Assembly: GCA_947462875.1 (NCBI GenBank)
Contig: CANHQJ010000002.1
Location: 1 to 64,000, forward strand
Length of the DNA stretch: 64,000 nucleotides
Direction of reading: 5' to 3'
DNA from: Verrucomicrobiia bacterium
Lineage (GTDB): Bacteria > Verrucomicrobiota > Verrucomicrobiia > Verrucomicrobiales > Akkermansiaceae
How positions within the stretch are numbered: position 1 is the stretch's first letter; every line of letters begins with the position of its first letter. A program made the translations under genes and the position numbers. Shown here one piece after another: positions 1-64,000 of the stretch. The notes beneath the pieces are model-generated. The model saw only the letters and a program-made list of their open reading frames with translations, ran no database searches and was not told the DNA's origin.

Positions 1-53
1 CTTGCGCGCATCTTCTTTGTGTATTCTTCGATGCTTTTTTCACTCATACTCAT
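1..53 (-). CDS. 5' end of a gene running off the left edge, probably an IS transposase
   Basis: On the minus strand an open frame starts at ATG 53 (or ATG 47) and runs off the window, giving M-S-M-S-E-K-S-I-E-E-Y-T-K-K-M-R-A. Only 17 codons are visible, so no domain can be identified. The sequence just upstream (64-144) holds two copies of a direct repeat of the kind found at IS ends. The N-terminus (acidic, then a basic KKMRA stretch) resembles the start of integrase-core transposases as I remember them. The transposase call is inference; only the open frame and the adjacent repeat are seen. Confidence 0.4.
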   Translation of the reverse strand, partial: MSMSEKSIEEYTKKMRA

Positions 54-63
54 GGCTGGCGCC

Positions 64-144
64 ATGGTGTCTCTATTTATGAGGCAACGGCACTCTCCCA
101 GTCACTCATGGAAATATTTATGGTGTCCGCTTCAATGAGGCAAC
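64..144. repeat. Two direct repeats, likely terminal binding sites of an insertion sequence
   Basis: The pattern ATGGTGTC-N7-ATGAGGCAAC occurs at 64-88 and again at 120-144, 56 bp apart, with all 18 fixed positions identical. It lies between a minus-strand gene that starts at 53 and the plus-strand gene at 213. Repeated subterminal motifs of this kind are typical transposase-binding sites, and the decayed element at 40326-41638 has a comparable arrangement. The IS boundary is probably near 144-160. Confidence 0.5.
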
Positions 145-173
145 ACGCAGGCACCGTGATTTTCTCAATTCAC

Positions 174-203
174 TTGGCAAGTGCTTGGGGATGCTGCTAG
201 CGT
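174..203 (+). promoter_or_regulatory. Sigma-70-type promoter with -10 box very close to the start codon
   Basis: TTGGCA (174-179), an 18-bp spacer, then TAGCGT (198-203). The ATG of the next gene is at 213, so a start point about 7 nt past the -10 box leaves only a few nucleotides of leader. The same TTGGCA-N18-TAGCTT pattern precedes the gene at 48862, which supports the call. Confidence 0.5.
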
Positions 204-212
204 GGCGTCGTC

Positions 213-1610
213 ATGAGTGATTTTTCTCCTGTGGAAGCAAAAATGAAGGCGGCGGCGGTATCGCATGCGGCGATCGAGGCGTTTCGTCGGAACTTCGGCG
301 CACTGGTGCGGCAGGAGTCCGGCCTGATCGAAGAGGCCGCGATCGCTCCGGCGCAAGGTTTGCCGGATTGGGGGAAAATTTCCGCGACGGCGGCCGAGCC
401 GGCGGCTTCGCTGTTAGGGCAAGTGGTGGTGATCAAGCTCAATGGCGGACTCGGCACCAGCATGGGGCTGCAAGCGGCGAAGAGCCTGCTGGCGGTGCGC
501 AATGGCGCGAACTTTCTCGACATCATGGTGCGCCAGATCCAGCACCTGCGCGAGGTCAGTGGGGAAAAGGTGCGCTTGCTCCTGATGAACAGTTTTAACA
601 CCAGCGATGACACCCTGGCGCACTTGCAGCGGTATCGCGAGCAGGGTTTTGCCGATGCGGCGGAAGTGGAGCTGATGCAGAATCAGGTGCCGAAACTGGA
701 TGCCGCCACGCTGGCTCCCGTTTCCTGGCCGCAGGACCCGGAGCTGGAATGGTGCCCACCGGGTCACGGTGACTTGTATCCGGCACTGGTCGGCAGCGGT
801 TGGCTGGAGCGCCTGCTCGCGGCGGGGGTGAAGTATGCGTTTGTATCGAACTCGGACAATCTGGGCGCGGTGATGGAGCCGGCCTTGTTAGAATATTTCG
901 CACAGAGCGGTGCGCCGTTTCTGATGGAAGTGACGCGCCGCACCAGCGCCGACCGCAAGGGAGGCCACCTCGCGGTGCGCCAGGCGGATGGGCAACTCCT
1001 GCTGCGCGAAGTGGCACAGTGCCCCGCAGCGGATCTTGAGGAATTCCAAAATATCGAAAAACACCAGTATTTCAATACGAACAATCTGTGGCTGCGTCTG
1101 GATGCCTTGCGCGATTTGTTGGCGCAGTGCGATGGCGTTTTGCCGCTGCCGATGATCGTGAATCGCAAGACGGTGGATCCGCGCGATAAAAACTCCACGC
1201 CGGTGATCCAACTGGAAGTCGCGATGGGTGCCGCGATCGAGTGCTTTGCGGGAGCGGCCGCCATCGAGGTGCCGCGCAGTCGATTCGCGCCAGTGAAGAC
1301 CAGTGCGGACCTTTTCAGCCTGCGATCGGATGCCTACGAGATCGGCAAGGACGGTCGCGTGATGCTGCGCGCCGAACGCCAGGGTGTGCCGCCCGATGTG
1401 GTGATGGATGACGGCTACAAATTGGTGGACGCCATCGAGGGCATCGGTATGCCTTCCCTCATCGGCTGTGATCGTCTGGAAATCAAAGGCCCCGTGCGTT
1501 TTGCCGAGGGCGTGGTGGTGGAGGGCAAGGTCGCGATCGAAAATACGGCCGCCACCGCCTGCGTGGTGCCCGCTGGCGTTTACCGCGATACCACCCTGCG
1601 CCTTGCCTAA
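213..1610 (+). CDS. UTP--glucose-1-phosphate uridylyltransferase (UGP2/eukaryotic-type)
   Basis: 465 aa, cytoplasmic. It makes UDP-glucose from UTP and glucose-1-phosphate, feeding glycan, trehalose or envelope polysaccharide synthesis. The nucleotide-binding loop KLNGGLGTSMG is at residues 75-85 and is followed by a conserved lysine (K90) and VRNGANFLDI. A central NSDNLGA and a FNTNNLW segment match the UGP2/UDP-sugar pyrophosphorylase family rather than bacterial GalU. Length matches the family. ATG 213 is chosen because the promoter box ends at 203 and homologous sequence begins soon after. No Shine-Dalgarno sequence is present. The exact sugar (glucose versus N-acetylhexosamine) rests on overall similarity. 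Confidence 0.88.
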   Translation: MSDFSPVEAKMKAAAVSHAAIEAFRRNFGALVRQESGLIEEAAIAPAQGLPDWGKISATAAEPAASLLGQVVVIKLNGGLGTSMGLQAAKSLLAVRNGANFLDIMVRQIQHLREVSGEKVRLLLMNSFNTSDDTLAHLQRYREQGFADAAEVELMQNQVPKLDAATLAPVSWPQDPELEWCPPGHGDLYPALVGSGWLERLLAAGVKYAFVSNSDNLGAVMEPALLEYFAQSGAPFLMEVTRRTSADRKGGHLAVRQADGQLLLREVAQCPAADLEEFQNIEKHQYFNTNNLWLRLDALRDLLAQCDGVLPLPMIVNRKTVDPRDKNSTPVIQLEVAMGAAIECFAGAAAIEVPRSRFAPVKTSADLFSLRSDAYEIGKDGRVMLRAERQGVPPDVVMDDGYKLVDAIEGIGMPSLIGCDRLEIKGPVRFAEGVVVEGKVAIENTAATACVVPAGVYRDTTLRLA

Positions 1611-1702
1611 GCCGGCCCTGCACGCGGCCGCCGGAGCATTCCGTCATCTTGCCGCTTGCATAATCCTGAAATTTTGCCAAAAACACCTCACGCAACCGAT
1701 TT

Positions 1703-2203
1703 ATGAAGCCTCACGAAATTTACAAAGCCATTGACCCCGCGATCGTAACCCAAATGCTGGACTGGTTCCGCTCGAACGATAAAAACGTTTACAAGCACTG
1801 CGTCGCCACCTTGGCCAACGCCCGTAAACTTCGTCCGGTCTTCGTCGCGAAAAAATCGATGGCGGATCAGTACAAGTGGATTTTGCAAACCCTGCAACTT
1901 CGCGCCTCCGACACGCTGGGCGAGCACTTGCTGCAGGCCTGGTTCATGGCGGGTCATCAGGCCATGCTCGGCACCTTCTGCGATGCTCTCGGCATTCTTC
2001 ACGATGGCAAAGGCTCCATCCACGGCGACCTTCCCAAGGCGCTGGACGATGCCCGACTGGATGCCGGCATCGAAAAACTCTTGCAGGACAACGAGCCGAA
2101 GATCGTCGCTCTTTACCTTCACGTTTTCAACATGCAGCAGGACGGTGGCTGGGACAATCTGAGCCAGCGTCTCGCCAACAATCCGCATCTCGCGCTCGCC
2201 TGA
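1703..2203 (+). CDS. Conserved hypothetical protein
   Basis: 166 aa, soluble and largely helical by composition, beginning MKPHEIYKAIDP. No signal peptide, membrane segment or recognisable catalytic motif. It lies 92 bp after the uridylyltransferase and ends 27 bp before the next small gene, so the two small genes probably share a transcript. No Shine-Dalgarno sequence precedes the ATG. I do not recognise the family. Codon use and GC content match the neighbours, so it looks like a native gene. Confidence 0.7.
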   Translation: MKPHEIYKAIDPAIVTQMLDWFRSNDKNVYKHCVATLANARKLRPVFVAKKSMADQYKWILQTLQLRASDTLGEHLLQAWFMAGHQAMLGTFCDALGILHDGKGSIHGDLPKALDDARLDAGIEKLLQDNEPKIVALYLHVFNMQQDGGWDNLSQRLANNPHLALA

Positions 2204-2230
2204 GTGCGGTGCTGCCGGGCACCATCTTCC

Positions 2231-2503
2231 ATGTCTGACATTCTCAAGGGTCTGCTGCAAGCGGTGGACGAGCAGTTGCGCTCGCCGCAGACACCCTATG
2301 TCAAGGCGACGTATGACCGGCTGCGGGCCTCGGGGATGAGCGATGAGCAGACGCGCGAGGAAATCGCCGACTGTCTCGGGGAGGAGCTGGATGAAATGCT
2401 GCGGCAGAATCGCGGCTTCGATGAAACGCTCTACAAAAAAATGCTAGAGGCCCTGCCTTGGAACGAAGACCCGGATACGGGCAACGATCTGGATCGCTTG
2501 TGA
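2231..2503 (+). CDS. Small conserved hypothetical protein
   Basis: 90 aa, acidic and helical (for example SDEQTREEIADCLGEELDEM). The start is placed at ATG 2231 (MSDILKGLL...). An in-frame upstream start at 2204 would add nine unlikely residues (MRCCRAPSS). It follows the 166-aa gene by 27 bp on the same strand. The pattern of a short acidic protein ending in LPWNEDPDTGNDLDRL is not one I can assign to a function. No membrane segment. Confidence 0.68.
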   Translation: MSDILKGLLQAVDEQLRSPQTPYVKATYDRLRASGMSDEQTREEIADCLGEELDEMLRQNRGFDETLYKKMLEALPWNEDPDTGNDLDRL

Positions 2504-2594
2504 GGTGATTGTTTTGTCAGCGCGCACAGTGAGGGTAAATTGACGCTTGGTGTGGTTTTGACGTCGGATCTTTCCGGTAGCGGCTGAGACGTCG

Positions 2595-5500
2595 CTACGG
2601 TGTCTGAACGGTGACGCGGACGTAGGTCGGTTTCCGGGAGCCGCCGCCAGCGATGGGGACGGAGCTGGGGAAGGGCACGGAAACGGCATCGATGGGGCCG
2701 GGGTTTTGCGTGGCATCGCCGGAGAGCACGGTGGGGGCGGTTTGGCTGGCGGTCCAGTGGCTGAGATCCGCGCTGAACTCTACGATGTAGGTGAGGCCGG
2801 CGGCGATGTGGTCTTTGCGGCGGGTGAAGATGGCGCGGAAATCATCGGCTCCTCCCGCGGCGAGATTTTTTACGATCGGCGGTCCGGCGGAACTGACGGC
2901 TCCGCCCGCGACATAGCTCAGCGTCTGACCGCCTGCCTTGGGATCGGTGCCGAAGGCGAATTCCTGCAGGTTGTTGAGGGTGTCGCCATCGGGGTTTGCT
3001 TCTGGTGATTGAGTTGTGCCCCCCAGGTCGTTGTTTTCTGTCCAGTTCTGATAGAGACTCAGCACATCAAAAGTGGCGCTGCCGGTGGATCCTGCGCCGT
3101 CATGGACCGTGAAGGTGAGAGCGTTTCCGGCAAGACTCGGGGTGATGCTGACGCCTGTGAGCACGCCGTTTGTGAAACTTGACGATGTTCCGGTGATGCC
3201 TGCCGTGCCGCCGTAGGTGACGGTGCCGTTGAAGCTGGTGACGGTGTTGTCAGAGGCATCCTTCGCGGTAATGGAGATGCCGCTGATGGTGCTGCCGATC
3301 GCCGCTTGGGCGGGGATGCCGGTGATGGCAAAGCTGGCGACGGGAAGACTGGTCCACTGCGCGAAGAGGGTGTGGTTTTGTGCAGTGGTGACGGTGGTGG
3401 TATCGTTGACAAGGGTGCCTCCCGATGCGGCGGTGAACCATCCGCTGAAAATGTATCCGGAGCGGGTGGTGCTGGCGAGGGGGCCGTAGGCGGCATCGTA
3501 GGTGACCTCCCTGGTCGCGGGGACGGCGGTCGTGCCGCCATTGGCATCAAAGGTGATGGTGTAGTTGTCAGGTGTCCACTGGGCGAACAGCGTGTGGTTT
3601 TCCGCATCGTCCACAAGGGTGGTCGCGCTGATCGGGAGGCCGCCGGAGGGTTCGGTAAACCAGCCGTTGAAGGTGTAGCCGCTGCGGGTGGTGGTGGCGA
3701 GAGGACCGTAGGCGGCATCGAATGTGACGGCTTTGCCCGCAGGGCTGGGTGTGCTGCCGCCGTTGGCATTGAAGGTGACGGTGTAGGTGGCAGGGGTCCA
3801 TCGGGCGAACAGGGTTAGCGGTGCGGTGATGGTGACGGTGGTGAAGGGTGTGACCTGGATGCCGCCCGTCGCCGCGGTGAACCAACCCGTAAACTGGTAG
3901 CCCGTGCGGCTCGTGGAGGGAAGGGTGCCATAGACGGAACCGTAGGTGGCTTGTTGGCTCGTGGGGCTGGGTGTCTCGCCACCGTTGGCATCAAAGGTGA
4001 CGGTGTAACTTTCAGGCGTCCACTGGGCGAACAGCGTCTGGTTGCCGCTGGTGGTGACGATGGTGGCAGTGGTGACCTGTGTGCCGCCGCTCGCGGCGGT
4101 GAACCAGCCGTTGAAGGTGTGGCCGGTGCGGCTCACCGTGGCGAGGGTGCCGTACGGGGTGCCATAGGTGATTGGCTGGGTGGCGGGGCTTGGCGAACCG
4201 CCGCCGTTGGCATCGTAAGTGAGGGTGTAGGTGTTAGGCGTCCACTGCGCGTAGAGCGTGTGATTTTCCGCAATCGCTGCGGTGCTGGCAGTGGTGATGA
4301 GGGTGCCGCCGGTGGGCGCGGTGAACCAACCGGCAAAGGTGTGGCCGGTGCGGCTGACGGTAGCGAGCGGGCCGTAGGGCGCATCGAAGGTCACTTGTTT
4401 GTTCGCCTGGCTTGGCGAGTCGCCGCCGTTCGCGTCAAAGGTCACGGTGTAGGTGTTTACCGTCCAACGGGCGAACAGGCTGAGGGCGGCGTTGGGCGTA
4501 TAGGTGGCACCTTCGGCGAAGCTGGTGCCGAAACCATCATCGGCCGTGTTCCAGCCGCTGTAGGTGTAGCCGGTGCGGGCGAGGTTTCCGGTATTGCTGG
4601 CGAGGGTGAGCGGCACATCGCTGAGTTTGATCTGATTGGCGGGAGGGTTGCCGGTGGTGGCGTTATTGGTGTTGTAGGAAATGAGGAAGCCGCCGCTCGC
4701 CGTGCCGGCAATGCTCCAGTTGTAGGGATTTTCGTTAGGGTCGTTGTTGGCGATGGAGAGATTGGCCGACCAGGCACCGGGGGTGCCGGGGGTAACGGTA
4801 ACGACGAGATGCGTGGTATTTCCCGCGGCGACGCTGGAGGCGGGCTGGGTAGTCACGAGCACCGTGCAGTTGATAGCGCCGCTGACGCTGATGGGCGTGG
4901 TGAGTGAGAGGGGAGCGTTGCCGAGGTTGGCGATGGCGTAGGTGAGCGCAGTGCCGCTGCCGGGGATGCTCACAGGGATGGAGTCGCTGCCACCGTCCGC
5001 CATGGCATCGCCGCCGCGAGTGACCTCCATTTCGGCAACTTGCGGGTTTTGGGTGTAGACGACCGTGAGTTTCGGATGATTGACCGAGGTGCCGCTCTCT
5101 TTGCTGTGGAATTCGATGAAATTGGTTGGTGCTCCTGCGACGGTAGTGGTGAGTCCAAAGCCGAAATTGTTCACTGGCGTATTGACCCAGTTCTGTAGGG
5201 CCGCGATGCCGGCGGGGTTGAGGGGAATGTTGTTTGTTCCGCTGGCGGTGACATTGACACTGCCAAGGGAAGTGGCACCGATGTTGGCGCTCATGTTGTT
5301 CCATGTCGCGCTGCCGGTTCCGCTTTCGGTCCACGAGGCGGCGGCGGCAACGAGGTTTGTCGTGCCGGTTACGGTGTTGTTTTTCACGAGGCTCAGGGTC
5401 GCGGATTGCACCGTGGCATCGGCAGGAATGCTTGTCAGGTCAAAGCGAACCAGGCCGTGACGCCGGTTGTTGTTCCGATCGTGAATGCTGAACGTCGCCG

Positions 5501-8500
5501 CGGTGCCGTAGTTGGTATCTGCGGAACCCTGGTTGAGCCATGTGTCGGCAACGGGAGTCAACGAGACGGAAGTGGATGCCTGGGCGACGCCATAGATGGT
5601 CCAGAGGTAGGGATTTTCATCGGCATCATTGTTCGGCAGTGAGACGGAAAAACTCCAGGCTCCGGCAGCGGTGGGGGTGACGCTGAGGACCAGATTCGAG
5701 GTAGCCCCCGGTGCGACGGTCGAGGCTGGTTGGGTGGTGATGTTCACCGTGCAATTGGTGGACGCGGGGATGACGGCGCTGCCGAGGGAGAGATCGAAAT
5801 TTCCGCTATTCGAGATCGTGTAGGTGAGGGAGGTGGCGCTGGCGGCGGTGGTGCCGGAGAGGGAATCATAGGCTCCGATGGCGATGGGTGCGGTGCCGCG
5901 GGTGATGGCGATCTCGGCAACGCCTATGGTCCACTGTGCATAAAGCGTGTGGTTGCCGGGAGTGGTGACGGTCGTGGCAGCGTTGATGGGGGAACCGCCG
6001 GTGGGGGCGGAGAACCAACCGTTGAACACATAGCCCGGACGGGAAACGGTCGCGAGAGTGCCATAGGCTGCGGTGAAGGTGACGGACTTGCTGATGGGGT
6101 TCGGAGTGTTTCCGCCGTTCGGATCGAAGGTGACGGTGTAGGAATTGGCTGTCCACTGGGCGTAGAGAATGACGGCGGCATTGACCGAATAGGTGGCTCC
6201 TGCCAGGTAGGTTGTGCCCGAGCCATCGGCCTGCGTATTCCATGAGGAAAACGTGTAACCGGTGCGAACAAGAGTGCCGGGACCGGACAGGGTGAGATTG
6301 ATGTTTTCCGTTTTGATCTGATCATTGGGCGCGGTGCCGGAAGTGCTTCCATTGCCATTGTAGCTGACCGTGTATGTGGCGGGAGGCACCACCGTGAGCG
6401 AGGCGGAGCGGGTGGTGTTGCCAATGCCGTTCGTGGTGTTGGCGAACGTGACCGTATCGGTATATTGACCTTCCGCGAGGGAGCTGGCGCTGGCATTGAG
6501 GGAGACTGTCACGGAAGTGGTGGCGCCGCCCGCAAGCGAGCCGGAGCTGGCGCTGAGGTTGAGCCAGGAAGCGGTTTTGGCAGCGGTCCAGTTCAACGAA
6601 GAGGAGCCTGTATTGGTGAGTGTGTAAATGAGCGAAGAGGGCGTGAAGGAGGAGCTGCCGACGAGACCGGAGGAGACCAGATTGTCCGTGGGCGTCACTT
6701 CCAGTGTTCCCGGGATGGGCCCGCCTGCGGTGGTGACAGTGAGTACGAGATCGTTGCCCACAGTGGCAACCGAAGCGACCCAGCCGACGGGAAGATTGAG
6801 AGTTGCGGGGGCATTGCCGAAGATGCCGCCGGGGGCGGTGAGAAGAACGTAGCTGCCGGGTGCCGCGCCGCCGGGTGTGGTGATGGTGAGTGTGGAGGTG
6901 CCGGAGAACGTGAGGGTGCGGGTAGCGGCGAGCTCGAGTTTGTCGTGGCTTGCGGAGGGCGTGCTGATGTCGAATTCCAGAAGGCCTCCTGAGGCGACGG
7001 TCGCATTGCCGCCGAGGATGCCGGTGCCGCCGAGAGTGGCGTTGGCGGCGACGTTGACCAATCCGGTGGCAGCGGATTGGTCGCCGTTGATGAAGAGTTT
7101 TCCGGCGTTGATGGCGGTGGCGCCGGTGTGGCTGTTAGAGCCGGTGAGCACCCAGGTGCCGGTTCCGTTTTTGGTGAGGGTGGCCTCATTGGTGGTGCCG
7201 CTGTTGTTCGTCAAGGCACCGGCGAAAATGTTAGAGCCGGCATTGTTTCCGGTGAGCACGAGTTTGCGGATCGTGTTGCTGGTGGATACGTTCTTCAGGC
7301 TGTCGGGGTGCGAATAATGGATCGGCCCGGTGCCCGAGGCATCGAGGGTGATGGTGCCCGATGTGAGTGCCCGTGCGGAGATGAGACCACTCATGGTTTG
7401 ACCGGGACCGGTGTAGCGCAAAGTGGCGGTGCTGGTGGTCTGGTTGAAAACGATGGGGTTGGCTCCACCCGCTGAGGCATACGATAGTGTTCCGGCAGCG
7501 CTGGTGGTGGAGTTGAGAGTGATGGCTCCGCTGAACGTGTTGGCAGGGTTGCTCAAATTCCAGGTGCCGGTGCCGTTTTTGGTGATCGACAGATTGCCGA
7601 TGACGCCGGTCACGGTCACGGCCGCGCCGAGGCTGCCGGAATTGGTGGTGGCGGCGCTGAGGGTGACCTGGTTGGTGGCGGCATCGATCGCGGTAACCGT
7701 GGTGCCCAGCGGGATGTTGGGTCCGGAAATGGCCGCGCCGACCTCGATCCCGCTGACGGAAGCGAGAGTGATGGTGGTGGCTCCGGTGGCATAGCCTGCG
7801 GCAAGAACGGTGGAGCCGATGGTGGGCGTGGGGCTGTCACCGATGACTCCGGCGAAGGTGCCGAGTCCCGCGCCGGTGCCGCCGAAGTTGAGGATTTTCG
7901 AACCCCCGCCGCTGAAAAGAAGGTCCGACTGAATGGTGAGGGCTTGCGAACTGTTGTTGTTGATGGTGGGGAACGCGTTGCTCGTGCCGGCCAATTCGAT
8001 GCGGCGGTTGCTGAGCACGATCGGAGCAACCGTGCCGCTGCCGATGTTGAGGATATGGCTGTTGACATTGTTGCCCGTGGTGCCGACGAGGCCGAAGCGG
8101 ATGTTTCCCGCGCCCGGTGTGGTGGAATCGGCGAGGCTGCTGAGGGTGATCGTGCCGTTGCGGACAGTGGTGTTGGTGGTGTAGGCGCGATATTCGATGA
8201 CACCGGTGAACGAATTTCCGGTGCCGTTCAGGTTCAGCGTCTGATCGCCGCCATTGGTGCCAAGACCTAACAAAATGCCGCCATCCGCGCCGGTGACATT
8301 GCCGTTCACCGTGAGCGAGCCGACGTTGGTATCGATCGTGAGCAGACTGCCATTGTTGAGTGTGATGCCCGGACAGGTGGGGGCGACGGTGGTGGCGCCA
8401 CCGAGGGAGATGGTGGCGCTGTTATTGACGGTGATGGGATTGTTGCCGAACTGGTTGCTGCCGGCGATGGATTGTACGGCGAGGACACCGCCATTGAGCA

Positions 8501-11500
8501 CGATGCCGCCCGTGAAGTTGTTGGTGTTGTTGTTCAGCGCCAGGGTGCCGGCACCGTCTTTCTGGAGGCCGTTGTTTCCGCTGATCTGGCTGGAGATGGC
8601 GAGGGTGCGGCCGGACTGGGTCACATCGATCACCGGGATGCCCGACGTGCGCGACAAGGTGAGGGTGTTGGCACCGGAGAGGGTGAGATTGTTCGAGGAA
8701 GTGGTGGAATCGGTAAAGGTGATGTTGCCGATGGTGCGGGGCGTATCGAGAGTGACGGTTTGGTTTGCCGTGATGTTCGGCGTGAAGAAGGCGGTGCTGT
8801 CGGTGCCCGAGGCGATGATGCCGCCGGACCAGTTCGTGCCGGTACTCCAGTTGAAAGGCCCGGCCGTGGTCGGCAGCCAGGCACCATTTCCGCCAGCAGC
8901 CCATTTTGCGAACAGGGTGACGGAGGCATTGGCTGTGTACGTTGCCCCCACGGGATAGTCAGTGCCGGATCCATCGGCAGCGGTATTCCAACCGGCGAAG
9001 GTAGCGCCGCTCTTGATGAGATTGCCGGAGTTGGAGGCGAGGGTGAGCGGGGTATCGAGAAGCTTGGTTTGCGCGGCGGGTGCTGTTCCCAAGGTATTGC
9101 CGTTGCCGTTGTAACTGACGTTGTAGGCGATGACGAGGGTGTCACTCGCGGAGCCGGTGTGATTGGGCTCGGTAATGGTGACGGCCACGCTGTAGGTGCC
9201 GGCATTGATCGGAGCGGTGGATGAGCCATTGTAAGTGACAGCATAGGCGACAGCTGGCGTGGTATTGACGGTCACCGGTTTTGGGGCACCATCAAAGTAC
9301 TGCAGCAGGTTGCTGATGGCGATCGCTACGGGGATGGGGGATACGGTGAGATTGACGGCGCGGGTGGTGGTGCCGTTGTTGTTCGTGGTGTTGGTGAACG
9401 TCAGGGTGTCGGAATAAGTGCCGGGTGTGAAGGAGTTGGGAATGGCATTGAGCGTGACGGTCACCACGGTGCTGGCACCCGGCGCGAGGCTCCCGGAGAC
9501 GCCGCCGAGGTCGATCCAGTTTGCCGTTTTTTCGGCGGTCCAGTTGATGCTGGTGCTGCCGATGTTCGTTAGGGTATATGCCTTCGAGGGCGGCGTGAAG
9601 GATCCGCCATACGTGCCTGCGGGTTCGTAGTTTTCGGCAGTGACGGCGAGGGTGCCAAGCGGCACACCGGTGCCGGTGAGCGTGATGTCGAAGGGGTTTT
9701 CATCCAGATCATCGCTGGCAATCTGGAGCGAGGCCGTGCGCGCGCCGCTGCCGCCGGGGGTGAAAGTGACGGTGAACGTCGTGCTGGCACCCGGCGCCAG
9801 AGTGGTGGTGCTCAGAGAGCCGAGCGTGAAATCGGAGCTGTGCAGGCCTGACTTCGACAATGCCAGACCGGATAGGGTGGCCTGTCCGGTATTGCGAATT
9901 GTGAATGTGCGGGGCGTTCCGGAATTTCCGAGGTTGACCGAACCGCAATCCACTGAGGAACTGCCATCGGTGAGGTTGTTGCTGGCGGGCTGTTCGACCA
10001 CGATTTCCGGTTGCCTGTCGGGGATGATGCCGGTGATGGTGTATTGACCGACGGAGCCGTAAACGGTGTAGCCATTGCGGGGGCTGGCGAGCGGATTGCC
10101 CGCGCCCACGGGCTTGACGGCGAGAAAGTAGGTGCCGCCCGTCACCGTGCGGGAAATGGAGGCGTTGACCTGATCCGCGGGATTGTGGGAAGTGATGAGA
10201 TTTTGCGCGCTATCATACAGTTCTAACAGAATATCGAGATTGCCGCCCCAGGTGCTGGTGTCGGAACGGAAACCCGCGGCATTGAGCGTGATGGTACCCG
10301 GGCCGCTGACGAAGGTGAAAAAATCAGGGTCGTTGGTCCTTTCGATGAGGCCTGCTTGGTTGACAGTGGCGTTTGCCAGGGTGGTGGCGGTGCCGAATGT
10401 GTTGCCGTGGTCATCGGTGCGGTAGGGGAGTTTTCCGGAGATGATGGCCAAGTCGTCCTGTGTCTGGCTGCCATCGAGATACTCGGAAGCCTTGGACCAC
10501 TGGGTCACATTGCGGCCGTAGCCTGTGCCCATGATGGGTCCCCATGAAGGCGCGACCCCGCTCACACCATTGTGACCGCCGTAGTATTCGGTGGGTGATG
10601 CGCCGCCCAAGCCATCGTGCGACAATCCCAGATTATGCCCGAACTCATGGGTGCCGGCTTCGGTGGCATTTGCCGCATCGTAGTCCAAGGTAAAGGCCGG
10701 TTGGTAGCGCGAAAAATAATCGGTTCTCCCCCAAACGTTAACGTATGCCACACCACCGGAACCATTATGTGGCAGCGCGACATTATTCTTGTCAACGGAG
10801 GGAGTGAACAGATTCCAGCCGACCACATTTCTGCTGCCCGTGTAGCGGACGGTGTTGGTGTTTTCCGGATCATAAAAATAATCCGTGGTTACGTTGATGT
10901 CGAAGGGCGCATAATCCTCGACGGTGCGCTCCCAGATGCGGCGGATTTCGGCCTGCTCGGCATCGCTGAAAGTGGTCGGGTCCCCATCTTTGTCGTAGGG
11001 CTTGCAGTCCCAGCTGGTGACTGCGTAGCTGGTGTTCCATTGTTTGCCTGAAACGATCGCTCCATTGAAATCGAGATAGACGTGGCGGGTGGAACCTGGT
11101 CGGGAATTGTAGGCGGGAGGAGTGCTGATCGGAACAGGTGCGGCAGCAGGCACGATCGGGGCTGCGGAGGAATCCGCCTCGGGGGCGCTGGCAGCCTCGG
11201 GTGATTTTTCGGGCGCGGGGGCCTCTGTGGGTTCGTGGTGGTGATCGTGATTCTCGCAGCCTTCGCATCCTCCTTTGGGGCAAAGGATGTATATGCCGCC
11301 GCCGTCATCGACACGCATGTGCTTGGCCGCATCCAGCGTGTGGAAATCGATGGTGTGAAGCCACTGCATCGCGATGGCTCGCGTTTGGGGATTCAGAGCG
11401 AGCAGCTTTTTCTTCAGTTCCCCCGCTGGCAGTTCCTCCAGGGTGAATGGATTTTTTTTGCCAAAGAATGGTTTTGGATCTCGCTGCTGGGCGTGGAGTG

Positions 11501-11561
11501 ACAGCGGGGTCAGGAACGCGACAATGAGACTCAGAAAGGCTGGCAAGCGATGAAATGACAT
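2595..11561 (-). CDS. Giant secreted metalloprotease-like protein with InlB-type and autotransporter-type repeats
   Basis: 2988 aa. A signal peptide (residues 1-24, ending LHAQ) fixes the start at 11561; upstream in-frame codons lack one. Residues 94-110 are Cys/His-rich (CPKGGCEGC then HDHHHE). A metzincin-like zinc motif HEFGHNLGLSHD has H305, E306, H309 and H315. A PPC-like beta domain follows (about 405-505), then a choice-of-anchor-D-type domain, a BACON-like domain, an MBG-like segment, an InlB B-repeat, a long Gly/Asn/Thr region with autotransporter-associated repeats, a DNRLRE-type domain, and five to six further InlB B-repeats (FDANGG...GYTFxGWFT...LFAQW). The C-terminus has a calcium-binding-like NPDGDTLNNLQEFAFGTDP and a beta domain. 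Probably extracellular or surface-bound. Substrate unknown. Confidence 0.85.
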   Translation of the reverse strand: MSFHRLPAFLSLIVAFLTPLSLHAQQRDPKPFFGKKNPFTLEELPAGELKKKLLALNPQTRAIAMQWLHTIDFHTLDAAKHMRVDDGGGIYILCPKGGCEGCENHDHHHEPTEAPAPEKSPEAASAPEADSSAAPIVPAAAPVPISTPPAYNSRPGSTRHVYLDFNGAIVSGKQWNTSYAVTSWDCKPYDKDGDPTTFSDAEQAEIRRIWERTVEDYAPFDINVTTDYFYDPENTNTVRYTGSRNVVGWNLFTPSVDKNNVALPHNGSGGVAYVNVWGRTDYFSRYQPAFTLDYDAANATEAGTHEFGHNLGLSHDGLGGASPTEYYGGHNGVSGVAPSWGPIMGTGYGRNVTQWSKASEYLDGSQTQDDLAIISGKLPYRTDDHGNTFGTATTLANATVNQAGLIERTNDPDFFTFVSGPGTITLNAAGFRSDTSTWGGNLDILLELYDSAQNLITSHNPADQVNASISRTVTGGTYFLAVKPVGAGNPLASPRNGYTVYGSVGQYTITGIIPDRQPEIVVEQPASNNLTDGSSSVDCGSVNLGNSGTPRTFTIRNTGQATLSGLALSKSGLHSSDFTLGSLSTTTLAPGASTTFTVTFTPGGSGARTASLQIASDDLDENPFDITLTGTGVPLGTLAVTAENYEPAGTYGGSFTPPSKAYTLTNIGSTSINWTAEKTANWIDLGGVSGSLAPGASTVVTVTLNAIPNSFTPGTYSDTLTFTNTTNNNGTTTRAVNLTVSPIPVAIAISNLLQYFDGAPKPVTVNTTPAVAYAVTYNGSSTAPINAGTYSVAVTITEPNHTGSASDTLVIAYNVSYNGNGNTLGTAPAAQTKLLDTPLTLASNSGNLIKSGATFAGWNTAADGSGTDYPVGATYTANASVTLFAKWAAGGNGAWLPTTAGPFNWSTGTNWSGGIIASGTDSTAFFTPNITANQTVTLDTPRTIGNITFTDSTTSSNNLTLSGANTLTLSRTSGIPVIDVTQSGRTLAISSQISGNNGLQKDGAGTLALNNNTNNFTGGIVLNGGVLAVQSIAGSNQFGNNPITVNNSATISLGGATTVAPTCPGITLNNGSLLTIDTNVGSLTVNGNVTGADGGILLGLGTNGGDQTLNLNGTGNSFTGVIEYRAYTTNTTVRNGTITLSSLADSTTPGAGNIRFGLVGTTGNNVNSHILNIGSGTVAPIVLSNRRIELAGTSNAFPTINNNSSQALTIQSDLLFSGGGSKILNFGGTGAGLGTFAGVIGDSPTPTIGSTVLAAGYATGATTITLASVSGIEVGAAISGPNIPLGTTVTAIDAATNQVTLSAATTNSGSLGAAVTVTGVIGNLSITKNGTGTWNLSNPANTFSGAITLNSTTSAAGTLSYASAGGANPIVFNQTTSTATLRYTGPGQTMSGLISARALTSGTITLDASGTGPIHYSHPDSLKNVSTSNTIRKLVLTGNNAGSNIFAGALTNNSGTTNEATLTKNGTGTWVLTGSNSHTGATAINAGKLFINGDQSAATGLVNVAANATLGGTGILGGNATVASGGLLEFDISTPSASHDKLELAATRTLTFSGTSTLTITTPGGAAPGSYVLLTAPGGIFGNAPATLNLPVGWVASVATVGNDLVLTVTTAGGPIPGTLEVTPTDNLVSSGLVGSSSFTPSSLIYTLTNTGSSSLNWTAAKTASWLNLSASSGSLAGGATTSVTVSLNASASSLAEGQYTDTVTFANTTNGIGNTTRSASLTVVPPATYTVSYNGNGSTSGTAPNDQIKTENINLTLSGPGTLVRTGYTFSSWNTQADGSGTTYLAGATYSVNAAVILYAQWTANSYTVTFDPNGGNTPNPISKSVTFTAAYGTLATVSRPGYVFNGWFSAPTGGSPINAATTVTTPGNHTLYAQWTIGVAEIAITRGTAPIAIGAYDSLSGTTAASATSLTYTISNSGNFDLSLGSAVIPASTNCTVNITTQPASTVAPGATSNLVLSVTPTAAGAWSFSVSLPNNDADENPYLWTIYGVAQASTSVSLTPVADTWLNQGSADTNYGTAATFSIHDRNNNRRHGLVRFDLTSIPADATVQSATLSLVKNNTVTGTTNLVAAAASWTESGTGSATWNNMSANIGATSLGSVNVTASGTNNIPLNPAGIAALQNWVNTPVNNFGFGLTTTVAGAPTNFIEFHSKESGTSVNHPKLTVVYTQNPQVAEMEVTRGGDAMADGGSDSIPVSIPGSGTALTYAIANLGNAPLSLTTPISVSGAINCTVLVTTQPASSVAAGNTTHLVVTVTPGTPGAWSANLSIANNDPNENPYNWSIAGTASGGFLISYNTNNATTGNPPANQIKLSDVPLTLASNTGNLARTGYTYSGWNTADDGFGTSFAEGATYTPNAALSLFARWTVNTYTVTFDANGGDSPSQANKQVTFDAPYGPLATVSRTGHTFAGWFTAPTGGTLITTASTAAIAENHTLYAQWTPNTYTLTYDANGGGSPSPATQPITYGTPYGTLATVSRTGHTFNGWFTAASGGTQVTTATIVTTSGNQTLFAQWTPESYTVTFDANGGETPSPTSQQATYGSVYGTLPSTSRTGYQFTGWFTAATGGIQVTPFTTVTITAPLTLFARWTPATYTVTFNANGGSTPSPAGKAVTFDAAYGPLATTTRSGYTFNGWFTEPSGGLPISATTLVDDAENHTLFAQWTPDNYTITFDANGGTTAVPATREVTYDAAYGPLASTTRSGYIFSGWFTAASGGTLVNDTTTVTTAQNHTLFAQWTSLPVASFAITGIPAQAAIGSTISGISITAKDASDNTVTSFNGTVTYGGTAGITGTSSSFTNGVLTGVSITPSLAGNALTFTVHDGAGSTGSATFDVLSLYQNWTENNDLGGTTQSPEANPDGDTLNNLQEFAFGTDPKAGGQTLSYVAGGAVSSAGPPIVKNLAAGGADDFRAIFTRRKDHIAAGLTYIVEFSADLSHWTASQTAPTVLSGDATQNPGPIDAVSVPFPSSVPIAGGGSRKPTYVRVTVQTP

Positions 11562-11866
11562 GGTTTTTGTAGCGAGGAGATGGTGGAATACTACGTTTTT
11601 TGCTTGGCGGCGGATTACCATAGCACAAGTGGGATTGTAGGAAAGTGGGTGGCGGCGTTTTTTATCAATACGAAATCCAGATGAACTCCTGCAAATCAAA
11701 GAGCCTTCTCGCTCTGTGGTTTGGCGCAGATTTGCAGGGCGAATCGTAGGCGATTTGGTGCTTTTATGCAAACGCGAATCGTCAGCGCGAGGGAGCCCCA
11801 TGCGGCATGATCCGCTTCCTGCAAAAGGCTCCGCAACTTCTGATTGGCGCACGGGTTTCCATTCAT
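11562..11866. other. Divergent intergenic region with a nested inverted repeat
   Basis: About 305 bp separate the start of the giant protease (minus) from the esterase (plus), so promoters for both must lie here. The only clear structure is a perfect 10-bp inverted repeat, CCTGCAAATC (11688-11697) with GATTTGCAGG (11729-11738). It encloses a second stem, AGAGC (11700-11704) with GCTCT (11711-11715). No T-run follows on either side. I see no gene in it. Confidence 0.45.
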
Positions 11867-12997
11867 ATGCAGAACACTACGTTACGCCTTTTTTCGCTTC
11901 TCCTAGGTATATCAGGGGCCGTCGCCGCACCTGTCACGCACCGTGATCTCGCGTATCGCGCGGATGGACATGAGCGGCAAAAGCTCGACCTTTATCTGCC
12001 GGAAAAAACAGACCGCCCTGTGCCGCTGCTCATCTGGATTCACGGCGGCGGTTGGCAGGGTGGCAGCAAGGAAAACGCTCTTCCGCTCCGTCAAGGATGG
12101 CTGGAGCGCGGGTATGCCATCGCCAGCATCAACTACCGTCTCAGCAGCCACGCCGTTTTTCCCGCGCAGATCGAGGACTGCAAAGCGGCCATCCGCTGGT
12201 TGCGCGCGAACGCCCCGAAGTACCGGATCGACCCCGCATGCTTCGGCGTCTGGGGCAGTTCCGCCGGGGGGCACCTCGCCGCACTCGTCGGCACCAGTGG
12301 CGATGTGAAATCCCTGGACGTGGGCGAGCACCTCGATCAATCCAGCCGCGTGCAGGCCGTGTGTGACTACTACGGACCTACCGATTTCCATGCCTTTGTC
12401 TCGCGTCCGGGGTATGAAAATCATGCCAACCCCACTTCGCCCGAGTCTCTCCTGCTCGGCGGAACCGTTAAGGAAAAACCCGAGCTCGCCAAGGCGGCCA
12501 ATCCCATCACCTATGTCACGCCGGACGATCCGCCCTTTCTCATCGTGCATGGAGATAAGGATCCGGTCGTGCCGCTCCAGCAAAGCGAGCTCCTCTATCA
12601 CGCGCTGAAGTCCGCGCAGCGCAGTGTCCATTTCCACACCATCCACGGTGCCGGCCACGGGCAGGGCTTCGATGGCCCCGAGGTCCTGCCCATGGTGCAG
12701 AGGTTTTTCGATCAACATCTCGCTGCCGGGAAAAAAGACATCGCCCCGACCGCCACTACCACGGAGAGCCAGAGCGCCACAGCCGCGAATCGCAAGGGTG
12801 CCGCCCCCGGCTTCGAACAAATCCTCTCGCGCTTCGATGCCAATCGCGATGGAAAAATCGCGCGCGACGAGTTTCGTGGCCCGCCGGCTCTATTCACTCG
12901 CCTCGATGCGAATCAGGACGGCTTCGTCACCCGTGAGGAGCATGAAAAAATTTCCACCGTTCCCCGCGCTGCCGTGCCAAGCGCCGCGGGACCTTGA
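11867..12997 (+). CDS. Secreted alpha/beta-hydrolase esterase with C-terminal EF-hand pair
   Basis: 376 aa. The start at ATG 11867 gives a clean signal peptide (MQNTTLRLFSLLLGISGAVAA). The BD-FAE/esterase fold shows the oxyanion motif HGGGW (59-63), nucleophile S132 in GSSAG, an acid in HGDKDPVVP and a histidine in GAGHGQGF. After a linker, two EF-hand loops (FDANRDGKIARDEF and LDANQDGFVTREEH) form the C-terminus. Likely a periplasmic or secreted carboxylesterase acting on acylated sugars or xylan. The EF-hand tail is common in Planctomycetes/Verrucomicrobia secreted enzymes and may bind calcium. It is divergently placed from the giant protease. Confidence 0.85.
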   Translation: MQNTTLRLFSLLLGISGAVAAPVTHRDLAYRADGHERQKLDLYLPEKTDRPVPLLIWIHGGGWQGGSKENALPLRQGWLERGYAIASINYRLSSHAVFPAQIEDCKAAIRWLRANAPKYRIDPACFGVWGSSAGGHLAALVGTSGDVKSLDVGEHLDQSSRVQAVCDYYGPTDFHAFVSRPGYENHANPTSPESLLLGGTVKEKPELAKAANPITYVTPDDPPFLIVHGDKDPVVPLQQSELLYHALKSAQRSVHFHTIHGAGHGQGFDGPEVLPMVQRFFDQHLAAGKKDIAPTATTTESQSATAANRKGAAPGFEQILSRFDANRDGKIARDEFRGPPALFTRLDANQDGFVTREEHEKISTVPRAAVPSAAGP

Positions 12998-13041
12998 TAC
13001 GGCCGCGATGCCTTCCCTAGCGGGCGGCCGCGCTCATGGAT

Positions 13042-14367
13042 TCATCCACGCCATTTCATCAGGTCTTCCTGCACGTGGGTGGGGCGCAGGGGGTGGACTC
13101 TTCCGGGCAGGGGACTGGCATCGGTGACGATGGTCAGGGCGACGGCGGTGACGCCCAGCGCGTCCAACGAACGCAGGAAGGCGGCGCGTGATTCCGACCA
13201 GCCAGTGAAAATGCAGATGCAGGCACTGAGATCGTGCGCGTGCCGTGCCATCAGGCGGCTGAGCATCTCGAAGTTTTCCGCGGGCGATACGGCGACGGCG
13301 GCGAGCGCCTCTAACAATTTCATCGAGTCCGCTAGGCCGCGGCCCGCGGTGATGACATGCTCGCGGTCGCCCAGGAACATCAGATCGAGCATCACCTCCT
13401 CGGTATCGATCTCCGCGACGAAGGAGGCCGCCACCGATACGGCTTCCTCAAATTCCGTTTCCGCACCGGCGGCGAAGGTATCGAGCACGAGGGCATAGCG
13501 CGGGAAAACCACATCCTCCACTTCCTTCACGATCGGACGGCCCATCTTGGCCCAGGATTTCCAGTGGATCATGCGCGGCGGATCGCCGATGCGGTATTCG
13601 CGCAGCGAGGTGAACTCGCCGCTGCTGCCTTTTTGGCGGGAGGCCACATCATCGCCGGCGTGGTAGTGGGAGGAGCCGGGCAAATGTAGGGGCGGCAGGC
13701 GGTAGCGGCGCGGGAGCACGGGGAGATGCGCTTCCTCCGCGAGCACATGCCGCGCCCGTTGGAAAAAGCGGAACGGATCCGGCAGCAGCACGCGCATGTC
13801 ATCCAGCACGATGCAGCCACGTTTCCGCGGCGTGAGGGTGAGTGTGATCCGGCAACTGTCTCCGCGCTCGCACATCGGTGCGCTGCCGCTATCACCACCG
13901 GCAAACAAGGTGCCCTTTTCTAACAACCATTGCCACCGGTTGAAGGCGAAAAAGCGGTCGAAGCGGTTGCGTATCGCCTCGCCTGGCTCGCGCGCATGGG
14001 CAAAGGTATGCCAGGCGGGGCGGGGATCCGCGGGCGTTTCCTGCAGGCTCCAGTGGCGCAGGGAAGGCCCTCGGTTGTGAATGGTGACGGAGTAGCGCAG
14101 GCACTGCCCCACGGCCGCATGCGTGGGCAGATCGCGCTGGGCGTGGAGCTTGGCGCGGCGCGACCACACCCACACCAGCGCCACCGAGTTCAGGCCGAAG
14201 AGCAGCGCGAACATCTGATAGAGCGGCGTGATCGGACTGCCCATGAGCATGGTGGCGGCGATCACCGAGGCGATGCCCATGCCCCAGCCCGCGGGCAGGA
14301 TGCGGCGGGCGAACCAGAACTTTGCCGCGGTGGTCCACCGGTACAATTGATAGATGGCGCGCAGCAT
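13042..14367 (-). CDS. DUF58 domain membrane protein
   Basis: 441 aa. Two hydrophobic segments near residues 28-65 anchor a cytosolic remainder. The DUF58 signature is clear: GSSGEFTSLREYRIGDPPR followed by IHWKSWAKMGRPIVKE, then a VWA-like C-terminal region. DUF58 proteins usually sit beside MoxR ATPases and VWA proteins; no MoxR gene is visible here. The gene ends 44 bp after the convergent esterase. Function is not established for the family beyond a chaperone or assembly association. Confidence 0.82.
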   Translation of the reverse strand: MLRAIYQLYRWTTAAKFWFARRILPAGWGMGIASVIAATMLMGSPITPLYQMFALLFGLNSVALVWVWSRRAKLHAQRDLPTHAAVGQCLRYSVTIHNRGPSLRHWSLQETPADPRPAWHTFAHAREPGEAIRNRFDRFFAFNRWQWLLEKGTLFAGGDSGSAPMCERGDSCRITLTLTPRKRGCIVLDDMRVLLPDPFRFFQRARHVLAEEAHLPVLPRRYRLPPLHLPGSSHYHAGDDVASRQKGSSGEFTSLREYRIGDPPRMIHWKSWAKMGRPIVKEVEDVVFPRYALVLDTFAAGAETEFEEAVSVAASFVAEIDTEEVMLDLMFLGDREHVITAGRGLADSMKLLEALAAVAVSPAENFEMLSRLMARHAHDLSACICIFTGWSESRAAFLRSLDALGVTAVALTIVTDASPLPGRVHPLRPTHVQEDLMKWRG

Positions 14368-14408
14368 GGACTTCGATCAGGCAAAAAAGATAACGTGGCG
14401 CAGGCCGC

Positions 14409-16346
14409 TCAGGGTTTGATCAGTGCCTGTTCATTCACGAGTGTCTCGTGTTTTTGGTAGAGTTTTTGCAATTCATCCACAGCGGCATCGGGCAGGTATT
14501 TTTTCAGTTCGGTAAACGCGAGATTGTTCAGGTAATTCCGGCTGCGGTTGTTGCTGAGGGCCAGCTTCAGCTCAACTTGCGGGAGCAGGCGCGGACCTTT
14601 TTCCGTGACCACAAAGACATAGAGCGGGAACTGTGGGGTGGACTTGGCTTTATCGGAGATATACTTGGCGCTCACAGCGGCCCAGCGGCCGTTGACATTC
14701 ACATCCAGCACCTCATAGCGGCCGGAGCCGTACATCAGCTCGCCAGCGAGCGAACGCATCATGGCACTGATCGAGCGCTCGTCCTGGAACGCCGCGCAAA
14801 ACGGAATCACCTTGGTCAAACTTTTCTCCTGCACGGCTTGCAGCCAGCCGGCGAATACCTCGCGCACTTTCGCGGCATCGGGTTGCTCCTGCACCAGACC
14901 GCCGATGCGCACGGCATTGGCGACGAGGGAGTCGGCCAGCTTCGCCGCCCAGGCTTTTTTGTTGTCATCCCACCACTGCGTCAGAGCGTCGGGCGGCGTT
15001 TCTGGCGCGTCCGCGAGCAGGACCCATTCATTGTTTTTGCGGCCTAACCAGATTTTCTGGAGCTGTATCGCATCGGTATTGCGCGGTGCGTAGGATTGCA
15101 GCACCAGCAACGCGTGGTCTTCCTCTTCGAGAAATCCCACGCGGCCGAAGAGGCTGGAGCCGGTGGCGGAGCCTTGCAGTTTTTGCCACAGCCCGACCAT
15201 GCCGGGCATCTCCATCAGCAGGACGGAAACGGCAGGAGCCGCCCCCGCGCCCCAGAAGGTGGGGAAGTCATTGTTCTGCAAACTTTTTTCAACCGCATCT
15301 GCCACGGCTTTGGCATTCGTTAGATCCACGTCCGCCCAGCCGCGACGCGCCTGCTTGCGGATCGCATCATACATCGCGAGTTGGTCGGAGTCCTCGCAGT
15401 CCATGATCTCGCCCATCTCGTCTTCGGCGACATTGCGTTGCAGAAACACATCCGGCAGCACCACGCGGGCGCGGCCCTCTTCATCGTATTGGATGGAAAA
15501 AGAAAAGTAATCGGGCTCCTCGCTGAGGGACTCGGGATGCAGTGCGAGCATGTCGATGGATTTTTCATCGCCGAGATCGAGTGGCGCGCCGATCGCCTGC
15601 AGGGCCTGCTTGCCGGAAAGGAGTTTCCACGGCCATTTCTGCAAGTCACCGCTCTGGAAGGCGGTGGAAATCCGGCGCGCGATGGCATCCCATTGCGGCA
15701 CGGACTCGGAGGAAAATCCGCCGAGGCGGGCGAGAGCCGCCGCCTGGTTCCGCTCGCGGATGGCGGTGATGAATCCCTCTAACAGTTCGCGCGGCGCGAT
15801 GCTCTTGAGAGTGTCAGGCGCGATGCTTTGGTGCATTTTTTCCCGCAACTTCTTCGCGGCGCTGGTCTGCATTTCCTCGCGCAGGAAAATCTCGCGGGCC
15901 AGCATCCAGTGCTCGAGCGCCTGCCGTTGCGACAGCGTGGCGGGATCGTAGGTGACGATGCTGTTTTGAAAGGAAGAAAGCACTGGCGCGGCGAGCCACT
16001 CCTGATCGCGTTTCACAATGGCAAAGGACAGCACGTGGGACGAGGCCCCTTGATTTTCATCAAACTGACTGAGCACGACCGCGGCATTGTTGCCTTCGAT
16101 CTTTTCATCCACCACCTGAAACGCCATGGGCAGCATCTTCTTTCCGTTGGCCTTCCATGTCTCGGTGATCTGATCTTTTTTGCGATCGCCGGTATCCGGA
16201 TTCAAGGCGCAGCGTGTCATCAGCTTGTCCTTTTCCAAGCCATCGCGCAGGCCCTCGGCAAAGGCGATCGCCGCCTTACCGGGCGACTCCGCCGCACCGG
16301 AAAACGAACTGGCCAGACTGAGGAAAAGGAGGGCTAGGGCACGCAT
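14409..16346 (-). CDS. Hypothetical secreted/periplasmic protein
   Basis: 645 aa with a signal peptide (MRALALLFLSLASSFSGAAES). The rest is soluble, rich in Ala, Leu, Glu and Asp, with no motif I recognise. Its ATG overlaps the stop codon of the upstream M42 peptidase by one base (TGATG), so it is translationally coupled to it. The DUF58 gene follows after about 40 bp on the same strand. The three genes 17422-13042 therefore probably form an operon. Function unknown. Confidence 0.72.
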   Translation of the reverse strand: MRALALLFLSLASSFSGAAESPGKAAIAFAEGLRDGLEKDKLMTRCALNPDTGDRKKDQITETWKANGKKMLPMAFQVVDEKIEGNNAAVVLSQFDENQGASSHVLSFAIVKRDQEWLAAPVLSSFQNSIVTYDPATLSQRQALEHWMLAREIFLREEMQTSAAKKLREKMHQSIAPDTLKSIAPRELLEGFITAIRERNQAAALARLGGFSSESVPQWDAIARRISTAFQSGDLQKWPWKLLSGKQALQAIGAPLDLGDEKSIDMLALHPESLSEEPDYFSFSIQYDEEGRARVVLPDVFLQRNVAEDEMGEIMDCEDSDQLAMYDAIRKQARRGWADVDLTNAKAVADAVEKSLQNNDFPTFWGAGAAPAVSVLLMEMPGMVGLWQKLQGSATGSSLFGRVGFLEEEDHALLVLQSYAPRNTDAIQLQKIWLGRKNNEWVLLADAPETPPDALTQWWDDNKKAWAAKLADSLVANAVRIGGLVQEQPDAAKVREVFAGWLQAVQEKSLTKVIPFCAAFQDERSISAMMRSLAGELMYGSGRYEVLDVNVNGRWAAVSAKYISDKAKSTPQFPLYVFVVTEKGPRLLPQVELKLALSNNRSRNYLNNLAFTELKKYLPDAAVDELQKLYQKHETLVNEQALIKP

Positions 16347-17422
16347 CAGAGGGTTTGGTGAAAGCTATCTTTGGATTTCAGGGAGAGCACGAAGCCTGCC
16401 AAGAGCTCGATGGTCGCCTCAATGTCATCAAGGTGAGCGGTTTCCACCACCGAGTGCATGCAGCGCAGCGGCAGCGACACCAGGGCGCTGGGCACTCCTT
16501 CGCGGGTGTGGAAAATCTTATCCGTATCCGTGCCCGTGAAGCGCGAGCTCGCCTCGTGCTGGATGCTGATCTTGGCGGACTTCGCCACTTTCATCAGGCG
16601 CTCGACCACCAGCGGGTGATTGGCCGTGCCGTGGCTCACGGTGGGGCCGCCGCCGAGGGTGACGCTGCCGAATTTGTTGGAGTCGATGCCCGGCGTGTCC
16701 GTGGCATGGGTGACATCGAGACAGGCGCACACATCCGGCATCAGGCGGTGGGTGGCCATCATCGCGCCGTTGCCGCCGATTTCCTCCTGCACGGCATTGA
16801 GGCAGATGAGGGTGAAGTCGGGGCGCTTTTTCTGACTGGCGATTTTTTTCATCACCTGGGCGATGATGTAGCCGCCGATGCGGTTGTCCAGCGCGCGGCC
16901 GACGAGGCGTTTGTGCGCCATTTCAAAAGGTCCATCATAATAGACGGCGACATGGCCGACACGCAGGCCCATGGCGGCCACTTCCTTCGCGCTGGAGGCA
17001 CCCACGTCGACCCACAGGTCGTGCACGGCGGGGGCTTTTTCGCTGCCCAGTTCATCGCGGCGCAAGTGGATGGCGGTGTTGCCGATGATGCCGGTGACTT
17101 CGCCCTTGTCGCCGAGGATGCGCAGACGGCGGCCGCGGCCGGTGGCGGCATCGCTTCCACCCACCCGATCGATGCGCAGGAAGCCCTTGCTGTCGATGTG
17201 CTTGATCATGTAGCCGATTTCATCCGCGTGAGCCTCCAGCATCACGGTGCGCTCGCTGGTGCCCTTCAGCGTGGCCCAGGTGGAACCGTAGCTGTCACAG
17301 GTCACCTCATCGGCAAACAAACGGGCATACTTGGCCCAGACGCGCTGTCCCGGCATTTCGAATCCTGTGGGGCTGGGAGTGTGCAATAACTCCAACAAAA
17401 AACTTTTTTCATCTGCTTTCAT
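16346..17422 (-). CDS. M42 family metallopeptidase (glutamyl aminopeptidase/deblocking aminopeptidase type)
   Basis: 358 aa, the usual length for M42. The start at 17422 (MKADEKSFLLELLHTPSPTG) matches the canonical N-terminus; in-frame sequence further upstream is Arg-rich and non-homologous in appearance. Metal-ligand regions are visible: EAHADEIGYM (H65, D67), a DNRIGGY aspartate, and NAVQEEIGGNGA with the catalytic/ligand Glu pair. These are di-metal cytosolic aminopeptidases that trim peptides. Divergent from the gene at 17572. The stop codon overlaps the start of the next gene by one base. Confidence 0.88.
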   Translation of the reverse strand: MKADEKSFLLELLHTPSPTGFEMPGQRVWAKYARLFADEVTCDSYGSTWATLKGTSERTVMLEAHADEIGYMIKHIDSKGFLRIDRVGGSDAATGRGRRLRILGDKGEVTGIIGNTAIHLRRDELGSEKAPAVHDLWVDVGASSAKEVAAMGLRVGHVAVYYDGPFEMAHKRLVGRALDNRIGGYIIAQVMKKIASQKKRPDFTLICLNAVQEEIGGNGAMMATHRLMPDVCACLDVTHATDTPGIDSNKFGSVTLGGGPTVSHGTANHPLVVERLMKVAKSAKISIQHEASSRFTGTDTDKIFHTREGVPSALVSLPLRCMHSVVETAHLDDIEATIELLAGFVLSLKSKDSFHQTL

Positions 17423-17571
17423 GATATCAGTCAAAAGGGCTTGGCATGAACTAGCACAAATGCGGCGAATTGCACGCACAATCTCGAAACGGGGCTGGGC
17501 CGTAAATCGGTGCTTCCCCCCATGCCGATTTCCGCTAGCGTGTTGGCGTGATCCCACTCCGCGTTCCGCCC

Positions 17572-20500
17572 ATGAAGACAATCGTCTCCCTTGCTCTCGC
17601 ATTCGCCTTACCCTTGTCGGCAAATGAGCCGCCTCCCCTCACTGGCTGGGCGCACGAGGGCCGCATCGCGATCATCACCACACCGGAAGGCGGCAACTTG
17701 CCGGCGGAGGCACGGGTGGAAGAATTCCCCCTCCTCGTTCGCCTCGATCGCGATTGGTTTGATTTTTCGGAAGCGAAGCATGACGGCAGCGACATTCGAT
17801 TCACCACGCCGGAGGGGAAAATGCTTGCCCAGCAAATCGAGGACTGGGATCCGCTTGCGGGAACGGCGAACATTTGGGTGCGCGTGCCTGTCATCAAGGG
17901 AAATGACCGCCAGATGCTGCACATGCGTTGGGGAAATGAGCAGGCACCGAACATCTCGGATGGCAAGTCGGTATTCAATGAATCGAACGGTTTTCTCAGC
18001 GTCTGGCATCTCGGTGATGTCGTGGCGGATGAGGCCGGACGTTTGGAGACAAAAGACCAGGGCACTTCCGTCACGGCAGGAGTCGTCGGCAAGGGCCGCG
18101 GTTTCACCGCCGGGGCCCACCTTTCCTGCGGGAATCAAATCACCGGCTATCCCACCGGCAACGCGCCGCACAGCACGGAAGCCTGGTTCCGTACGGGGAA
18201 AGCCAACGTCAACCTCATCGGCTGGGGTGTCCAGAAGCAGCAGGGAAAAGTGGTCATGCAGTTCCGCGGCCCAGCTCACGTCAATCTCGATTGCTGGTTT
18301 TCCGATGGCAACGTGAAAAGTAAAGGCCTGCTGTCTTTCAACGAATGGCATCATGCGGTGTTCGCCTATGAGAGCGGCAATGCCAAAATTTACATCGACG
18401 GCGTTCTGGCCGGCCAAGCAGGTCGCGGTATGCCACTCAATGTCGCCAGCCCCGCCAGTCTCACGATCGGCGGATGGTCGGGCGAAAACAATTTTATCGG
18501 CGAGATGGATGAAGTCCGCGTCTCGAAGGTCACGCGCTCCGCCGACTGGATCAAACTGCAATTCGAAAACCAAAAACCTCTGCAAAGTGTCGTCGGCCCG
18601 CTGATCCGGGCCGAAGGGAAATTTTCCGTTCCGATCAAAACGGCCACGGTGAAAGAAGGTGCGCCGATCAAGCTCAGCGTCCAAGCCGATGGTGCGCAGA
18701 AGTTGTTTTGGTACTTGCGCGATGAGGAACCAGAGCGCCTGGTCGCGGTGGATCGCTATCACCACGACTTTGTTTCCGGTCGGGTCAAAGGGGACACCAC
18801 GGCCCTGCTGACGGTGAAAGCCATCTATCCGGATCGTGTGGAAACGGAGTTCATCAACATCGTGATCAAAAAATCCATCCCCGACCCGCAATTCACGGTC
18901 ACCGCGCCGAAAAGCTGGAACGGCCGCACTCCGATCGAAATCATCCCGCGCATCACCAACCTCGCCGCCTTGCAAAAAGCGGGGGCTGGTGATGTGAAGA
19001 TCGAATGGCAGGTCGATCCGATCTCGGTGGTGAAGGAAATTCTCCCAGGAAAAGTGCGACTGCTCGGCGCGCAAAAAAGCGGCACCGTCCAGATCAACGT
19101 CATCATGAGCAATGGCGGCGCCAAGGTGAAACAATACCTGAGTTTCCCCGTGCAACTGCCCGCTTCAGAGCCATGGCTGGTGAGAAAACCGGAGCCTGAC
19201 GAAAAACCGGAAGAAGGACAGTTTTACGCACGCGATGACAAAAACCAGGGCACGCTGCACTACAACGGCACCCTAACGGAAAAGGCTGATGAGGTGTTTC
19301 TCAAGGTCTATGCCGACGACAAGCCCTACGCGACTCTCAAGGTCAAGCCGGCCAAGGACCTGCGCTATGCCTTGACCGCAACGCTCAAGCCCGGCTTCGT
19401 CAAATACCGTGTGGAATTCGGCACCCTCGTTGGCGGCAAGGAAACCGTGCTCGATCAGGTCGGCAATCTCATCTGCGGCGATGCGTTTCTCATCGAAGGC
19501 CAATCGAATGCCGAGGCTCTCGATCTGCGCGAGGAACGGCAAAAGCCGCGCGAGACCAGCGAATGGATCCGCACGTTTGGCGGACCAAAAAACGGCGAGG
19601 ACGGCGTGGCCTGGGTGAAATCCTACGAGGAAAAAACCCAACAAGCCGGTGGCAAGCGGCAGAGTCTTTGGTGCAAGGCCGTGTGGGCGCAGCAACCGCC
19701 GGAATACAACGCGCACATCGGCTGGTGGGGCATGGAGCTGGCGAAACGACTCGTCGAAAGCCAGAAGGTGCCCATCTGCATCATCAACGGCGCGCTCGGC
19801 GGCACTCGCGTCGATCAACACCAACGCAATCCACAAAACCCCGCGGATCTCACGACGATATATGGCAAGTGGCTCTGGCGCTTACAGCAAGCAAGGCTCA
19901 CTCATGGCATTCGCGCGATCTTATGGCATCAAGGCGAAAACGATCAGCCTGCCGATACCCCCACGGGCGATTATGGTTGGGTCAACTATCAGTCGTATTT
20001 TTGTGAGATGGCCGGTGGCTGGTATCGCGATATGCCGAACGCACGGAAGTATTTCCTCTTCCAAATCTGGCCGAACTCCTGCGCCATGGGCGGCGCGGAA
20101 GGCCATGGCGACCGCCTGCGCGAACAGCAGCGCGCGCTACCTGATCTGTTTGCCAACATGAGCATTATGTCCACCCTCGGCATCCGCCCACCCGGTGGCT
20201 GCCATTTCCCGCGTGAGGGTTATGATGAATTCGCGAGACTCATCCATCCGGTGATCGAACGCGATGTCTATGGCAAAAAATTCGAACAAGCCGTCACCGC
20301 CCCTCGAATCGGCGGGGCCATGGCTGAAGGTAATGAAATCGTGCTGTATTTCGATCAACCCGTGGTCTGGAACGATGCTCTGCTCAGCCAGTTCTATCTC
20401 GATGGCGAAAAAGACAAGTTTGCCAGCGGTCGCGTCGAAGGAAATGCGATCAAACTCACGCTCAAAGAAGGGGCGCAGGGTAGCACGATTACCTACCTGA

Positions 20501-20604
20501 AGGAAGCCAATTGGAGCCAAGACAACCTACTCATGGGTGAAAATGGCATCGCCGCCCTGACCTTCTGCGAGGTTCCCTTCATGGGCCCACCCAAGGAACC
20601 GTGA
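17572..20604 (+). CDS. Secreted DUF2341/LamG/SASA esterase
   Basis: 1010 aa. The signal peptide (MKTIVSLALAFALPLSAN) is followed by a DUF2341 domain (about 20-130), a LamG/concanavalin-like domain (about 150-330), Ig-like segments, and a C-terminal SGNH-type sialate-O-acetylesterase domain with IEGQSNAEA (catalytic Ser), ILWHQGEND and GGCHFPREGY. This suggests removal of acetyl groups from glycans outside the cell. ATG 17572 is preferred for the signal peptide. An in-frame GTG at 17548 lies about 6 nt after a TAGCGT box (17536-17541) and could be a leaderless start. A rhamnosidase-like gene follows, suggesting a glycan-degrading pair. Confidence 0.83.
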   Translation: MKTIVSLALAFALPLSANEPPPLTGWAHEGRIAIITTPEGGNLPAEARVEEFPLLVRLDRDWFDFSEAKHDGSDIRFTTPEGKMLAQQIEDWDPLAGTANIWVRVPVIKGNDRQMLHMRWGNEQAPNISDGKSVFNESNGFLSVWHLGDVVADEAGRLETKDQGTSVTAGVVGKGRGFTAGAHLSCGNQITGYPTGNAPHSTEAWFRTGKANVNLIGWGVQKQQGKVVMQFRGPAHVNLDCWFSDGNVKSKGLLSFNEWHHAVFAYESGNAKIYIDGVLAGQAGRGMPLNVASPASLTIGGWSGENNFIGEMDEVRVSKVTRSADWIKLQFENQKPLQSVVGPLIRAEGKFSVPIKTATVKEGAPIKLSVQADGAQKLFWYLRDEEPERLVAVDRYHHDFVSGRVKGDTTALLTVKAIYPDRVETEFINIVIKKSIPDPQFTVTAPKSWNGRTPIEIIPRITNLAALQKAGAGDVKIEWQVDPISVVKEILPGKVRLLGAQKSGTVQINVIMSNGGAKVKQYLSFPVQLPASEPWLVRKPEPDEKPEEGQFYARDDKNQGTLHYNGTLTEKADEVFLKVYADDKPYATLKVKPAKDLRYALTATLKPGFVKYRVEFGTLVGGKETVLDQVGNLICGDAFLIEGQSNAEALDLREERQKPRETSEWIRTFGGPKNGEDGVAWVKSYEEKTQQAGGKRQSLWCKAVWAQQPPEYNAHIGWWGMELAKRLVESQKVPICIINGALGGTRVDQHQRNPQNPADLTTIYGKWLWRLQQARLTHGIRAILWHQGENDQPADTPTGDYGWVNYQSYFCEMAGGWYRDMPNARKYFLFQIWPNSCAMGGAEGHGDRLREQQRALPDLFANMSIMSTLGIRPPGGCHFPREGYDEFARLIHPVIERDVYGKKFEQAVTAPRIGGAMAEGNEIVLYFDQPVVWNDALLSQFYLDGEKDKFASGRVEGNAIKLTLKEGAQGSTITYLKEANWSQDNLLMGENGIAALTFCEVPFMGPPKEP

Positions 20605-20610
20605 AAAGTT

Positions 20611-20671
20611 GGAGCGCGGACTTCAGTCCGCATTCTTCCTTTTGAGAAATGCGGACTAAGGTCCGCGCTCC
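20611..20671. repeat. Nested palindromic intergenic repeat, family A copy 1
   Basis: The left arm starts GGAGCGCGGACTTCAGTCCGC (20611-20631, itself a palindrome); the right arm is GCGGACTAAGGTCCGCGCTC plus C (20651-20671). The two arms also pair with each other. The same design with nearly the same sequence recurs at 23589-23648. It lies between the SASA esterase and the rhamnosidase-like gene. Confidence 0.75.
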
Positions 20672-20781
20672 ATTCTGCCTTCGGCGGGGATTCACTTGGC
20701 ATGACTGATCTAAACCATTCGTTTTTCCTAATCCCATTTGCCCCTTGTCAAGCCGTCCACTTGCATCGATAAATCATTCGC

Positions 20782-22503
20782 ATGAAAGCCATCTTCGTCC
20801 GCTTGTTGCTCCTCACTGCGCTTTCCCTCCACGCTGGTGCAAAGCCGCCCGCGATCTTGGAAAACGCCAAGAAAAGTCCGCTTACCGCTTTTGTCATCGA
20901 GTCGAAGCGCGTGGTCTGGAAATCCGAACAAGGCGTCACTCACTCGGAAAACCTGCTCAAGCCCCACAGCGGCCAGGCCGTGCTGGTGGAACCGGTTCCG
21001 CCGATGGTGATCAAACCCGGCGGCGCTGTGGTGATTGATTTCGGCGTGGAAATCACTGGTTCGATCGAGCTTTTCACGCCGATGACCAAAGGCAAGGATA
21101 CGCCTTCCGTGCGCATCCGCTTCGGCGAGTCCGTGGCGGAAACCATGGCGGAGCTCGGCGAACGCGGCGCGCAGAATGACCACGCCTTGCGCGATCAAGT
21201 GGTCAAACTCCCGTGGCTCGGCAAAACCACGATCGGCCCTAGCGGCTTCCGCTTTGCCCGCATCGACAATGTGGATCCGAAAATCAACGTCGAGCTCAGC
21301 CAAGTCCGCGCGATTCTCACACTGCGCGACGTCCCTTACATCGGCTCCTTCCAGTGCTCCGATGAGCGGCTCAACAAAATCTGGCAAACTGGCGCCTACA
21401 CCGTGCACCTCAACATGCAGGAATTTCTCTGGGATGGCATCAAGCGCGACCGACTCGTCTGGCTCGGCGACATGCATCCCGAGGTCAGCGTGATCAACAG
21501 CGTCTTCGGCCACAATCCCGTGGTGCCCGCCAGCCTCGACATGACACGCGATGTCACGCCAGTGACTGCATGGATGAACGGCATCAGCTCCTACTCAATG
21601 TGGTGGATCCTCATCCATGAAGAATGGTATCAACATCATGGTAACCTCGATTACCTCAAAGAGCAAAAGCCCTATCTCACCGCATTGCTAAAACGTCTCA
21701 GTACCTACGTCGGTCCCGATGGCCGGGAAAAACTCGATGGCATGCGCTTTCTCGACTGGCCGACCTTTGATAATAAAACTGCCGTCCACGAAGGACTGCA
21801 AGCCATGATGACCCTGACCATGGAAAGCGGCGCGCGGCTGTGCGAAATTCTCGGCGACAAGGAAACAGCTAAGCTCTGCACCGATACCTCCAAACTCCTG
21901 CGCACGCATCAAACCGAAGCCAGCGGCCGCAAGTCCCCCGCCGCGCTGCTCTCGCTCGCCGGCTTCCGCGATGCCGCCGATGTCGCCACGGTTCTCAAAA
22001 AGGACGGTCCGAAAGATATCAGCACCTTTTACGGATTCTATGTGCTGAACGCTCTTGCCAAATCTGGCGACATCGATACCGGACTCGACTTTATCAGCCA
22101 ATACTGGGGCGGCATGATCGACTTCGGTGCCACGACTTTTTGGGAGGACTTTGATCTCGCGTGGACCGAGAATGCGGGCAGGATCGATGAGCCCGTCGCT
22201 GCTGGAAAAAAAGATCTGCACGGCGACTTCGGCGCGCATTGTTACATCGGCTTCCGCCACAGCTTTTGCCACGGCTGGGCCGGCGGCCCGACGGCATGGC
22301 TCAGCAAAAACGTCTTAGGTGTGGAGCCCGTCGCACCCGGCTGTGCTAAGGTAAAGATCACCCCCCGTCTCGGCCGCCTCACCTGGGCAGAAGGCACCTA
22401 CCCCACCCCCAAAGGTCCCATCCAAGTCCGTCACGAAAAACAACCCGACGGCACCGTCAAATCCACCATCAAACTCCCCGATGGCGTGGTTCAAGTGAAA
22501 TGA
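20782..22503 (+). CDS. Alpha-L-rhamnosidase-like glycoside hydrolase, secreted
   Basis: 573 aa with a signal peptide (MKAIFVRLLLLTALSLHAGA). An N-terminal beta region is followed by an alpha/alpha-barrel with the rhamnosidase-family segment DGIKRDRLVWLGDMHPE, and a C-terminal beta segment typical of these enzymes (WAEGTYPTPKGPI). It is shorter than most GH78 enzymes, so it may be a distant member. It would release terminal L-rhamnose from plant, algal or bacterial polysaccharides. It follows the SASA esterase after a 177-bp gap that holds a palindromic repeat. Confidence 0.78.
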   Translation: MKAIFVRLLLLTALSLHAGAKPPAILENAKKSPLTAFVIESKRVVWKSEQGVTHSENLLKPHSGQAVLVEPVPPMVIKPGGAVVIDFGVEITGSIELFTPMTKGKDTPSVRIRFGESVAETMAELGERGAQNDHALRDQVVKLPWLGKTTIGPSGFRFARIDNVDPKINVELSQVRAILTLRDVPYIGSFQCSDERLNKIWQTGAYTVHLNMQEFLWDGIKRDRLVWLGDMHPEVSVINSVFGHNPVVPASLDMTRDVTPVTAWMNGISSYSMWWILIHEEWYQHHGNLDYLKEQKPYLTALLKRLSTYVGPDGREKLDGMRFLDWPTFDNKTAVHEGLQAMMTLTMESGARLCEILGDKETAKLCTDTSKLLRTHQTEASGRKSPAALLSLAGFRDAADVATVLKKDGPKDISTFYGFYVLNALAKSGDIDTGLDFISQYWGGMIDFGATTFWEDFDLAWTENAGRIDEPVAAGKKDLHGDFGAHCYIGFRHSFCHGWAGGPTAWLSKNVLGVEPVAPGCAKVKITPRLGRLTWAEGTYPTPKGPIQVRHEKQPDGTVKSTIKLPDGVVQVK

Positions 22504-22514
22504 GGTAGGCGTAT

Positions 22515-22586
22515 GGAGCAGGGATTTGTAATCCCTGAATCTTTAAGACTTGGCTTGTGAAAACAGGGATTGCAAATCCCTGCTCC
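22515..22586. repeat. Nested palindromic intergenic repeat, family B
   Basis: The left arm is GGAGC followed by the palindrome AGGGATTTGTAATCCCT (22515-22536); the right arm is AGGGATTGCAAATCCCT followed by GCTCC (22565-22586). The arms pair with each other over their length. The architecture (GGAGC, palindrome, spacer, palindrome, GCTCC) matches family A at 20611 and 23589, although the palindrome core is different. Confidence 0.7.
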
Positions 22587-22618
22587 TTAGGGTGGGCTGA
22601 CCAGCACACCAATTCATC

Positions 22619-22900
22619 ATGCAATACGTTCTCATCATCCACGAAGTCGAAGACTATGCTGCCTGGAAGCAGGTCTTTGACAATGCCGCAGGAATCCGCA
22701 AAGAAGCCGGCGAGCGCTCCTATCAGGTGCTCCACTACGAATCCGATCCAAACAAAATTGTCCACTTCAGCGTCTGGACATCGATCGCCGATGCCAAGTC
22801 CTTCTTCGAGTCCGAGCGACTGATCGAGATTCGCCAGCAAGCGGGAGTCAAGGCACCGGAATTTATCTATTTGGATCAGCTCGAATGCGGCACTCTCTGA
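22619..22900 (+). CDS. Antibiotic biosynthesis monooxygenase (ABM)-like dimeric alpha/beta-barrel protein
   Basis: 93 aa. The pattern MQYVLIIHEVEDYAAWKQVFD...EAGERSYQVLHYESDPNKIVHFSVW...AKSFFES is characteristic of the small ferredoxin-fold ABM/Dabb-like proteins. Members include heme-degrading and quinol-modifying monooxygenases, but many have no known function. No heme-specific residue can be singled out here. Single gene between a palindromic repeat and a convergent hypothetical gene. Confidence 0.7.
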   Translation: MQYVLIIHEVEDYAAWKQVFDNAAGIRKEAGERSYQVLHYESDPNKIVHFSVWTSIADAKSFFESERLIEIRQQAGVKAPEFIYLDQLECGTL

Positions 22901-22922
22901 GGGGATTGTTGGAATTCACGGA

Positions 22923-23516
22923 TCAAGGGAGAATTTCGCAAAATTTCCGAAAGGCGTGGATTTCTTCCTCGCTAGCGACTCCGGCGACGATGTGACCGGC
23001 GAGGCTGCGGGCGAGGGTTTCTTGTGTCTCATCAAGGCTGAGTTTTTTTACCATGATGCGGCCGATGGCAGCAAAGGTGTTCCCATTGTAATTGGTAAAA
23101 GGAGCGAGTTTGTGGCACTTGCGACAGACTTCAATTTCATCGAATAAACTCAATTCACGCAGGCGAGATGTCTCCCAATAATCCATCGCTGAAGCATGAC
23201 CATCTGATGTGGGACCATGATGTGCCGATTTTTGGCGGCAAAGAATTTCATTTTGCGCAACGACAAACGGCCACGTAAATGGCTCCAACCAGCGCGCGTT
23301 GGCATTCATGATTTTGCTTTTTTTTTCTGTAGGCTGTTTCTTCAATTTGACTTGTTGGATTTCACTGACGCCTACACTTTTTAAATAGCCTTTTCCCGTC
23401 TTGGCATAGATGGGTTCGGCGGAAAAACGATCTTGAATCGCTAGTGCTTCCGCCATGACCTCTAGGAACAGGGGATCATTTTCGAAAGGATTCACAGGTT
23501 TTTCTTTCTCTTTCAT
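22923..23516 (-). CDS. Hypothetical protein with a CxxC motif
   Basis: 197 aa, soluble. The start is placed at ATG 23516 (MKEKEKPVNPFENDPLFLE); the longer frame has a poor N-terminus. A Lys-rich middle (KLKKQPTEKKSK) is followed by a C-terminal half with EVCRKCHKLAPF, a CxxC-like cytochrome or zinc motif (CRKCH). CxxCH can bind heme c, but no signal peptide is seen, so heme attachment is unlikely. The local sequence is more AT-rich than its neighbours, which may indicate transfer. Function unknown. Confidence 0.6.
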   Translation of the reverse strand: MKEKEKPVNPFENDPLFLEVMAEALAIQDRFSAEPIYAKTGKGYLKSVGVSEIQQVKLKKQPTEKKSKIMNANARWLEPFTWPFVVAQNEILCRQKSAHHGPTSDGHASAMDYWETSRLRELSLFDEIEVCRKCHKLAPFTNYNGNTFAAIGRIMVKKLSLDETQETLARSLAGHIVAGVASEEEIHAFRKFCEILP

Positions 23517-23588
23517 GATGGGAATGTAGCGGAAAAAATTCGGGATGGCAAGGCGGGGGTGAGGGATTGTTATATGAGATGGGAAATG

Positions 23589-23648
23589 GGAGCGATGACT
23601 TGAGTCCGCTCTTATCATTCAAACGAAGCGGACTGAAGTCCGCGCTCC
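23589..23648. repeat. Nested palindromic intergenic repeat, family A copy 2
   Basis: The left arm starts GGAGCGATGACTTGAGTCC (23589-23607); the right arm is AGCGGACTGAAGTCCGCG followed by CTCC (23627-23648). The right arm is nearly identical to the arms of the copy at 20611-20671. The copy lies between the hypothetical gene and the groEL terminator. Confidence 0.72.
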
Positions 23649-23650
23649 AT

Positions 23651-23683
23651 AAAAAAAACCCGCGCGGCTTTTGGCCGCGCGGG
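23651..23683 (-). terminator. Rho-independent terminator of groESL
   Basis: On the minus strand a perfect 10-bp GC stem, CCCGCGCGGC with GCCGCGCGGG (+ strand 23659-23668 and 23674-23683), has a 5-nt loop and is followed by eight T (23651-23658). It is 51 bp downstream of the groEL stop codon. Confidence 0.9.
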
Positions 23684-23733
23684 GTTGAGATTGTTTGATG
23701 CTGAAGGCTGGGAGGCGGGACGCCTCCGCCACA

Positions 23734-25395
<1,662 letters not shown>

Positions 25396-25431
25396 TTAAA
25401 AGTTAATGGTTAAGTGTTATGAGTGATGGAA

Positions 25432-25722
25432 TTATTCCACGATGCCGAGGATGTCGGACTCGGAGATGATGAGGTGCTCCTCGCCGTTGACTTTGACTTC
25501 GGTGCCGCCGTATTTGGAGATCAGCACCTTGTCGTTCACCTTGACGGTGAATTCAATGAGTTTGCCGCTGTCGTCGCGACCGCCAGTGCCTACGGAGATC
25601 ACAAGAGCTTCCTGTGGTTTTTCCTTGGCGCTGTCCGGGAGAACGATGCCGCCAGCGGAGACAGCGTCAGCTTCGATGCGTTTCACGAGAACGCGTTGAC
25701 CGAGTGGTTTGATGTTAGCCAT
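25432..25722 (-). CDS. groES: Co-chaperonin GroES (10 kDa)
   Basis: 96 aa, the normal length. Begins MANIKPLGQRVLVKRIEAD, with the mobile-loop region GGIVLPDSAKEKPQEALVIS and the roof segment KVNDKVLISKYGGTEVKV, as in GroES. It caps the GroEL ring. Upstream gene is groEL's partner operon start: a 114-bp gap with a long hairpin separates it from dnaK. No CIRCE element (TTAGCACTC-N9-GAGTGCTAA) is present upstream, so HrcA control is not supported by sequence. Confidence 0.97.
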   Translation of the reverse strand: MANIKPLGQRVLVKRIEADAVSAGGIVLPDSAKEKPQEALVISVGTGGRDDSGKLIEFTVKVNDKVLISKYGGTEVKVNGEEHLIISESDILGIVE

Positions 25723-25789
25723 AGTATGTGTTGTGTTGGTTTGGTTGTTTGTTGGTTAGACAAGCCGGTTTGACTTGAAAGGGGTAAAA

Positions 25790-25829
25790 GATCCGTCTGA
25801 TCGGTCAGATTTGACTGATCAGACGGATC
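25790..25829 (-). terminator. Long hairpin between dnaK and groES
   Basis: GATCCGTCTGATC (25790-25802) pairs perfectly with GATCAGACGGATC (25817-25829). Seven A follow on the plus strand and four T follow on the minus strand, so it could end the dnaK transcript weakly or be an intergenic palindrome. The stop codon of dnaK is at 25837. Confidence 0.55.
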
Positions 25830-25836
25830 AAAAAAA

Positions 25837-28239
<2,403 letters not shown>

Positions 28240-28262
28240 TTAAACAAGTAACCCTCTCGCTC

Positions 28263-28520
28263 ATGCACTACGCATACATTCTTCGTTCTTTGTCCGATCC
28301 TGACAAGCTCTACTACGGTAGCACTGCTGATTTAAAAAAACGATTTGCTACGCACAACGCGGCAGGAAATATTTCCACCAAGCCTTTTCGACCTTGGGAG
28401 ATTGCTTGGTATGCAGGATTTTCCAATCAACAAACAGCTCGTGATTTCGAGAAGTATCTCAAAACGGCATCTGGCAAGGCATTTGCCAAAAAGCGTTTAC
28501 TCAATGCCAATGAATCATGA
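28263..28520 (+). CDS. GIY-YIG domain nuclease-like protein
   Basis: 85 aa, the common size of single-domain YhbQ/UPF0213-like proteins. It opens YAYILRSLSDPDKLYYGSTADL (the YIL...YYGST form of the GIY-YIG core), then KKRFATHNAA and the Glu-bearing ARDFEKYLKT helix. The catalytic Arg and Glu equivalents appear present. The biological role of these stand-alone proteins is unknown; DNA repair is often suggested. Isolated, between the tRNA-associated repeat and an empty stretch. Confidence 0.85.
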   Translation: MHYAYILRSLSDPDKLYYGSTADLKKRFATHNAAGNISTKPFRPWEIAWYAGFSNQQTARDFEKYLKTASGKAFAKKRLLNANES

Positions 28521-28794
28521 TTCCTTCATCTGGGTTGGGGTGATGGCGTTACAGGGGGTGGGACGAGAAACCTGCCCAAAGGGCCATGGGTTTGAAGGCG
28601 ACCTTCGTTTCTAGCGAAATTTGAAAAAAATCGCGCAGCGCAAACTGGCATGGCCAACGGCAATCCCTCTCGCTCCGTCATTTTCTCTGCCCGGGTCCTC
28701 CCTTAGGGCAGATCATCCTCTGATCCGACAAGCGGTGGCTGTTGTGCCGTTTGGCATGGATTGTCGATGTGAACCGAACCGATTGTTCTTTTCC
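28521..28794. other. Intergenic region without recognisable gene
   Basis: About 274 bp between the convergent GIY-YIG gene and the YHYH/PEBP gene. A small hairpin, GAAGG-CGA-CCTTC, lies near 28597-28609. I see no plausible open frame, tRNA or terminator with a T-run. Probably the shared 3' region of two convergent units. Confidence 0.4.
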
Positions 28795-31101
28795 TCACCG
28801 AAGCGGTGCGTCCTGTAACTGCAAATCAGGTTTGGTATTCCAGTGCGGTTTCCAGCCGGGTTTTTCGATGCGCGTGCGGAAAATGACCGTGTTGTCGAGA
28901 GCCAGGTCGTCGGTCCAGATGAATGACGCGCCGCTGAAATCGTGGTCAAAATAGGGTTTTTTCGGATCCACTTCGCGTGCGGTGTATTCCTTGGCTTTTG
29001 TCCACCGGCTGTCGTCAAAGTCCACGCTCCACCAGTTCGCAGGCAATGGTTCCTGAATCACCGTGGGACGGTTCGCGTCTCCCTTCAGTGGGCCGTGGAA
29101 AAACGACTTCGCCTTCCAGGTGGCATTCGTCACCGTGCCGTCACCCAGTTTCAGAATGAAGCCGCCGTCCCCGATGCTGTTGCCATATTCAAGCCCGGTT
29201 TTCGGATCCGCGTTGTCCTTTGCCAGAACGGCGATGGTCATCGGATACTCCGGCAACACATCGACACTGACCACATTGTGGGGGATGAAGGGAATGGGAT
29301 CCACGGCGGCAAGGCGGCCGTTGATGTAGAGCATGAACCAGTTGTCAGCATAGACGGTGAGTTTGATCGTGTCTTCCATGCCGGGTTTCACGACAGCGGA
29401 TCCCGCACCTTTGACCGCTGCGCCACGCGGTTCCGCTGGCCGATTGTCGCGGGCCGGGGGGCGGTTTTCCGGAGCCATGCCGCCGGGTGGCGTTGGATCG
29501 TTGCCGCGTTGATGGATCACTTGCAAGGATGCGCTGGCCAGCACCTTGTCCTGCATGGCGGAGAGCAAAACATCGCGATCCACTTCGTCCGCCGGTTTGC
29601 CGATCGCCAGCGGAGCGGAAAGCGCATAGATTGTGATCACATAGGTTTTGGCTCCCGGTCCTTTGGAATTCGGCGGCTCATAGCCGATCTGGCCCTTGAA
29701 CCCGGTGCCCAGCTTACCGACGTCGCGCGCGTTTTTCGGAATCCCATTGAGTGTGGCGGGGATATCCCACATCGTCCAATAGTGCTTGATCTCGCCATCC
29801 GGTGTCTCGTGATCCATGAGCACGGCGTAACTTTTGGTGGCGGCGGGCGCGCCCTTCCATTGCAAGGGCGGGCTGACTCCCGCTCCGTCGCCGGTGCATT
29901 CGATCGGAAGCCGTCCGTCGTTTTTCACGTCGGGACTGCTGAGCACAAAATGACCGTCGGGCTTTTTCATGGCATCCACTCCGAAGCGTGGAGCCGCTTG
30001 TGCACGCGGGGCGGGTTCCGGGCGTTTCGGCTCGGTATCATCGCGTCTTGCCGGGCGTTCGGGGCCACCGGGCTCCGGACGCTCCGCGCGCCCTGCACCA
30101 CCGCCGCGCTGCCGCAGTTGATAGACTTCCTTTGTGGTGCCCTCGCTGCCATTCTGGAATTCGAACGGGAAGGTTCCGTCCGCAAGGATCGCGTAAAGGA
30201 CGGCGCGCTTTTCACCGTTGCACTCGTAGGAAAGTTTGTAGCGGTTCTCGCCCATGGTCTGGAAGCCGGTGATCTTCGCGCCGCGCAGAGCGGGTAATGC
30301 CTCGCGCACGCCGTTCGCGCCGGGCTGTGGATCCACCTGGTCCTCGCGTTCCGTCACGACTCCGTGAAAGCCGCCATTGACGTACGGATAGTCCAGCGAG
30401 GCGTGATAGTGATAGCCCAAGGAGGCTGTCGAATGGCCGTGGAAGGCATCCAGTCCGGTGGGCTTCGTTCCATCCGGTTCGGTCAAACCATAAATCGGAT
30501 AGCCATCGAGGGCGAACGCGATGGGCAAGCCTTTTCCGACGACCGTTTGCAAGTGCAGCGGTGCCGCGTGATAGTGGTAATCATCGGCTCTGCCGCAATG
30601 CCCGCCCCATTGGTCGAGTTCGCCGATCATGGCGGAAATTTCTCTACGATTGTTCTGGGGATTGAAAATCGGAATGCCATTCGCGGCGATGGCAATGGCA
30701 CCACGGAGAAAGCGCCCCTTGATGGAGACTTCCTCTTTGGCCGGCACCGGTGCGAGGGGAACCCGCCACGCGTTTTCTCCCTTGTAGTTCTGTGGCAAGG
30801 GCACCTGCTGTTGCCACGCGGTGATGCCCACCATCATGTTGTGTGAGGGCAAACCATTGCTCTCGACGTAAAGAAATTGTTCATCCCAGCGCAGCCCGAC
30901 TTTGGGAGAAAATTTCGCAAATGCGGCGGCTTGTGCGGGTGCCGGCTTTGCCACAGCAGATGAACCCGTTGCCGGCTTGTCGCTGGTGGCAGCGGGCTGT
31001 GCGATTGTCGTGGCGTGCGTGTGCCCCCCCGCCGACCACTCGTGGCCGCTGAGTGCGTTAGGGATGGCTGCAAAGAGTAGGGCCGTGATGAGGGATTTCA
31101 T
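28795..31101 (-). CDS. Secreted YHYH-domain and PEBP (YbhB/Raf-kinase-inhibitor-like) fusion protein
   Basis: 768 aa. Signal peptide MKSLITALLFAAIPNALSG. The N-terminal half is a YHYH domain (ADDYHYHAAPLHLQ, later LGYHYHASLDYPYVNG). A Pro/Arg/Glu-rich linker leads to a PEBP-type domain with SPPLQWKGAPAATKSYAVLM, DHETPDGEIKHYWTMWDIP and GYEPPNSKGPGAKTYVITIY. The C-terminal about 170 residues form another beta-rich region. It starts 8 bp after the sulfatase stop and is the last gene of the sigma-factor operon. PEBP proteins bind ligands or phospholipid head groups; the activity here is unknown, perhaps binding or modifying a glycan fragment. Confidence 0.85.
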   Translation of the reverse strand: MKSLITALLFAAIPNALSGHEWSAGGHTHATTIAQPAATSDKPATGSSAVAKPAPAQAAAFAKFSPKVGLRWDEQFLYVESNGLPSHNMMVGITAWQQQVPLPQNYKGENAWRVPLAPVPAKEEVSIKGRFLRGAIAIAANGIPIFNPQNNRREISAMIGELDQWGGHCGRADDYHYHAAPLHLQTVVGKGLPIAFALDGYPIYGLTEPDGTKPTGLDAFHGHSTASLGYHYHASLDYPYVNGGFHGVVTEREDQVDPQPGANGVREALPALRGAKITGFQTMGENRYKLSYECNGEKRAVLYAILADGTFPFEFQNGSEGTTKEVYQLRQRGGGAGRAERPEPGGPERPARRDDTEPKRPEPAPRAQAAPRFGVDAMKKPDGHFVLSSPDVKNDGRLPIECTGDGAGVSPPLQWKGAPAATKSYAVLMDHETPDGEIKHYWTMWDIPATLNGIPKNARDVGKLGTGFKGQIGYEPPNSKGPGAKTYVITIYALSAPLAIGKPADEVDRDVLLSAMQDKVLASASLQVIHQRGNDPTPPGGMAPENRPPARDNRPAEPRGAAVKGAGSAVVKPGMEDTIKLTVYADNWFMLYINGRLAAVDPIPFIPHNVVSVDVLPEYPMTIAVLAKDNADPKTGLEYGNSIGDGGFILKLGDGTVTNATWKAKSFFHGPLKGDANRPTVIQEPLPANWWSVDFDDSRWTKAKEYTAREVDPKKPYFDHDFSGASFIWTDDLALDNTVIFRTRIEKPGWKPHWNTKPDLQLQDAPLR

Positions 31102-31109
31102 GATGCGGG

Positions 31110-32462
31110 TTATTTGTTAGGATTACGTTTTTGCCTGCCCTCCTGTTTTTCCACAGCGGCAGGATTGTAGGCGGGATTGGGCAGGTGAGGGCGAGGAGCT
31201 TTCGTGGATTCCTGCCAGGCGCGGAGTTTTGCCAACAGTTCGGCAGATTTTCGGGGATCGACGTGGGAGAGATCATTCCGTTCGCCCGGGTCTTTTGTCA
31301 GGTCGTAGAGCTCCACGGTTTTCGATTCGAAGATCTCGATCAATTTCCAGTTGCCCGAGCGAATCGCGCTGCAGGGACCTCCGCCGCCGATGTAGCTGGG
31401 GAAATGCCAGAACGTGTCGCGCGGCAATGCCGCCTCTTGTCCGCGGAGGAGCGGAACGAGACTGCGGCCGTCGAGATTTTTTCCGGCAGCCGCCCCGCAC
31501 AGTTCCAGCACCGTGGGAACCCAGTCCATGCTGAGAATGGGTTCGTTCGATCGCGCAGGCTGGATACCAGGGCCGTGGATCAGCGCCGGGACGCGCAGAC
31601 CGCCCTGATAGAGTGTGCCTTTTCCTCCGCGCAACGGTGCCACCGTGCGACGCGAGCCGCCATTGTCCGAGGTGAAAATGACATGCGTGTTCTGTGCGAG
31701 GCCGAGTCGCCGGAGGCAGTCCATGACGCGACCGATGTTCGCATCCATCGCTGCCACCGTGGCCGCCAGGGCCGGATCCGTCCTACCGTTGAGGCCTTGG
31801 TACTTTGCCAGCAGCTCGGGCTTGGGATCGAACGGTTCGTGCACGTCGTGAAAGGCGAGATAGAGGAAAAACGGCTTCTGGCTTGCTTGCTCGATCCAGC
31901 GCAGCGAGGCATCAGTGAGAGCATCGGGCGAGTACTCGCCCGCGGCATTCCGATAGGCGTCTTTTTCATAACCGAGTTGTTTGGGCTCCATGAAAACATC
32001 GAACCCCTGTCCGGTAGGCGTGGTGGGGCCGCTGCGGCCGCGCCCCAGATTCCACATGCCGAACATGGCCGTGGCATAACCTTCCGCCCGCAGCATTTCC
32101 GCGAGCGTGACGGATTCGGCGGGTAGCGCCTCGTTGCTCGGTGCCGCGAGGATTTTGTGATGCGGAGAGCCGGGCGCGTGACGGTCATCCACCACGGTAT
32201 AGACACCATGACGTGGCGGGTATTGTCCGGTGAGAAGACAGGCGCGTGTGGGCGCGCAGTTCGGCGCGCTGGCGCAGGCCTCGGTGAAATGCATTCCCTC
32301 ACGGGCCAGCCGATCGAGATGCGGCGTTTTTATCTCCGGGTTGCCCGTGAAGCCGGCGTCATTCCAGCCCATGTCATCGGCGAGAATCAACACGACATTG
32401 GGACGCGGTGCCGCGTGCACTGAATCCAACAAGGCGAACAGGACAAGGCAGAGACGTTTCAT
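31110..32462 (-). CDS. Sulfatase (formylglycine type, arylsulfatase family)
   Basis: 450 aa with a signal peptide (MKRLCLVLFALLDSVHA). The metal-site start PNVVLILADDMGWNDAG and the maturation motif C69-A-P-T-R73 (followed by ACLLTGQYPPRHG) define a type I sulfatase whose cysteine needs conversion to formylglycine by an FGE or anSME; neither is encoded in the window. It removes sulfate from sulfated glycans in the periplasm or outside. The start codon overlaps the stop of the upstream sulfatase by 4 bp. Confidence 0.93.
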   Translation of the reverse strand: MKRLCLVLFALLDSVHAAPRPNVVLILADDMGWNDAGFTGNPEIKTPHLDRLAREGMHFTEACASAPNCAPTRACLLTGQYPPRHGVYTVVDDRHAPGSPHHKILAAPSNEALPAESVTLAEMLRAEGYATAMFGMWNLGRGRSGPTTPTGQGFDVFMEPKQLGYEKDAYRNAAGEYSPDALTDASLRWIEQASQKPFFLYLAFHDVHEPFDPKPELLAKYQGLNGRTDPALAATVAAMDANIGRVMDCLRRLGLAQNTHVIFTSDNGGSRRTVAPLRGGKGTLYQGGLRVPALIHGPGIQPARSNEPILSMDWVPTVLELCGAAAGKNLDGRSLVPLLRGQEAALPRDTFWHFPSYIGGGGPCSAIRSGNWKLIEIFESKTVELYDLTKDPGERNDLSHVDPRKSAELLAKLRAWQESTKAPRPHLPNPAYNPAAVEKQEGRQKRNPNK

Positions 32463-33898
32463 GGCTTGGTCTTTTTCGGTTTTCCGCCTTCTTTTGCTCC
32501 GCCTTTTCCGCCTTTGCGCGGAGCGGGAGCCGCGGCGGGATCGTAGTCTTTGTTGGGTGTCGGCAGCGATGCTCCCGTTTCCTTCAGTATGGCGCGGAGT
32601 TTGCCATCGAGACGATCCGCGAGGTCGGTCCTTTGCGGCGCGAGATCGTTGCGTTCACCCGGATCCTGGCGCAGATCGAAAAGCTTGCGCGTGCCCTCTT
32701 CGTAGGAAAAAATCAACTTGTAATCACCCTCGCGAATCGCCGATTGGGGCGTGTCTCCCTGGTAGTGGGGAAAGTGGAACAACAAGGCGGTTTCATGGCG
32801 CACCACGGGTTGATCTTTCCCCGAGAGCAGTGGTGCCAAATCTCCTCCATCGATCTTTGCAGGCATGTTTTCCTTCACCTGCGCCCAGCGACAAATCGTC
32901 GGATACCAATCATACGCCACCACGGGCTGATGACACCATGATCCGGGTGCGATGCCCGGCCCGCGCACCATGAACGGCACACGGATGCCACCTTCGCCCA
33001 ACGCTCCTTTTCCCCCTTGCAGGCGATCGGAGCCCGCCTTGCCGCCTTTGCCGCCGCCTCCCCCCCCGCCGTTGTCTGCCATGTAGATGACGTAGGTGTT
33101 TTTTTCCAAACCAAGGGCTTGCATCGCTTCCAGCAAACGTCCGACGCCGGTATCGAGATCGTAGGTGATCGCCGCTCGCGCCGGATCGCGATGCAACACA
33201 CCAGCCGGTTTGGACTCGAAGCGCGCAAGGCTCGACTTCAGGGCGTTTTCGGGCAGGTGCAGCGCGTGATACGACATCTGCAGATAAAACGGTTTCCGCG
33301 ATTTGATCTGAGCGGCCATGAATGCCTTCGCGCGATCCGTCATGCCGAAGATGTCCACGGGATTCGGATCGGTAAAAGGGTCGGCATCGCGATTACCCGT
33401 ATCGCCATCGCTCACATCGAAGCCATGGCGTTCCGGACCTCCGCCCGCCAGGTGCCATTTGCCGAAATGCGCCGTGGCATAGCCCGCGCGCTGCAGAAGC
33501 TCCGGGAACGTCACTTCCTCATCGCGGATCGCCTTGCGCGAGTTGCCTTCGATGAGCTTGTGCCCCTCTTCCGGCGGAGCCGCCTTGGTCCAGCCCAGTC
33601 GCGCGGGAAACATCCCCGTCTGCAGGCTGATGCGGGTGGGGGAGCAAACCGGAGCCGGCGCATATCCATGGGAAAAACGCATGGCCTGCGCGGCGAATGA
33701 TGCCAGATGGGGCGTTTCGTAATAGTCGCTCTGCGATGACGGCATGTCGGGATGCATGCGCGTGGACAGTCCGTTCCAATCCTGATCGTCAGCCAGCAAC
33801 AAAACGATGTTGGGACGGGAGGGTGGCGCGGTTTCGGCCGTCACCGATGCCATGCAGGTCATGATCGCGGTGATGGAAAAACAGGGAAAAAGTTTCAT
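32459..33898 (-). CDS. Sulfatase (formylglycine type)
   Basis: 479 aa. Signal peptide MKLFPCFSITAIMTCMASVTA. The active-site motif is C85-S-P-T-R (CSPTRISLQTGMFPARLG) after PNIVLLLADDQDWNG. A Gly-rich insert (GGGGGGGKGGK) precedes the conserved GALGEGGIRVPFMVRGPG. A Lys/Gly-rich tail (GGKGGAKEGGKPKKTKP) is unusual. Its start overlaps the anti-sigma gene by 4 bp and its end overlaps the next sulfatase by 4 bp. The two sulfatases are clearly different enzymes, so they probably act on different linkages or substrates. Confidence 0.93.
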   Translation of the reverse strand: MKLFPCFSITAIMTCMASVTAETAPPSRPNIVLLLADDQDWNGLSTRMHPDMPSSQSDYYETPHLASFAAQAMRFSHGYAPAPVCSPTRISLQTGMFPARLGWTKAAPPEEGHKLIEGNSRKAIRDEEVTFPELLQRAGYATAHFGKWHLAGGGPERHGFDVSDGDTGNRDADPFTDPNPVDIFGMTDRAKAFMAAQIKSRKPFYLQMSYHALHLPENALKSSLARFESKPAGVLHRDPARAAITYDLDTGVGRLLEAMQALGLEKNTYVIYMADNGGGGGGGKGGKAGSDRLQGGKGALGEGGIRVPFMVRGPGIAPGSWCHQPVVAYDWYPTICRWAQVKENMPAKIDGGDLAPLLSGKDQPVVRHETALLFHFPHYQGDTPQSAIREGDYKLIFSYEEGTRKLFDLRQDPGERNDLAPQRTDLADRLDGKLRAILKETGASLPTPNKDYDPAAAPAPRKGGKGGAKEGGKPKKTKP

Positions 33899-34872
33899 GG
33901 TTCGGGCAGTACGGTTCGGTCGGGTTCGTGATGATGCTGGTGTCGGAAAAAATCAGCGGGCAATGCTTCGGTGGAGACGAGCGTGATGGCGATGCTGTGA
34001 GGCCCGCCGTTGCCGCGGGGAAGCTGGCGCAGGATCATTTTTTCGAGAACTCCGGTTTGCGGATGGAACCACAGTTCGATTTCGCGGGCTCCTCCCTGAT
34101 CCGCCGAACGCCGCGTCGCGATGAGTTTGTGTGATGCCGATGAGGTCCGATCCAGCCACTCGATCTGATAGAGCCGTTTCAGTTCTTCCAGCTGGGTGCG
34201 CAGGTCGAGGAACGCGATTTCTCCGTTTTTGGCGAAAATCGCCCGTCCGAACCGTGCCGGATCCGGGCTCACGCGGACCTCTTCCCCGCCGCGCATGGAC
34301 CAGCTCTCTTTGCCGTCCGCACCGATCAAACGCTTCTGGCCGTTGGGCAGGTCTTGGCTGAGCACAAACTCATGCGGACCACGCATCCACAGTGCCGCTC
34401 CGTCCAGAAAATTTCCCACGGGAAAGCGCCCACGATCCGGGCGCGACGAATCACGCGGCTCCTGCGGAGCTTCGATCACTTCGATGCGGTATGTCCGGTC
34501 ACGCGCCTGGCTCATCACATCGATCACGCGGTCCAACGCGGCGTTCGCCTTCATGGGCAACAGAAACAGCAGCAGAAAGGATATGATCACCAATGCCGCC
34601 GCTGGGAGCAGAAGATGGCGCAAACGCCGTGCCCCGCGAGCAGGAGCGTTTTCCAGATTGCGGAAAAATTCTCCCTTGGAAGGGGCGAAAGAACCTGCCC
34701 TCGCCTCCCGCACCAGCATGCCGTGAAGCATCGCGTTATCGAGAAAACGCCTGCGGCTTTCGGGCGATGCGGCGACGAGTCGCGCGAGTTCCTCACGCTC
34801 CGCGTCATCGGCGATGTCGAGCAGGACTTTGGTGGCGAGATCATCCAACGGGCTGTGTTGCGGGGAGTTCAT
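33895..34872 (-). CDS. Membrane-anchored anti-sigma-like protein
   Basis: 325 aa. The start at ATG 34872 (MNSPQHSPLDDLATKVLLD) overlaps the sigma gene by 4 bp. The N-terminal cytosolic part (1-87) is followed by one transmembrane helix (about 88-106) and an extracytoplasmic domain of beta-rich appearance. That domain resembles the RseB/LolA-like fold seen in sensors and carrier proteins (EIELWFHPQTGVLEKMIL). Position directly after the ECF sigma gene, overlapping starts, and this topology point to an anti-sigma factor that holds the sigma factor at the membrane until a signal arrives. No conserved anti-sigma zinc motif (HxxxCxxC) is visible. Confidence 0.75.
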   Translation of the reverse strand: MNSPQHSPLDDLATKVLLDIADDAEREELARLVAASPESRRRFLDNAMLHGMLVREARAGSFAPSKGEFFRNLENAPARGARRLRHLLLPAAALVIISFLLLFLLPMKANAALDRVIDVMSQARDRTYRIEVIEAPQEPRDSSRPDRGRFPVGNFLDGAALWMRGPHEFVLSQDLPNGQKRLIGADGKESWSMRGGEEVRVSPDPARFGRAIFAKNGEIAFLDLRTQLEELKRLYQIEWLDRTSSASHKLIATRRSADQGGAREIELWFHPQTGVLEKMILRQLPRGNGGPHSIAITLVSTEALPADFFRHQHHHEPDRTVLPEP

Positions 34873-35399
34873 GGCGCGGTTCGGGGATGGGATTGTGAGA
34901 TGCAATCCAGCAGCGTGAGGTGGACATGTTTGAGCATCTTGTACACGGCCATCTGCGTGCGGTTCCACTGCTGCGCGATGGATTTCACGGGCCGTTCTTC
35001 CTGATAGCGCAAATGGAGCACGGCGCGTTGCCGGTCGTTCAGTTGGCCGAGGCATTTACGCAGGGCATCGATGCGCTCATCATACCCTTGACACTGCTCC
35101 GCGGCCTCCTCCGCGAGAAGCTCCAGAGTCGCCTCATCCAGCGGCAAGGGCGCACGACGTTGTTTGCGGCGCCATTCCATCACGAGCAACCGTGCGAATC
35201 CGATGCCCCATGCCACGAACGGACGGCTTTCGTCATAGTCGGCGAATTTCAGCCACATCCGCTCCGCGAGATCCTGCATCAGATCATCTGTCGCGTGTGT
35301 GTCATGCACGAGCGAAAACACGAATCCGTGAAGGGCGGGCAGTGCTGTCACGAATTGCCTGGTGAAGGCGAGATGGGGGTCTGAACTCGGTTCTTTCAT
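34869..35399 (-). CDS. ECF RNA polymerase sigma factor (Rhodopirellula/Verrucomicrobium type)
   Basis: 176 aa. Region 2 is seen in HDTHATDDLMQDLAERMW and FARLLVMEWRRKQRR; region 4 in LNDRQRAVLHLRYQEERPVKSIAQQWNRTQMAVYKMLKHV, a helix-turn-helix for the -35 element. The sequence pattern fits the sigma subfamily widely expanded in Planctomycetes and Verrucomicrobia. It heads a five-gene unit (sigma, anti-sigma, two sulfatases, YHYH/PEBP) with overlaps or tiny gaps throughout. Autoregulation is likely but the promoter is not certain. Confidence 0.9.
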   Translation of the reverse strand: MKEPSSDPHLAFTRQFVTALPALHGFVFSLVHDTHATDDLMQDLAERMWLKFADYDESRPFVAWGIGFARLLVMEWRRKQRRAPLPLDEATLELLAEEAAEQCQGYDERIDALRKCLGQLNDRQRAVLHLRYQEERPVKSIAQQWNRTQMAVYKMLKHVHLTLLDCISQSHPRTAP

Positions 35400-35707
35400 G
35401 GGATTTCATCAGGTATTGTCACCTGACTGCGGAAGTTAAACCTCACGCGTCAAAAAAAGTTCCGAATCGATTGCGATGGGTACGTCTTTCACGGCGAGGT
35501 CAAGGAAAGTGCCTTTCTTATCAATCGGTGAATCGAGGCCGTCGCACGTATGCGCGTTCCCTCAGGACACAGCATCCGTGCGGGGTGTGACGAGACATTT
35601 CCGTCAGTAGCTGTGGCTCGTACGGCGAGCAGGATCAAGCGGAGTATTCCGCTGTGCCGACTCCCTTACTTTTCGATTCAAATCGCCATCAGGCAAGAAT
35701 GATCGAC
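35400..35707. other. Leader region of the sigma/sulfatase operon with a palindrome
   Basis: 308 bp with no gene. A perfect inverted repeat TCAGGT-N6-ACCTGA (35409-35426) lies 10-27 bp upstream of the sigma start codon and could be an operator or a leader hairpin. On the minus strand TTGACG (+ strand near 35449) is a possible -35 box. Another palindrome, AGCGGA-GTAT-TCCGCT, lies near 35638-35653. Confidence 0.4.
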
Positions 35708-36223
35708 TCACGGCAGATCATCCTCATCGCCAGGCACGGGCGGAATCAAATCCTCGCGTTGCAACAGGCGCTCGAGATCGAGGTCGTCGAGCAGGTCTTC
35801 CGGGGTGCGTTGCACGATCATCGCGTAAGGCATGATGCGATCGAGTTCGGCGATGGCGCAGTGCACCATGGACGTGATGATATCGGCATCGTAGCGTTCT
35901 TTCTCGAAAATATTGGTGATGCGGAATACCAGGAACTGACGATCCAGATCGTATTCAAACGATCCGAGATTGAGATACTTGTTCGCACGGCAGAGCAATT
36001 CCAACAAGGGCGCGACGTGCTCTTCGCTTATGGGCAGAGGGCTTTCCCCCACGACGGCCAGCGCGTTGATGGGCGTGTAGGATTGCGCGTGAAGCTGGAT
36101 GCGGGTGTGATGGGCGGAAAACGAGGCACGGATCACATCGCGACCTTCGAGGAGTTCGCAGTGCCAGCCGTTGTTGCCAAAGGCGGATTCGACCGAGAGG
36201 ATTTGCAGGGATGGAGGACGCAT
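35708..36223 (-). CDS. YbjN-like domain protein (type III secretion chaperone-like fold)
   Basis: 171 aa, soluble. Pattern SQSYTPINALAVV... LLELLCRANKYLNLGSFEYDLDRQFLVFRITNIFE, then IITSMVHCAIAELDRIMPY, resembles the YbjN/TY-chap family, whose E. coli member affects motility and stress responses in an undefined way. The C-terminus is acidic (PEDLLDDLDLERLL...DEDDLP). The start lies 2 bp after the stop of the upstream membrane protein gene, so the two are co-transcribed. Confidence 0.62.
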   Translation of the reverse strand: MRPPSLQILSVESAFGNNGWHCELLEGRDVIRASFSAHHTRIQLHAQSYTPINALAVVGESPLPISEEHVAPLLELLCRANKYLNLGSFEYDLDRQFLVFRITNIFEKERYDADIITSMVHCAIAELDRIMPYAMIVQRTPEDLLDDLDLERLLQREDLIPPVPGDEDDLP

Positions 36224-36225
36224 GA

Positions 36226-36753
36226 TCAGAGAGTGGGTGAGGCGGCGCGCTGGGTCGCCAGATTTGTCACCAGCGCCTTCAGCAATGAGCGCTGGGCCGG
36301 CAGTATAGGCGCAAGGGAAACCATCACACCAGCGGATTTTTCCGAGGTGTAATGGATGAGCAGACGGCGAAGATCCTCATCGCACTCGACCGAATCGATC
36401 ACCGACCACAGCACCAGCTGCATGTTCACTTCGGGTCGGAAGAGCGGAAAAATCTCGATGCCCAGCGGGGTGAAAATCAGATAGGCATGGCGAATGCAGC
36501 GCACCGCCAGCCGCAGCATCACCCAGGCGGCGAACAAGGGAAACAACGCTGTCCACAGATACCCTTCGAGGCGGGGTGCTTCGAATTCGGTTCCTTGTGT
36601 CGCCAGAACCACCACTCCCAGAGCCAGCGCCAGCATAAAGGCGGCCAGCACCAGAAACAGACGCCCCTGCGCCGCACGCGTGAAGCGCACTTCTTTTTCC
36701 GGTGAGGCGAGTGGTTTGGGAGCGGCCATGGAATGCGGTGAGGGCTTGAGCAT
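36226..36753 (-). CDS. Hypothetical protein with two transmembrane segments
   Basis: 175 aa. Two hydrophobic helices (about 32-52 and 67-87) followed by a soluble beta-rich tail resembling a PH-like domain (GIEIFPLFRPEVNMQLVLWSVIDSVE). An internal ATG at 36729 is an alternative start. Downstream YbjN-like gene starts 2 bp after its stop. It is divergent from the NfeD gene. No function assigned. Confidence 0.68.
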   Translation of the reverse strand: MLKPSPHSMAAPKPLASPEKEVRFTRAAQGRLFLVLAAFMLALALGVVVLATQGTEFEAPRLEGYLWTALFPLFAAWVMLRLAVRCIRHAYLIFTPLGIEIFPLFRPEVNMQLVLWSVIDSVECDEDLRRLLIHYTSEKSAGVMVSLAPILPAQRSLLKALVTNLATQRAASPTL

Positions 36754-36882
36754 TCACAGATTGCGGGCGTGGTCAATGCCATGATTGCCGCCATATCGGG
36801 CGATCATCCGCACTGATTGGAAAAAACGCCGGAATTTCTTATCGTCAGCAATGTTCGATTTGCTAGAATCGCGACCGTACTT

Positions 36883-37317
36883 ATGGACTGGCTCACCCCT
36901 GAATTGTTTTGGTTTCTGTTAGGCTTCCTCCTGCTCGTCGCCGAGTTTGTGCTGCCCGGCATCATCATCGTGTTTTTCGGCATCGGTGCCTGGATCGCCG
37001 CGTTCACGACATGGATCGGCCTGACCGAGAGCACCGCTTCGCAAAACATCGTGTTTGTCATTTCCTCCGTGATTCTGCTGTTTGTGCTGCGCCATCGTTT
37101 CAAAAACGCCTTCGTGGGAACTTCCACCAACGATACCATTGAAGATGAATACACAGGAAAAGAAGCACGCACACTCACCGACATCGATGACCAACAGGGC
37201 AAAATCGAGATGAAAGGCGCGGAGTGGAATGCCCGCTCCATCGAGCCCATCGCCGCCAACGCCTGGGTCATCATCGAACGCCGCGAAGGTCTCACCCTGC
37301 ACGTCCGTCCCCGCTAA
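36883..37317 (+). CDS. NfeD-like membrane protein
   Basis: 144 aa. Start placed at ATG 36883 (MDWLTPELFWFLLGFLLLV), which gives the compact NfeD layout: two to three transmembrane segments (about 8-28, 32-52 and 60-78) and a C-terminal OB-fold domain (GKEARTLTDIDDQQGKIEM...). NfeD partners SPFH proteins in membrane microdomains; the SPFH gene follows 25 bp later, the usual gene pair. Probably needed for assembly or stability of the SPFH complex. Confidence 0.88.
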   Translation: MDWLTPELFWFLLGFLLLVAEFVLPGIIIVFFGIGAWIAAFTTWIGLTESTASQNIVFVISSVILLFVLRHRFKNAFVGTSTNDTIEDEYTGKEARTLTDIDDQQGKIEMKGAEWNARSIEPIAANAWVIIERREGLTLHVRPR

Positions 37318-37342
37318 TCTCCCTTGTCAAACAACACATATC

Positions 37343-38347
37343 ATGAACGCATCATTCCTCATCCTCGCCAACACCGGAGTCACGATCGTCTCGGTCGGTC
37401 TCGTCATCCTGGTCCTCGTCGCCTTGGTCAAAACGGCCAAAATCGTGCCGCAGCGCACGGCCTTTGTGATCGAACGACTCGGAAAATACCACCGCACGCT
37501 CGATGCCGGATTCCACATCCTCATTCCCTTCATCGATCGCGTCGCCTACCGTCACTCGCTCAAGGAAATGGCGATGGATGTGCCGCCGCAGATGTGCATT
37601 ACCAAGGACAACATCGCGATCGAGATCGACGGCATCCTCTACATGCAGGTGCTGGATCCGAAACTCGCGTCGTATGGCATCGACAACTACTACTACGCCG
37701 CCTCGCAGCTCGCACAGACCACCTTGCGTTCGGAAATCGGCAAGCTCGAACTCGATAAAACCTTCGAAGAGCGCGATACCATGAACGCCAGCGTGATCAC
37801 CGCGCTCGACAAAGCCTCCGAGCCCTGGGGACTGAAAATCACGCGTTACGAAATCGCCAACATCAAGCCACCGCAATCCGTGCAGGATGCCTTGGAAAAA
37901 CAAATGCGTGCCGAGCGCGAACGTCGCTCGCAGATCGCCCTTTCCGAAGGTCAGCGCGAGGCGCAGATCAACGTCGCCGAAGGTCAGAAGCAGGATACCA
38001 TCAAGCACTCGGAAGCGCTCAAGCTGAAGCAAATCAACGAAGCCGAAGGCAAGGCCCGTGAGATCGAGCTGCTCGCCATCGCCACCGCACAAGGCATCCG
38101 TCAAATCGCCGATGCCATCATGCAGCCCGGCGGCAAGGAAGCCGTGAACCTGCGCGTGGCGGAGCAATATGTGATCCAGTTTGGCAATCTCGCCAAAACG
38201 AACAACACGATGATCATTCCCTCGAATCTCAGCGACATCGGCGGCACCGTGGCCAGCATTTCCAAAGTGCTAGAGAACCTTAAATCCTCAGGGGCCGAAA
38301 CACCCGCCGCAGCAACCCCTCCACCCGTGCCGCACTGGCAGGGGTAA
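37343..38347 (+). CDS. SPFH/Band-7 stomatin-like protein (paraslipin)
   Basis: 334 aa. N-terminal membrane helix (about 10-30), then the SPFH domain beginning IVPQRTAFVIERLGKYHRTLDAGFH (QmcA/paraslipin-like), with long alpha-helical coiled-coil (EKQMRAERERRSQIALSEG) and a C-terminal oligomerisation part ending in a Pro/Ala-rich tail. These proteins form oligomers in membrane microdomains and can recruit proteases. It forms an operon with the NfeD gene. Start ATG 37343 chosen by the membrane helix and by the spacing to NfeD. Confidence 0.92.
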   Translation: MNASFLILANTGVTIVSVGLVILVLVALVKTAKIVPQRTAFVIERLGKYHRTLDAGFHILIPFIDRVAYRHSLKEMAMDVPPQMCITKDNIAIEIDGILYMQVLDPKLASYGIDNYYYAASQLAQTTLRSEIGKLELDKTFEERDTMNASVITALDKASEPWGLKITRYEIANIKPPQSVQDALEKQMRAERERRSQIALSEGQREAQINVAEGQKQDTIKHSEALKLKQINEAEGKAREIELLAIATAQGIRQIADAIMQPGGKEAVNLRVAEQYVIQFGNLAKTNNTMIIPSNLSDIGGTVASISKVLENLKSSGAETPAAATPPPVPHWQG

Positions 38348-38359
38348 GGCGCATCGCGC

Positions 38360-39031
38360 TTATTTCGTCGCCACATACAGGCTCACCACGCCGAAAGTCA
38401 GCTCTTCGACCTCGGCGTGGGTGAAGCCGTTATCGCGCATGAGTTGGCACATGGCATCGCCTTGCGGGAATTGTTCGATGGAGGCGCCGAGGTATTCGTA
38501 GGCGTCTTTTTCTTGGGTGAGATAGCCGGCGATTTTCGGAAGCACGTTGTGCAGATACCAGCGGTAAGGGCCGCGCAGCGGACCGGTGGGCAGGGAAAAA
38601 TCCAGCACCACCAGACGACCGCCCGGCTCCAGCACGCGCGCCATTTCGCGCAGAGCGGCGGGGTAATCCGCCATGTTGCGCAGACCGAAGGCAACCGTGA
38701 CCACATCGTAGCTGGCATCGGCAAAGGGCAGGCGCAGGGCATCGGCGACCATCGTCTGCGGCAGACCGCGGGCGGAAGCGTGGGCGAGCATTTCCGCGCA
38801 GAAATCGGTGGCCATGATGGACAAGTCGGGGCAGGTGTCCTGAATTTCCAGTGCCAGATCTCCCGTGCCGCTGGCGACATCGAGCATCTTGCGTGCCTTC
38901 CAGCTACGGATTTTCCAAGCCACCCGCTTGCGCCACCAGATATCCATGCCTCCACTCATCACGTGATTGGCCATCACGTAGCGGTCCGCAATGCGGGCGA
39001 AGGCGTCTTTGACATATACAGCATCAGGCAC
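38360..39031 (-). CDS. ubiE: Demethylmenaquinone/ubiquinone C-methyltransferase UbiE/MenG
   Basis: 223 aa. SAM-dependent class I methyltransferase. Motif I is DVASGTGDLALEI; UbiE-specific segments include VTVAFGLRNMADYPAALREMARVLEPGG and the C-terminal EELTFGVVSLYVATK. It methylates the quinone ring in the last step of menaquinone synthesis (or in ubiquinone synthesis). The choice of menaquinone follows from the group, in which menaquinone is the usual respiratory quinone. It is convergent with the SPFH gene, ending 13 bp after it. Confidence 0.92.
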   Translation of the reverse strand: MPDAVYVKDAFARIADRYVMANHVMSGGMDIWWRKRVAWKIRSWKARKMLDVASGTGDLALEIQDTCPDLSIMATDFCAEMLAHASARGLPQTMVADALRLPFADASYDVVTVAFGLRNMADYPAALREMARVLEPGGRLVVLDFSLPTGPLRGPYRWYLHNVLPKIAGYLTQEKDAYEYLGASIEQFPQGDAMCQLMRDNGFTHAEVEELTFGVVSLYVATK

Positions 39032-39100
39032 ACCCCTCCGTAGCGCAGATCTGGTGACTTGGCAAGGAGAAGGGAGGAAAGAGACAATCCGATCCTGCGC

Positions 39101-39997
39101 TTATTTGATCGTTTGCGGCGTCAGCGTTTTTTTATAATCTAACAAAAGTTTCGCCGCTTGTTCTTCCGCTTGCGGCAGCGGCAGGCCGGCGGGGACGCCG
39201 GGGCGGATGTGGCGGGTTTTGGTGAGCCAGGCGTGTTTCAGCAACGCGTTGCGCTGTGAAAGAATGTTCAGGGCTTCGCCCTCGGCCATTACGGGCGTGC
39301 CGGGAAGTTTCCATAGCGGCCACAATTGTTTTACGATGGAGGCGGCGATGAAGTCATGGCCTTGCGGACCGGGATGGACTTTGTCGCCTGCGAAGACGAA
39401 GCCGGGATTTTTTTGCTTCGCTTCAGCGATCGCCGTGCGGAGATCGGGACGGATATCGATGACCTGCCAGCCCTTTTGTGTGAGCAACCAGGCGGCTTGC
39501 GCATCGAGCACGGCATCATAGCGTTGCGGGTCTTGCGAAGGGTGATCGGCATCGTGGAGCGGTGCGGTGATGGCCACGAAAGTGCCTCCCCGTTTTTCGA
39601 CCGCGTCTTTCAAGCGCACCATGCCGTCCTGGAAGGCTTTCTGGCGGCTGTCATCGAGGGGCAGGTAAATGCCATCGTTCATGCCGTAACAGGCCATGAC
39701 GTGCGTCGGCTGGAATTCCTGCAGGATACGCTCCAATCTTTCATGAAGGCAGGGGCGCGGGAATTTTCCACCGGCATGGCCGTTTTCCGATAGACCGGAC
39801 ACCGTCTCGCTGGACAAGCCGAAATTGACGATGACGGCATCCGCGAAGGACGGCGTGGAGCGCAGGGCGGACTCGACCAACGTGGGCCAGCGACCACCGT
39901 AGGTGATGCTATCGCCGAGAATCGCCACCCGCGCCGGAGCCGCCTGCGAGAGAAGGGTGGAAAGGATGGTAAAAAGTAGCGATAGGAGCGTTTTCAT
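39101..39997 (-). CDS. SGNH/GDSL-family hydrolase (lipase/esterase), secreted
   Basis: 298 aa with a signal peptide (MKTLLSLLFTILSTLLSQAAP). Catalytic blocks: I, ILGDSITYGG (Ser); III, CYGMNDG (oxyanion Asn); V, GDKVHPGPQGHD (Asp/His pair). Such enzymes deacetylate sugars or hydrolyse esters outside the cell. A 39xxx C-terminal extension (LLLDYKKTLTPQTIK) is Lys-rich. A glutaredoxin lies 9 bp upstream on the same strand, probably one transcript, though their functions are not obviously linked. Confidence 0.88.
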   Translation of the reverse strand: MKTLLSLLFTILSTLLSQAAPARVAILGDSITYGGRWPTLVESALRSTPSFADAVIVNFGLSSETVSGLSENGHAGGKFPRPCLHERLERILQEFQPTHVMACYGMNDGIYLPLDDSRQKAFQDGMVRLKDAVEKRGGTFVAITAPLHDADHPSQDPQRYDAVLDAQAAWLLTQKGWQVIDIRPDLRTAIAEAKQKNPGFVFAGDKVHPGPQGHDFIAASIVKQLWPLWKLPGTPVMAEGEALNILSQRNALLKHAWLTKTRHIRPGVPAGLPLPQAEEQAAKLLLDYKKTLTPQTIK

Positions 39998-40006
39998 GGA
40001 AATGGG

Positions 40007-40249
40007 TTAGGAATTCACTTTACGCAAAAATGGCACCAGTTCTTCCACTCCGAAGTCCGCCAGCACCGTGCCGTGCCAGTCGAGCGTGGGGGCCTTGCTT
40101 TGGCCGGAGAGCGCCACCATTTCCGCCATGGCCTCGCGATTGCCGCTGACGACGATGGTTTCCACTTCAATGCGCTGACGGTCGAGATAATCGATGACAT
40201 CATCGCACCAAGGGCAACCGGGTTTGATATAGAGAATGGGTAGGGACAT
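40007..40249 (-). CDS. Glutaredoxin
   Basis: 80 aa with the redox motif C12-P-W-C15 (YIKPGCPWCDDVIDYL) and the cis-proline segment SKAPTLDW. Fits a small bacterial glutaredoxin/NrdH-like thiol-disulfide reductase of the cytosol. The upstream region holds two 7-bp tandem repeats and the edge of the decayed IS element, so its promoter may have been altered by the insertion. Confidence 0.88.
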   Translation of the reverse strand: MSLPILYIKPGCPWCDDVIDYLDRQRIEVETIVVSGNREAMAEMVALSGQSKAPTLDWHGTVLADFGVEELVPFLRKVNS

Positions 40250-40276
40250 GGTGATGTTAATGAGTGATGAGTGTTA

Positions 40277-40325
40277 AGTGATCAGTGATCAGTGATCAGT
40301 GATCGGCGCAGGGCGCAGGGCGCAG
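40277..40325. repeat. Two adjacent 7-bp tandem repeats
   Basis: AGTGATC four times without interruption (40277-40304), then GGCGCAG three times (40305-40325). The second array ends exactly at the first terminal unit of the IS element at 40326. Confidence 0.85.
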
Positions 40326-41638
40326 TCAATACATCGGTAACACTTATGGGTCAGAACATAGGTAACACTTGTTGAGGTTAGGGTTACACTTTTGTCCCGG
40401 TTTGTCCAGCTTCCTTGCCGCACCGCTAGGAAGCTCCAAGTTTCTGGATCAATGTGGCCGATCATTAATTCAGCGAACCACACTTCAATTATTCCTTCAG
40501 GCAGAGGATTGAGCCCCACTGATCATCCAGCCAACGTTGTGGAAAGCATGATGCCTTCCCCTTCAAACCGTATTACCCCAACTTTATTTACCTTGCGCGT
40601 CGTCATCGCTTCATAGTCGATGTCATCGGGCGTGCCACTCCATTTGCGATCCGAGTTTTGATAAACCTCACCAGGACGCTTCATTCCCAAGCTTTCATGC
40701 GGCCGTTCGTGATTGTATTCATTTCGCCATACGTCAAACGCATCCTGATCCCGACCAACCTTCACGCTCTGTAGCTCCCTACGTATGTCGCGATGCATTC
40801 GTTCATGCGCTCCATTGTCCTGTGGGCACCCAGGGCGACTGCGCTCCAAATCGATCCCCAGCGCCATCCACCATGCTGATAAGCGGCTCAACCCCAGCAA
40901 GCCCTGTACTGAGGCAAATGGAGGACCATTGTCACTGCGAATCGCTTCGGGCAGTCTATGCCGCTCAAATAAACGCTCAAAGCATGCCTTCACACTTTCC
41001 GTGCGTGAGTCTTCAAGCAATCGCACTTCCAACAACATCCGACTAAACTCATCCCGCACCGTCAGTGGTTCGACACGCAACCCCTCACGATCCTTCCACC
41101 AACCTTTGAAATCCACCGTCCAGACCTCGTTGGGGGCCTGCGCTTTGCGGCCTGTGGCAAGACGATCATTTGCATCCCGCTTCCTTCGCTTCTTGCGTGG
41201 CTCCGTGAGTCCTGCTCGTTCCAATACTCGCTTGAAACTGCTTTCACTGGGAACCTCCCCGCCCATTTTCCGCTCATACAAGTCTCTGATCTTGCGCGGC
41301 CCCAATGCGGGTGCCCCGTCTTAAGCTGCACGATCTTACACACCACTGCCTCGGTGAGTTCTGACGCATGTCCATGAGGCCGGCGACTCTCGTCTTCCAT
41401 CGCTCCCAAGCCTTGCTCCAAAAAGCGCTGCTTCCACTTGTAGCCAGTCTTGGTGCTGATTCCATACTCACGACACAACTCGCGAAAGTTGCTCGTCCTC
41501 ATCGATTTCATTACAAATTCAGTTCTTTGGTCCATTTTTTGAATCTCTTTCCATGGCATAGCGGGCGCTCCTTTCGTCGCGCTTACTCTGCCAATGTGTT
41601 ACCCATGTAATGAACCAAATGTGTTACCTATGTTCTGA
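40326..41638. mobile_element. Decayed IS481-like insertion sequence with tandem terminal units
   Basis: About 1.31 kb. Each end carries two tandem 25-bp units of the form TCANNACATNGGTAACAC (plus about seven further bases): left 40326-40350 and 40351-40375, right (inverted) 41614-41638 and 41589-41613. The innermost left and outermost right units share 18 identical bases. Between them lies one transposase reading frame with at least two disabling lesions. No target duplication is evident. It sits between the glutaredoxin gene and the fic gene, whose stop codon lies inside the right end. Confidence 0.82.
40523..41559 (-). pseudogene. IS481-family transposase, frameshifted and with an internal stop
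   Basis: The N-terminal part (41559 down to about 41315) has a helix-turn-helix (RELCREYGISTKTGYKWKQR); the C-terminal part from about 41305 has the DDE integrase core (VWTVDFKGWW, the second Asp in RSDNGPPFAS, and a Glu in the QDNGAHERMHRD region). Adding one G to the TGGGGCC run near 41312 would join the frames as HPHWGPRKIRDLYE. At 40523-40525 an in-frame TGA stands where the reading continues as LAG-stop-SVGLNPLPEGIIEVWFAE, so TGG has probably become TGA. The ATG or TTG usage is uncertain. The element is unlikely to be mobile on its own. Confidence 0.8.
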
Positions 41639-42814
41639 ACCTGCACCATCAGTGAGTGAACTGGATTCGAGGGTATCGGCGTGGAGAATATCGAGGTACT
41701 TTCGATAGGCGTAGAGTTTGCGATAGTTCTGGCCGGTGATTTCGTGGAGGATGCCGCATTTTTCCAAAGTGGCGATTGCCTTCGTGGCGGTCGGCGTGGA
41801 AACACCCAGGGCGCGAGTGGCCTGGGCGGCGCTGGTGACGGGGCGGCGCTGGAGATGCTGATGAAGGCGGAGGACCGATGATGCTTCGGATTGGAGCGTT
41901 TTCGCATCGCGGTCGAAGAGCTGGAGCAAATCCCGTGCGGTCTGCGTGGCGGCGCGTGAGGTTTCCAGAACGCCGGTGAGAAAGAACGTGAGCCACTCTT
42001 CCCAATCGCCGGAGAGGCGGGTTTCCTGAAGGAGTCGGTAGTATTCAGCCCGGTTTTTTTTCAGATAGAGGGAAAGATAGAGCATGGGAGAATCCAGCAC
42101 GCCCTCGGCACAGAGGATGAAAGTGATGAGCAATCGACCGAGACGACCATTGCCGTCGAGGAACGGGTGAATCGTTTCAAACTGCACGTGAGCGAGAGCC
42201 GCCTTGAGGAGCGGGCGGGTTTTGACGGGTTGATCATGAAGGAAGAGCTCCAGCGCACCCATGGATTCCACGACCATCTCCGGAGGCGGCGGCACGAAGC
42301 GGGCGGTGCCTGGGCGCGAGCCACCGATCCAGTTTTGACTGGTGCGGAACTCTCCGGGCATCTTGCCGCTGCCCTTGCCGTGGGATAACAGGATGCGGTG
42401 GATGTCACGAACCATTCGCAGGGAGAGCGGTTCACCATTTTTCAAAAGTTCCAATCCATGCTGCATGGCATCCACGTAGCAAGAAACTTCGGCGGCATCT
42501 TCTTCCAAGCCTGCAGGTGTGTTTTCCAACTCATGGCTCAGGAGATCCGAAAGGGAAGACTGCGTACCCTCAATCTGGGAGGAAAGCACGGCTTCTTTCC
42601 TCACGTAAGAGTAGAGAAACAGCCCGGGATCCGGTAACAGGAGGGAGACGCCGTCCAAGCGGCCTAGAGCGGTGGATGCTGCATCCAGCAAAGCCCCCAG
42701 CTCGCCATCGATTTCCACTGCCGGTTCAGGTGGCAGGGGATAAGGAACAAAGGCAGAGGCTTTTTCCCCGGTGGTGCTAATCGGCAAATAATGGCCTGTG
42801 AGCCCGCGCTTCAT
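41624..42814 (-). CDS. Fic family protein (class II, N-terminal inhibitory helix)
   Basis: 396 aa. The Fic core motif HPFLDGNGRLGRL (from H216; N222 and R224 conserved) would transfer AMP from ATP to a hydroxyl of a target protein. The N-terminal helix has SSQIEG (78-83), matching the (S/T)xxxE(G/N) inhibitory motif with E82, so the enzyme is probably self-inhibited until released. The C-terminus carries a winged helix (TRALGVSTPTATKAIATLEK). The last four codons (SEHR) and the TAA come from the right end of the inserted IS, so the native C-terminus has been replaced. Confidence 0.9.
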   Translation of the reverse strand: MKRGLTGHYLPISTTGEKASAFVPYPLPPEPAVEIDGELGALLDAASTALGRLDGVSLLLPDPGLFLYSYVRKEAVLSSQIEGTQSSLSDLLSHELENTPAGLEEDAAEVSCYVDAMQHGLELLKNGEPLSLRMVRDIHRILLSHGKGSGKMPGEFRTSQNWIGGSRPGTARFVPPPPEMVVESMGALELFLHDQPVKTRPLLKAALAHVQFETIHPFLDGNGRLGRLLITFILCAEGVLDSPMLYLSLYLKKNRAEYYRLLQETRLSGDWEEWLTFFLTGVLETSRAATQTARDLLQLFDRDAKTLQSEASSVLRLHQHLQRRPVTSAAQATRALGVSTPTATKAIATLEKCGILHEITGQNYRKLYAYRKYLDILHADTLESSSLTDGAGSEHR

Positions 42815-43063
42815 GTAAAGAAAATGGCGAATTTGTTTAAATGTCAGCGCGATATGTAAAGATTTGTTTCATTTGCGCAAGTTAAATTAAATTTTTTGGC
42901 GAATTTCTTTCATTTGGTCGGGTGAAATTGCGGTTATGTTTTATTTGGCGCGAGTTGTGTTGACATTGATGGTGAGGGGCGGGCGGGACCCTCCTTCGCT
43001 AAAGCTACGGCAGGACAAACTCCCTTCTGCCGGGACTGCCAAGATGGCTGTCTTCCGATTTCA
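42815..43063. promoter_or_regulatory. AT-rich control region of fic with direct repeats
   Basis: Minus-strand promoter TTGCGC (42874-42879), 16-bp spacer, TACATA (42852-42857), leader about 30 nt. The 14-mer TGGCGAATTTGTTT (42824-42837) recurs at 42896-42909 with one mismatch, 72 bp away, flanking the promoter. The region is clearly more AT-rich than its surroundings. 42993-43008 repeats family C from the tRNA region. The C-terminal winged helix of Fic could bind here. Confidence 0.45.
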
Positions 43064-43345
43064 TCAATTCCGATGCTGTTTCTCGCGCTTGGCGGCGGCG
43101 TCGAGGAGAGACTTTTCCTTGGTTGTTAGACTGTCGATACCGCGTTCGGCGATTTTTTCGAGGATGCGATCGACTTCCTTGCGTTCGTTGCTGCGCTTGC
43201 GGTTTTCCTCGTAGTCGCGGAAGCGTTCGCCGGGTTGGTGCGCAGGGGTGCCGAATTCGCCCTCATGGCCGCCCGTGATCCACTTGCGGCGGATGGCCCA
43301 CCAAAGCAAGAGAGCGATCGCGACGATGATCAGGAACTCGGTCAT
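43064..43345 (-). CDS. Small single-pass membrane protein with rhomboid-tail-like (DUF6576-type) helix pair
   Basis: 93 aa. One N-terminal membrane helix (MTEFLIIVAIALLLWWAI), then a linker and a basic/acidic helix segment (VDRILEKIAERGIDSLT) followed by EKSLLDAAAKR. This IDSLT...EKSLLD pattern resembles the short domain found at the C-terminus of Bacteroidota rhomboid proteins. It begins 10 bp after tyrS on the same strand and is likely co-transcribed. Function unknown. Confidence 0.7.
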   Translation of the reverse strand: MTEFLIIVAIALLLWWAIRRKWITGGHEGEFGTPAHQPGERFRDYEENRKRSNERKEVDRILEKIAERGIDSLTTKEKSLLDAAAKREKQHRN

Positions 43346-43355
43346 AGGTCAGTCG

Positions 43356-44546
43356 TCAATCGATCAGACGCACGGCGTGTTTTTTCGAGAGCTTCAGGAC
43401 ATCGCCGGCTTGCGGGGAAACGGCAGCGACGGGATCGGTGAGTTTCTCTCCATTGAGCTGCACGGAGCCGCTGGTGATGAATTGCTTGCGCAGTTCGCCA
43501 TTGGATTTTTCCAGACCGAAGGCGGTGGCGAAAGCGAAGGCGGAGAGCGAGAGCACCGTGAGATCGGCGGGGAGTTGGGACAGGGAAATTTCCGGCAACT
43601 CCGCCTCGGCGAGATTGCGTTTGGAGAAGCGCAGGTCCCAGTCCTCACGCGCGGCGAGGGCGGCGGCTTCGTCGTGGTAACGGGCGGTGAGTTTCTGGGC
43701 GAGAGCCTTTTTCGCCTCCATCGGGTGACCTTCGGGATCGCGCTGCTCGCCTAACAGAAGTTGGTAGTAGCGATCCATCAGGGCATCCGAGACGCTCATC
43801 AGTTTGCCGTACATTTCCTGCGGGCTGTCATTGACGCCGATGTAGTTGCCGTAGGACTTGGACATTTTTTTCACGCCGTCCAGCCCTTCGAGCAGAGGCA
43901 TGAGCATGACGACCTGTTGCGGCTGGCCTTCTTCCTTTTGCAAGTCGCGGCCGACGAGGATGTTGAACAACTGGTCCGTGCCGCCGATTTCCACATCGCT
44001 GCGCACGACCACCGAGTCCCAGCCCTGCATGATCGGGTATTGCAGTTCGTGAAGGCGCACTTCCTGCCCTTCGTTGAGGCGGGTGCGGAAATCCTCGCGC
44101 TGAAGCATCTGCTGCAAGGTCACGCGGCCGTTGAGTTTCAGCACTTCCTCATAGGTCATTTTGCGGAACCAATCGCCGTTGTAAACGACTTCGGTTTTCG
44201 CGCGATCGAGAATCTTGAACGCTTGCGCCGTGTAGGTTTCCGCATTGGCGAGCACTTCGTCGCGGGTGAGCGGCGGGCGCGTGGCCGAGCGTCCGGTGGG
44301 GTCGCCGATGGTGGCGGTGAAGTCGCCGATGATGAGCACCGCCTGGTGGCCGAGCAATTGGAACTGGCGGAGTTTTTCCAGAGCGACGGTGTGACCGAAA
44401 TGAATGTCCGGCGCGGTGGGGTCCACGCCCAATTTCACGCGCAGCGGTCGACCCGAGGCGAGTTTTTCCGCAAGCTCTTTTTCCGAGAGAACCTTGGCGG
44501 CTCCCGTGGTGAGAATTTTCAATTGTTCAGCAGGCGACAACGACAT
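43356..44546 (-). CDS. tyrS: Tyrosyl-tRNA synthetase
   Basis: 396 aa. Start placed at ATG 44546 (MSLSPAEQLKILTTG). Class I signature HFGHT in VDPTAPDIHFGHTVAL, KMSKS-type motif VKKMSKSYGNYIG, and a C-terminal S4 RNA-binding domain (SNGELRKQFITSGSVQLNG). It charges tRNA-Tyr in the cytosol. The layout resembles the TyrRS form with GDFTATIGDPTGRS rather than the E. coli-type sequence. The small membrane protein gene follows. Confidence 0.95.
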   Translation of the reverse strand: MSLSPAEQLKILTTGAAKVLSEKELAEKLASGRPLRVKLGVDPTAPDIHFGHTVALEKLRQFQLLGHQAVLIIGDFTATIGDPTGRSATRPPLTRDEVLANAETYTAQAFKILDRAKTEVVYNGDWFRKMTYEEVLKLNGRVTLQQMLQREDFRTRLNEGQEVRLHELQYPIMQGWDSVVVRSDVEIGGTDQLFNILVGRDLQKEEGQPQQVVMLMPLLEGLDGVKKMSKSYGNYIGVNDSPQEMYGKLMSVSDALMDRYYQLLLGEQRDPEGHPMEAKKALAQKLTARYHDEAAALAAREDWDLRFSKRNLAEAELPEISLSQLPADLTVLSLSAFAFATAFGLEKSNGELRKQFITSGSVQLNGEKLTDPVAAVSPQAGDVLKLSKKHAVRLID

Positions 44547-44628
44547 CGGCGTGACAGTAATCAGACCTGCGGTGAGTGGCAAGGCGTTAGTGACAGGGAG
44601 TTTTTGGCCGGAGCGCGGACTGTTACGG

Positions 44629-46014
44629 TCAGAAATCCAGGTAGATTTCCGTGCGGCGGTTGGCGCGGCGGCCTTCGGGGTCGTCTTCTCCGGTGGCCTT
44701 GACGTTCGGGCGCCGTGGTTCGGTGAGTCCCTTGGCGGCGGTGATGATTTGCTGCGTTCCCACTCCGGCCTTGATCAGATAGGCCTTGACCGCATTGGCG
44801 CGTTGTTGGGAGAGGCCTTGATTGTAGTCCGCCGAGCCGAGGGCATCGGTGTGGCCGGAGAGATGGATTTTTTTGCGGGTGTCCGTTTTGAGAATCATGG
44901 CGACGATGGCCAACTGCCGCTCGGTGCGCAGGGTCAGGCGTTCTTCATCAAACTCGAAATAAAGCACAAGCGTATCGCCGCCGGCGGGGTTCTTGATCAG
45001 TGGCGTGTAGTAAACATCACCTCCCGCGAAGCGCTGGGCGTAGTCGCTGAGGAGTTGATCGAGATTCAGGTCATCGATGATCCAGTTCGGGTTGGTGGCG
45101 TTTTTTTTCAGGATGATGGCAAACTGCGCCGCCTGTGTGCCATCGGCTGCCTGGACATTGGCGAGGTAGGAGGCGAGGTCGTCCTTTTGCAGAATGGCGC
45201 GCAAGGGTTTTTCGGGACGCAGGCGGTAATTGCCCTCTTCGAATAAAATGCAGAGCCCGGCCAAGGTGGCATCGGACACTTTTTCGGTATTCACAAATTC
45301 CTTCGCCAGGGTGAAATTCTGATTGAGCACGGCGAGCAGGAAGGAATCGGTGATGCCCAGGGAGTCGACGAGCATGGCGCGCGGGATGGCCTCGCCATCG
45401 GCGGGGGGCAGGGTGAGTTTGTCGACTTCCCAGACCAGGCCGTTCTTGACGAGGTCGAAATAAATGCGATCGCGCCCGGGTTCGCGATCCGCCAGTTCGA
45501 GTGCGTAGCGCGCCTTTTTGTTCAGCTCCATTTCTCCGACCTCGCGCACGGGATTCGGTGCCCTGAGTTTCAGCTGCTGCGTGGAGCTCAATTGTTTCAG
45601 GCGCTCGCGGGTGTCAGGATTCATGGCGCGCTCGCCGATGAGCTTTTCGGCCGTGGCGAAGTCCTGATTGGCGAGTGCATTGCCGATCGAGGTGATGAGG
45701 TCGATGGGGTCTTCCCGTTTCGGTTGTTGTGGCGTGGAGCCGGCGGTCTTCAACGTATCCTCCGCCTCTTGCAGGGCCGTGCGCGGCGGACTGGCCGGCG
45801 TCTGCGGATTCATCTGCAGTGGCTGTGGTTTTTCCGAGGAGGATGACAGGGCGATCTTCGACTGGCGTTTGTTTTTTTCCAACAACACCAGCGTGATGCT
45901 CATGGCGACAAGCACGAGTAGCAGGAAAAAGATCAGCGGAGCCTTGGATCGCGGTGCCGGTTGACGCCACGAAGAGTCCGCATGATCGGGCGGTGGCAAA
46001 GTGATATCCTGCAT
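44629..46014 (-). CDS. OmpA-family protein with N-terminal membrane helix
   Basis: 461 aa. A cytosolic Pro-rich N-terminus, one transmembrane helix (about residues 26-45), a long periplasmic region without a known domain, and a C-terminal OmpA-like peptidoglycan-binding domain (LYFEFDEERLT...IHLSGHTDALGSADYN...LSQQRANAVKAYL...GEDDPEGRRANRRTEI). It likely links the inner membrane to the cell wall. The upstream kinase gene ends 12 bp before its start, so the two form an operon; the periplasmic part may act with the kinase's lectin-like domains. Confidence 0.87.
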   Translation of the reverse strand: MQDITLPPPDHADSSWRQPAPRSKAPLIFFLLLVLVAMSITLVLLEKNKRQSKIALSSSSEKPQPLQMNPQTPASPPRTALQEAEDTLKTAGSTPQQPKREDPIDLITSIGNALANQDFATAEKLIGERAMNPDTRERLKQLSSTQQLKLRAPNPVREVGEMELNKKARYALELADREPGRDRIYFDLVKNGLVWEVDKLTLPPADGEAIPRAMLVDSLGITDSFLLAVLNQNFTLAKEFVNTEKVSDATLAGLCILFEEGNYRLRPEKPLRAILQKDDLASYLANVQAADGTQAAQFAIILKKNATNPNWIIDDLNLDQLLSDYAQRFAGGDVYYTPLIKNPAGGDTLVLYFEFDEERLTLRTERQLAIVAMILKTDTRKKIHLSGHTDALGSADYNQGLSQQRANAVKAYLIKAGVGTQQIITAAKGLTEPRRPNVKATGEDDPEGRRANRRTEIYLDF

Positions 46015-46026
46015 CGAGTGTGTTGG

Positions 46027-48726
46027 TTATTCTTGCTGCATCGATTCCACCCAGGAATCCAGATCGCCGGCATCGTCGAGGTATTCCATCAACTGGCGCA
46101 CCAAGTCCTGTTGACCGGATTTCTGAGCGGCAGCGCCCATTTCCTTGAGTTTGAGCACGTAGGAGTCGCGGATTTTCCCATTCCGCAGTTCATATCCGGC
46201 TTCGGCATCATTTTGTTTGGTGAGGGAATAGGAGTGGATTTTCACAATGCCCGCATGCATGCCGGGAATCGTTTGCCCTTCGCCCTCATCCCGCCCGCGC
46301 CCCGTTCCGCGCAGCGCCTCAGCGGCTTCTTCAGCCGAAGGCACTCGACCCGTGCGGGTGAGGCTTTTGAGTACTGTGACAGGTTCCTGCCACTGGACTT
46401 TTTCCAAAGGCTTCAAGCCGCGCAACCAGACATCGAGGTCCCAATTGAATGATTTCACATTCGCCGCCAGCTTGTCATTGCGCTCTTTGGTGGAGGCAAC
46501 AAGAAGATCCCGGCACTTGGTGATGAGCGCGGCGATGTCCGGCGTTGCCGCGTTCAGATTCACGGGAGCAGAAGCGGCGGCATCGGCATCCTTGCTCCAT
46601 TCGAGCAGCACGCCATCGGCCTGTTCCTCTTTGTTCACATTGTGCCAGCCTTTTTTCGGCAGATAGACCAGAAGTGTGGCGTCCTCGTCCTCATCGGGCG
46701 ATTCGGGCGCCCACTGCGCGTAGGTCCATGTCTCTTTGGTGGACCATTGCCACACGCCGCCCACTTTTTCCCCGCCGAGCCAAATGCCGCGATCGGCACT
46801 GAGCCCGCTCAGGTGATCCGTGACCCAGTAGCCTTCTTCCTTGTTGCTGAGAGCCGCCACATGGGCCCCCGCTTGCTGGGCGAGTTCGTATGCTTGCACA
46901 CGGCTCATGGGACGCAGGATGGGCAGGTAGTAACGCGCGCCCACCGCCTCCGTGCCGGGTGGGTAGAGGGGTGATTGCGTGTCCAACGACTTGCGGGAGG
47001 CTTGCAGCAAATTCGCCAGGGAAGAGGGATTCGAGCCATCGCGATGCCAGGCCACCACAAAGGGCAGCGCGCGCGCGGCTTCTCCGGCGCGGACATTGCC
47101 GAGGTGGGACAAGGTCGCGTAGTTTCCGATGCCGGGAGGGGTTTTCTCCATCGTCCACAGCGAGCCATCGAGAAGGATCCACTGATCGCGCCCACTGCGC
47201 CCGGCACCGAGCCAGATGGTTTCGTTGTTTTTCAGCATGGATGCCAAAAACGTCAGTTCGTCCTCATTGGTAGGCAGGGCGATGTGGCCGCCGTGCTTTT
47301 CCGCAAAGAGCAGCGCCGCGTCCCATGACATGGGCTCCGTGACGAGGAAAAAGTCCATGTCGCCCCGGCGCTTCGATCCCTGTGGCATTTCATCGCGCGA
47401 GCCTTTGGAGAGATCGTATTGCAAACGCTCCAGAGACTCCATGGCGGTCTCATTTTTTTCCTCGACTGGCGTTACCGGTGGTTTGGTGGGGATGGTGCTG
47501 GGAACCACCTCCGGATTGGGAGTGGGATTGGTGGCGGGGTTTTGTTGCGCCATTTCTTCCTGAGCTTCGCGGCGGCGGCGCATTTCTTCTTCCTTCTGTT
47601 TGAGGATGTAGGCCTGCTCCCTCTTGGCGACGTCTTGTTTGTAAATCTGCAATTTTTGGTAAACGAATACCACCACCACGGCGAGAGCGGCGATGATGAG
47701 CAAATTCCGCACGTAGCTCCAACTGGCATTTCCCGAGGAGACGACGAGCGCGGGCACGGGCAAATCGTCCTCTTCTTCTTCGTCGGTGGCGGGTATGACC
47801 GGGTTTTTCACCACGGCCGGGGTCTTCACTGCGGCGGCGGGAGCGGCGGGACGAGCCATCGCCTGAGGGCGCGCTGCCGAGGCGGGGCGTGCGGCTTTTC
47901 CCGCGAGAAGGGGATTGGCCTTGGCGGAGCTGCCCGGCTTGATCGCCTCGCGAATGGCATTCGCCATGGAGGAGGCGTCAGGGTAGCGCATCACCGGATT
48001 CGGATGCGTGGCACGCTGGATGAGGGTATCAAATTCCGGACCGCACTTGCAGAGGCTGGATGGCAGAACATTCGGCTCCGGCTTCCGCCCGGTGAGCAAT
48101 TCATGCAAAATGACACCAACGGCAAAAATGTCCGAGCGGCGGTCCGCCTTTTCCGGGTGGGAAATCACCTCGGGCGCCGCGTAGCCGGGCGTGCCCATGA
48201 CGATGCCATCGTGTTTGACGCCAATCGCCTGCGCGAGACCGAAGTCGCCGATTTTCGGCTCGATCTTGGGAGTGAGCAAAATGTTCGCCGGCTTGATATC
48301 GCGGTGGATGATGCCGTTCTCATGAGCGTGGCTCAGGCCCTCGCAAATCGCGATGACGATGCGACTCGCCTCGGCGAGATCGATCTTTTTGTTCCAGGAC
48401 GAGTGATAGAGGGACTTCCCGGGCACATACTCCATCGCGATGTAGAGCATGCCATCGACGTCGCCGGAGTCATAAATGCCGATCAGGTTCGGGTGATTGA
48501 GCTTCGCCATGGCGCGGGCCTCGGTTTGGAACGAGGCGCGGAATTCCGGATCGGCACTCAGCTCGCGCGGCAGGATTTTCACGGCGACTTCGCGATCCAG
48601 CGACACCTGTTTGGCGAGATAGACCGCGCCCATACCGCCTTGCGCTATGAAATCGAGAAATTGGTAGGCCGGGAGAAGCTTGTTCAGCGCCTCGATCGAC
48701 GGGGGTGTGAAGGATGTAGATTCCAC
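46027..48726 (-). CDS. Transmembrane Ser/Thr protein kinase with two C-type-lectin-like domains
   Basis: 899 aa. Hanks-type kinase domain 16-280: ATP lysine K50 (VAVKILP), catalytic HRDIKPANIL (D143) and DFGLA (D161). A Pro/Ala linker leads to a transmembrane helix (341-357) and a coiled coil (360-395). The outer part has two C-type-lectin-like domains (about 458-563 and 599-711), seen from WDAALLFAEKHGGHIALPTNEDE...IWLGA and YELAQQAGAHVAALSNKEEGYWV...IWLGGEK...WTYAQW. A helical tail follows. A receptor-like kinase that could sense a carbohydrate or surface ligand. Operon with the OmpA-family gene. Confidence 0.87.
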   Translation of the reverse strand: MESTSFTPPSIEALNKLLPAYQFLDFIAQGGMGAVYLAKQVSLDREVAVKILPRELSADPEFRASFQTEARAMAKLNHPNLIGIYDSGDVDGMLYIAMEYVPGKSLYHSSWNKKIDLAEASRIVIAICEGLSHAHENGIIHRDIKPANILLTPKIEPKIGDFGLAQAIGVKHDGIVMGTPGYAAPEVISHPEKADRRSDIFAVGVILHELLTGRKPEPNVLPSSLCKCGPEFDTLIQRATHPNPVMRYPDASSMANAIREAIKPGSSAKANPLLAGKAARPASAARPQAMARPAAPAAAVKTPAVVKNPVIPATDEEEEDDLPVPALVVSSGNASWSYVRNLLIIAALAVVVVFVYQKLQIYKQDVAKREQAYILKQKEEEMRRRREAQEEMAQQNPATNPTPNPEVVPSTIPTKPPVTPVEEKNETAMESLERLQYDLSKGSRDEMPQGSKRRGDMDFFLVTEPMSWDAALLFAEKHGGHIALPTNEDELTFLASMLKNNETIWLGAGRSGRDQWILLDGSLWTMEKTPPGIGNYATLSHLGNVRAGEAARALPFVVAWHRDGSNPSSLANLLQASRKSLDTQSPLYPPGTEAVGARYYLPILRPMSRVQAYELAQQAGAHVAALSNKEEGYWVTDHLSGLSADRGIWLGGEKVGGVWQWSTKETWTYAQWAPESPDEDEDATLLVYLPKKGWHNVNKEEQADGVLLEWSKDADAAASAPVNLNAATPDIAALITKCRDLLVASTKERNDKLAANVKSFNWDLDVWLRGLKPLEKVQWQEPVTVLKSLTRTGRVPSAEEAAEALRGTGRGRDEGEGQTIPGMHAGIVKIHSYSLTKQNDAEAGYELRNGKIRDSYVLKLKEMGAAAQKSGQQDLVRQLMEYLDDAGDLDSWVESMQQE

Positions 48727-48826
48727 AAGAAAGGGTGAGTTATGCGGTGATTTGTTAGCACAATTCTTTCCAAAAATCTAGGAAAATCAAGCAGATCCGA
48801 AAAAAAGTGATCATTGGCAAAATCTA

Positions 48827-48856
48827 TTGGCATCCGTGCGGGGGGCTTGCTAGCTT
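48827..48856 (+). promoter_or_regulatory. Promoter with -10 box adjacent to a GTG start
   Basis: TTGGCA (48827-48832), 18-bp spacer, TAGCTT (48851-48856). GTG at 48862 begins only five bases after the -10 box, so transcription would start at or near the start codon. The same box pair precedes the gene at 213. Confidence 0.55.
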
Positions 48857-48861
48857 CGCGT

Positions 48862-49776
48862 GTGAACAATCATTTCCTCTCTCCCGAGCAAACCGCCTTG
48901 GTGCTGCTGGTGGCCTGCGTGGCGGCGGCATGCGCGGTGCTGCTGACGGGGGTGCTGGTGAGAAAGCTGCGTCGTATGAATCAGCCGCTGTTGCTTGATG
49001 AGCGGGGTGACATGATTCCCAAACCGCCGCCGCTCCCTTCGTGGGGAAAAGTGTCCACCTGGTGGTGCCATGCGGTTGACATCCTCGGCCTGCTGCTGAT
49101 CAGCGGCATCTTCGTTTCCTTCGGCATGGCTGCCGTGAGCGCTGCGGGGCAAGAAGCGGAAAAGGTGCTGAGTCCCTCGGCTCTGTGGGGGAATATCCTG
49201 ACCTTTGCCGTGCTGGTCGCCGCCGTGTTTTTCATCGTCCACCGCCGGGTGTCGCCGGGCACGTGGCTGGGCCTGCGCTGGCGGGAGTGGCCGCATTTTT
49301 TCTGGATCGGCCCCGCGGTGGTCATTCTGATGTGGGGTGTGATGGGTGCGCTCAGTGTCTCGGGCTACATCGCGTGGTTGGAAAAAGTGGTGGGCAGCCG
49401 CAGCACACAGGATGCCGTGGCGCTGCTGCGGGAGAGCAAGGACTCGATGAGTGTGGCACTGATGGCGTTCTCTGCCGTGATTGTGGCGCCGCTGGCGGAG
49501 GAGGTGATTTTCCGCGGTTATCTGTATCCCGTGGCGAAGTCGTTGGCGGGTCCGCGTGCGGCGATTTTTTTCAGCGCGCTGCTTTTCGCCGCCTGCCACG
49601 GCAACATACCTCTGATGCTGCCGTTGTTTCTGTTAGGGATTCTGTTGGCACTGGCGTATGAGTGGACTGGCTCACTCTGGGCGGCCATCAGCATTCATTT
49701 CTTTTTCAATGGCGCGACCGTAATGATGCAGCTTGCGCTGCGCGCGGGACTGTTTCCGGAGATCCCTTCCTCATGA
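48862..49776 (+). CDS. CPBP-family intramembrane metalloprotease
   Basis: 304 aa from GTG 48862 (a TTG at 48814 would add 16 residues but lies upstream of the -10 box). Six to eight transmembrane helices. The family motifs are present: EEVIFRGYLYP (Glu-Glu and Arg), a downstream FSALLFAACHGN (His), and HFFFN near the C-terminus. CPBP proteases (Rce1-like) process or modify membrane proteins; the substrate is unknown. thiL overlaps it by 4 bp (ATGA). Confidence 0.85.
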   Translation: MNNHFLSPEQTALVLLVACVAAACAVLLTGVLVRKLRRMNQPLLLDERGDMIPKPPPLPSWGKVSTWWCHAVDILGLLLISGIFVSFGMAAVSAAGQEAEKVLSPSALWGNILTFAVLVAAVFFIVHRRVSPGTWLGLRWREWPHFFWIGPAVVILMWGVMGALSVSGYIAWLEKVVGSRSTQDAVALLRESKDSMSVALMAFSAVIVAPLAEEVIFRGYLYPVAKSLAGPRAAIFFSALLFAACHGNIPLMLPLFLLGILLALAYEWTGSLWAAISIHFFFNGATVMMQLALRAGLFPEIPSS

Positions 49777-50681
49777 TGCGCTTGGCGGACATAGGCGAGG
49801 ACGCCCTCGTGTCGCGGTTGCTGGCGCAGTTGCCTGAAGCTCCTGCCGAGCTGCTCGTGGGCCCGGGGGATGACTGCGCGGTGGTGCCATTTTCCGTAAG
49901 CGAGTGGCAGTTGCTCAAGACCGATGCCATCGTCGAGGGCGTGCATTTTTTGCCCGGGGAAAACCGCCGCCGTGTCGGCTGGAAAGCGATCGCGCGCGTG
50001 GTCAGCGACTTCGCCGCGATGGGTGGACGGCCGCGCTGGTTTCTGATCACGGTCGGCATTCCTGCCGATGCCGCCATCGCGCCGTTGGAAGAGCTCTATC
50101 AGGGAATGGCGCATTGTTTGCAAGCATATGGTGCGGCGCTGGTGGGTGGTGAGACGACGCGTGTGCCATCGCAGTCGGGCCTGTTTGTTTCGATCGCTGC
50201 CACGGGGATTGTGGAAAAATCCCATCTCTTGCTGCGTTCCACCGCTCGCCGCGGTGATATGGTGTTTGTCACGGGACGCCTCGGCGGTTCACTGGCAGGC
50301 CGGCATCTCGACATCCAACCGCGACTGGCGGAAGCGCATTGGCTGGCGAGCCGGGGCTTTGCGACGGCGATGATGGATCTATCGGATGGCATGGCTCAGG
50401 ATCTGCCGCGCCTGGCCCGGGCTTCAGGTTTGGGATTTTCCGTCGATACCAACGCTTTGCCCTGCCACGAGGGCGCCTCCGTGGCGCAAGCGCTGCGAGA
50501 TGGCGAGGATTACGAACTGCTTTTCACCTGTGATCCGGCACTTGCGGAGCAACTTCTCCCGGAGTGGCGCGAAGTATTTCCGGACACACCATTGACCAGC
50601 ATCGGCCGCATGGTGGACATGGCGGAAAGCATGCACCTGTCTGGCGGCTGGGATCACTTCGCGCCACTTTCCGCGCCATGA
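49773..50681 (+). CDS. thiL: Thiamine-monophosphate kinase
   Basis: 302 aa. The AIRS-like fold is visible in GPGDDCAVV, KTDAIVEGVHF, WKAIARVVSDFAAMGG and GRLGGSLAG, and in MDLSDGMAQDLPRLA near residue 195. It phosphorylates thiamine phosphate to thiamine diphosphate. The start at ATG 49773 overlaps the CPBP stop codon by 4 bp. No other thiamine gene is nearby, so the link to the neighbours is only positional. Confidence 0.92.
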   Translation: MMRLADIGEDALVSRLLAQLPEAPAELLVGPGDDCAVVPFSVSEWQLLKTDAIVEGVHFLPGENRRRVGWKAIARVVSDFAAMGGRPRWFLITVGIPADAAIAPLEELYQGMAHCLQAYGAALVGGETTRVPSQSGLFVSIAATGIVEKSHLLLRSTARRGDMVFVTGRLGGSLAGRHLDIQPRLAEAHWLASRGFATAMMDLSDGMAQDLPRLARASGLGFSVDTNALPCHEGASVAQALRDGEDYELLFTCDPALAEQLLPEWREVFPDTPLTSIGRMVDMAESMHLSGGWDHFAPLSAP

Positions 50682-50756
50682 GAAAAAGTTTCACCTGTCC
50701 TTGCCAAAATGCAGCCAATCGAAGAGGATGTCTCTCAGCAAAAAGCATTCTCTCCC

Positions 50757-52256
50757 ATGATCTTTCTCGGCATCGACATTAGCGCCACTGGCACCCGCGC
50801 CCTCGCACTGGAATTGGAAAGCGCTGCCGTGCTGGCGGAGTCGTTTTGTCCCCACCGTTGGATCGAGGGACTGCCGGAAGGACATCGCGAGCAGGATCCG
50901 TTGCGGTGGGTCGAGGCCGTGGACCACGCGGTGCGACAGTGCCTCGCAGGCATCCCGGCGCAGCGGGAAAAAATCGCAGGCATCGGTGTGAGCGGCTGCA
51001 CCCAGGGCATCGTCGTGCTGGACCGCGAGAACCGGGTGGTGCGCCCCACCAAGATGCCCGGAGATTTTTCCGCCAAACGCCAGGCCGAGGAAATCGCGCG
51101 CACATTTGGAGGCAGCCCGGGCATGATCGAGCTGGCGGGGAATCCGCTATCCGCCGATTGCGCCGCCGCACAGTGCCTCTGGCTCAAACAACACGAGCCC
51201 TATCATTTCCAGCGCGCGGCGCTCATCCTCCCGATCAAGGATTTCATCAACTACTGGCTCACCGGCGAAGTCGCTACCGATGCGGGCATGGCCTCGGCCA
51301 GCGGCTTGCTCGATGTGCGGCAGCGACAGTGGTCGGCCGACATTTGCACCTTGATCGACCTGCGCTTGCCGGAGTGGTTGCCGCCCATCAAAACCTCGCT
51401 CGAACCGTGCGGCTCGTTGCGCAAGGCCCTCGCCGATGGGTGGGGACTCGATCCGCAAACGGTGGTGTCGCTCGGCAGTGGCGCGCCCATGCTTTCCTGC
51501 CTCGCCGCGGGTTGCGTGGCCCCGGAGAAAGTTTCGTTAGAGCTCGGCACCTCGGGCACGCTCTCCGGAGTATCCCGCACTCCCAGCGTGGACTTGCGCG
51601 GCGAGGTTGCCGCTCTCTGCGATGCCACCGGCCAGTGGCTCGCCTCCGCCATCACGGCCAATGCGGTCACCGCGCCGGAAATGGTGCGCCGCCACTATGG
51701 CTGGTCGCCGGAGGCATTCGAGGAAATGATCGCCGCCAGCAGCCCCGGTGCCGAGGGCCTGCTGCTTCTTCCGTATGTGACAGGGGAAAAAACACCGAAT
51801 CTCCCGGAGGCATCGGGCGTTCTGCACGGAATCACGTTGGATAATTTCACCCCGGCAAACCTCGCTCGCGCCACCACCGAGGGCGTCGCTCTCGGTCTCG
51901 GATACGGTCTGAGCCGCATGCGCGAACTGGGCTTCGATCCGCAGGAGATCCAGCTCACCGGCATCGCTGCCGGCAGCCAGGTGACGCGGCAGTTGCTCGC
52001 CGATGTGTTAGGCACATCCGTCGTCGCCTTATCCAGCCCCCAAGGTGCCGCCTTCGGTGCCGCCTTTCATGCCGCTCTCACTTTTTTCCGGCACAGCGGT
52101 GAAACGCTCACCATCGATGAGATGGCGCAATACCTCGTGATTGTCGATGAATCCACCCGCTGCCAGCCGAATCCCTCGAACCATTCGCTCTATCAGGATC
52201 TGATCTCGCGACAACAGTACCTGGTCGATACCCTCCACCCCGCAGGATTTCTCTGA
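50757..52256 (+). CDS. FGGY-family carbohydrate kinase, xylulokinase-like
   Basis: 499 aa. The start at ATG 50757 gives the standard opening MIFLGIDISATGTRALAL; an alternative ATG at 50709 adds 16 residues. FGGY motifs: GIGVSGCTQGIVVLD, the family segment PIKDFINYWLTGEVATDAGMAS, and ELGTSGTLSGVSRTP of the phosphate-binding loop. A kinase of a pentulose or related sugar, most like xylulokinase. A lysophospholipid acyltransferase gene begins directly after its stop. Sugar specificity cannot be read from sequence alone. Confidence 0.86.
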   Translation: MIFLGIDISATGTRALALELESAAVLAESFCPHRWIEGLPEGHREQDPLRWVEAVDHAVRQCLAGIPAQREKIAGIGVSGCTQGIVVLDRENRVVRPTKMPGDFSAKRQAEEIARTFGGSPGMIELAGNPLSADCAAAQCLWLKQHEPYHFQRAALILPIKDFINYWLTGEVATDAGMASASGLLDVRQRQWSADICTLIDLRLPEWLPPIKTSLEPCGSLRKALADGWGLDPQTVVSLGSGAPMLSCLAAGCVAPEKVSLELGTSGTLSGVSRTPSVDLRGEVAALCDATGQWLASAITANAVTAPEMVRRHYGWSPEAFEEMIAASSPGAEGLLLLPYVTGEKTPNLPEASGVLHGITLDNFTPANLARATTEGVALGLGYGLSRMRELGFDPQEIQLTGIAAGSQVTRQLLADVLGTSVVALSSPQGAAFGAAFHAALTFFRHSGETLTIDEMAQYLVIVDESTRCQPNPSNHSLYQDLISRQQYLVDTLHPAGFL

Positions 52257-52931
52257 ATGACGCAGCCATCCCACGCATCACACAAAACCACCATCAAGGG
52301 CGGCAAAAAGGAAAAGATCCTCGGTACGATCGCAGGCTATCTGATCCAGTTGCTCAGCTACACGCTGCGGGTGGAATTCCGCAATACCGAGCACTTCGAG
52401 AAAATCAACGGCCCGATCATTCTCATCTTCTGGCACGGGCAAATCATCCCCGCCATCGCCGCGTGGTTCCGCAAATGCCCACGGCCGCACTCGCTCGCCG
52501 CGCTCACCAGCGCCAGCAAGGATGGTGCCATCATCGAGCACACCCTCCGCACCTACGGCATCAGCGCGGTGCGCGGCTCCTCCTCGCGTCGCGCCACCGC
52601 GGCCTTGATCGAATTGAAAAAAACCCTGGATGCCGGCATGGACATCTGCATCACGCCCGATGGGCCGCGCGGCCCGAGCCGCTCATTGCAGGCAGGACCG
52701 CTCAAGCTCGCCCAGCTCACCGGCTGCGCCCTGCTCCCCCTGCGCGTCGTTTGCACCTCTTCCTGGAAACTCAAGACATGGGACAACTTCGAGATCCCCA
52801 AGCCGTTCTCGAAAATTTTCCTCTGCATCGATGACCCGCGCTTCGTGCCGCGACAGCTCACCGCGGAGGAACTGGAATCCATGCGCGCCACCATGGAAAA
52901 AGAACTTTCCCACACACAACCCATCGACTAA
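52257..52931 (+). CDS. Lysophospholipid acyltransferase family protein (DUF374)
   Basis: 224 aa. Typical DUF374 features: IILIFWHGQIIPAIAAWF, SKDGAIIEHTLRTYGISAVRGSSSR and DICITPDGPRGPSRSLQAGPLKLAQ. These enzymes act in lipid A-like or phospholipid acylation; the HX4D motif of classical PlsC is not seen. No signal peptide. The ATG follows the preceding stop codon without a gap, so translational coupling is likely. The next gene, folD, starts 9 bp later. Confidence 0.84.
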   Translation: MTQPSHASHKTTIKGGKKEKILGTIAGYLIQLLSYTLRVEFRNTEHFEKINGPIILIFWHGQIIPAIAAWFRKCPRPHSLAALTSASKDGAIIEHTLRTYGISAVRGSSSRRATAALIELKKTLDAGMDICITPDGPRGPSRSLQAGPLKLAQLTGCALLPLRVVCTSSWKLKTWDNFEIPKPFSKIFLCIDDPRFVPRQLTAEELESMRATMEKELSHTQPID

Positions 52932-52940
52932 ACCATCGCC

Positions 52941-53819
52941 ATGCAACTCATTGACGGAAAAGCCGTAGCCGCCGCTGTCCTCGCGGAATGCAAAGAAGAA
53001 ATCTACGCCCTGCAGCAACTGGGCATCCAGCCGGGACTCGCCGTTGTTCTCGTGGGCGAAGATCCGGCGTCCCAAGTGTATGTCGGCTCGAAGGTCAAGA
53101 CCTGCGCGGAGCTCGGCATGCATTCGGAAAAAATCGTCCTGCCCGCCGCGACGACGCAGGAGGAACTGCTCGCGGTCGTCCACGAACTCAATCAGGACCC
53201 GGCCATCCACGGCATTCTCGTGCAAAGCCCGCCACCCGCCCACATCCACGAAGAGGAGATCATCCGCGCGATTGATCCGCGCAAGGATGTCGATGGCTTT
53301 CATCCGGAAAACGTCGCCAAACTCGTTCTCGAAGATCCCAGCGGCTTCGTCCCCTGCACGCCCGCCGGTTCCATGCGTCTGCTCGCCGCCGCTGGCATCG
53401 ATACCCAGGGTGCCAAGGTCGTGGTGCTGGGCCGCAGCATGATCGTCGGCAAACCGATGGCGCTCCTGTTGATGGCGAAAAACGCCAATGCCACCGTCAC
53501 CGTCGCTCACTCGCGCTCGCGCGATCTCCCCGCTCTCTGCCGCGATGCCGATATCCTCATTGCCGCCGTCGGTCGCCCGGAAATGGTGAAGGCGGATTGG
53601 GTGAAAGACGGCGCGGTGGTCATCGATGTGGGCATCAACCGCGTGCCCGATGCCAGTAAAAAATCCGGCTTCCGCCTCACCGGCGATGTGGCGTTTGATG
53701 AAGTGGCTCCCAAGTGCCAAGCCATCACGCCCGTGCCCGGCGGCGTGGGCCCCATGACCATCGCCATGCTGATGAAAAACACCCTGCAAGCCGCCAGACA
53801 ACAAAACGGCATTGTGTGA
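52941..53819 (+). CDS. folD: Bifunctional methylenetetrahydrofolate dehydrogenase/methenyltetrahydrofolate cyclohydrolase
   Basis: 292 aa. It interconverts one-carbon tetrahydrofolates in the cytosol, supplying formyl groups for purines and initiator Met-tRNA. Motifs: [18 protein letters not shown] with the catalytic lysine (YxxxK), [39 protein letters not shown] (NADP site) and [15 protein letters not shown] near the C-terminus. Full length. It is in the plus-strand run from thiL to xerC-like. Confidence 0.96.
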
Positions 53820-53868
53820 TTCGTGGGTTTTGTGAGTGAGCGGCCAAGCTCGCCGCAAGGCTCTCCGC

Positions 53869-53896
53869 TTGACCCGGCGCCCGCATTCGCTACTGT
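53869..53896 (+). promoter_or_regulatory. Likely promoter of the recombinase gene
   Basis: TTGACC (53869-53874), 16-bp spacer, TACTGT (53891-53896). The ATG is at 53915, preceded by GAAGAGG about 11 bases upstream, one of the very few Shine-Dalgarno-like stretches in the window. Confidence 0.45.
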
Positions 53897-53914
53897 GAAG
53901 AGGAACCCGATAGC

Positions 53915-54832
53915 ATGTCCGATCCCGCCATTCACACTCTGGAAGAAGACTTTTTCCGTTATCTCGCCACCGAGCGAACGGCATCGGCCCTGACCCTGCG
54001 CAACTACCGCGCGGCCCTGCAGGGGTTTCGCGATCATCAGGGTGCGGCTTTTGTGAACTGGCACGATGCCAGTACCGATGACTTCCGCGGCTGGTTGTTT
54101 TCCATGATGAAAACCAATGCCGCCCGCGCCACCATCCGCTTGCGTTTCGCTGCCATTCGTTCCTTTTACAAGTATCTCGTGCACCGCCGCGGCTATGCCA
54201 AAAGTCCGGTCGCGGATCTGCAGTTGCCCAAAGCCGAGCGCAAGCTCCCGGTGGTTCTCAACCTGACCCAGATGGAAGAACTGCTCTCGCTGCCGCAAAA
54301 ACTCCAGGGCGAAAAACCGAAAATCCCCTGGCTCGCCGCGCGCGATACCGCCATCCTGGAGCTATTCTACTCCTGCGGCCTGCGGATCTCCGAACTGCGC
54401 ATGCTCGATGTGAAGGACATCGATTTTCTCAGCGAATCCCTGCGCGTCATGGGCAAGGGCTCCAAGGAACGCATGATCCCCATCGGCGGTCCCGCGCTCG
54501 CCGCGTTGCAACGCTACCGGCAGGCGGCCGCGATCACACAGGGCGCGCTGTTTCTCAGTTCCCGCCGCACGCGCATCACACAGCAGGCCATCGACCTGCT
54601 GCTCAAAAAGTACCTGCAACAATCGTCCATTCCTTTCGCCATTTCCCCGCACAAGCTGCGCCACTCCTTCGCCACCCACCTGCTCGATGCCGGAGCCGAT
54701 CTGCGCAGTGTGCAGTCCCTTCTGGGCCACGCCTCGCTCTCCACCACGCAGATCTACACCCACGTCACCCGCGAGCGGCTGCGCCATGCCTACGATGCCG
54801 CTCACCCGCGCGCCAAAGACACCCCATCATGA
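53915..54832 (+). CDS. Tyrosine recombinase, XerC/XerD type
   Basis: 305 aa, normal for Xer. N-terminal SAM-like core-binding domain, then the catalytic domain with R157 (CGLRISEL), K181 (GKGSKERMIPI), H246 and R249 (HKLRHSFATHLL), H272 (LGHASLSTTQ) and nucleophile Y281 (IYTHV). It would resolve chromosome dimers at dif sites, or act as an integrase. No dif site was located in the window. The following gene overlaps its stop by 4 bp. Confidence 0.93.
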   Translation: MSDPAIHTLEEDFFRYLATERTASALTLRNYRAALQGFRDHQGAAFVNWHDASTDDFRGWLFSMMKTNAARATIRLRFAAIRSFYKYLVHRRGYAKSPVADLQLPKAERKLPVVLNLTQMEELLSLPQKLQGEKPKIPWLAARDTAILELFYSCGLRISELRMLDVKDIDFLSESLRVMGKGSKERMIPIGGPALAALQRYRQAAAITQGALFLSSRRTRITQQAIDLLLKKYLQQSSIPFAISPHKLRHSFATHLLDAGADLRSVQSLLGHASLSTTQIYTHVTRERLRHAYDAAHPRAKDTPS

Positions 54833-55503
54833 GAACCATCGTTTTATTCCTCGCATCGCTCTCCCTGTCGCATGCCGATGACGCCGCTCTCATCAAGCAG
54901 CTCCTCGCCGAAAAACTCGATCATCGCACCTTCGCCTTCGCGGATGTGGTCAAGGCCTCCACGGGGAAATCCGTCATCGCGCTCGATGAAACGAACCCCG
55001 CCCACCAACGCATCACCGCCGCCGTGCGCAAGGCGCTGGAAAGCACTCTCGCCACACTCTCCCGACCCGATTCGCCCGTGCGCCAACTGCGCCGCATCAA
55101 CGAAGCCTCGCGCCACTTCGAGGACTTGTTGATGGAAAAACTCAATCAATCACCCGGTTTGCGCTGCCAGATCCCGCCCACCAAAAGCGGCGAGCTGCAG
55201 CGCTCCGGCTATCCCGATCTGAAAATCACCGATACCGCCACGGGGCTGGTCGCCTATCTCGATCCCAAGCTGGTCGAGGCCACCTCGCTGCAATCGACCC
55301 TGCGCACGTTTTACTACGAACCGAAAGACACCACCGTCAAAATCAACGACGATGCCATTCATCTTCTCTGCGGCATCGAGCATGACGGCAAACAGGGCGA
55401 ATGGACTTTCACGCGGTTTCACCTGGTGGATTTGTCGGCATTGCGCGTCCGTCTGAAAGCCGAATTTCAAGCTTCCAATGCGGACCTGTATGGTAAACCA
55501 TAA
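54829..55503 (+). CDS. Hypothetical exported protein with a PD-(D/E)XK-like signature
   Basis: 224 aa. N-terminal signal peptide (MRTIVLFLASLSLSHA). A helical N-half is followed by a region in which P129-D130 (GYPDLKI) and D145-P146-K147 (AYLDPKLVE) are spaced as in PD-(D/E)XK nucleases, followed by TLRTFYY and HLLCGIEHDGK. This suggests a secreted nuclease-like fold, but the fold is inferred from spacing alone. It overlaps the recombinase gene by 4 bp and the IF-1-like gene begins 10 bp after it. Confidence 0.55.
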   Translation: MRTIVLFLASLSLSHADDAALIKQLLAEKLDHRTFAFADVVKASTGKSVIALDETNPAHQRITAAVRKALESTLATLSRPDSPVRQLRRINEASRHFEDLLMEKLNQSPGLRCQIPPTKSGELQRSGYPDLKITDTATGLVAYLDPKLVEATSLQSTLRTFYYEPKDTTVKINDDAIHLLCGIEHDGKQGEWTFTRFHLVDLSALRVRLKAEFQASNADLYGKP

Positions 55504-55513
55504 GCGCCCTGCC

Positions 55514-55732
55514 ATGGAAAACTGCATCACCACCACGGCCACCATTCTCGGGCCCTACTCCGATATTTTCGAGGCCGCTTTACCTAACGGAAAAAAGACA
55601 CTCGCCCATTTTTCGCGAGCCACGCTGCACCTGCGCGATCAGATCGCACCGGGCGTGAAAGTCTCCGTCGAAATGACGCCCTATGATTTCGATGTGGCGC
55701 GCATTGTCGCCATCGTGTCGCAGCCCGGCTAG
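55514..55732 (+). CDS. IF-1-like S1-domain protein
   Basis: 72 aa, exactly the size of bacterial translation initiation factor IF-1. ATG 55514 opens MENCITTTATILGPYS, and the S1 OB-fold pattern (FEAALPNGKKTLAHFS, then GVKVSVEMTPYDFDVARIV) parallels IF-1 (LENGHxVxAHxSG...GDxVxVExTPYDLxxGRI). The N-terminus and the loop after AHF differ from typical IF-1, so it may be a divergent paralogue rather than the housekeeping infA. Its TAG stop shares the CTAG palindrome with the stop of the convergent regulator gene. Confidence 0.72.
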   Translation: MENCITTTATILGPYSDIFEAALPNGKKTLAHFSRATLHLRDQIAPGVKVSVEMTPYDFDVARIVAIVSQPG

Positions 55733-56832
55733 GACGGAATTTTTCCTACGGAGCCACCTGCCTGGAAATCCGGCATCAGCAGCAAGCTGCCGTGGTCGCC
55801 GATCTGCCCGTCCACCAGCCATTCCAGATGCCGCACGACCTTGCGCGCAAACGAGCTCGGCTCGATGTGATAGGTGGACACTTTTGGCACGATGAATTCA
55901 AAGAACGGTTCCTCGGCGAGAGAGATGAGGCTGAAATCCTTGGGTACGGGACGTCCACAGGCGCCAAGCCAGCTCATCAGACTCAGAACCTGACGAGGAC
56001 GAAGTGCGATGAAGGCGGTCGGCGCATGGCTTTTCGCCACGGCTTGTTCCACCGCGCGCAGCAGGCCATCGGTCGTATCGTTTTCCCAGATCTCCGTCAA
56101 TCGCACGCCTTCTACCTCAAACGAGCGCGCGCCTTCGAGCGCGGCGAGATTGCCGCGCAGCCTATCCTCTGGCAAGAGGATGCCGATCTGTCTGTGTCCC
56201 TTGCGCCAGAGCTCTCCCATCGCGTGCCGTGCGATCGCCTTCCAATCATAATCAAGGTGTGGCAGATCGATGCCGGCATGCGGGTGACCGCGCAAAAGGC
56301 AGGGAGTGCGGGTCTTTTGGAAATACTGCTGCACTTGCACACTGGAGCGATGAAGAATCCACGCATCACAGGGATTTTCGTCTAACAACAATTGCAAGCG
56401 GCGCTGCGGATTCGCGCTTTCATACCAAGCCGGCACATGCAGGTCGAGCGATCCGCCCCGCTGCGCGAGCAGGCCGCGCACGTGATCGACCTCGCTGAGC
56501 ATCGTTTGTGACATTTTTTCCAGATGAAAGGGCGAGAGCATGCCGATGCGCCAGAGTGCTGATTTCTTTTTCCGTGGCGCCTGCTTCCGCACCAGGATTT
56601 GCCGGCGCTTGCCACTGACCGCTGCGGAAATCCAGCCCTCGGTGGTCAGCTCCGCCAGTGTCAGGCGTATCGTGTCGCGCCCGACCTGCAGTTGCTCGGC
56701 CAGGATTCTTTCCCCCGGAAGAAACGCACCCCACTCGCCCTGTTGCAAACGCAGGCGCATCACCCGCAGGCATTCCTGCAAGAGCGATCGTCGGAAAGGG
56801 AGCAGGGCGATGTGTTCTGACACGACCACCAT
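55729..56832 (-). CDS. GntR/LacI-type hybrid transcriptional regulator
   Basis: 367 aa from ATG 56832 (MVVVSEHIALLPF); an ATG at 56868 would add 12. The N-terminal winged helix of GntR type (LLQECLRVMRLRLQQGEW...GERILAEQLQVGRDTIRLTLAELTTEGWI) is fused to a periplasmic-binding-like sensor domain (GILLPEDRLRGNLAALEGARSFE, then APTAFIALRPRQVLSLMSWL) as in AraR-type sugar regulators. A likely local regulator of the sialic-acid genes 57887-61283, though the gene order does not prove it. Its stop shares CTAG with the IF-1-like gene. Confidence 0.82.
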   Translation of the reverse strand: MVVVSEHIALLPFRRSLLQECLRVMRLRLQQGEWGAFLPGERILAEQLQVGRDTIRLTLAELTTEGWISAAVSGKRRQILVRKQAPRKKKSALWRIGMLSPFHLEKMSQTMLSEVDHVRGLLAQRGGSLDLHVPAWYESANPQRRLQLLLDENPCDAWILHRSSVQVQQYFQKTRTPCLLRGHPHAGIDLPHLDYDWKAIARHAMGELWRKGHRQIGILLPEDRLRGNLAALEGARSFEVEGVRLTEIWENDTTDGLLRAVEQAVAKSHAPTAFIALRPRQVLSLMSWLGACGRPVPKDFSLISLAEEPFFEFIVPKVSTYHIEPSSFARKVVRHLEWLVDGQIGDHGSLLLMPDFQAGGSVGKIPS

Positions 56833-56985
56833 TCTATCTGATCCACTCCTCAGGTCAAGACCATCCATGATGTCTCAATCGCAAAACTGGTTGGTTGACA
56901 AAACCGCGTTTTTCCTGTTTACGCAGCGCTGGGATTTTTTGCAATTTTGCACAGTGTTACTTCCCCATCAACGTAAGTGCACCCC

Positions 56986-57153
56986 ATGAAACCATTTTTT
57001 TCCGTAGTATCGATTTTCTGGCTCGTGCCGCTGGCAGTCCTTTTATGGTCTTCCGGCGGCACGGTCACTGAACCGACGAAGCTGCCTCCCGTCAGTATCC
57101 TGCTGGGCAGCGTCGGCACACTGTTGCTGCTACGTGGAAGAAATGCTCCTTGA
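56986..57153 (+). CDS. 55-aa putative small membrane protein, PEP-CTERM-like tail
   Basis: ATG 56986 to TGA 57153. MKPFFSVVSIFWLVPLAVLLW is a hydrophobic N-terminal segment. The C-terminal half, KLPPVSILLGSVGTLLLLR followed by GRNAP, resembles a PEP-CTERM sorting tail (Pro-Pro, hydrophobic helix, Arg cluster) but is not exact. TTGACA at 56895-56900 could be a -35 box. No homologue could be checked, and the size leaves a chance frame possible. Confidence 0.4.
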   Translation: MKPFFSVVSIFWLVPLAVLLWSSGGTVTEPTKLPPVSILLGSVGTLLLLRGRNAP

Positions 57154-57206
57154 AGCCACGCGCTGATTCCTGCCGGATCCGGGTATGGTCGCCGCATTCC
57201 GCCCAG

Positions 57207-57884
57207 ATGCCTTTTTCTCACATGCCCATGCCACTTTCCCCAGCAGTCACCGAGGCCGCACGAATACTTTGGGACTACCATCGCTTGGAAGAACCGCTCA
57301 CTCCGGCGGATGGCATCCTCGTGTTCGGCAGCAATGATCCCCGCGTGGCGGAGTATGCTGCCGATTTGTATCACCGTGGCTTTGCGCCCTGGTTGTTGTT
57401 CTCCGGCGGACGCGGGCGCATGACCGAGCATTGGGCCGAGAGCGAAGCGGCCTTTTTTGCCCGGCGCGCGCGTGACTACGGCGTACCTTCCGAGGCGATC
57501 TTTTGCGAAACCGAGGCCGCGCATACGGGAGAAAACATCGCCTTCAGCCGATCCTTGTTGGAAAAACGCCAGATCTTCCCGAAGCGTGCCATCGTGCTCC
57601 AGAAACCCTACATGGAGCGCCGCACCCGCGCGGCCCTGGAGGTGCAGTGGTCGGAGCTTTCGTTTCAAATGAGCTCACCGGCGATCGACTTCTGCCAGTA
57701 TCCGAACGAGAGCATCACGTTCGACGATCTGATCCATGCGCTGGTGGGGGATTTTTATCGGCTGATCGATTACCCCGGCAAGGGCCTGGCCAGCGAGCAA
57801 TCGTTTCCACAAGAAGCCATCGGTGCCTATGAGTTGCTGCGGGATGCGGGCTACACCAAACAACTGCCGCCGTCAGCTCTCTGA
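57207..57884 (+). CDS. DUF218/YdcF-family protein
   Basis: 225 aa. Start placed at ATG 57207 (MPFSHMPMPLSP); ATG 57222 also fits. Motif pattern GILVFGSNDPRVAEYAADLY, then LLFSGGRGRMTEHWAESEA, and ENIAFSRSLLEKRQ matches DUF218 (E. coli YdcF, SanA). These proteins bind adenosyl-type cofactors and have roles in envelope growth that are not settled. It ends 2 bp before the convergent AGE epimerase gene. Confidence 0.83.
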   Translation: MPFSHMPMPLSPAVTEAARILWDYHRLEEPLTPADGILVFGSNDPRVAEYAADLYHRGFAPWLLFSGGRGRMTEHWAESEAAFFARRARDYGVPSEAIFCETEAAHTGENIAFSRSLLEKRQIFPKRAIVLQKPYMERRTRAALEVQWSELSFQMSSPAIDFCQYPNESITFDDLIHALVGDFYRLIDYPGKGLASEQSFPQEAIGAYELLRDAGYTKQLPPSAL

Positions 57885-57886
57885 GG

Positions 57887-59047
57887 TCACAGGTTCAGCT
57901 CGCGCGCGATGTTCCGGCACATCCACAGCGCGCGCGGGTGGTGGAAAAAGGATTTCCATAACGAGCCTTTCAAGGTGCTGCTCACCGAGCCGTCGCGCAA
58001 CAGATAGCCATACCACTCGCCGTGTTCCGCATCGGCGAAATGGGCGAAGCTCCAGTCTTTCAGTTGCAGGTGCCAGCGCAGGTATTTTTCCTCTCCGGTC
58101 AGCTGATAGGCCATGAGTGTCGCGATCAGCGCCTCATCATGCGGCCACCAGAATTTCATGTTGTGCCAGTATTCCTGAACCGGCCGGTCAAATACGTCCC
58201 GGTAGTAGAACAATCCGCCCAACTCCTTGTCCCAGCCGCGTTCCCACATCCAGTCGAGCATCTTGCATCCCAGGTCTAACAATTCTTTCGAATTCCTGCG
58301 GCGCGATTCTTCGAGGATGAACCAGGCTCCTTCGATGGCATGTCCCGGATTGAGCAAACGGCCGTCGAAGTGATCGGAAATTTCTCCTTCGATGGTGACT
58401 GTCTCCATCACCACACGGTGTTCTTCTTTGACAAAAAATCGCCGGATTTCATCGATGCAGCGGTCGATCCACGCGGTGAGATGCGCCTGTTTTCCCAGTC
58501 GCAATTCCAGCTCCTGCGCTGTGACCAAGGTGATCATGCGCGGCCCCAGCCCCATCATCGGGCGCACATCGGTATGTTTCGCCGGCATCAATCCGGGTGT
58601 GAAATTCCACGTGGTGAATTTCTCGAACCAATGCAGCGCCTGCGCTGCCGAGGCATCCGAGTACGTGGCGGCGGCATGCGCGGCATAGGCGATGGCCGCA
58701 AAGGATTCGCTATACGCATAGCGGCGTTTGCGGATCGGCTGGCCATCGCGCTGGACATGAAAGTACATGCGCCCGTCCGCCGGATCGATGCAACGGGTTT
58801 CGAGAAACGAAAGGCCGCTCTCCGCCCACGCCAACCACTCGGGGCGGCGCTCGTCATCGAGATACAAGCTCAAGAGCATCCAGCTCATACGCCCCTGCGC
58901 CCACACCGATTTATCTTCATCGACCAGACTGCCATCGCGATCAAAACAATGGAGAAATCCGCCGTGTTCGCGATCGATGGCTCGCGGAAACCAAAAAGGC
59001 AGGCAGTCTTGGTATAACTGCGCGTGATAGAAGTCTGCCAGTTTCAT
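57887..59047 (-). CDS. AGE-family epimerase (N-acylglucosamine 2-epimerase)
   Basis: 386 aa from ATG 59047 (MKLADFYHAQLYQDCLPFW). Alpha/alpha-barrel epimerase: REHGGFLHCFDRDG, the conserved KSVWAQGRMSWML, GRLLNPGHAIEGAWF and FWWPHDEALIA carry the family's active-site His, Glu and Arg. With NanA it would convert ManNAc released from sialic acid into GlcNAc. It starts 1 bp inside the nanA stop codon (TGATG overlap), so both are translated from one message. Confidence 0.9.
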   Translation of the reverse strand: MKLADFYHAQLYQDCLPFWFPRAIDREHGGFLHCFDRDGSLVDEDKSVWAQGRMSWMLLSLYLDDERRPEWLAWAESGLSFLETRCIDPADGRMYFHVQRDGQPIRKRRYAYSESFAAIAYAAHAAATYSDASAAQALHWFEKFTTWNFTPGLMPAKHTDVRPMMGLGPRMITLVTAQELELRLGKQAHLTAWIDRCIDEIRRFFVKEEHRVVMETVTIEGEISDHFDGRLLNPGHAIEGAWFILEESRRRNSKELLDLGCKMLDWMWERGWDKELGGLFYYRDVFDRPVQEYWHNMKFWWPHDEALIATLMAYQLTGEEKYLRWHLQLKDWSFAHFADAEHGEWYGYLLRDGSVSSTLKGSLWKSFFHHPRALWMCRNIARELNL

Positions 59048-59985
59048 CAGCGTTCCGGGCAAGGTATGGTCCATGCGAAAAATCCAAGCGCCTCCAGTTT
59101 TGCACGCAGGCCCTCCAGCGTCTGTGGCGAGGGATTCCCTAACGGAAGGCGTGCTTTGCCCACAGGCACGCCCAGCCATCCCATCACCGCTTTTGCCGCG
59201 CCGAGATAGCCCACGGCATCGAGCGCATCGATGATGGCGATCATCTGCGATTGCAAGGTGCGCGCTTTTTCCCAGTCGCCCGCATCAAACGCGGCGATGA
59301 TCGCATGCGCGAGACCAGCCATGAAATTGTATGTGGATCCCACACCGCCGCGCGCTCCTGTGGCAAGAGCACCTAACAAAATTTCATCCACGCCCCAGGG
59401 AAGATCAAAGGCACCGCCGTTCATGGCCAGGCAGCGGCGGTAGGCGACAAGATCGGGATCGGTGAACTTGATGCCGCGGAATGTGGGAATCTGCTCGGCG
59501 GCGCGGGCGACAAAGTCCGCCATCGGAAAACGCACGCCGGTGAGCACGGGGATTTGATAGTAGTAAAAGGGCAGGGCCGGAGCCGCCGCCGCGATCTTGG
59601 CACAGCATTGCACCAGGCTTTCGCTTGTCGCCGGTTTGAAATAGCTGGGAGCGAGGGCGGAAATGGCATCGAACCGCAGCTCCTGCGCCAGTTCTGCCAG
59701 CGCGCAGGCGTCGGTCAGCGCATTGGCGCCGACATGCGCGATGACGCGGATGCCGTGACTTCCGGCGACCTGTGCCCAGCTGCGATAGACCTCCATCCGC
59801 TCGGCTAACGAAAGTGAGCTCGACTCTCCCGTGGTGCCGGTGATGAACACCGCACGCACGTTTTGCGCGGCGAGATGCGATGCCTGCAAGGCTATGATCT
59901 CCGTGGCGAGCGAGCCATCATCATGAAAAGGAGTGTGGGGAGCGGCGACAAGGCAGTGATAGGGCAGTGAGGTAACGGAACTCAT
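59047..59985 (-). CDS. nanA: N-acetylneuraminate lyase (DapA/NanA family)
   Basis: 312 aa. The TIM-barrel aldolase shows GTTGESSSLSLAERMEVY, FYYYQIPVLTGVRF (catalytic Tyr region) and FRGIKFTDPD with the Schiff-base Lys. Residues favour NanA over dihydrodipicolinate synthase, and the AGE partner confirms sialic-acid use: Neu5Ac is split into ManNAc and pyruvate. Start at ATG 59985; a near-perfect palindrome (59993-60011) lies just upstream. Divergent from the sialate esterase. Confidence 0.9.
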   Translation of the reverse strand: MSSVTSLPYHCLVAAPHTPFHDDGSLATEIIALQASHLAAQNVRAVFITGTTGESSSLSLAERMEVYRSWAQVAGSHGIRVIAHVGANALTDACALAELAQELRFDAISALAPSYFKPATSESLVQCCAKIAAAAPALPFYYYQIPVLTGVRFPMADFVARAAEQIPTFRGIKFTDPDLVAYRRCLAMNGGAFDLPWGVDEILLGALATGARGGVGSTYNFMAGLAHAIIAAFDAGDWEKARTLQSQMIAIIDALDAVGYLGAAKAVMGWLGVPVGKARLPLGNPSPQTLEGLRAKLEALGFFAWTIPCPER

Positions 59986-59992
59986 GTGTGCC

Positions 59993-60011
59993 GGAAACTG
60001 TAACAATTTCC
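59993..60011. promoter_or_regulatory. Candidate operator between nanA and the sialate O-acetylesterase
   Basis: GGAAACTGTAACAATTTCC: inverted repeat with a single mismatch, 8 bp upstream of the nanA start codon on the minus strand. It is placed where a repressor would control nanA and possibly the divergent gene. It may be the site for the GntR/LacI regulator encoded at 55729. Confidence 0.4.
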
Positions 60012-60083
60012 GAGTGTGGAAACAACCGGAGAATGTCACCACTCGCTGGTGTTTTTATCCAACCAGTAAGCCGGCTTGTCAGA

Positions 60084-61283
60084 GTGGGGCGAATCGTTCA
60101 TGCTCCATCCATCAAAACGATCCTCGTTCTTCTGTTGCTGCTTTTCCGCCTGCATGGGCTGGAAGTCGCGCGCCCCTTCGGCAGCCACATGGTTTTGCCG
60201 CACGGCGTTTCCGTTCCCCTGCACGGCAAGGCCGCACCCGGTGAAATCGTCTCGGTTCACATCGGCGGAAATGAGCATCACACCCGCTGTCAACAAGATG
60301 GAGTCTGGCGGATCGCGCTGCCTGCGATGGCCGCCTCGGACAAGCCCCTGGCGATGAGCATTCGCAGTGGCGAAAAGTCCCTCTTGCTCGATGATATTCT
60401 TATCGGCGAGGTATGGCTTTGTTCCGGACAATCGAACATGGACTTCCCGCTGCAACGGGCCACGGGTGGAGCGGCGGAGCTATCGACGGAGGCTCCTCCG
60501 GGGCTGCGTTTTTTCTCGCTCACGGGCATGCCCACCAACGCTCAGCCCTTTCGCGAGACGGATCGCGCGCGCATGCGACCCGCGACCTTTTTCCAAGGTT
60601 CCTGGCAAGTGTCATCTACCAAGGAGCGCGGTGCGCTCTCGGCCATCGCGTGGTGGTTTGCTTGCCAGCGCACGAAGGATACGGGACGTCCCATCGGCAT
60701 CGTGGAAAATGCCGTGGGCGGCTCCGGCACCGAAGCTTGGCTGTCTCCGGAAATCCTGCGCGCCCGATCGGAATACGCGGATTTGATCACGCCGAAGTGG
60801 CTCGATCATCCCCAAGTCTCAGCCTGGGCCCGCCAGCGCGCGCGACAGCAGATCGGCGCGTTGCGAGACATATCGCATCCGTTTCAGCCCGGATTCCTCT
60901 ACGAATCCGGCATAGTCTGGTGGCGCGATTTCCCTTTCACCGGCGTGCTGTGGTATCAGGGGGAAACCAATGCGGAAATCAACGATGTGGTCTGGAACGC
61001 GCGGTTGTTGGAAGATCTGATGGGCAGTTGGAGGACGGGATTGCGGCATGAGAAACTGCCCTTTTTCCTCGTCGAGCTGCCCCGCATCGGTGGCAATGAT
61101 CCTCTGCGCCGCTTCTGGCCTCAGTATCGCGAAGCGCAGCAACAAGCGGTGACACGCACGCCGCTAGCCTATCGGATCGAGACCAAGGACCTTGGCTGGG
61201 ACAGCCCGGATGTGCATCCGCCCGATAAAAAACCCATCGCCCTGCGCCTTGCCGGGGAAGTGAAACGACAGCTTCCGCCGTGA
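60084..61283 (+). CDS. Sialate O-acetylesterase (SASA-type), secreted
   Basis: 399 aa from GTG 60084, which gives a signal sequence (MGRIVHAPSIKTILVLLLLLF, read as M). An ATG at 60033 is an alternative start. The catalytic GQSNM motif is in LCSGQSNMDFPL, a GNGxGS-like ENAVGGSGTEAWLS follows, then WYQGETNAE and a C-terminal DVHPPDKKP with His. It removes O-acetyl groups from sialic acid or similar sugars, which makes them available to NanA. Ends 1 bp before the convergent LolA-like gene. Confidence 0.83.
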   Translation: MGRIVHAPSIKTILVLLLLLFRLHGLEVARPFGSHMVLPHGVSVPLHGKAAPGEIVSVHIGGNEHHTRCQQDGVWRIALPAMAASDKPLAMSIRSGEKSLLLDDILIGEVWLCSGQSNMDFPLQRATGGAAELSTEAPPGLRFFSLTGMPTNAQPFRETDRARMRPATFFQGSWQVSSTKERGALSAIAWWFACQRTKDTGRPIGIVENAVGGSGTEAWLSPEILRARSEYADLITPKWLDHPQVSAWARQRARQQIGALRDISHPFQPGFLYESGIVWWRDFPFTGVLWYQGETNAEINDVVWNARLLEDLMGSWRTGLRHEKLPFFLVELPRIGGNDPLRRFWPQYREAQQQAVTRTPLAYRIETKDLGWDSPDVHPPDKKPIALRLAGEVKRQLPP

Positions 61284-62006
61284 TCAGCGCGGACCCTTCG
61301 GCGCGACCATCGCGGGCTGGTTGAAGATCAGCTTGGTCTGCGAAAGCACCCGACCGTTGGCCGGATTCATCGAGCTGACATTCATCTGTTTGAGTGTGTA
61401 GATTTCCTGTCCCGCGGCATTCTTGCCGATGTTCATCACATCGGTGACCTCGAAGCGCTTGAGGATCTGCCCCTGGCGGTTGAAGCCCTCGATTTTCATG
61501 AAGGCGCCATACTTTTGATGGACCCACACATACATGACCTGATAGGCACCGCCCTGGCCGGGATTGTTCAGGCGGATTTTCCAGCAATTGTACACACCCA
61601 CCCGCTCGGTGCCTTCGAGAACCGGCTTTTTCCAATAGAAAAACCGCATCGCCAGGTCCTCATACGAGAGATCCATGCCGGCGATCGGCGTGGCCAGCCG
61701 ACTGACGGGAAATTTCGACTGCTTGTTGTTGATCATCTCGTAGAGATCACAGACGTCGTCATTCATGCGCAGGTGGAATTTCTGCCACACCTGTTTTTCA
61801 TAATACTGAAACTGGATGTCTTTGTTGCGCAGGAACAGGGCGACAGGCACTTTGTCGCGACCACGCGTCATGTTGCCCTCAAGGTCCGCTTGCTGCAAAG
61901 CCGCCACCATTTTCGCGCCGCCGATGATTTGCTCGGCAGTGGGGGCCTCCTGGGCATGAGCCAGAAGTGAAAAAAGCATGCCGCCGAGAAGAAGGATTTG
62001 TTTCAT
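61284..62006 (-). CDS. Outer-membrane lipoprotein-sorting-protein-like (LolA-fold) exported protein
   Basis: 240 aa with a signal peptide (MKQILLLGGMLFSLLAHAQ). The body has the LolA/DUF4292-like beta pattern (MSYEDLAMRFFYWKKPVLEGTE read as SYEDLAMRFFYW, then KIRLNNPGQGGAYQ, VWVHQKYGAFMKIEGF, and LKRFEVTDVM). Such proteins sort lipoproteins or bind lipids in the periplasm; the exact partner is unknown. It is convergent with the esterase and lies downstream of aspS on the same strand, separated by a palindromic repeat. Confidence 0.74.
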   Translation of the reverse strand: MKQILLLGGMLFSLLAHAQEAPTAEQIIGGAKMVAALQQADLEGNMTRGRDKVPVALFLRNKDIQFQYYEKQVWQKFHLRMNDDVCDLYEMINNKQSKFPVSRLATPIAGMDLSYEDLAMRFFYWKKPVLEGTERVGVYNCWKIRLNNPGQGGAYQVMYVWVHQKYGAFMKIEGFNRQGQILKRFEVTDVMNIGKNAAGQEIYTLKQMNVSSMNPANGRVLSQTKLIFNQPAMVAPKGPR

Positions 62007-62063
62007 ACGTGGAGTCTAGTGAATGTGCCTCGTTAGACAAGGAAGCATTGCAAAATATTCATT

Positions 62064-62138
62064 CGTGGCGGCGCTTTCCAAGCGCCAAGCCCATCTTCGC
62101 ATTTTGACTCGGCATGACGCTTGGAAAGCGCCGCCACG
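62064..62138. repeat. Nested palindromic intergenic repeat, family D
   Basis: CGTGGCGGCGCTTTCCAAG (62064-62082, itself containing GGCGCTT-TCC-AAGCGCC) pairs with CTTGGAAAGCGCCGCCACG (62120-62138). It lies right after the aspS stop codon (62139-62141) and may also act as its terminator. Confidence 0.65.
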
Positions 62139-63917
62139 TCAGGGCTTCTTCGCCGTCGTCTGGATGCGAAGATCACGCAGTTGTTTCGGATCCACTTCCG
62201 CGGGCGACTGGCTCATCAGGTCGTTTCCTTTGTTGTTTTTCGGGAAGGCGATGACCTCGCGGATCGAGTGCTCGCCACAGATCAGCATCACCAGACGATC
62301 CAAGCCCAGGGCCAGACCACCGTGCGGCGGAGCGCCGAAACGGAAGGCATCGAGGATGTGGCCGAATTCTTCCGCCGCCTGCTCCTCGGAGATGCCGAGG
62401 GCTTTGAACATCGCGGATTGCAGCGGGGCCTCGTGGATCCGGATGGAGCCGCCGCCCAGCTCGTGGCCGTTCAGCACCACGTCGTAGGCATTCGCACGCA
62501 GATCAGTGGAGAGTTCACCTTTGAGAAGTTTCTCCTCGTCTTCCTTGATCGGACGGGTGAAAGGATGGTGCACCGCGACGTAGCGCGAGCTCTCTTCATC
62601 GAACGCAAGCAAGGGAAACTCCGTAACCCACAAGAAATTCAGCTCGGTGTTGTTTTCTAACAGCTTCTGCATTTCGGCACAGGCGAGACGCACGCGTCCG
62701 AGGATTTCGCAGACTTGCTCCCACGGGCCGGCGCCGAACAGAATGAGGTCGCCGGTCTCGATGTTGAGAGCTTCTTTCATCGCCGCGATTTCGCTCTCGC
62801 TGAGGAACTTGGTGATGGGCGAGCGCCAGGTATCCACGGTTTCGCCGCGCACCTGGATGTAGGCCAGGCCCTTCGCGCCATGCTGGATCGCGAGCTGGGT
62901 GAGCGCCTCGACCTGACCGGTGCTGATGTTCGAAAACCCTTTGGCGTTGATCGCCTTGATGACGCCACCGGATTGCAGTGCGCCGGAGAATACCTTGAAG
63001 GTCGATTCGGCGAATACGGCACCGAGGTCGGTGATGTGGTAGCCGAAACGACGGTCCGGCTTGTCCGAGCCATAGATGTCCATCGCCTCGCGCCAGGTCA
63101 TGCGCTCGAAGGATGTCGGAATTTCCACGCCTTTGGCCTCGCGGAAGATGCGACCGATCAGACCCTCGACCAAGGCGAGGATGTCTTCCTGACCCACGAA
63201 CGAGGACTCGATATCGATCTGGGTGAATTCCGGTTGACGGTCGGCACGCAGGTCTTCATCGCGGAAGCACTTGGCGATTTGGAAGTATTTTTCGATGCCC
63301 CCCACCATCAGCAATTGTTTGTATTGCTGTGGGGCCTGGGGCAATGCGTAGAAACTGCCGGGCTGCAGGCGCGAAGGCACGAGGAAGTCGCGGGCACCCT
63401 CGGGCGTGGACTTCGACAGAATCGGCGTCTCGATTTCACAGAAACCCTGTTCGTCGAGGAAATCGCGCGTGCTTTTGGTGACACGGTGGCGCGTGCGCAG
63501 GTTGGTCGTCATGCGCGGGCGGCGGATGTCGAGGTAGCGGTATTTCATGCGCAGGTCTTCGTTCGACAATTCCTTGTCGAGCTGGAAGGGCAGCACGTCC
63601 GCCTTGTTGATGATGTTCAGGGCCGTGGCGATGATCTCGATTTCGCCCGTGGCGATTTTTTCGTTGGCCGTGCCCTCGAGACGCTTGGATACGCGGCCCG
63701 TGACCTGGATCACGTCCTCATCGCGCAAGGTGTGGGAAATTTCCGCCAGTGCCGCATTTTCCTCCGGGCGGAATACGACCTGGGTCAGACCCTCACGGTC
63801 GCGCAGGTCGGCAAAAATCACGCCGCCGTGGTCACGTGCCGAATTCACCCAACCGATCAAAGTCACGGTTTGATCGATGTCAGAAAGGCGGAGTTGATTG
63901 CAATGGTGTGTGCGCAT
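62139..63917 (-). CDS. aspS: Aspartyl-tRNA synthetase
   Basis: 592 aa, the bacterial-type class II length with the GAD insertion domain. N-terminal OB anticodon-binding domain (TVTLIGWVNSARDHGGVIF), class II motif 2 in CFRDEDLRADRQPEFTQI and motif 3 in GLALGLDRLVMLI. Charges tRNA-Asp in the cytosol; whether it also charges tRNA-Asn cannot be read from sequence alone. The start codon lies 83 bp from the right edge; a promoter of unclear type lies outside or at the window edge. Confidence 0.96.
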   Translation of the reverse strand: MRTHHCNQLRLSDIDQTVTLIGWVNSARDHGGVIFADLRDREGLTQVVFRPEENAALAEISHTLRDEDVIQVTGRVSKRLEGTANEKIATGEIEIIATALNIINKADVLPFQLDKELSNEDLRMKYRYLDIRRPRMTTNLRTRHRVTKSTRDFLDEQGFCEIETPILSKSTPEGARDFLVPSRLQPGSFYALPQAPQQYKQLLMVGGIEKYFQIAKCFRDEDLRADRQPEFTQIDIESSFVGQEDILALVEGLIGRIFREAKGVEIPTSFERMTWREAMDIYGSDKPDRRFGYHITDLGAVFAESTFKVFSGALQSGGVIKAINAKGFSNISTGQVEALTQLAIQHGAKGLAYIQVRGETVDTWRSPITKFLSESEIAAMKEALNIETGDLILFGAGPWEQVCEILGRVRLACAEMQKLLENNTELNFLWVTEFPLLAFDEESSRYVAVHHPFTRPIKEDEEKLLKGELSTDLRANAYDVVLNGHELGGGSIRIHEAPLQSAMFKALGISEEQAAEEFGHILDAFRFGAPPHGGLALGLDRLVMLICGEHSIREVIAFPKNNKGNDLMSQSPAEVDPKQLRDLRIQTTAKKP

Positions 63918-64000
63918 GGTTGGTTGGGTGGACGGGTGTTAAAGACTGAAAACACAAAAAAATCAATGGATTTTTGTGTCGTGAGAGCGGTAAGCCCTTT

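Follow-up and report, generated by a model that had tools for sequence, protein, structure and literature searches.

The question raised by this locus is what is made, and under which control, by a compact group of five genes in which a putative regulatory pair is joined to two sulfatases and a YHYH-type protein. The window, i.e. the whole stretch of 64,000 nucleotides analysed from a Verrucomicrobiia bacterium (Akkermansiaceae), carries these genes at positions 28795-35399, all on the minus strand:

34869..35399, minus strand: ECF sigma factor of the TIGR02989 (Rhodopirellula/Verrucomicrobium) family, 176 aa, recognized by profile matches
33895..34872, minus strand: predicted anti-sigma factor, 325 aa, assigned from position, predicted helices, and fold match
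32459..33898, minus strand: sulfatase A (SulA), 479 aa, PF00884, with the canonical motifs CSPTR and GKWH
31110..32462, minus strand: sulfatase B (SulB), 450 aa, PF00884, with CAPTR kept and GMWN replacing GKWH
28795..31101, minus strand: YHYH/PEBP protein, 768 aa, PF14240 and PF01161

The intergenic spacings from the sigma gene to the YHYH/PEBP gene are -4, -4, -4, and +8 nt, that is, the three 4-nt overlaps and the 8-nt gap described in a sequence-only reading of this DNA, and of the gene identities proposed there, sigma, the two sulfatases, and YHYH+PEBP are borne out by profile matches and the outer domain of the predicted anti-sigma by a fold match. The layout supports the view of the five genes as one transcriptional unit; a terminator scan of the region gave 8 sites and a scan for sigma-70-type promoters inside it gave 3, both at the shuffle level and uninformative. 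The search for the same order in other genomes, suggested in that reading, found it in five of 57 other loci (L031, L032, L034, L039, and L079), a recurrence that is more than chance, and, with a sigma factor of a different clade, in genome G088 (locus given as L144). Variants of the arrangement are also present: the YHYH gene is split over two frames in L039, an LTXXQ-family protein stands in the place of YHYH in G171, the same sigma clade lies beside arylsulfotransferase-type genes in G165 and G397, and the YHYH protein occurs in four of the nine other genomes of the same genus. The regulators are missing from G069 and G075, and the sulfatases are damaged there too.

The sigma factor passes the family cut-off of TIGR02989 (136.2 bits against 124.55), the family of ECF sigma factors of Rhodopirellula and Verrucomicrobium, and its regions 2 and 4 are matched by PF04542 and PF04545. 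The anti-sigma factor, whose start was taken as the ATG at 34872 and not as the start of the longer ORF, consists of a helical N-terminal part, a predicted long helix (residues 81-104, taken as transmembrane by eye), and an outer domain; neither FecR nor any other Pfam family matched it. The structural model (mean pLDDT 77) gave, in Foldseek searches with the outer domain, matches to LolA (4mxt, E 1.7e-9) and RseB (3m4w, E 8.1e-7), with LprG also among the hits, so that structure prediction, proposed earlier as a check, agrees with the extracytoplasmic RseB/LolA-like domain claimed from the sequence. A predicted anti-sigma role agrees with its position, with the helices of its N-terminal part, and with the long helix.

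Polysaccharide utilization loci with ECF sigma/anti-sigma control are known from Bacteroidetes. The locus resembles them in having such a pair beside carbohydrate-active genes and differs in that no SusC/SusD, glycan hydrolase, or FecR-type anti-sigma is found by Pfam among the five genes. The RpoE-RseA-RseB system of E. coli is similar in combining an ECF sigma factor, a membrane anti-sigma, and a sensor of RseB fold on the outer side, with feedback on rpoE and with RseB encoded in the operon (available part of PMC8103513); in E. coli, however, RseB stands as a protein of its own, whereas the RseB-type fold is here part of the anti-sigma factor, and the effector genes sit inside the operon. 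For a Rhodopirellula ECF gene, a role in regulating a PSD-domain protein was proposed (available part of PMC2754498); the literature, partially covered, yielded no promoter for the TIGR02989 group and no YHYH/sulfatase operon.

A candidate for the control site lies upstream of the sigma gene:

35414..35442, minus strand: putative ECF promoter GGTTTAA-N15-GACAATA, with its end 14 nt ahead of the start codon of the sigma gene

The consensus GGTTTRR-N15-GACAATA is found without mismatch shortly before the gene in nine of 14 close sigma orthologues, the best upstream site in the remaining ones having two (three cases), three (one), or four (one) mismatches, while in seven distant sigmas the best site is 5-6 mismatches away; this scoring is partly circular because the element was derived from the same upstream regions. 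In 30 hand-chosen genomes, of which 12 have a close anti-sigma and 18 lack one, all of the 14 exact sites fall within the former group (11 of the 12 genomes) and none in the other 18. One-mismatch sites are at the control level in the 30 genomes (43, against 44 sites of the backward pattern within one mismatch), and the eight bases GACAATAC alone are uninformative, with 65 sites in the home genome against 22 for the backward pattern. The sigma factor may recognize GGTTTRR-N15-GACAATA as its promoter, as suggested by sequence comparison. In the home genome the operon site is the sole match within one mismatch, as it is in G023 and G393; therefore the description of the locus as self-contained, advanced in the sequence-only reading, fits the home genome, but it does not extend to every relative, since seven of the 14 exact sites are at the sigma gene and the other seven elsewhere in sigma-bearing genomes; in some relatives the element stands ahead of further genes as well.

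Both sulfatases pass PF00884 and share the same best solved match, 9fo1, a kappa-carrageenan sulfatase of S1_16. SulA bears CSPTR, GKWH, and DNG, corresponding to CxPxR, GKxH, and DN as in the S1 formylglycine sulfatases, and is predicted from these motifs to be most likely an ordinary enzyme of this class; the home genome encodes a full-length FGE-like match and gives 62 PF00884 match rows. SulB differs from this class at the following sites:

32244..32258, minus strand: CAPTR of SulB, the formylglycine consensus (Cys69-Arg73), retained
32049..32057, minus strand: codons 136-138 of SulB (M-W-N), at the place of K-W-H in the alignment with solved sulfatases (9fo1 and others)

In the alignment with 9fo1 and other solved structures, M and N of SulB occupy the positions of AtsA Lys113 and His115. 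According to the available part of PMC5066984, 4058 sulfatases show Lys113 in 94% of cases, His occupies its position in 81%, and His115 is the base that frees the sulfate. GMWN replaces GKWH in all 25 SulB orthologues read, with loss of both the near-invariant Lys and the catalytic His, while the next seven relatives read all have GKWH; those read for the motif were the best 30 places of the search together with L034 and L079, which are among the 25, and a 93-aa SulB remnant of G069 is outside this count. CxPxR is retained in 24 of the 25; the SulB of G075 is without the part bearing it, and the CxPxR read at that locus belongs to SulA. Among 137 sulfatase-like ORFs, 14 have GMWN, some being one gene seen in two loci, and 43 were left unclassed because the motif expression did not match them. 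SulB also keeps its two N-terminal aspartates, the DN pair, and the lysine of RGGKG. The loss of the two residues had not been included in the first account of the locus. SulB was also considered as a phosphonate monoester hydrolase (S1_0); in these enzymes a metal-ligand His replaces Asn (available part of PMC12421950), and since SulB keeps Asn (DNG), it is not of this type by that mark.

The YHYH/PEBP protein exceeds the gathering cut-offs of PF14240 (45.9 bits against 25) and PF01161 (63.9 against 24), and comprises YHYH (~50-330), PEBP (~398-527), and a conserved C-terminal domain (~565-768) with no match among Pfam families. The models of the YHYH and C-terminal domains are poor (mean pLDDT 59), and in the structure search with models of this protein only PEBP found matches at E < 0.001. 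Although this protein had been regarded as an unusual addition, a sulfatase adjoins the YHYH gene in 40 of 57 YHYH loci (a raw count with no chance level) and is fused to it in four genomes, and the idea of an odd add-on was rejected; a phage origin is likewise unsupported, as no match was found among phages. In all 25 SulB loci, SulA, YHYH, or the C-terminal domain is encoded on the same strand within ~3.1 kb or is fused to SulB. Single open frames join SulA and SulB in four genomes (L215, L217, L219, and L221), YHYH and SulB in L216, L222, and L226, and YHYH and SulA in L227; the fusion of the parts into single proteins in some relatives suggests one working machine.

From the layout, the conserved element with its single home-genome site, the fold match, the SulB substitutions, and the fusions, we consider it probable that the locus is an autoregulated ECF operon that produces a secreted sulfatase assembly of several parts, with SulB as a non-canonical subunit. 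The membrane anti-sigma would hold the sigma factor while its LolA/RseB-fold domain monitors the periplasm; a ligand would alter this outer domain and set the sigma factor free, which would read the single GGTTTRR-N15-GACAATA promoter before its own gene and raise sigma, anti-sigma, SulA, SulB, and YHYH/PEBP together. Secretion of the assembly proteins is inferred from signal peptides judged by eye. SulB, a conserved non-canonical relative, would join SulA and the YHYH protein in one physical assembly, where its part may be one of binding or structure, or that of an enzyme whose chemistry has changed. In a stronger and improbable version, the three proteins would be an obligate complex, and SulB a formylglycine receptor for a sulfated ligand or a sulfate trap, able to take up but not to release sulfate because the base His is lost; the state of SulB or of its YHYH partner would be read by the LolA-domain anti-sigma. 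If true, the sigma operon would encode its own sensor in the form of a pseudo-sulfatase. Open-licence papers, in which an absence is weak evidence, contained nothing on YHYH with sulfatase, on sulfatase with pseudoenzyme and formylglycine, or on Verrucomicrobia with ECF sigma factor and sulfatase, and no account of a residue-losing sulfatase partner kept by an intact sulfatase or YHYH protein.

It is conceivable, although we are inclined to doubt it, that SulB is an active sulfatase for another substrate or ester type, with the altered residues compensated elsewhere, and that the operon provides two sequential enzymes for one sulfated compound. In its favor, SulB preserves CAPTR, the two N-terminal aspartates, DN, and the lysine of RGGKG, none of which an inactive protein would have to maintain, and both sulfatases have the kappa-carrageenan sulfatase 9fo1 as their best solved relative; against it stand the frequency of the two residues and the role of His115 reported in PMC5066984, their joint loss in all 25 orthologues read, and the Asn kept where the phosphonate monoester hydrolases of PMC12421950 have His.

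The control of the locus also admits other explanations. LolA, RseB, and LprG bind lipids or lipoproteins. The match of the outer domain to these proteins and the absence by Pfam of glycoside hydrolase, lyase, or transporter families among the five genes would suit an anti-sigma that, like relatives of RseB and LolA, senses envelope or lipoprotein stress, the sulfatases remodelling the sulfated surface of the cell itself and not feeding on an outside glycan; this remains a tentative alternative, as nothing here points to a sulfated envelope polymer and the 62 PF00884 match rows suit scavenging. Rather unlikely is a sigma factor governing a wider regulon of which the operon is merely the best-conserved target: exact sites do occur away from the sigma gene in G165, G151, G187, G397, and G052 (the seven of 14 mentioned above), those of G397 and G052 directly 5' of another gene of interest, but G023, G393, and the home genome have no site within one mismatch other than that of the operon, a search that weaker sites would escape.

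Sulfatases are very numerous in Verrucomicrobiota and Planctomycetota, and little is known of how they are regulated or what they act on. The autoregulated operon proposed here offers a small and tractable case, with one sigma factor, one predicted promoter, and one operon, and it points to a sulfatase subfamily in which each orthologue read lacks two residues that are key to catalysis and yet is kept beside, or fused to, a YHYH protein or a sulfatase that is intact. These fusions are a first lead to the function of the YHYH domain.

The five genes lie on the reverse strand and follow one another, from the sigma factor to the YHYH/PEBP protein, with intergenic gaps of -4, -4, -4 and +8 nt:

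35399-34869, minus strand, sigma factor, TIGR02989 by family score
34872-33895, minus strand, anti-sigma, start chosen at the ATG at 34872
33898-32459, minus strand, SulA, sulfatase (PF00884)
32462-31110, minus strand, SulB, sulfatase (PF00884)
31101-28795, minus strand, YHYH/PEBP protein (PF14240 and PF01161)

This layout, with its 4-nt overlaps and 8-nt gap, and the family scores bear out the operon of sigma factor, anti-sigma, two sulfatases and YHYH/PEBP protein proposed by the sequence-only reading. The anti-sigma start is placed at 34872 because the ATG there shares 4 nt with the sigma stop, as in relatives. Convergent to the operon end is a short ORF (28263-28520, plus strand), GIY-YIG endonuclease-like by eye.

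The anti-sigma gave no match in a Pfam scan. Its structural model, built from 9 sequences (mean pLDDT 77), starts with a helical N-terminal region, followed by one long helix (81-104) and then a LolA/RseB-like fold matching LolA (4mxt, E 1.7e-9), RseB (3m4w, E 8.1e-7) and LprG (3mh8, E 4.6e-5); the RseB/LolA-like outer domain expected from the sequence is therefore recovered in the model, which suggests that the anti-sigma may carry a built-in RseB-type sensor.

The element GGTTTRR-N15-GACAATA is common to the regions upstream of the sigma gene and in the window ends 14 nt before the sigma start codon, so that a very short leader is implied. Of 14 close sigma orthologues (53-100% identical), 9 have an exact best site, 3 have one with 2 mismatches, and one each has a best site with 3 and with 4 mismatches; the test is partly circular, the pattern being derived from those very upstream regions; for 7 distant sigmas (28-33%) the best site has 5-6 mismatches, a level reached by most shuffles. 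In 30 hand-picked genomes, 12 with a close anti-sigma and 18 without, the 14 exact sites fall in 11 of the 12 and none in the 18, and 43 sites carry one mismatch, a control-level number (44 for the backward pattern within one mismatch). Half of the exact sites (7/14) are at the sigma gene (genomes G000, the home genome, G023, G393, G171, G390, G013 and G165), while the other 7 are away from it (G165, G151, two in G187, G397 and two in G052). The sigma factor probably recognises the element. In the home genome the operon's site is the sole one within one mismatch, and site distribution supports a closed unit there and in G023 and G393, each with a single site; the proposed self-containment fits these three genomes and does not extend to G397, where an exact site separates the anti-sigma from an arylsulfotransferase-type gene, or to G052, where one directly precedes SulB. 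Because these sites precede other genes, the sigma clade can gain targets.

A search of genome contigs for the YHYH protein yielded 57 loci, every one from a MAG by title, and the same gene order does occur in other genomes: it is complete in 5 of the 57 (L031, L032, L034, L039, with YHYH spread across two frames, and L079) and is identical in G088 (L144), yet with a sigma just 28% identical. In G390 one contig end (L169) carries sigma, anti-sigma and SulA and another (L228) the end of SulA, SulB and YHYH, which, if joined, would give the five-gene order. Variants are sigma, anti-sigma, SulA, C-terminal domain-YHYH, SulB in G052 (L175), an LTXXQ-family protein replacing YHYH in G171, and sigma, anti-sigma, YHYH in G214 and G282. 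Of the order's 386 genomes, 20, the home genome among them, have an anti-sigma match with E <= 1e-15, and the unit is patchy, since the YHYH protein occurs in only 4 of the 9 other genomes of the home genus.

Two loci, in G069 (L142) and G075 (L141), are without sigma and anti-sigma and have a one-mismatch promoter-like site upstream of SulA; a close sigma was not found elsewhere in G069 (best 33%) or G075 (none). Between site and SulA in G069, a 40-residue piece matching sigma region 4 of L039 (E 1.4e-10) is by its sequence a clear sigma remnant, whereas a 10-residue anti-sigma resemblance in G075 (E 0.46) is not significant. SulB of G069 is reduced to a 93-aa remnant containing its two ends, with the SulA and YHYH frames open; in G075, the SulA frame shifts at about residue 330 and the first 95 residues of SulB are absent, with the YHYH, PEBP and C-terminal domains all present. 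Both genomes being draft MAGs, an assembly fault is a possible source of this damage; the loci are here read as apparently decaying.

For both sulfatases the best solved relative is the kappa-carrageenan sulfatase S1_16 (9fo1; SulA E 2.1e-76, SulB E 1.3e-97), which does not fix their substrate. SulA has the motifs CSPTR and GKWH; SulB has CAPTR but GMWN, its M136 and N138 aligning with K and H of 9fo1 and other solved sulfatases. An excerpt of PMC5066984 gives Lys113 as conserved in 94% of 4058 sequences, His at its position in 81%, and His115 as the base releasing sulfate. The SulB search of 386 genomes gave 23 matches with E <= 1e-122 (56-100% identity), followed by a drop to 47% and below. 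GMWN is found in 25/25 orthologues (these 23, L034 and L079) and CxPxR in 24/25, the exception being G075, where that part is missing; the next relatives taken as loci have GKWH (7/7). Among 137 distinct sulfatase-like ORFs, 43 of them unclassed, GMWN occurs in 14, every one of SulB type, a figure in which certain genes appear twice. SulB may act in binding or in structure, or may be an enzyme whose chemistry is altered. In the home genome PF00884 gives 62 match rows and PF03781 six, one of these full-length, which makes formylglycine maturation plausible. At G000:C2:114105-115045 a sulfatase match in two frames with an internal TAG is a pseudogene or a sequencing error.

A FastTree tree of 22 sigma sequences separates the clade of the window's sigma (12 members, support 0.67) from a second (G088, G214, G282, G210, G231; support 0.97), likewise beside sulfatases or YHYH, so that one effector set is tied to two ECF clades. 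CGTCAYA is upstream of the sigma start in 5/5 second-clade members, in G088 within the longest ORF but upstream of a likely later start. A different sulfatase follows the second-clade sigma/anti-sigma pair in L180 (G231) and L182 (G210), in the latter followed by PSCyt1/PSD1 and DUF1501 genes. A second sigma operon of the home genome (L134, G000:C7:35000-53000; 7206-14799, minus strand) encodes a TIGR02989 sigma and an anti-sigma of FecR type, next a protein of 1455 aa that matches CBM96 and GH141-insertion, and lastly a sulfatase. In G165 (L172, 3681-7265) a pair of the window's clade precedes a 1194-aa protein with FGE-like, PEBP and arylsulfotransferase domains, by which PEBP recurs with sulfate-ester genes; G151 and G187 have ORFs similar in length and place.

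ECF sigma factors and clusters of sulfatases are described from Planctomycetes (excerpts of PMC2754498 and PMC4807772). Searches of open-licence literature found no paper on YHYH together with sulfatases, on sulfatase, pseudoenzyme and formylglycine combined, or on these sigma factors and sulfatases in one operon.

A sulfatase directly adjoins YHYH in 40/57 loci (28 downstream, 13 upstream; no chance level set), and a sigma gene is upstream in 8/57. The home genome has a separate second YHYH protein (L139, 2697-3890, minus strand, G000:C1; 397 aa) with C-terminal EF-hand-like repeats by eye, and in L033 (4123-9942) a 1939-aa protein adjoining YHYH combines a GKWH-bearing sulfatase domain with Lcl_C, Ig-like domains and a region resembling YHYH (48% by BLAST). 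Single open frames join SulA and SulB (G337, G221, G207 and G294, the G294 frame being truncated at a contig end), YHYH and SulB (G279, G235 and G027, the last also with the C-terminal domain) and YHYH and SulA (G097, a genome of one contig), with EF-hand matches between the parts in 3/3 fused chains scanned (L215, L226, L227). Each of the 25 SulB loci has SulA, YHYH or the C-terminal domain either joined to SulB in one chain or on the same strand within about 3.1 kb. Chiefly because of these fusions, the effector proteins may act as one assembly. In the most probable reading of the whole operon a ligand would act on the LolA/RseB-like domain of the anti-sigma, the sigma would then be set free and the operon raised from its own promoter, and SulA, SulB and YHYH/PEBP would be produced as a secreted assembly.
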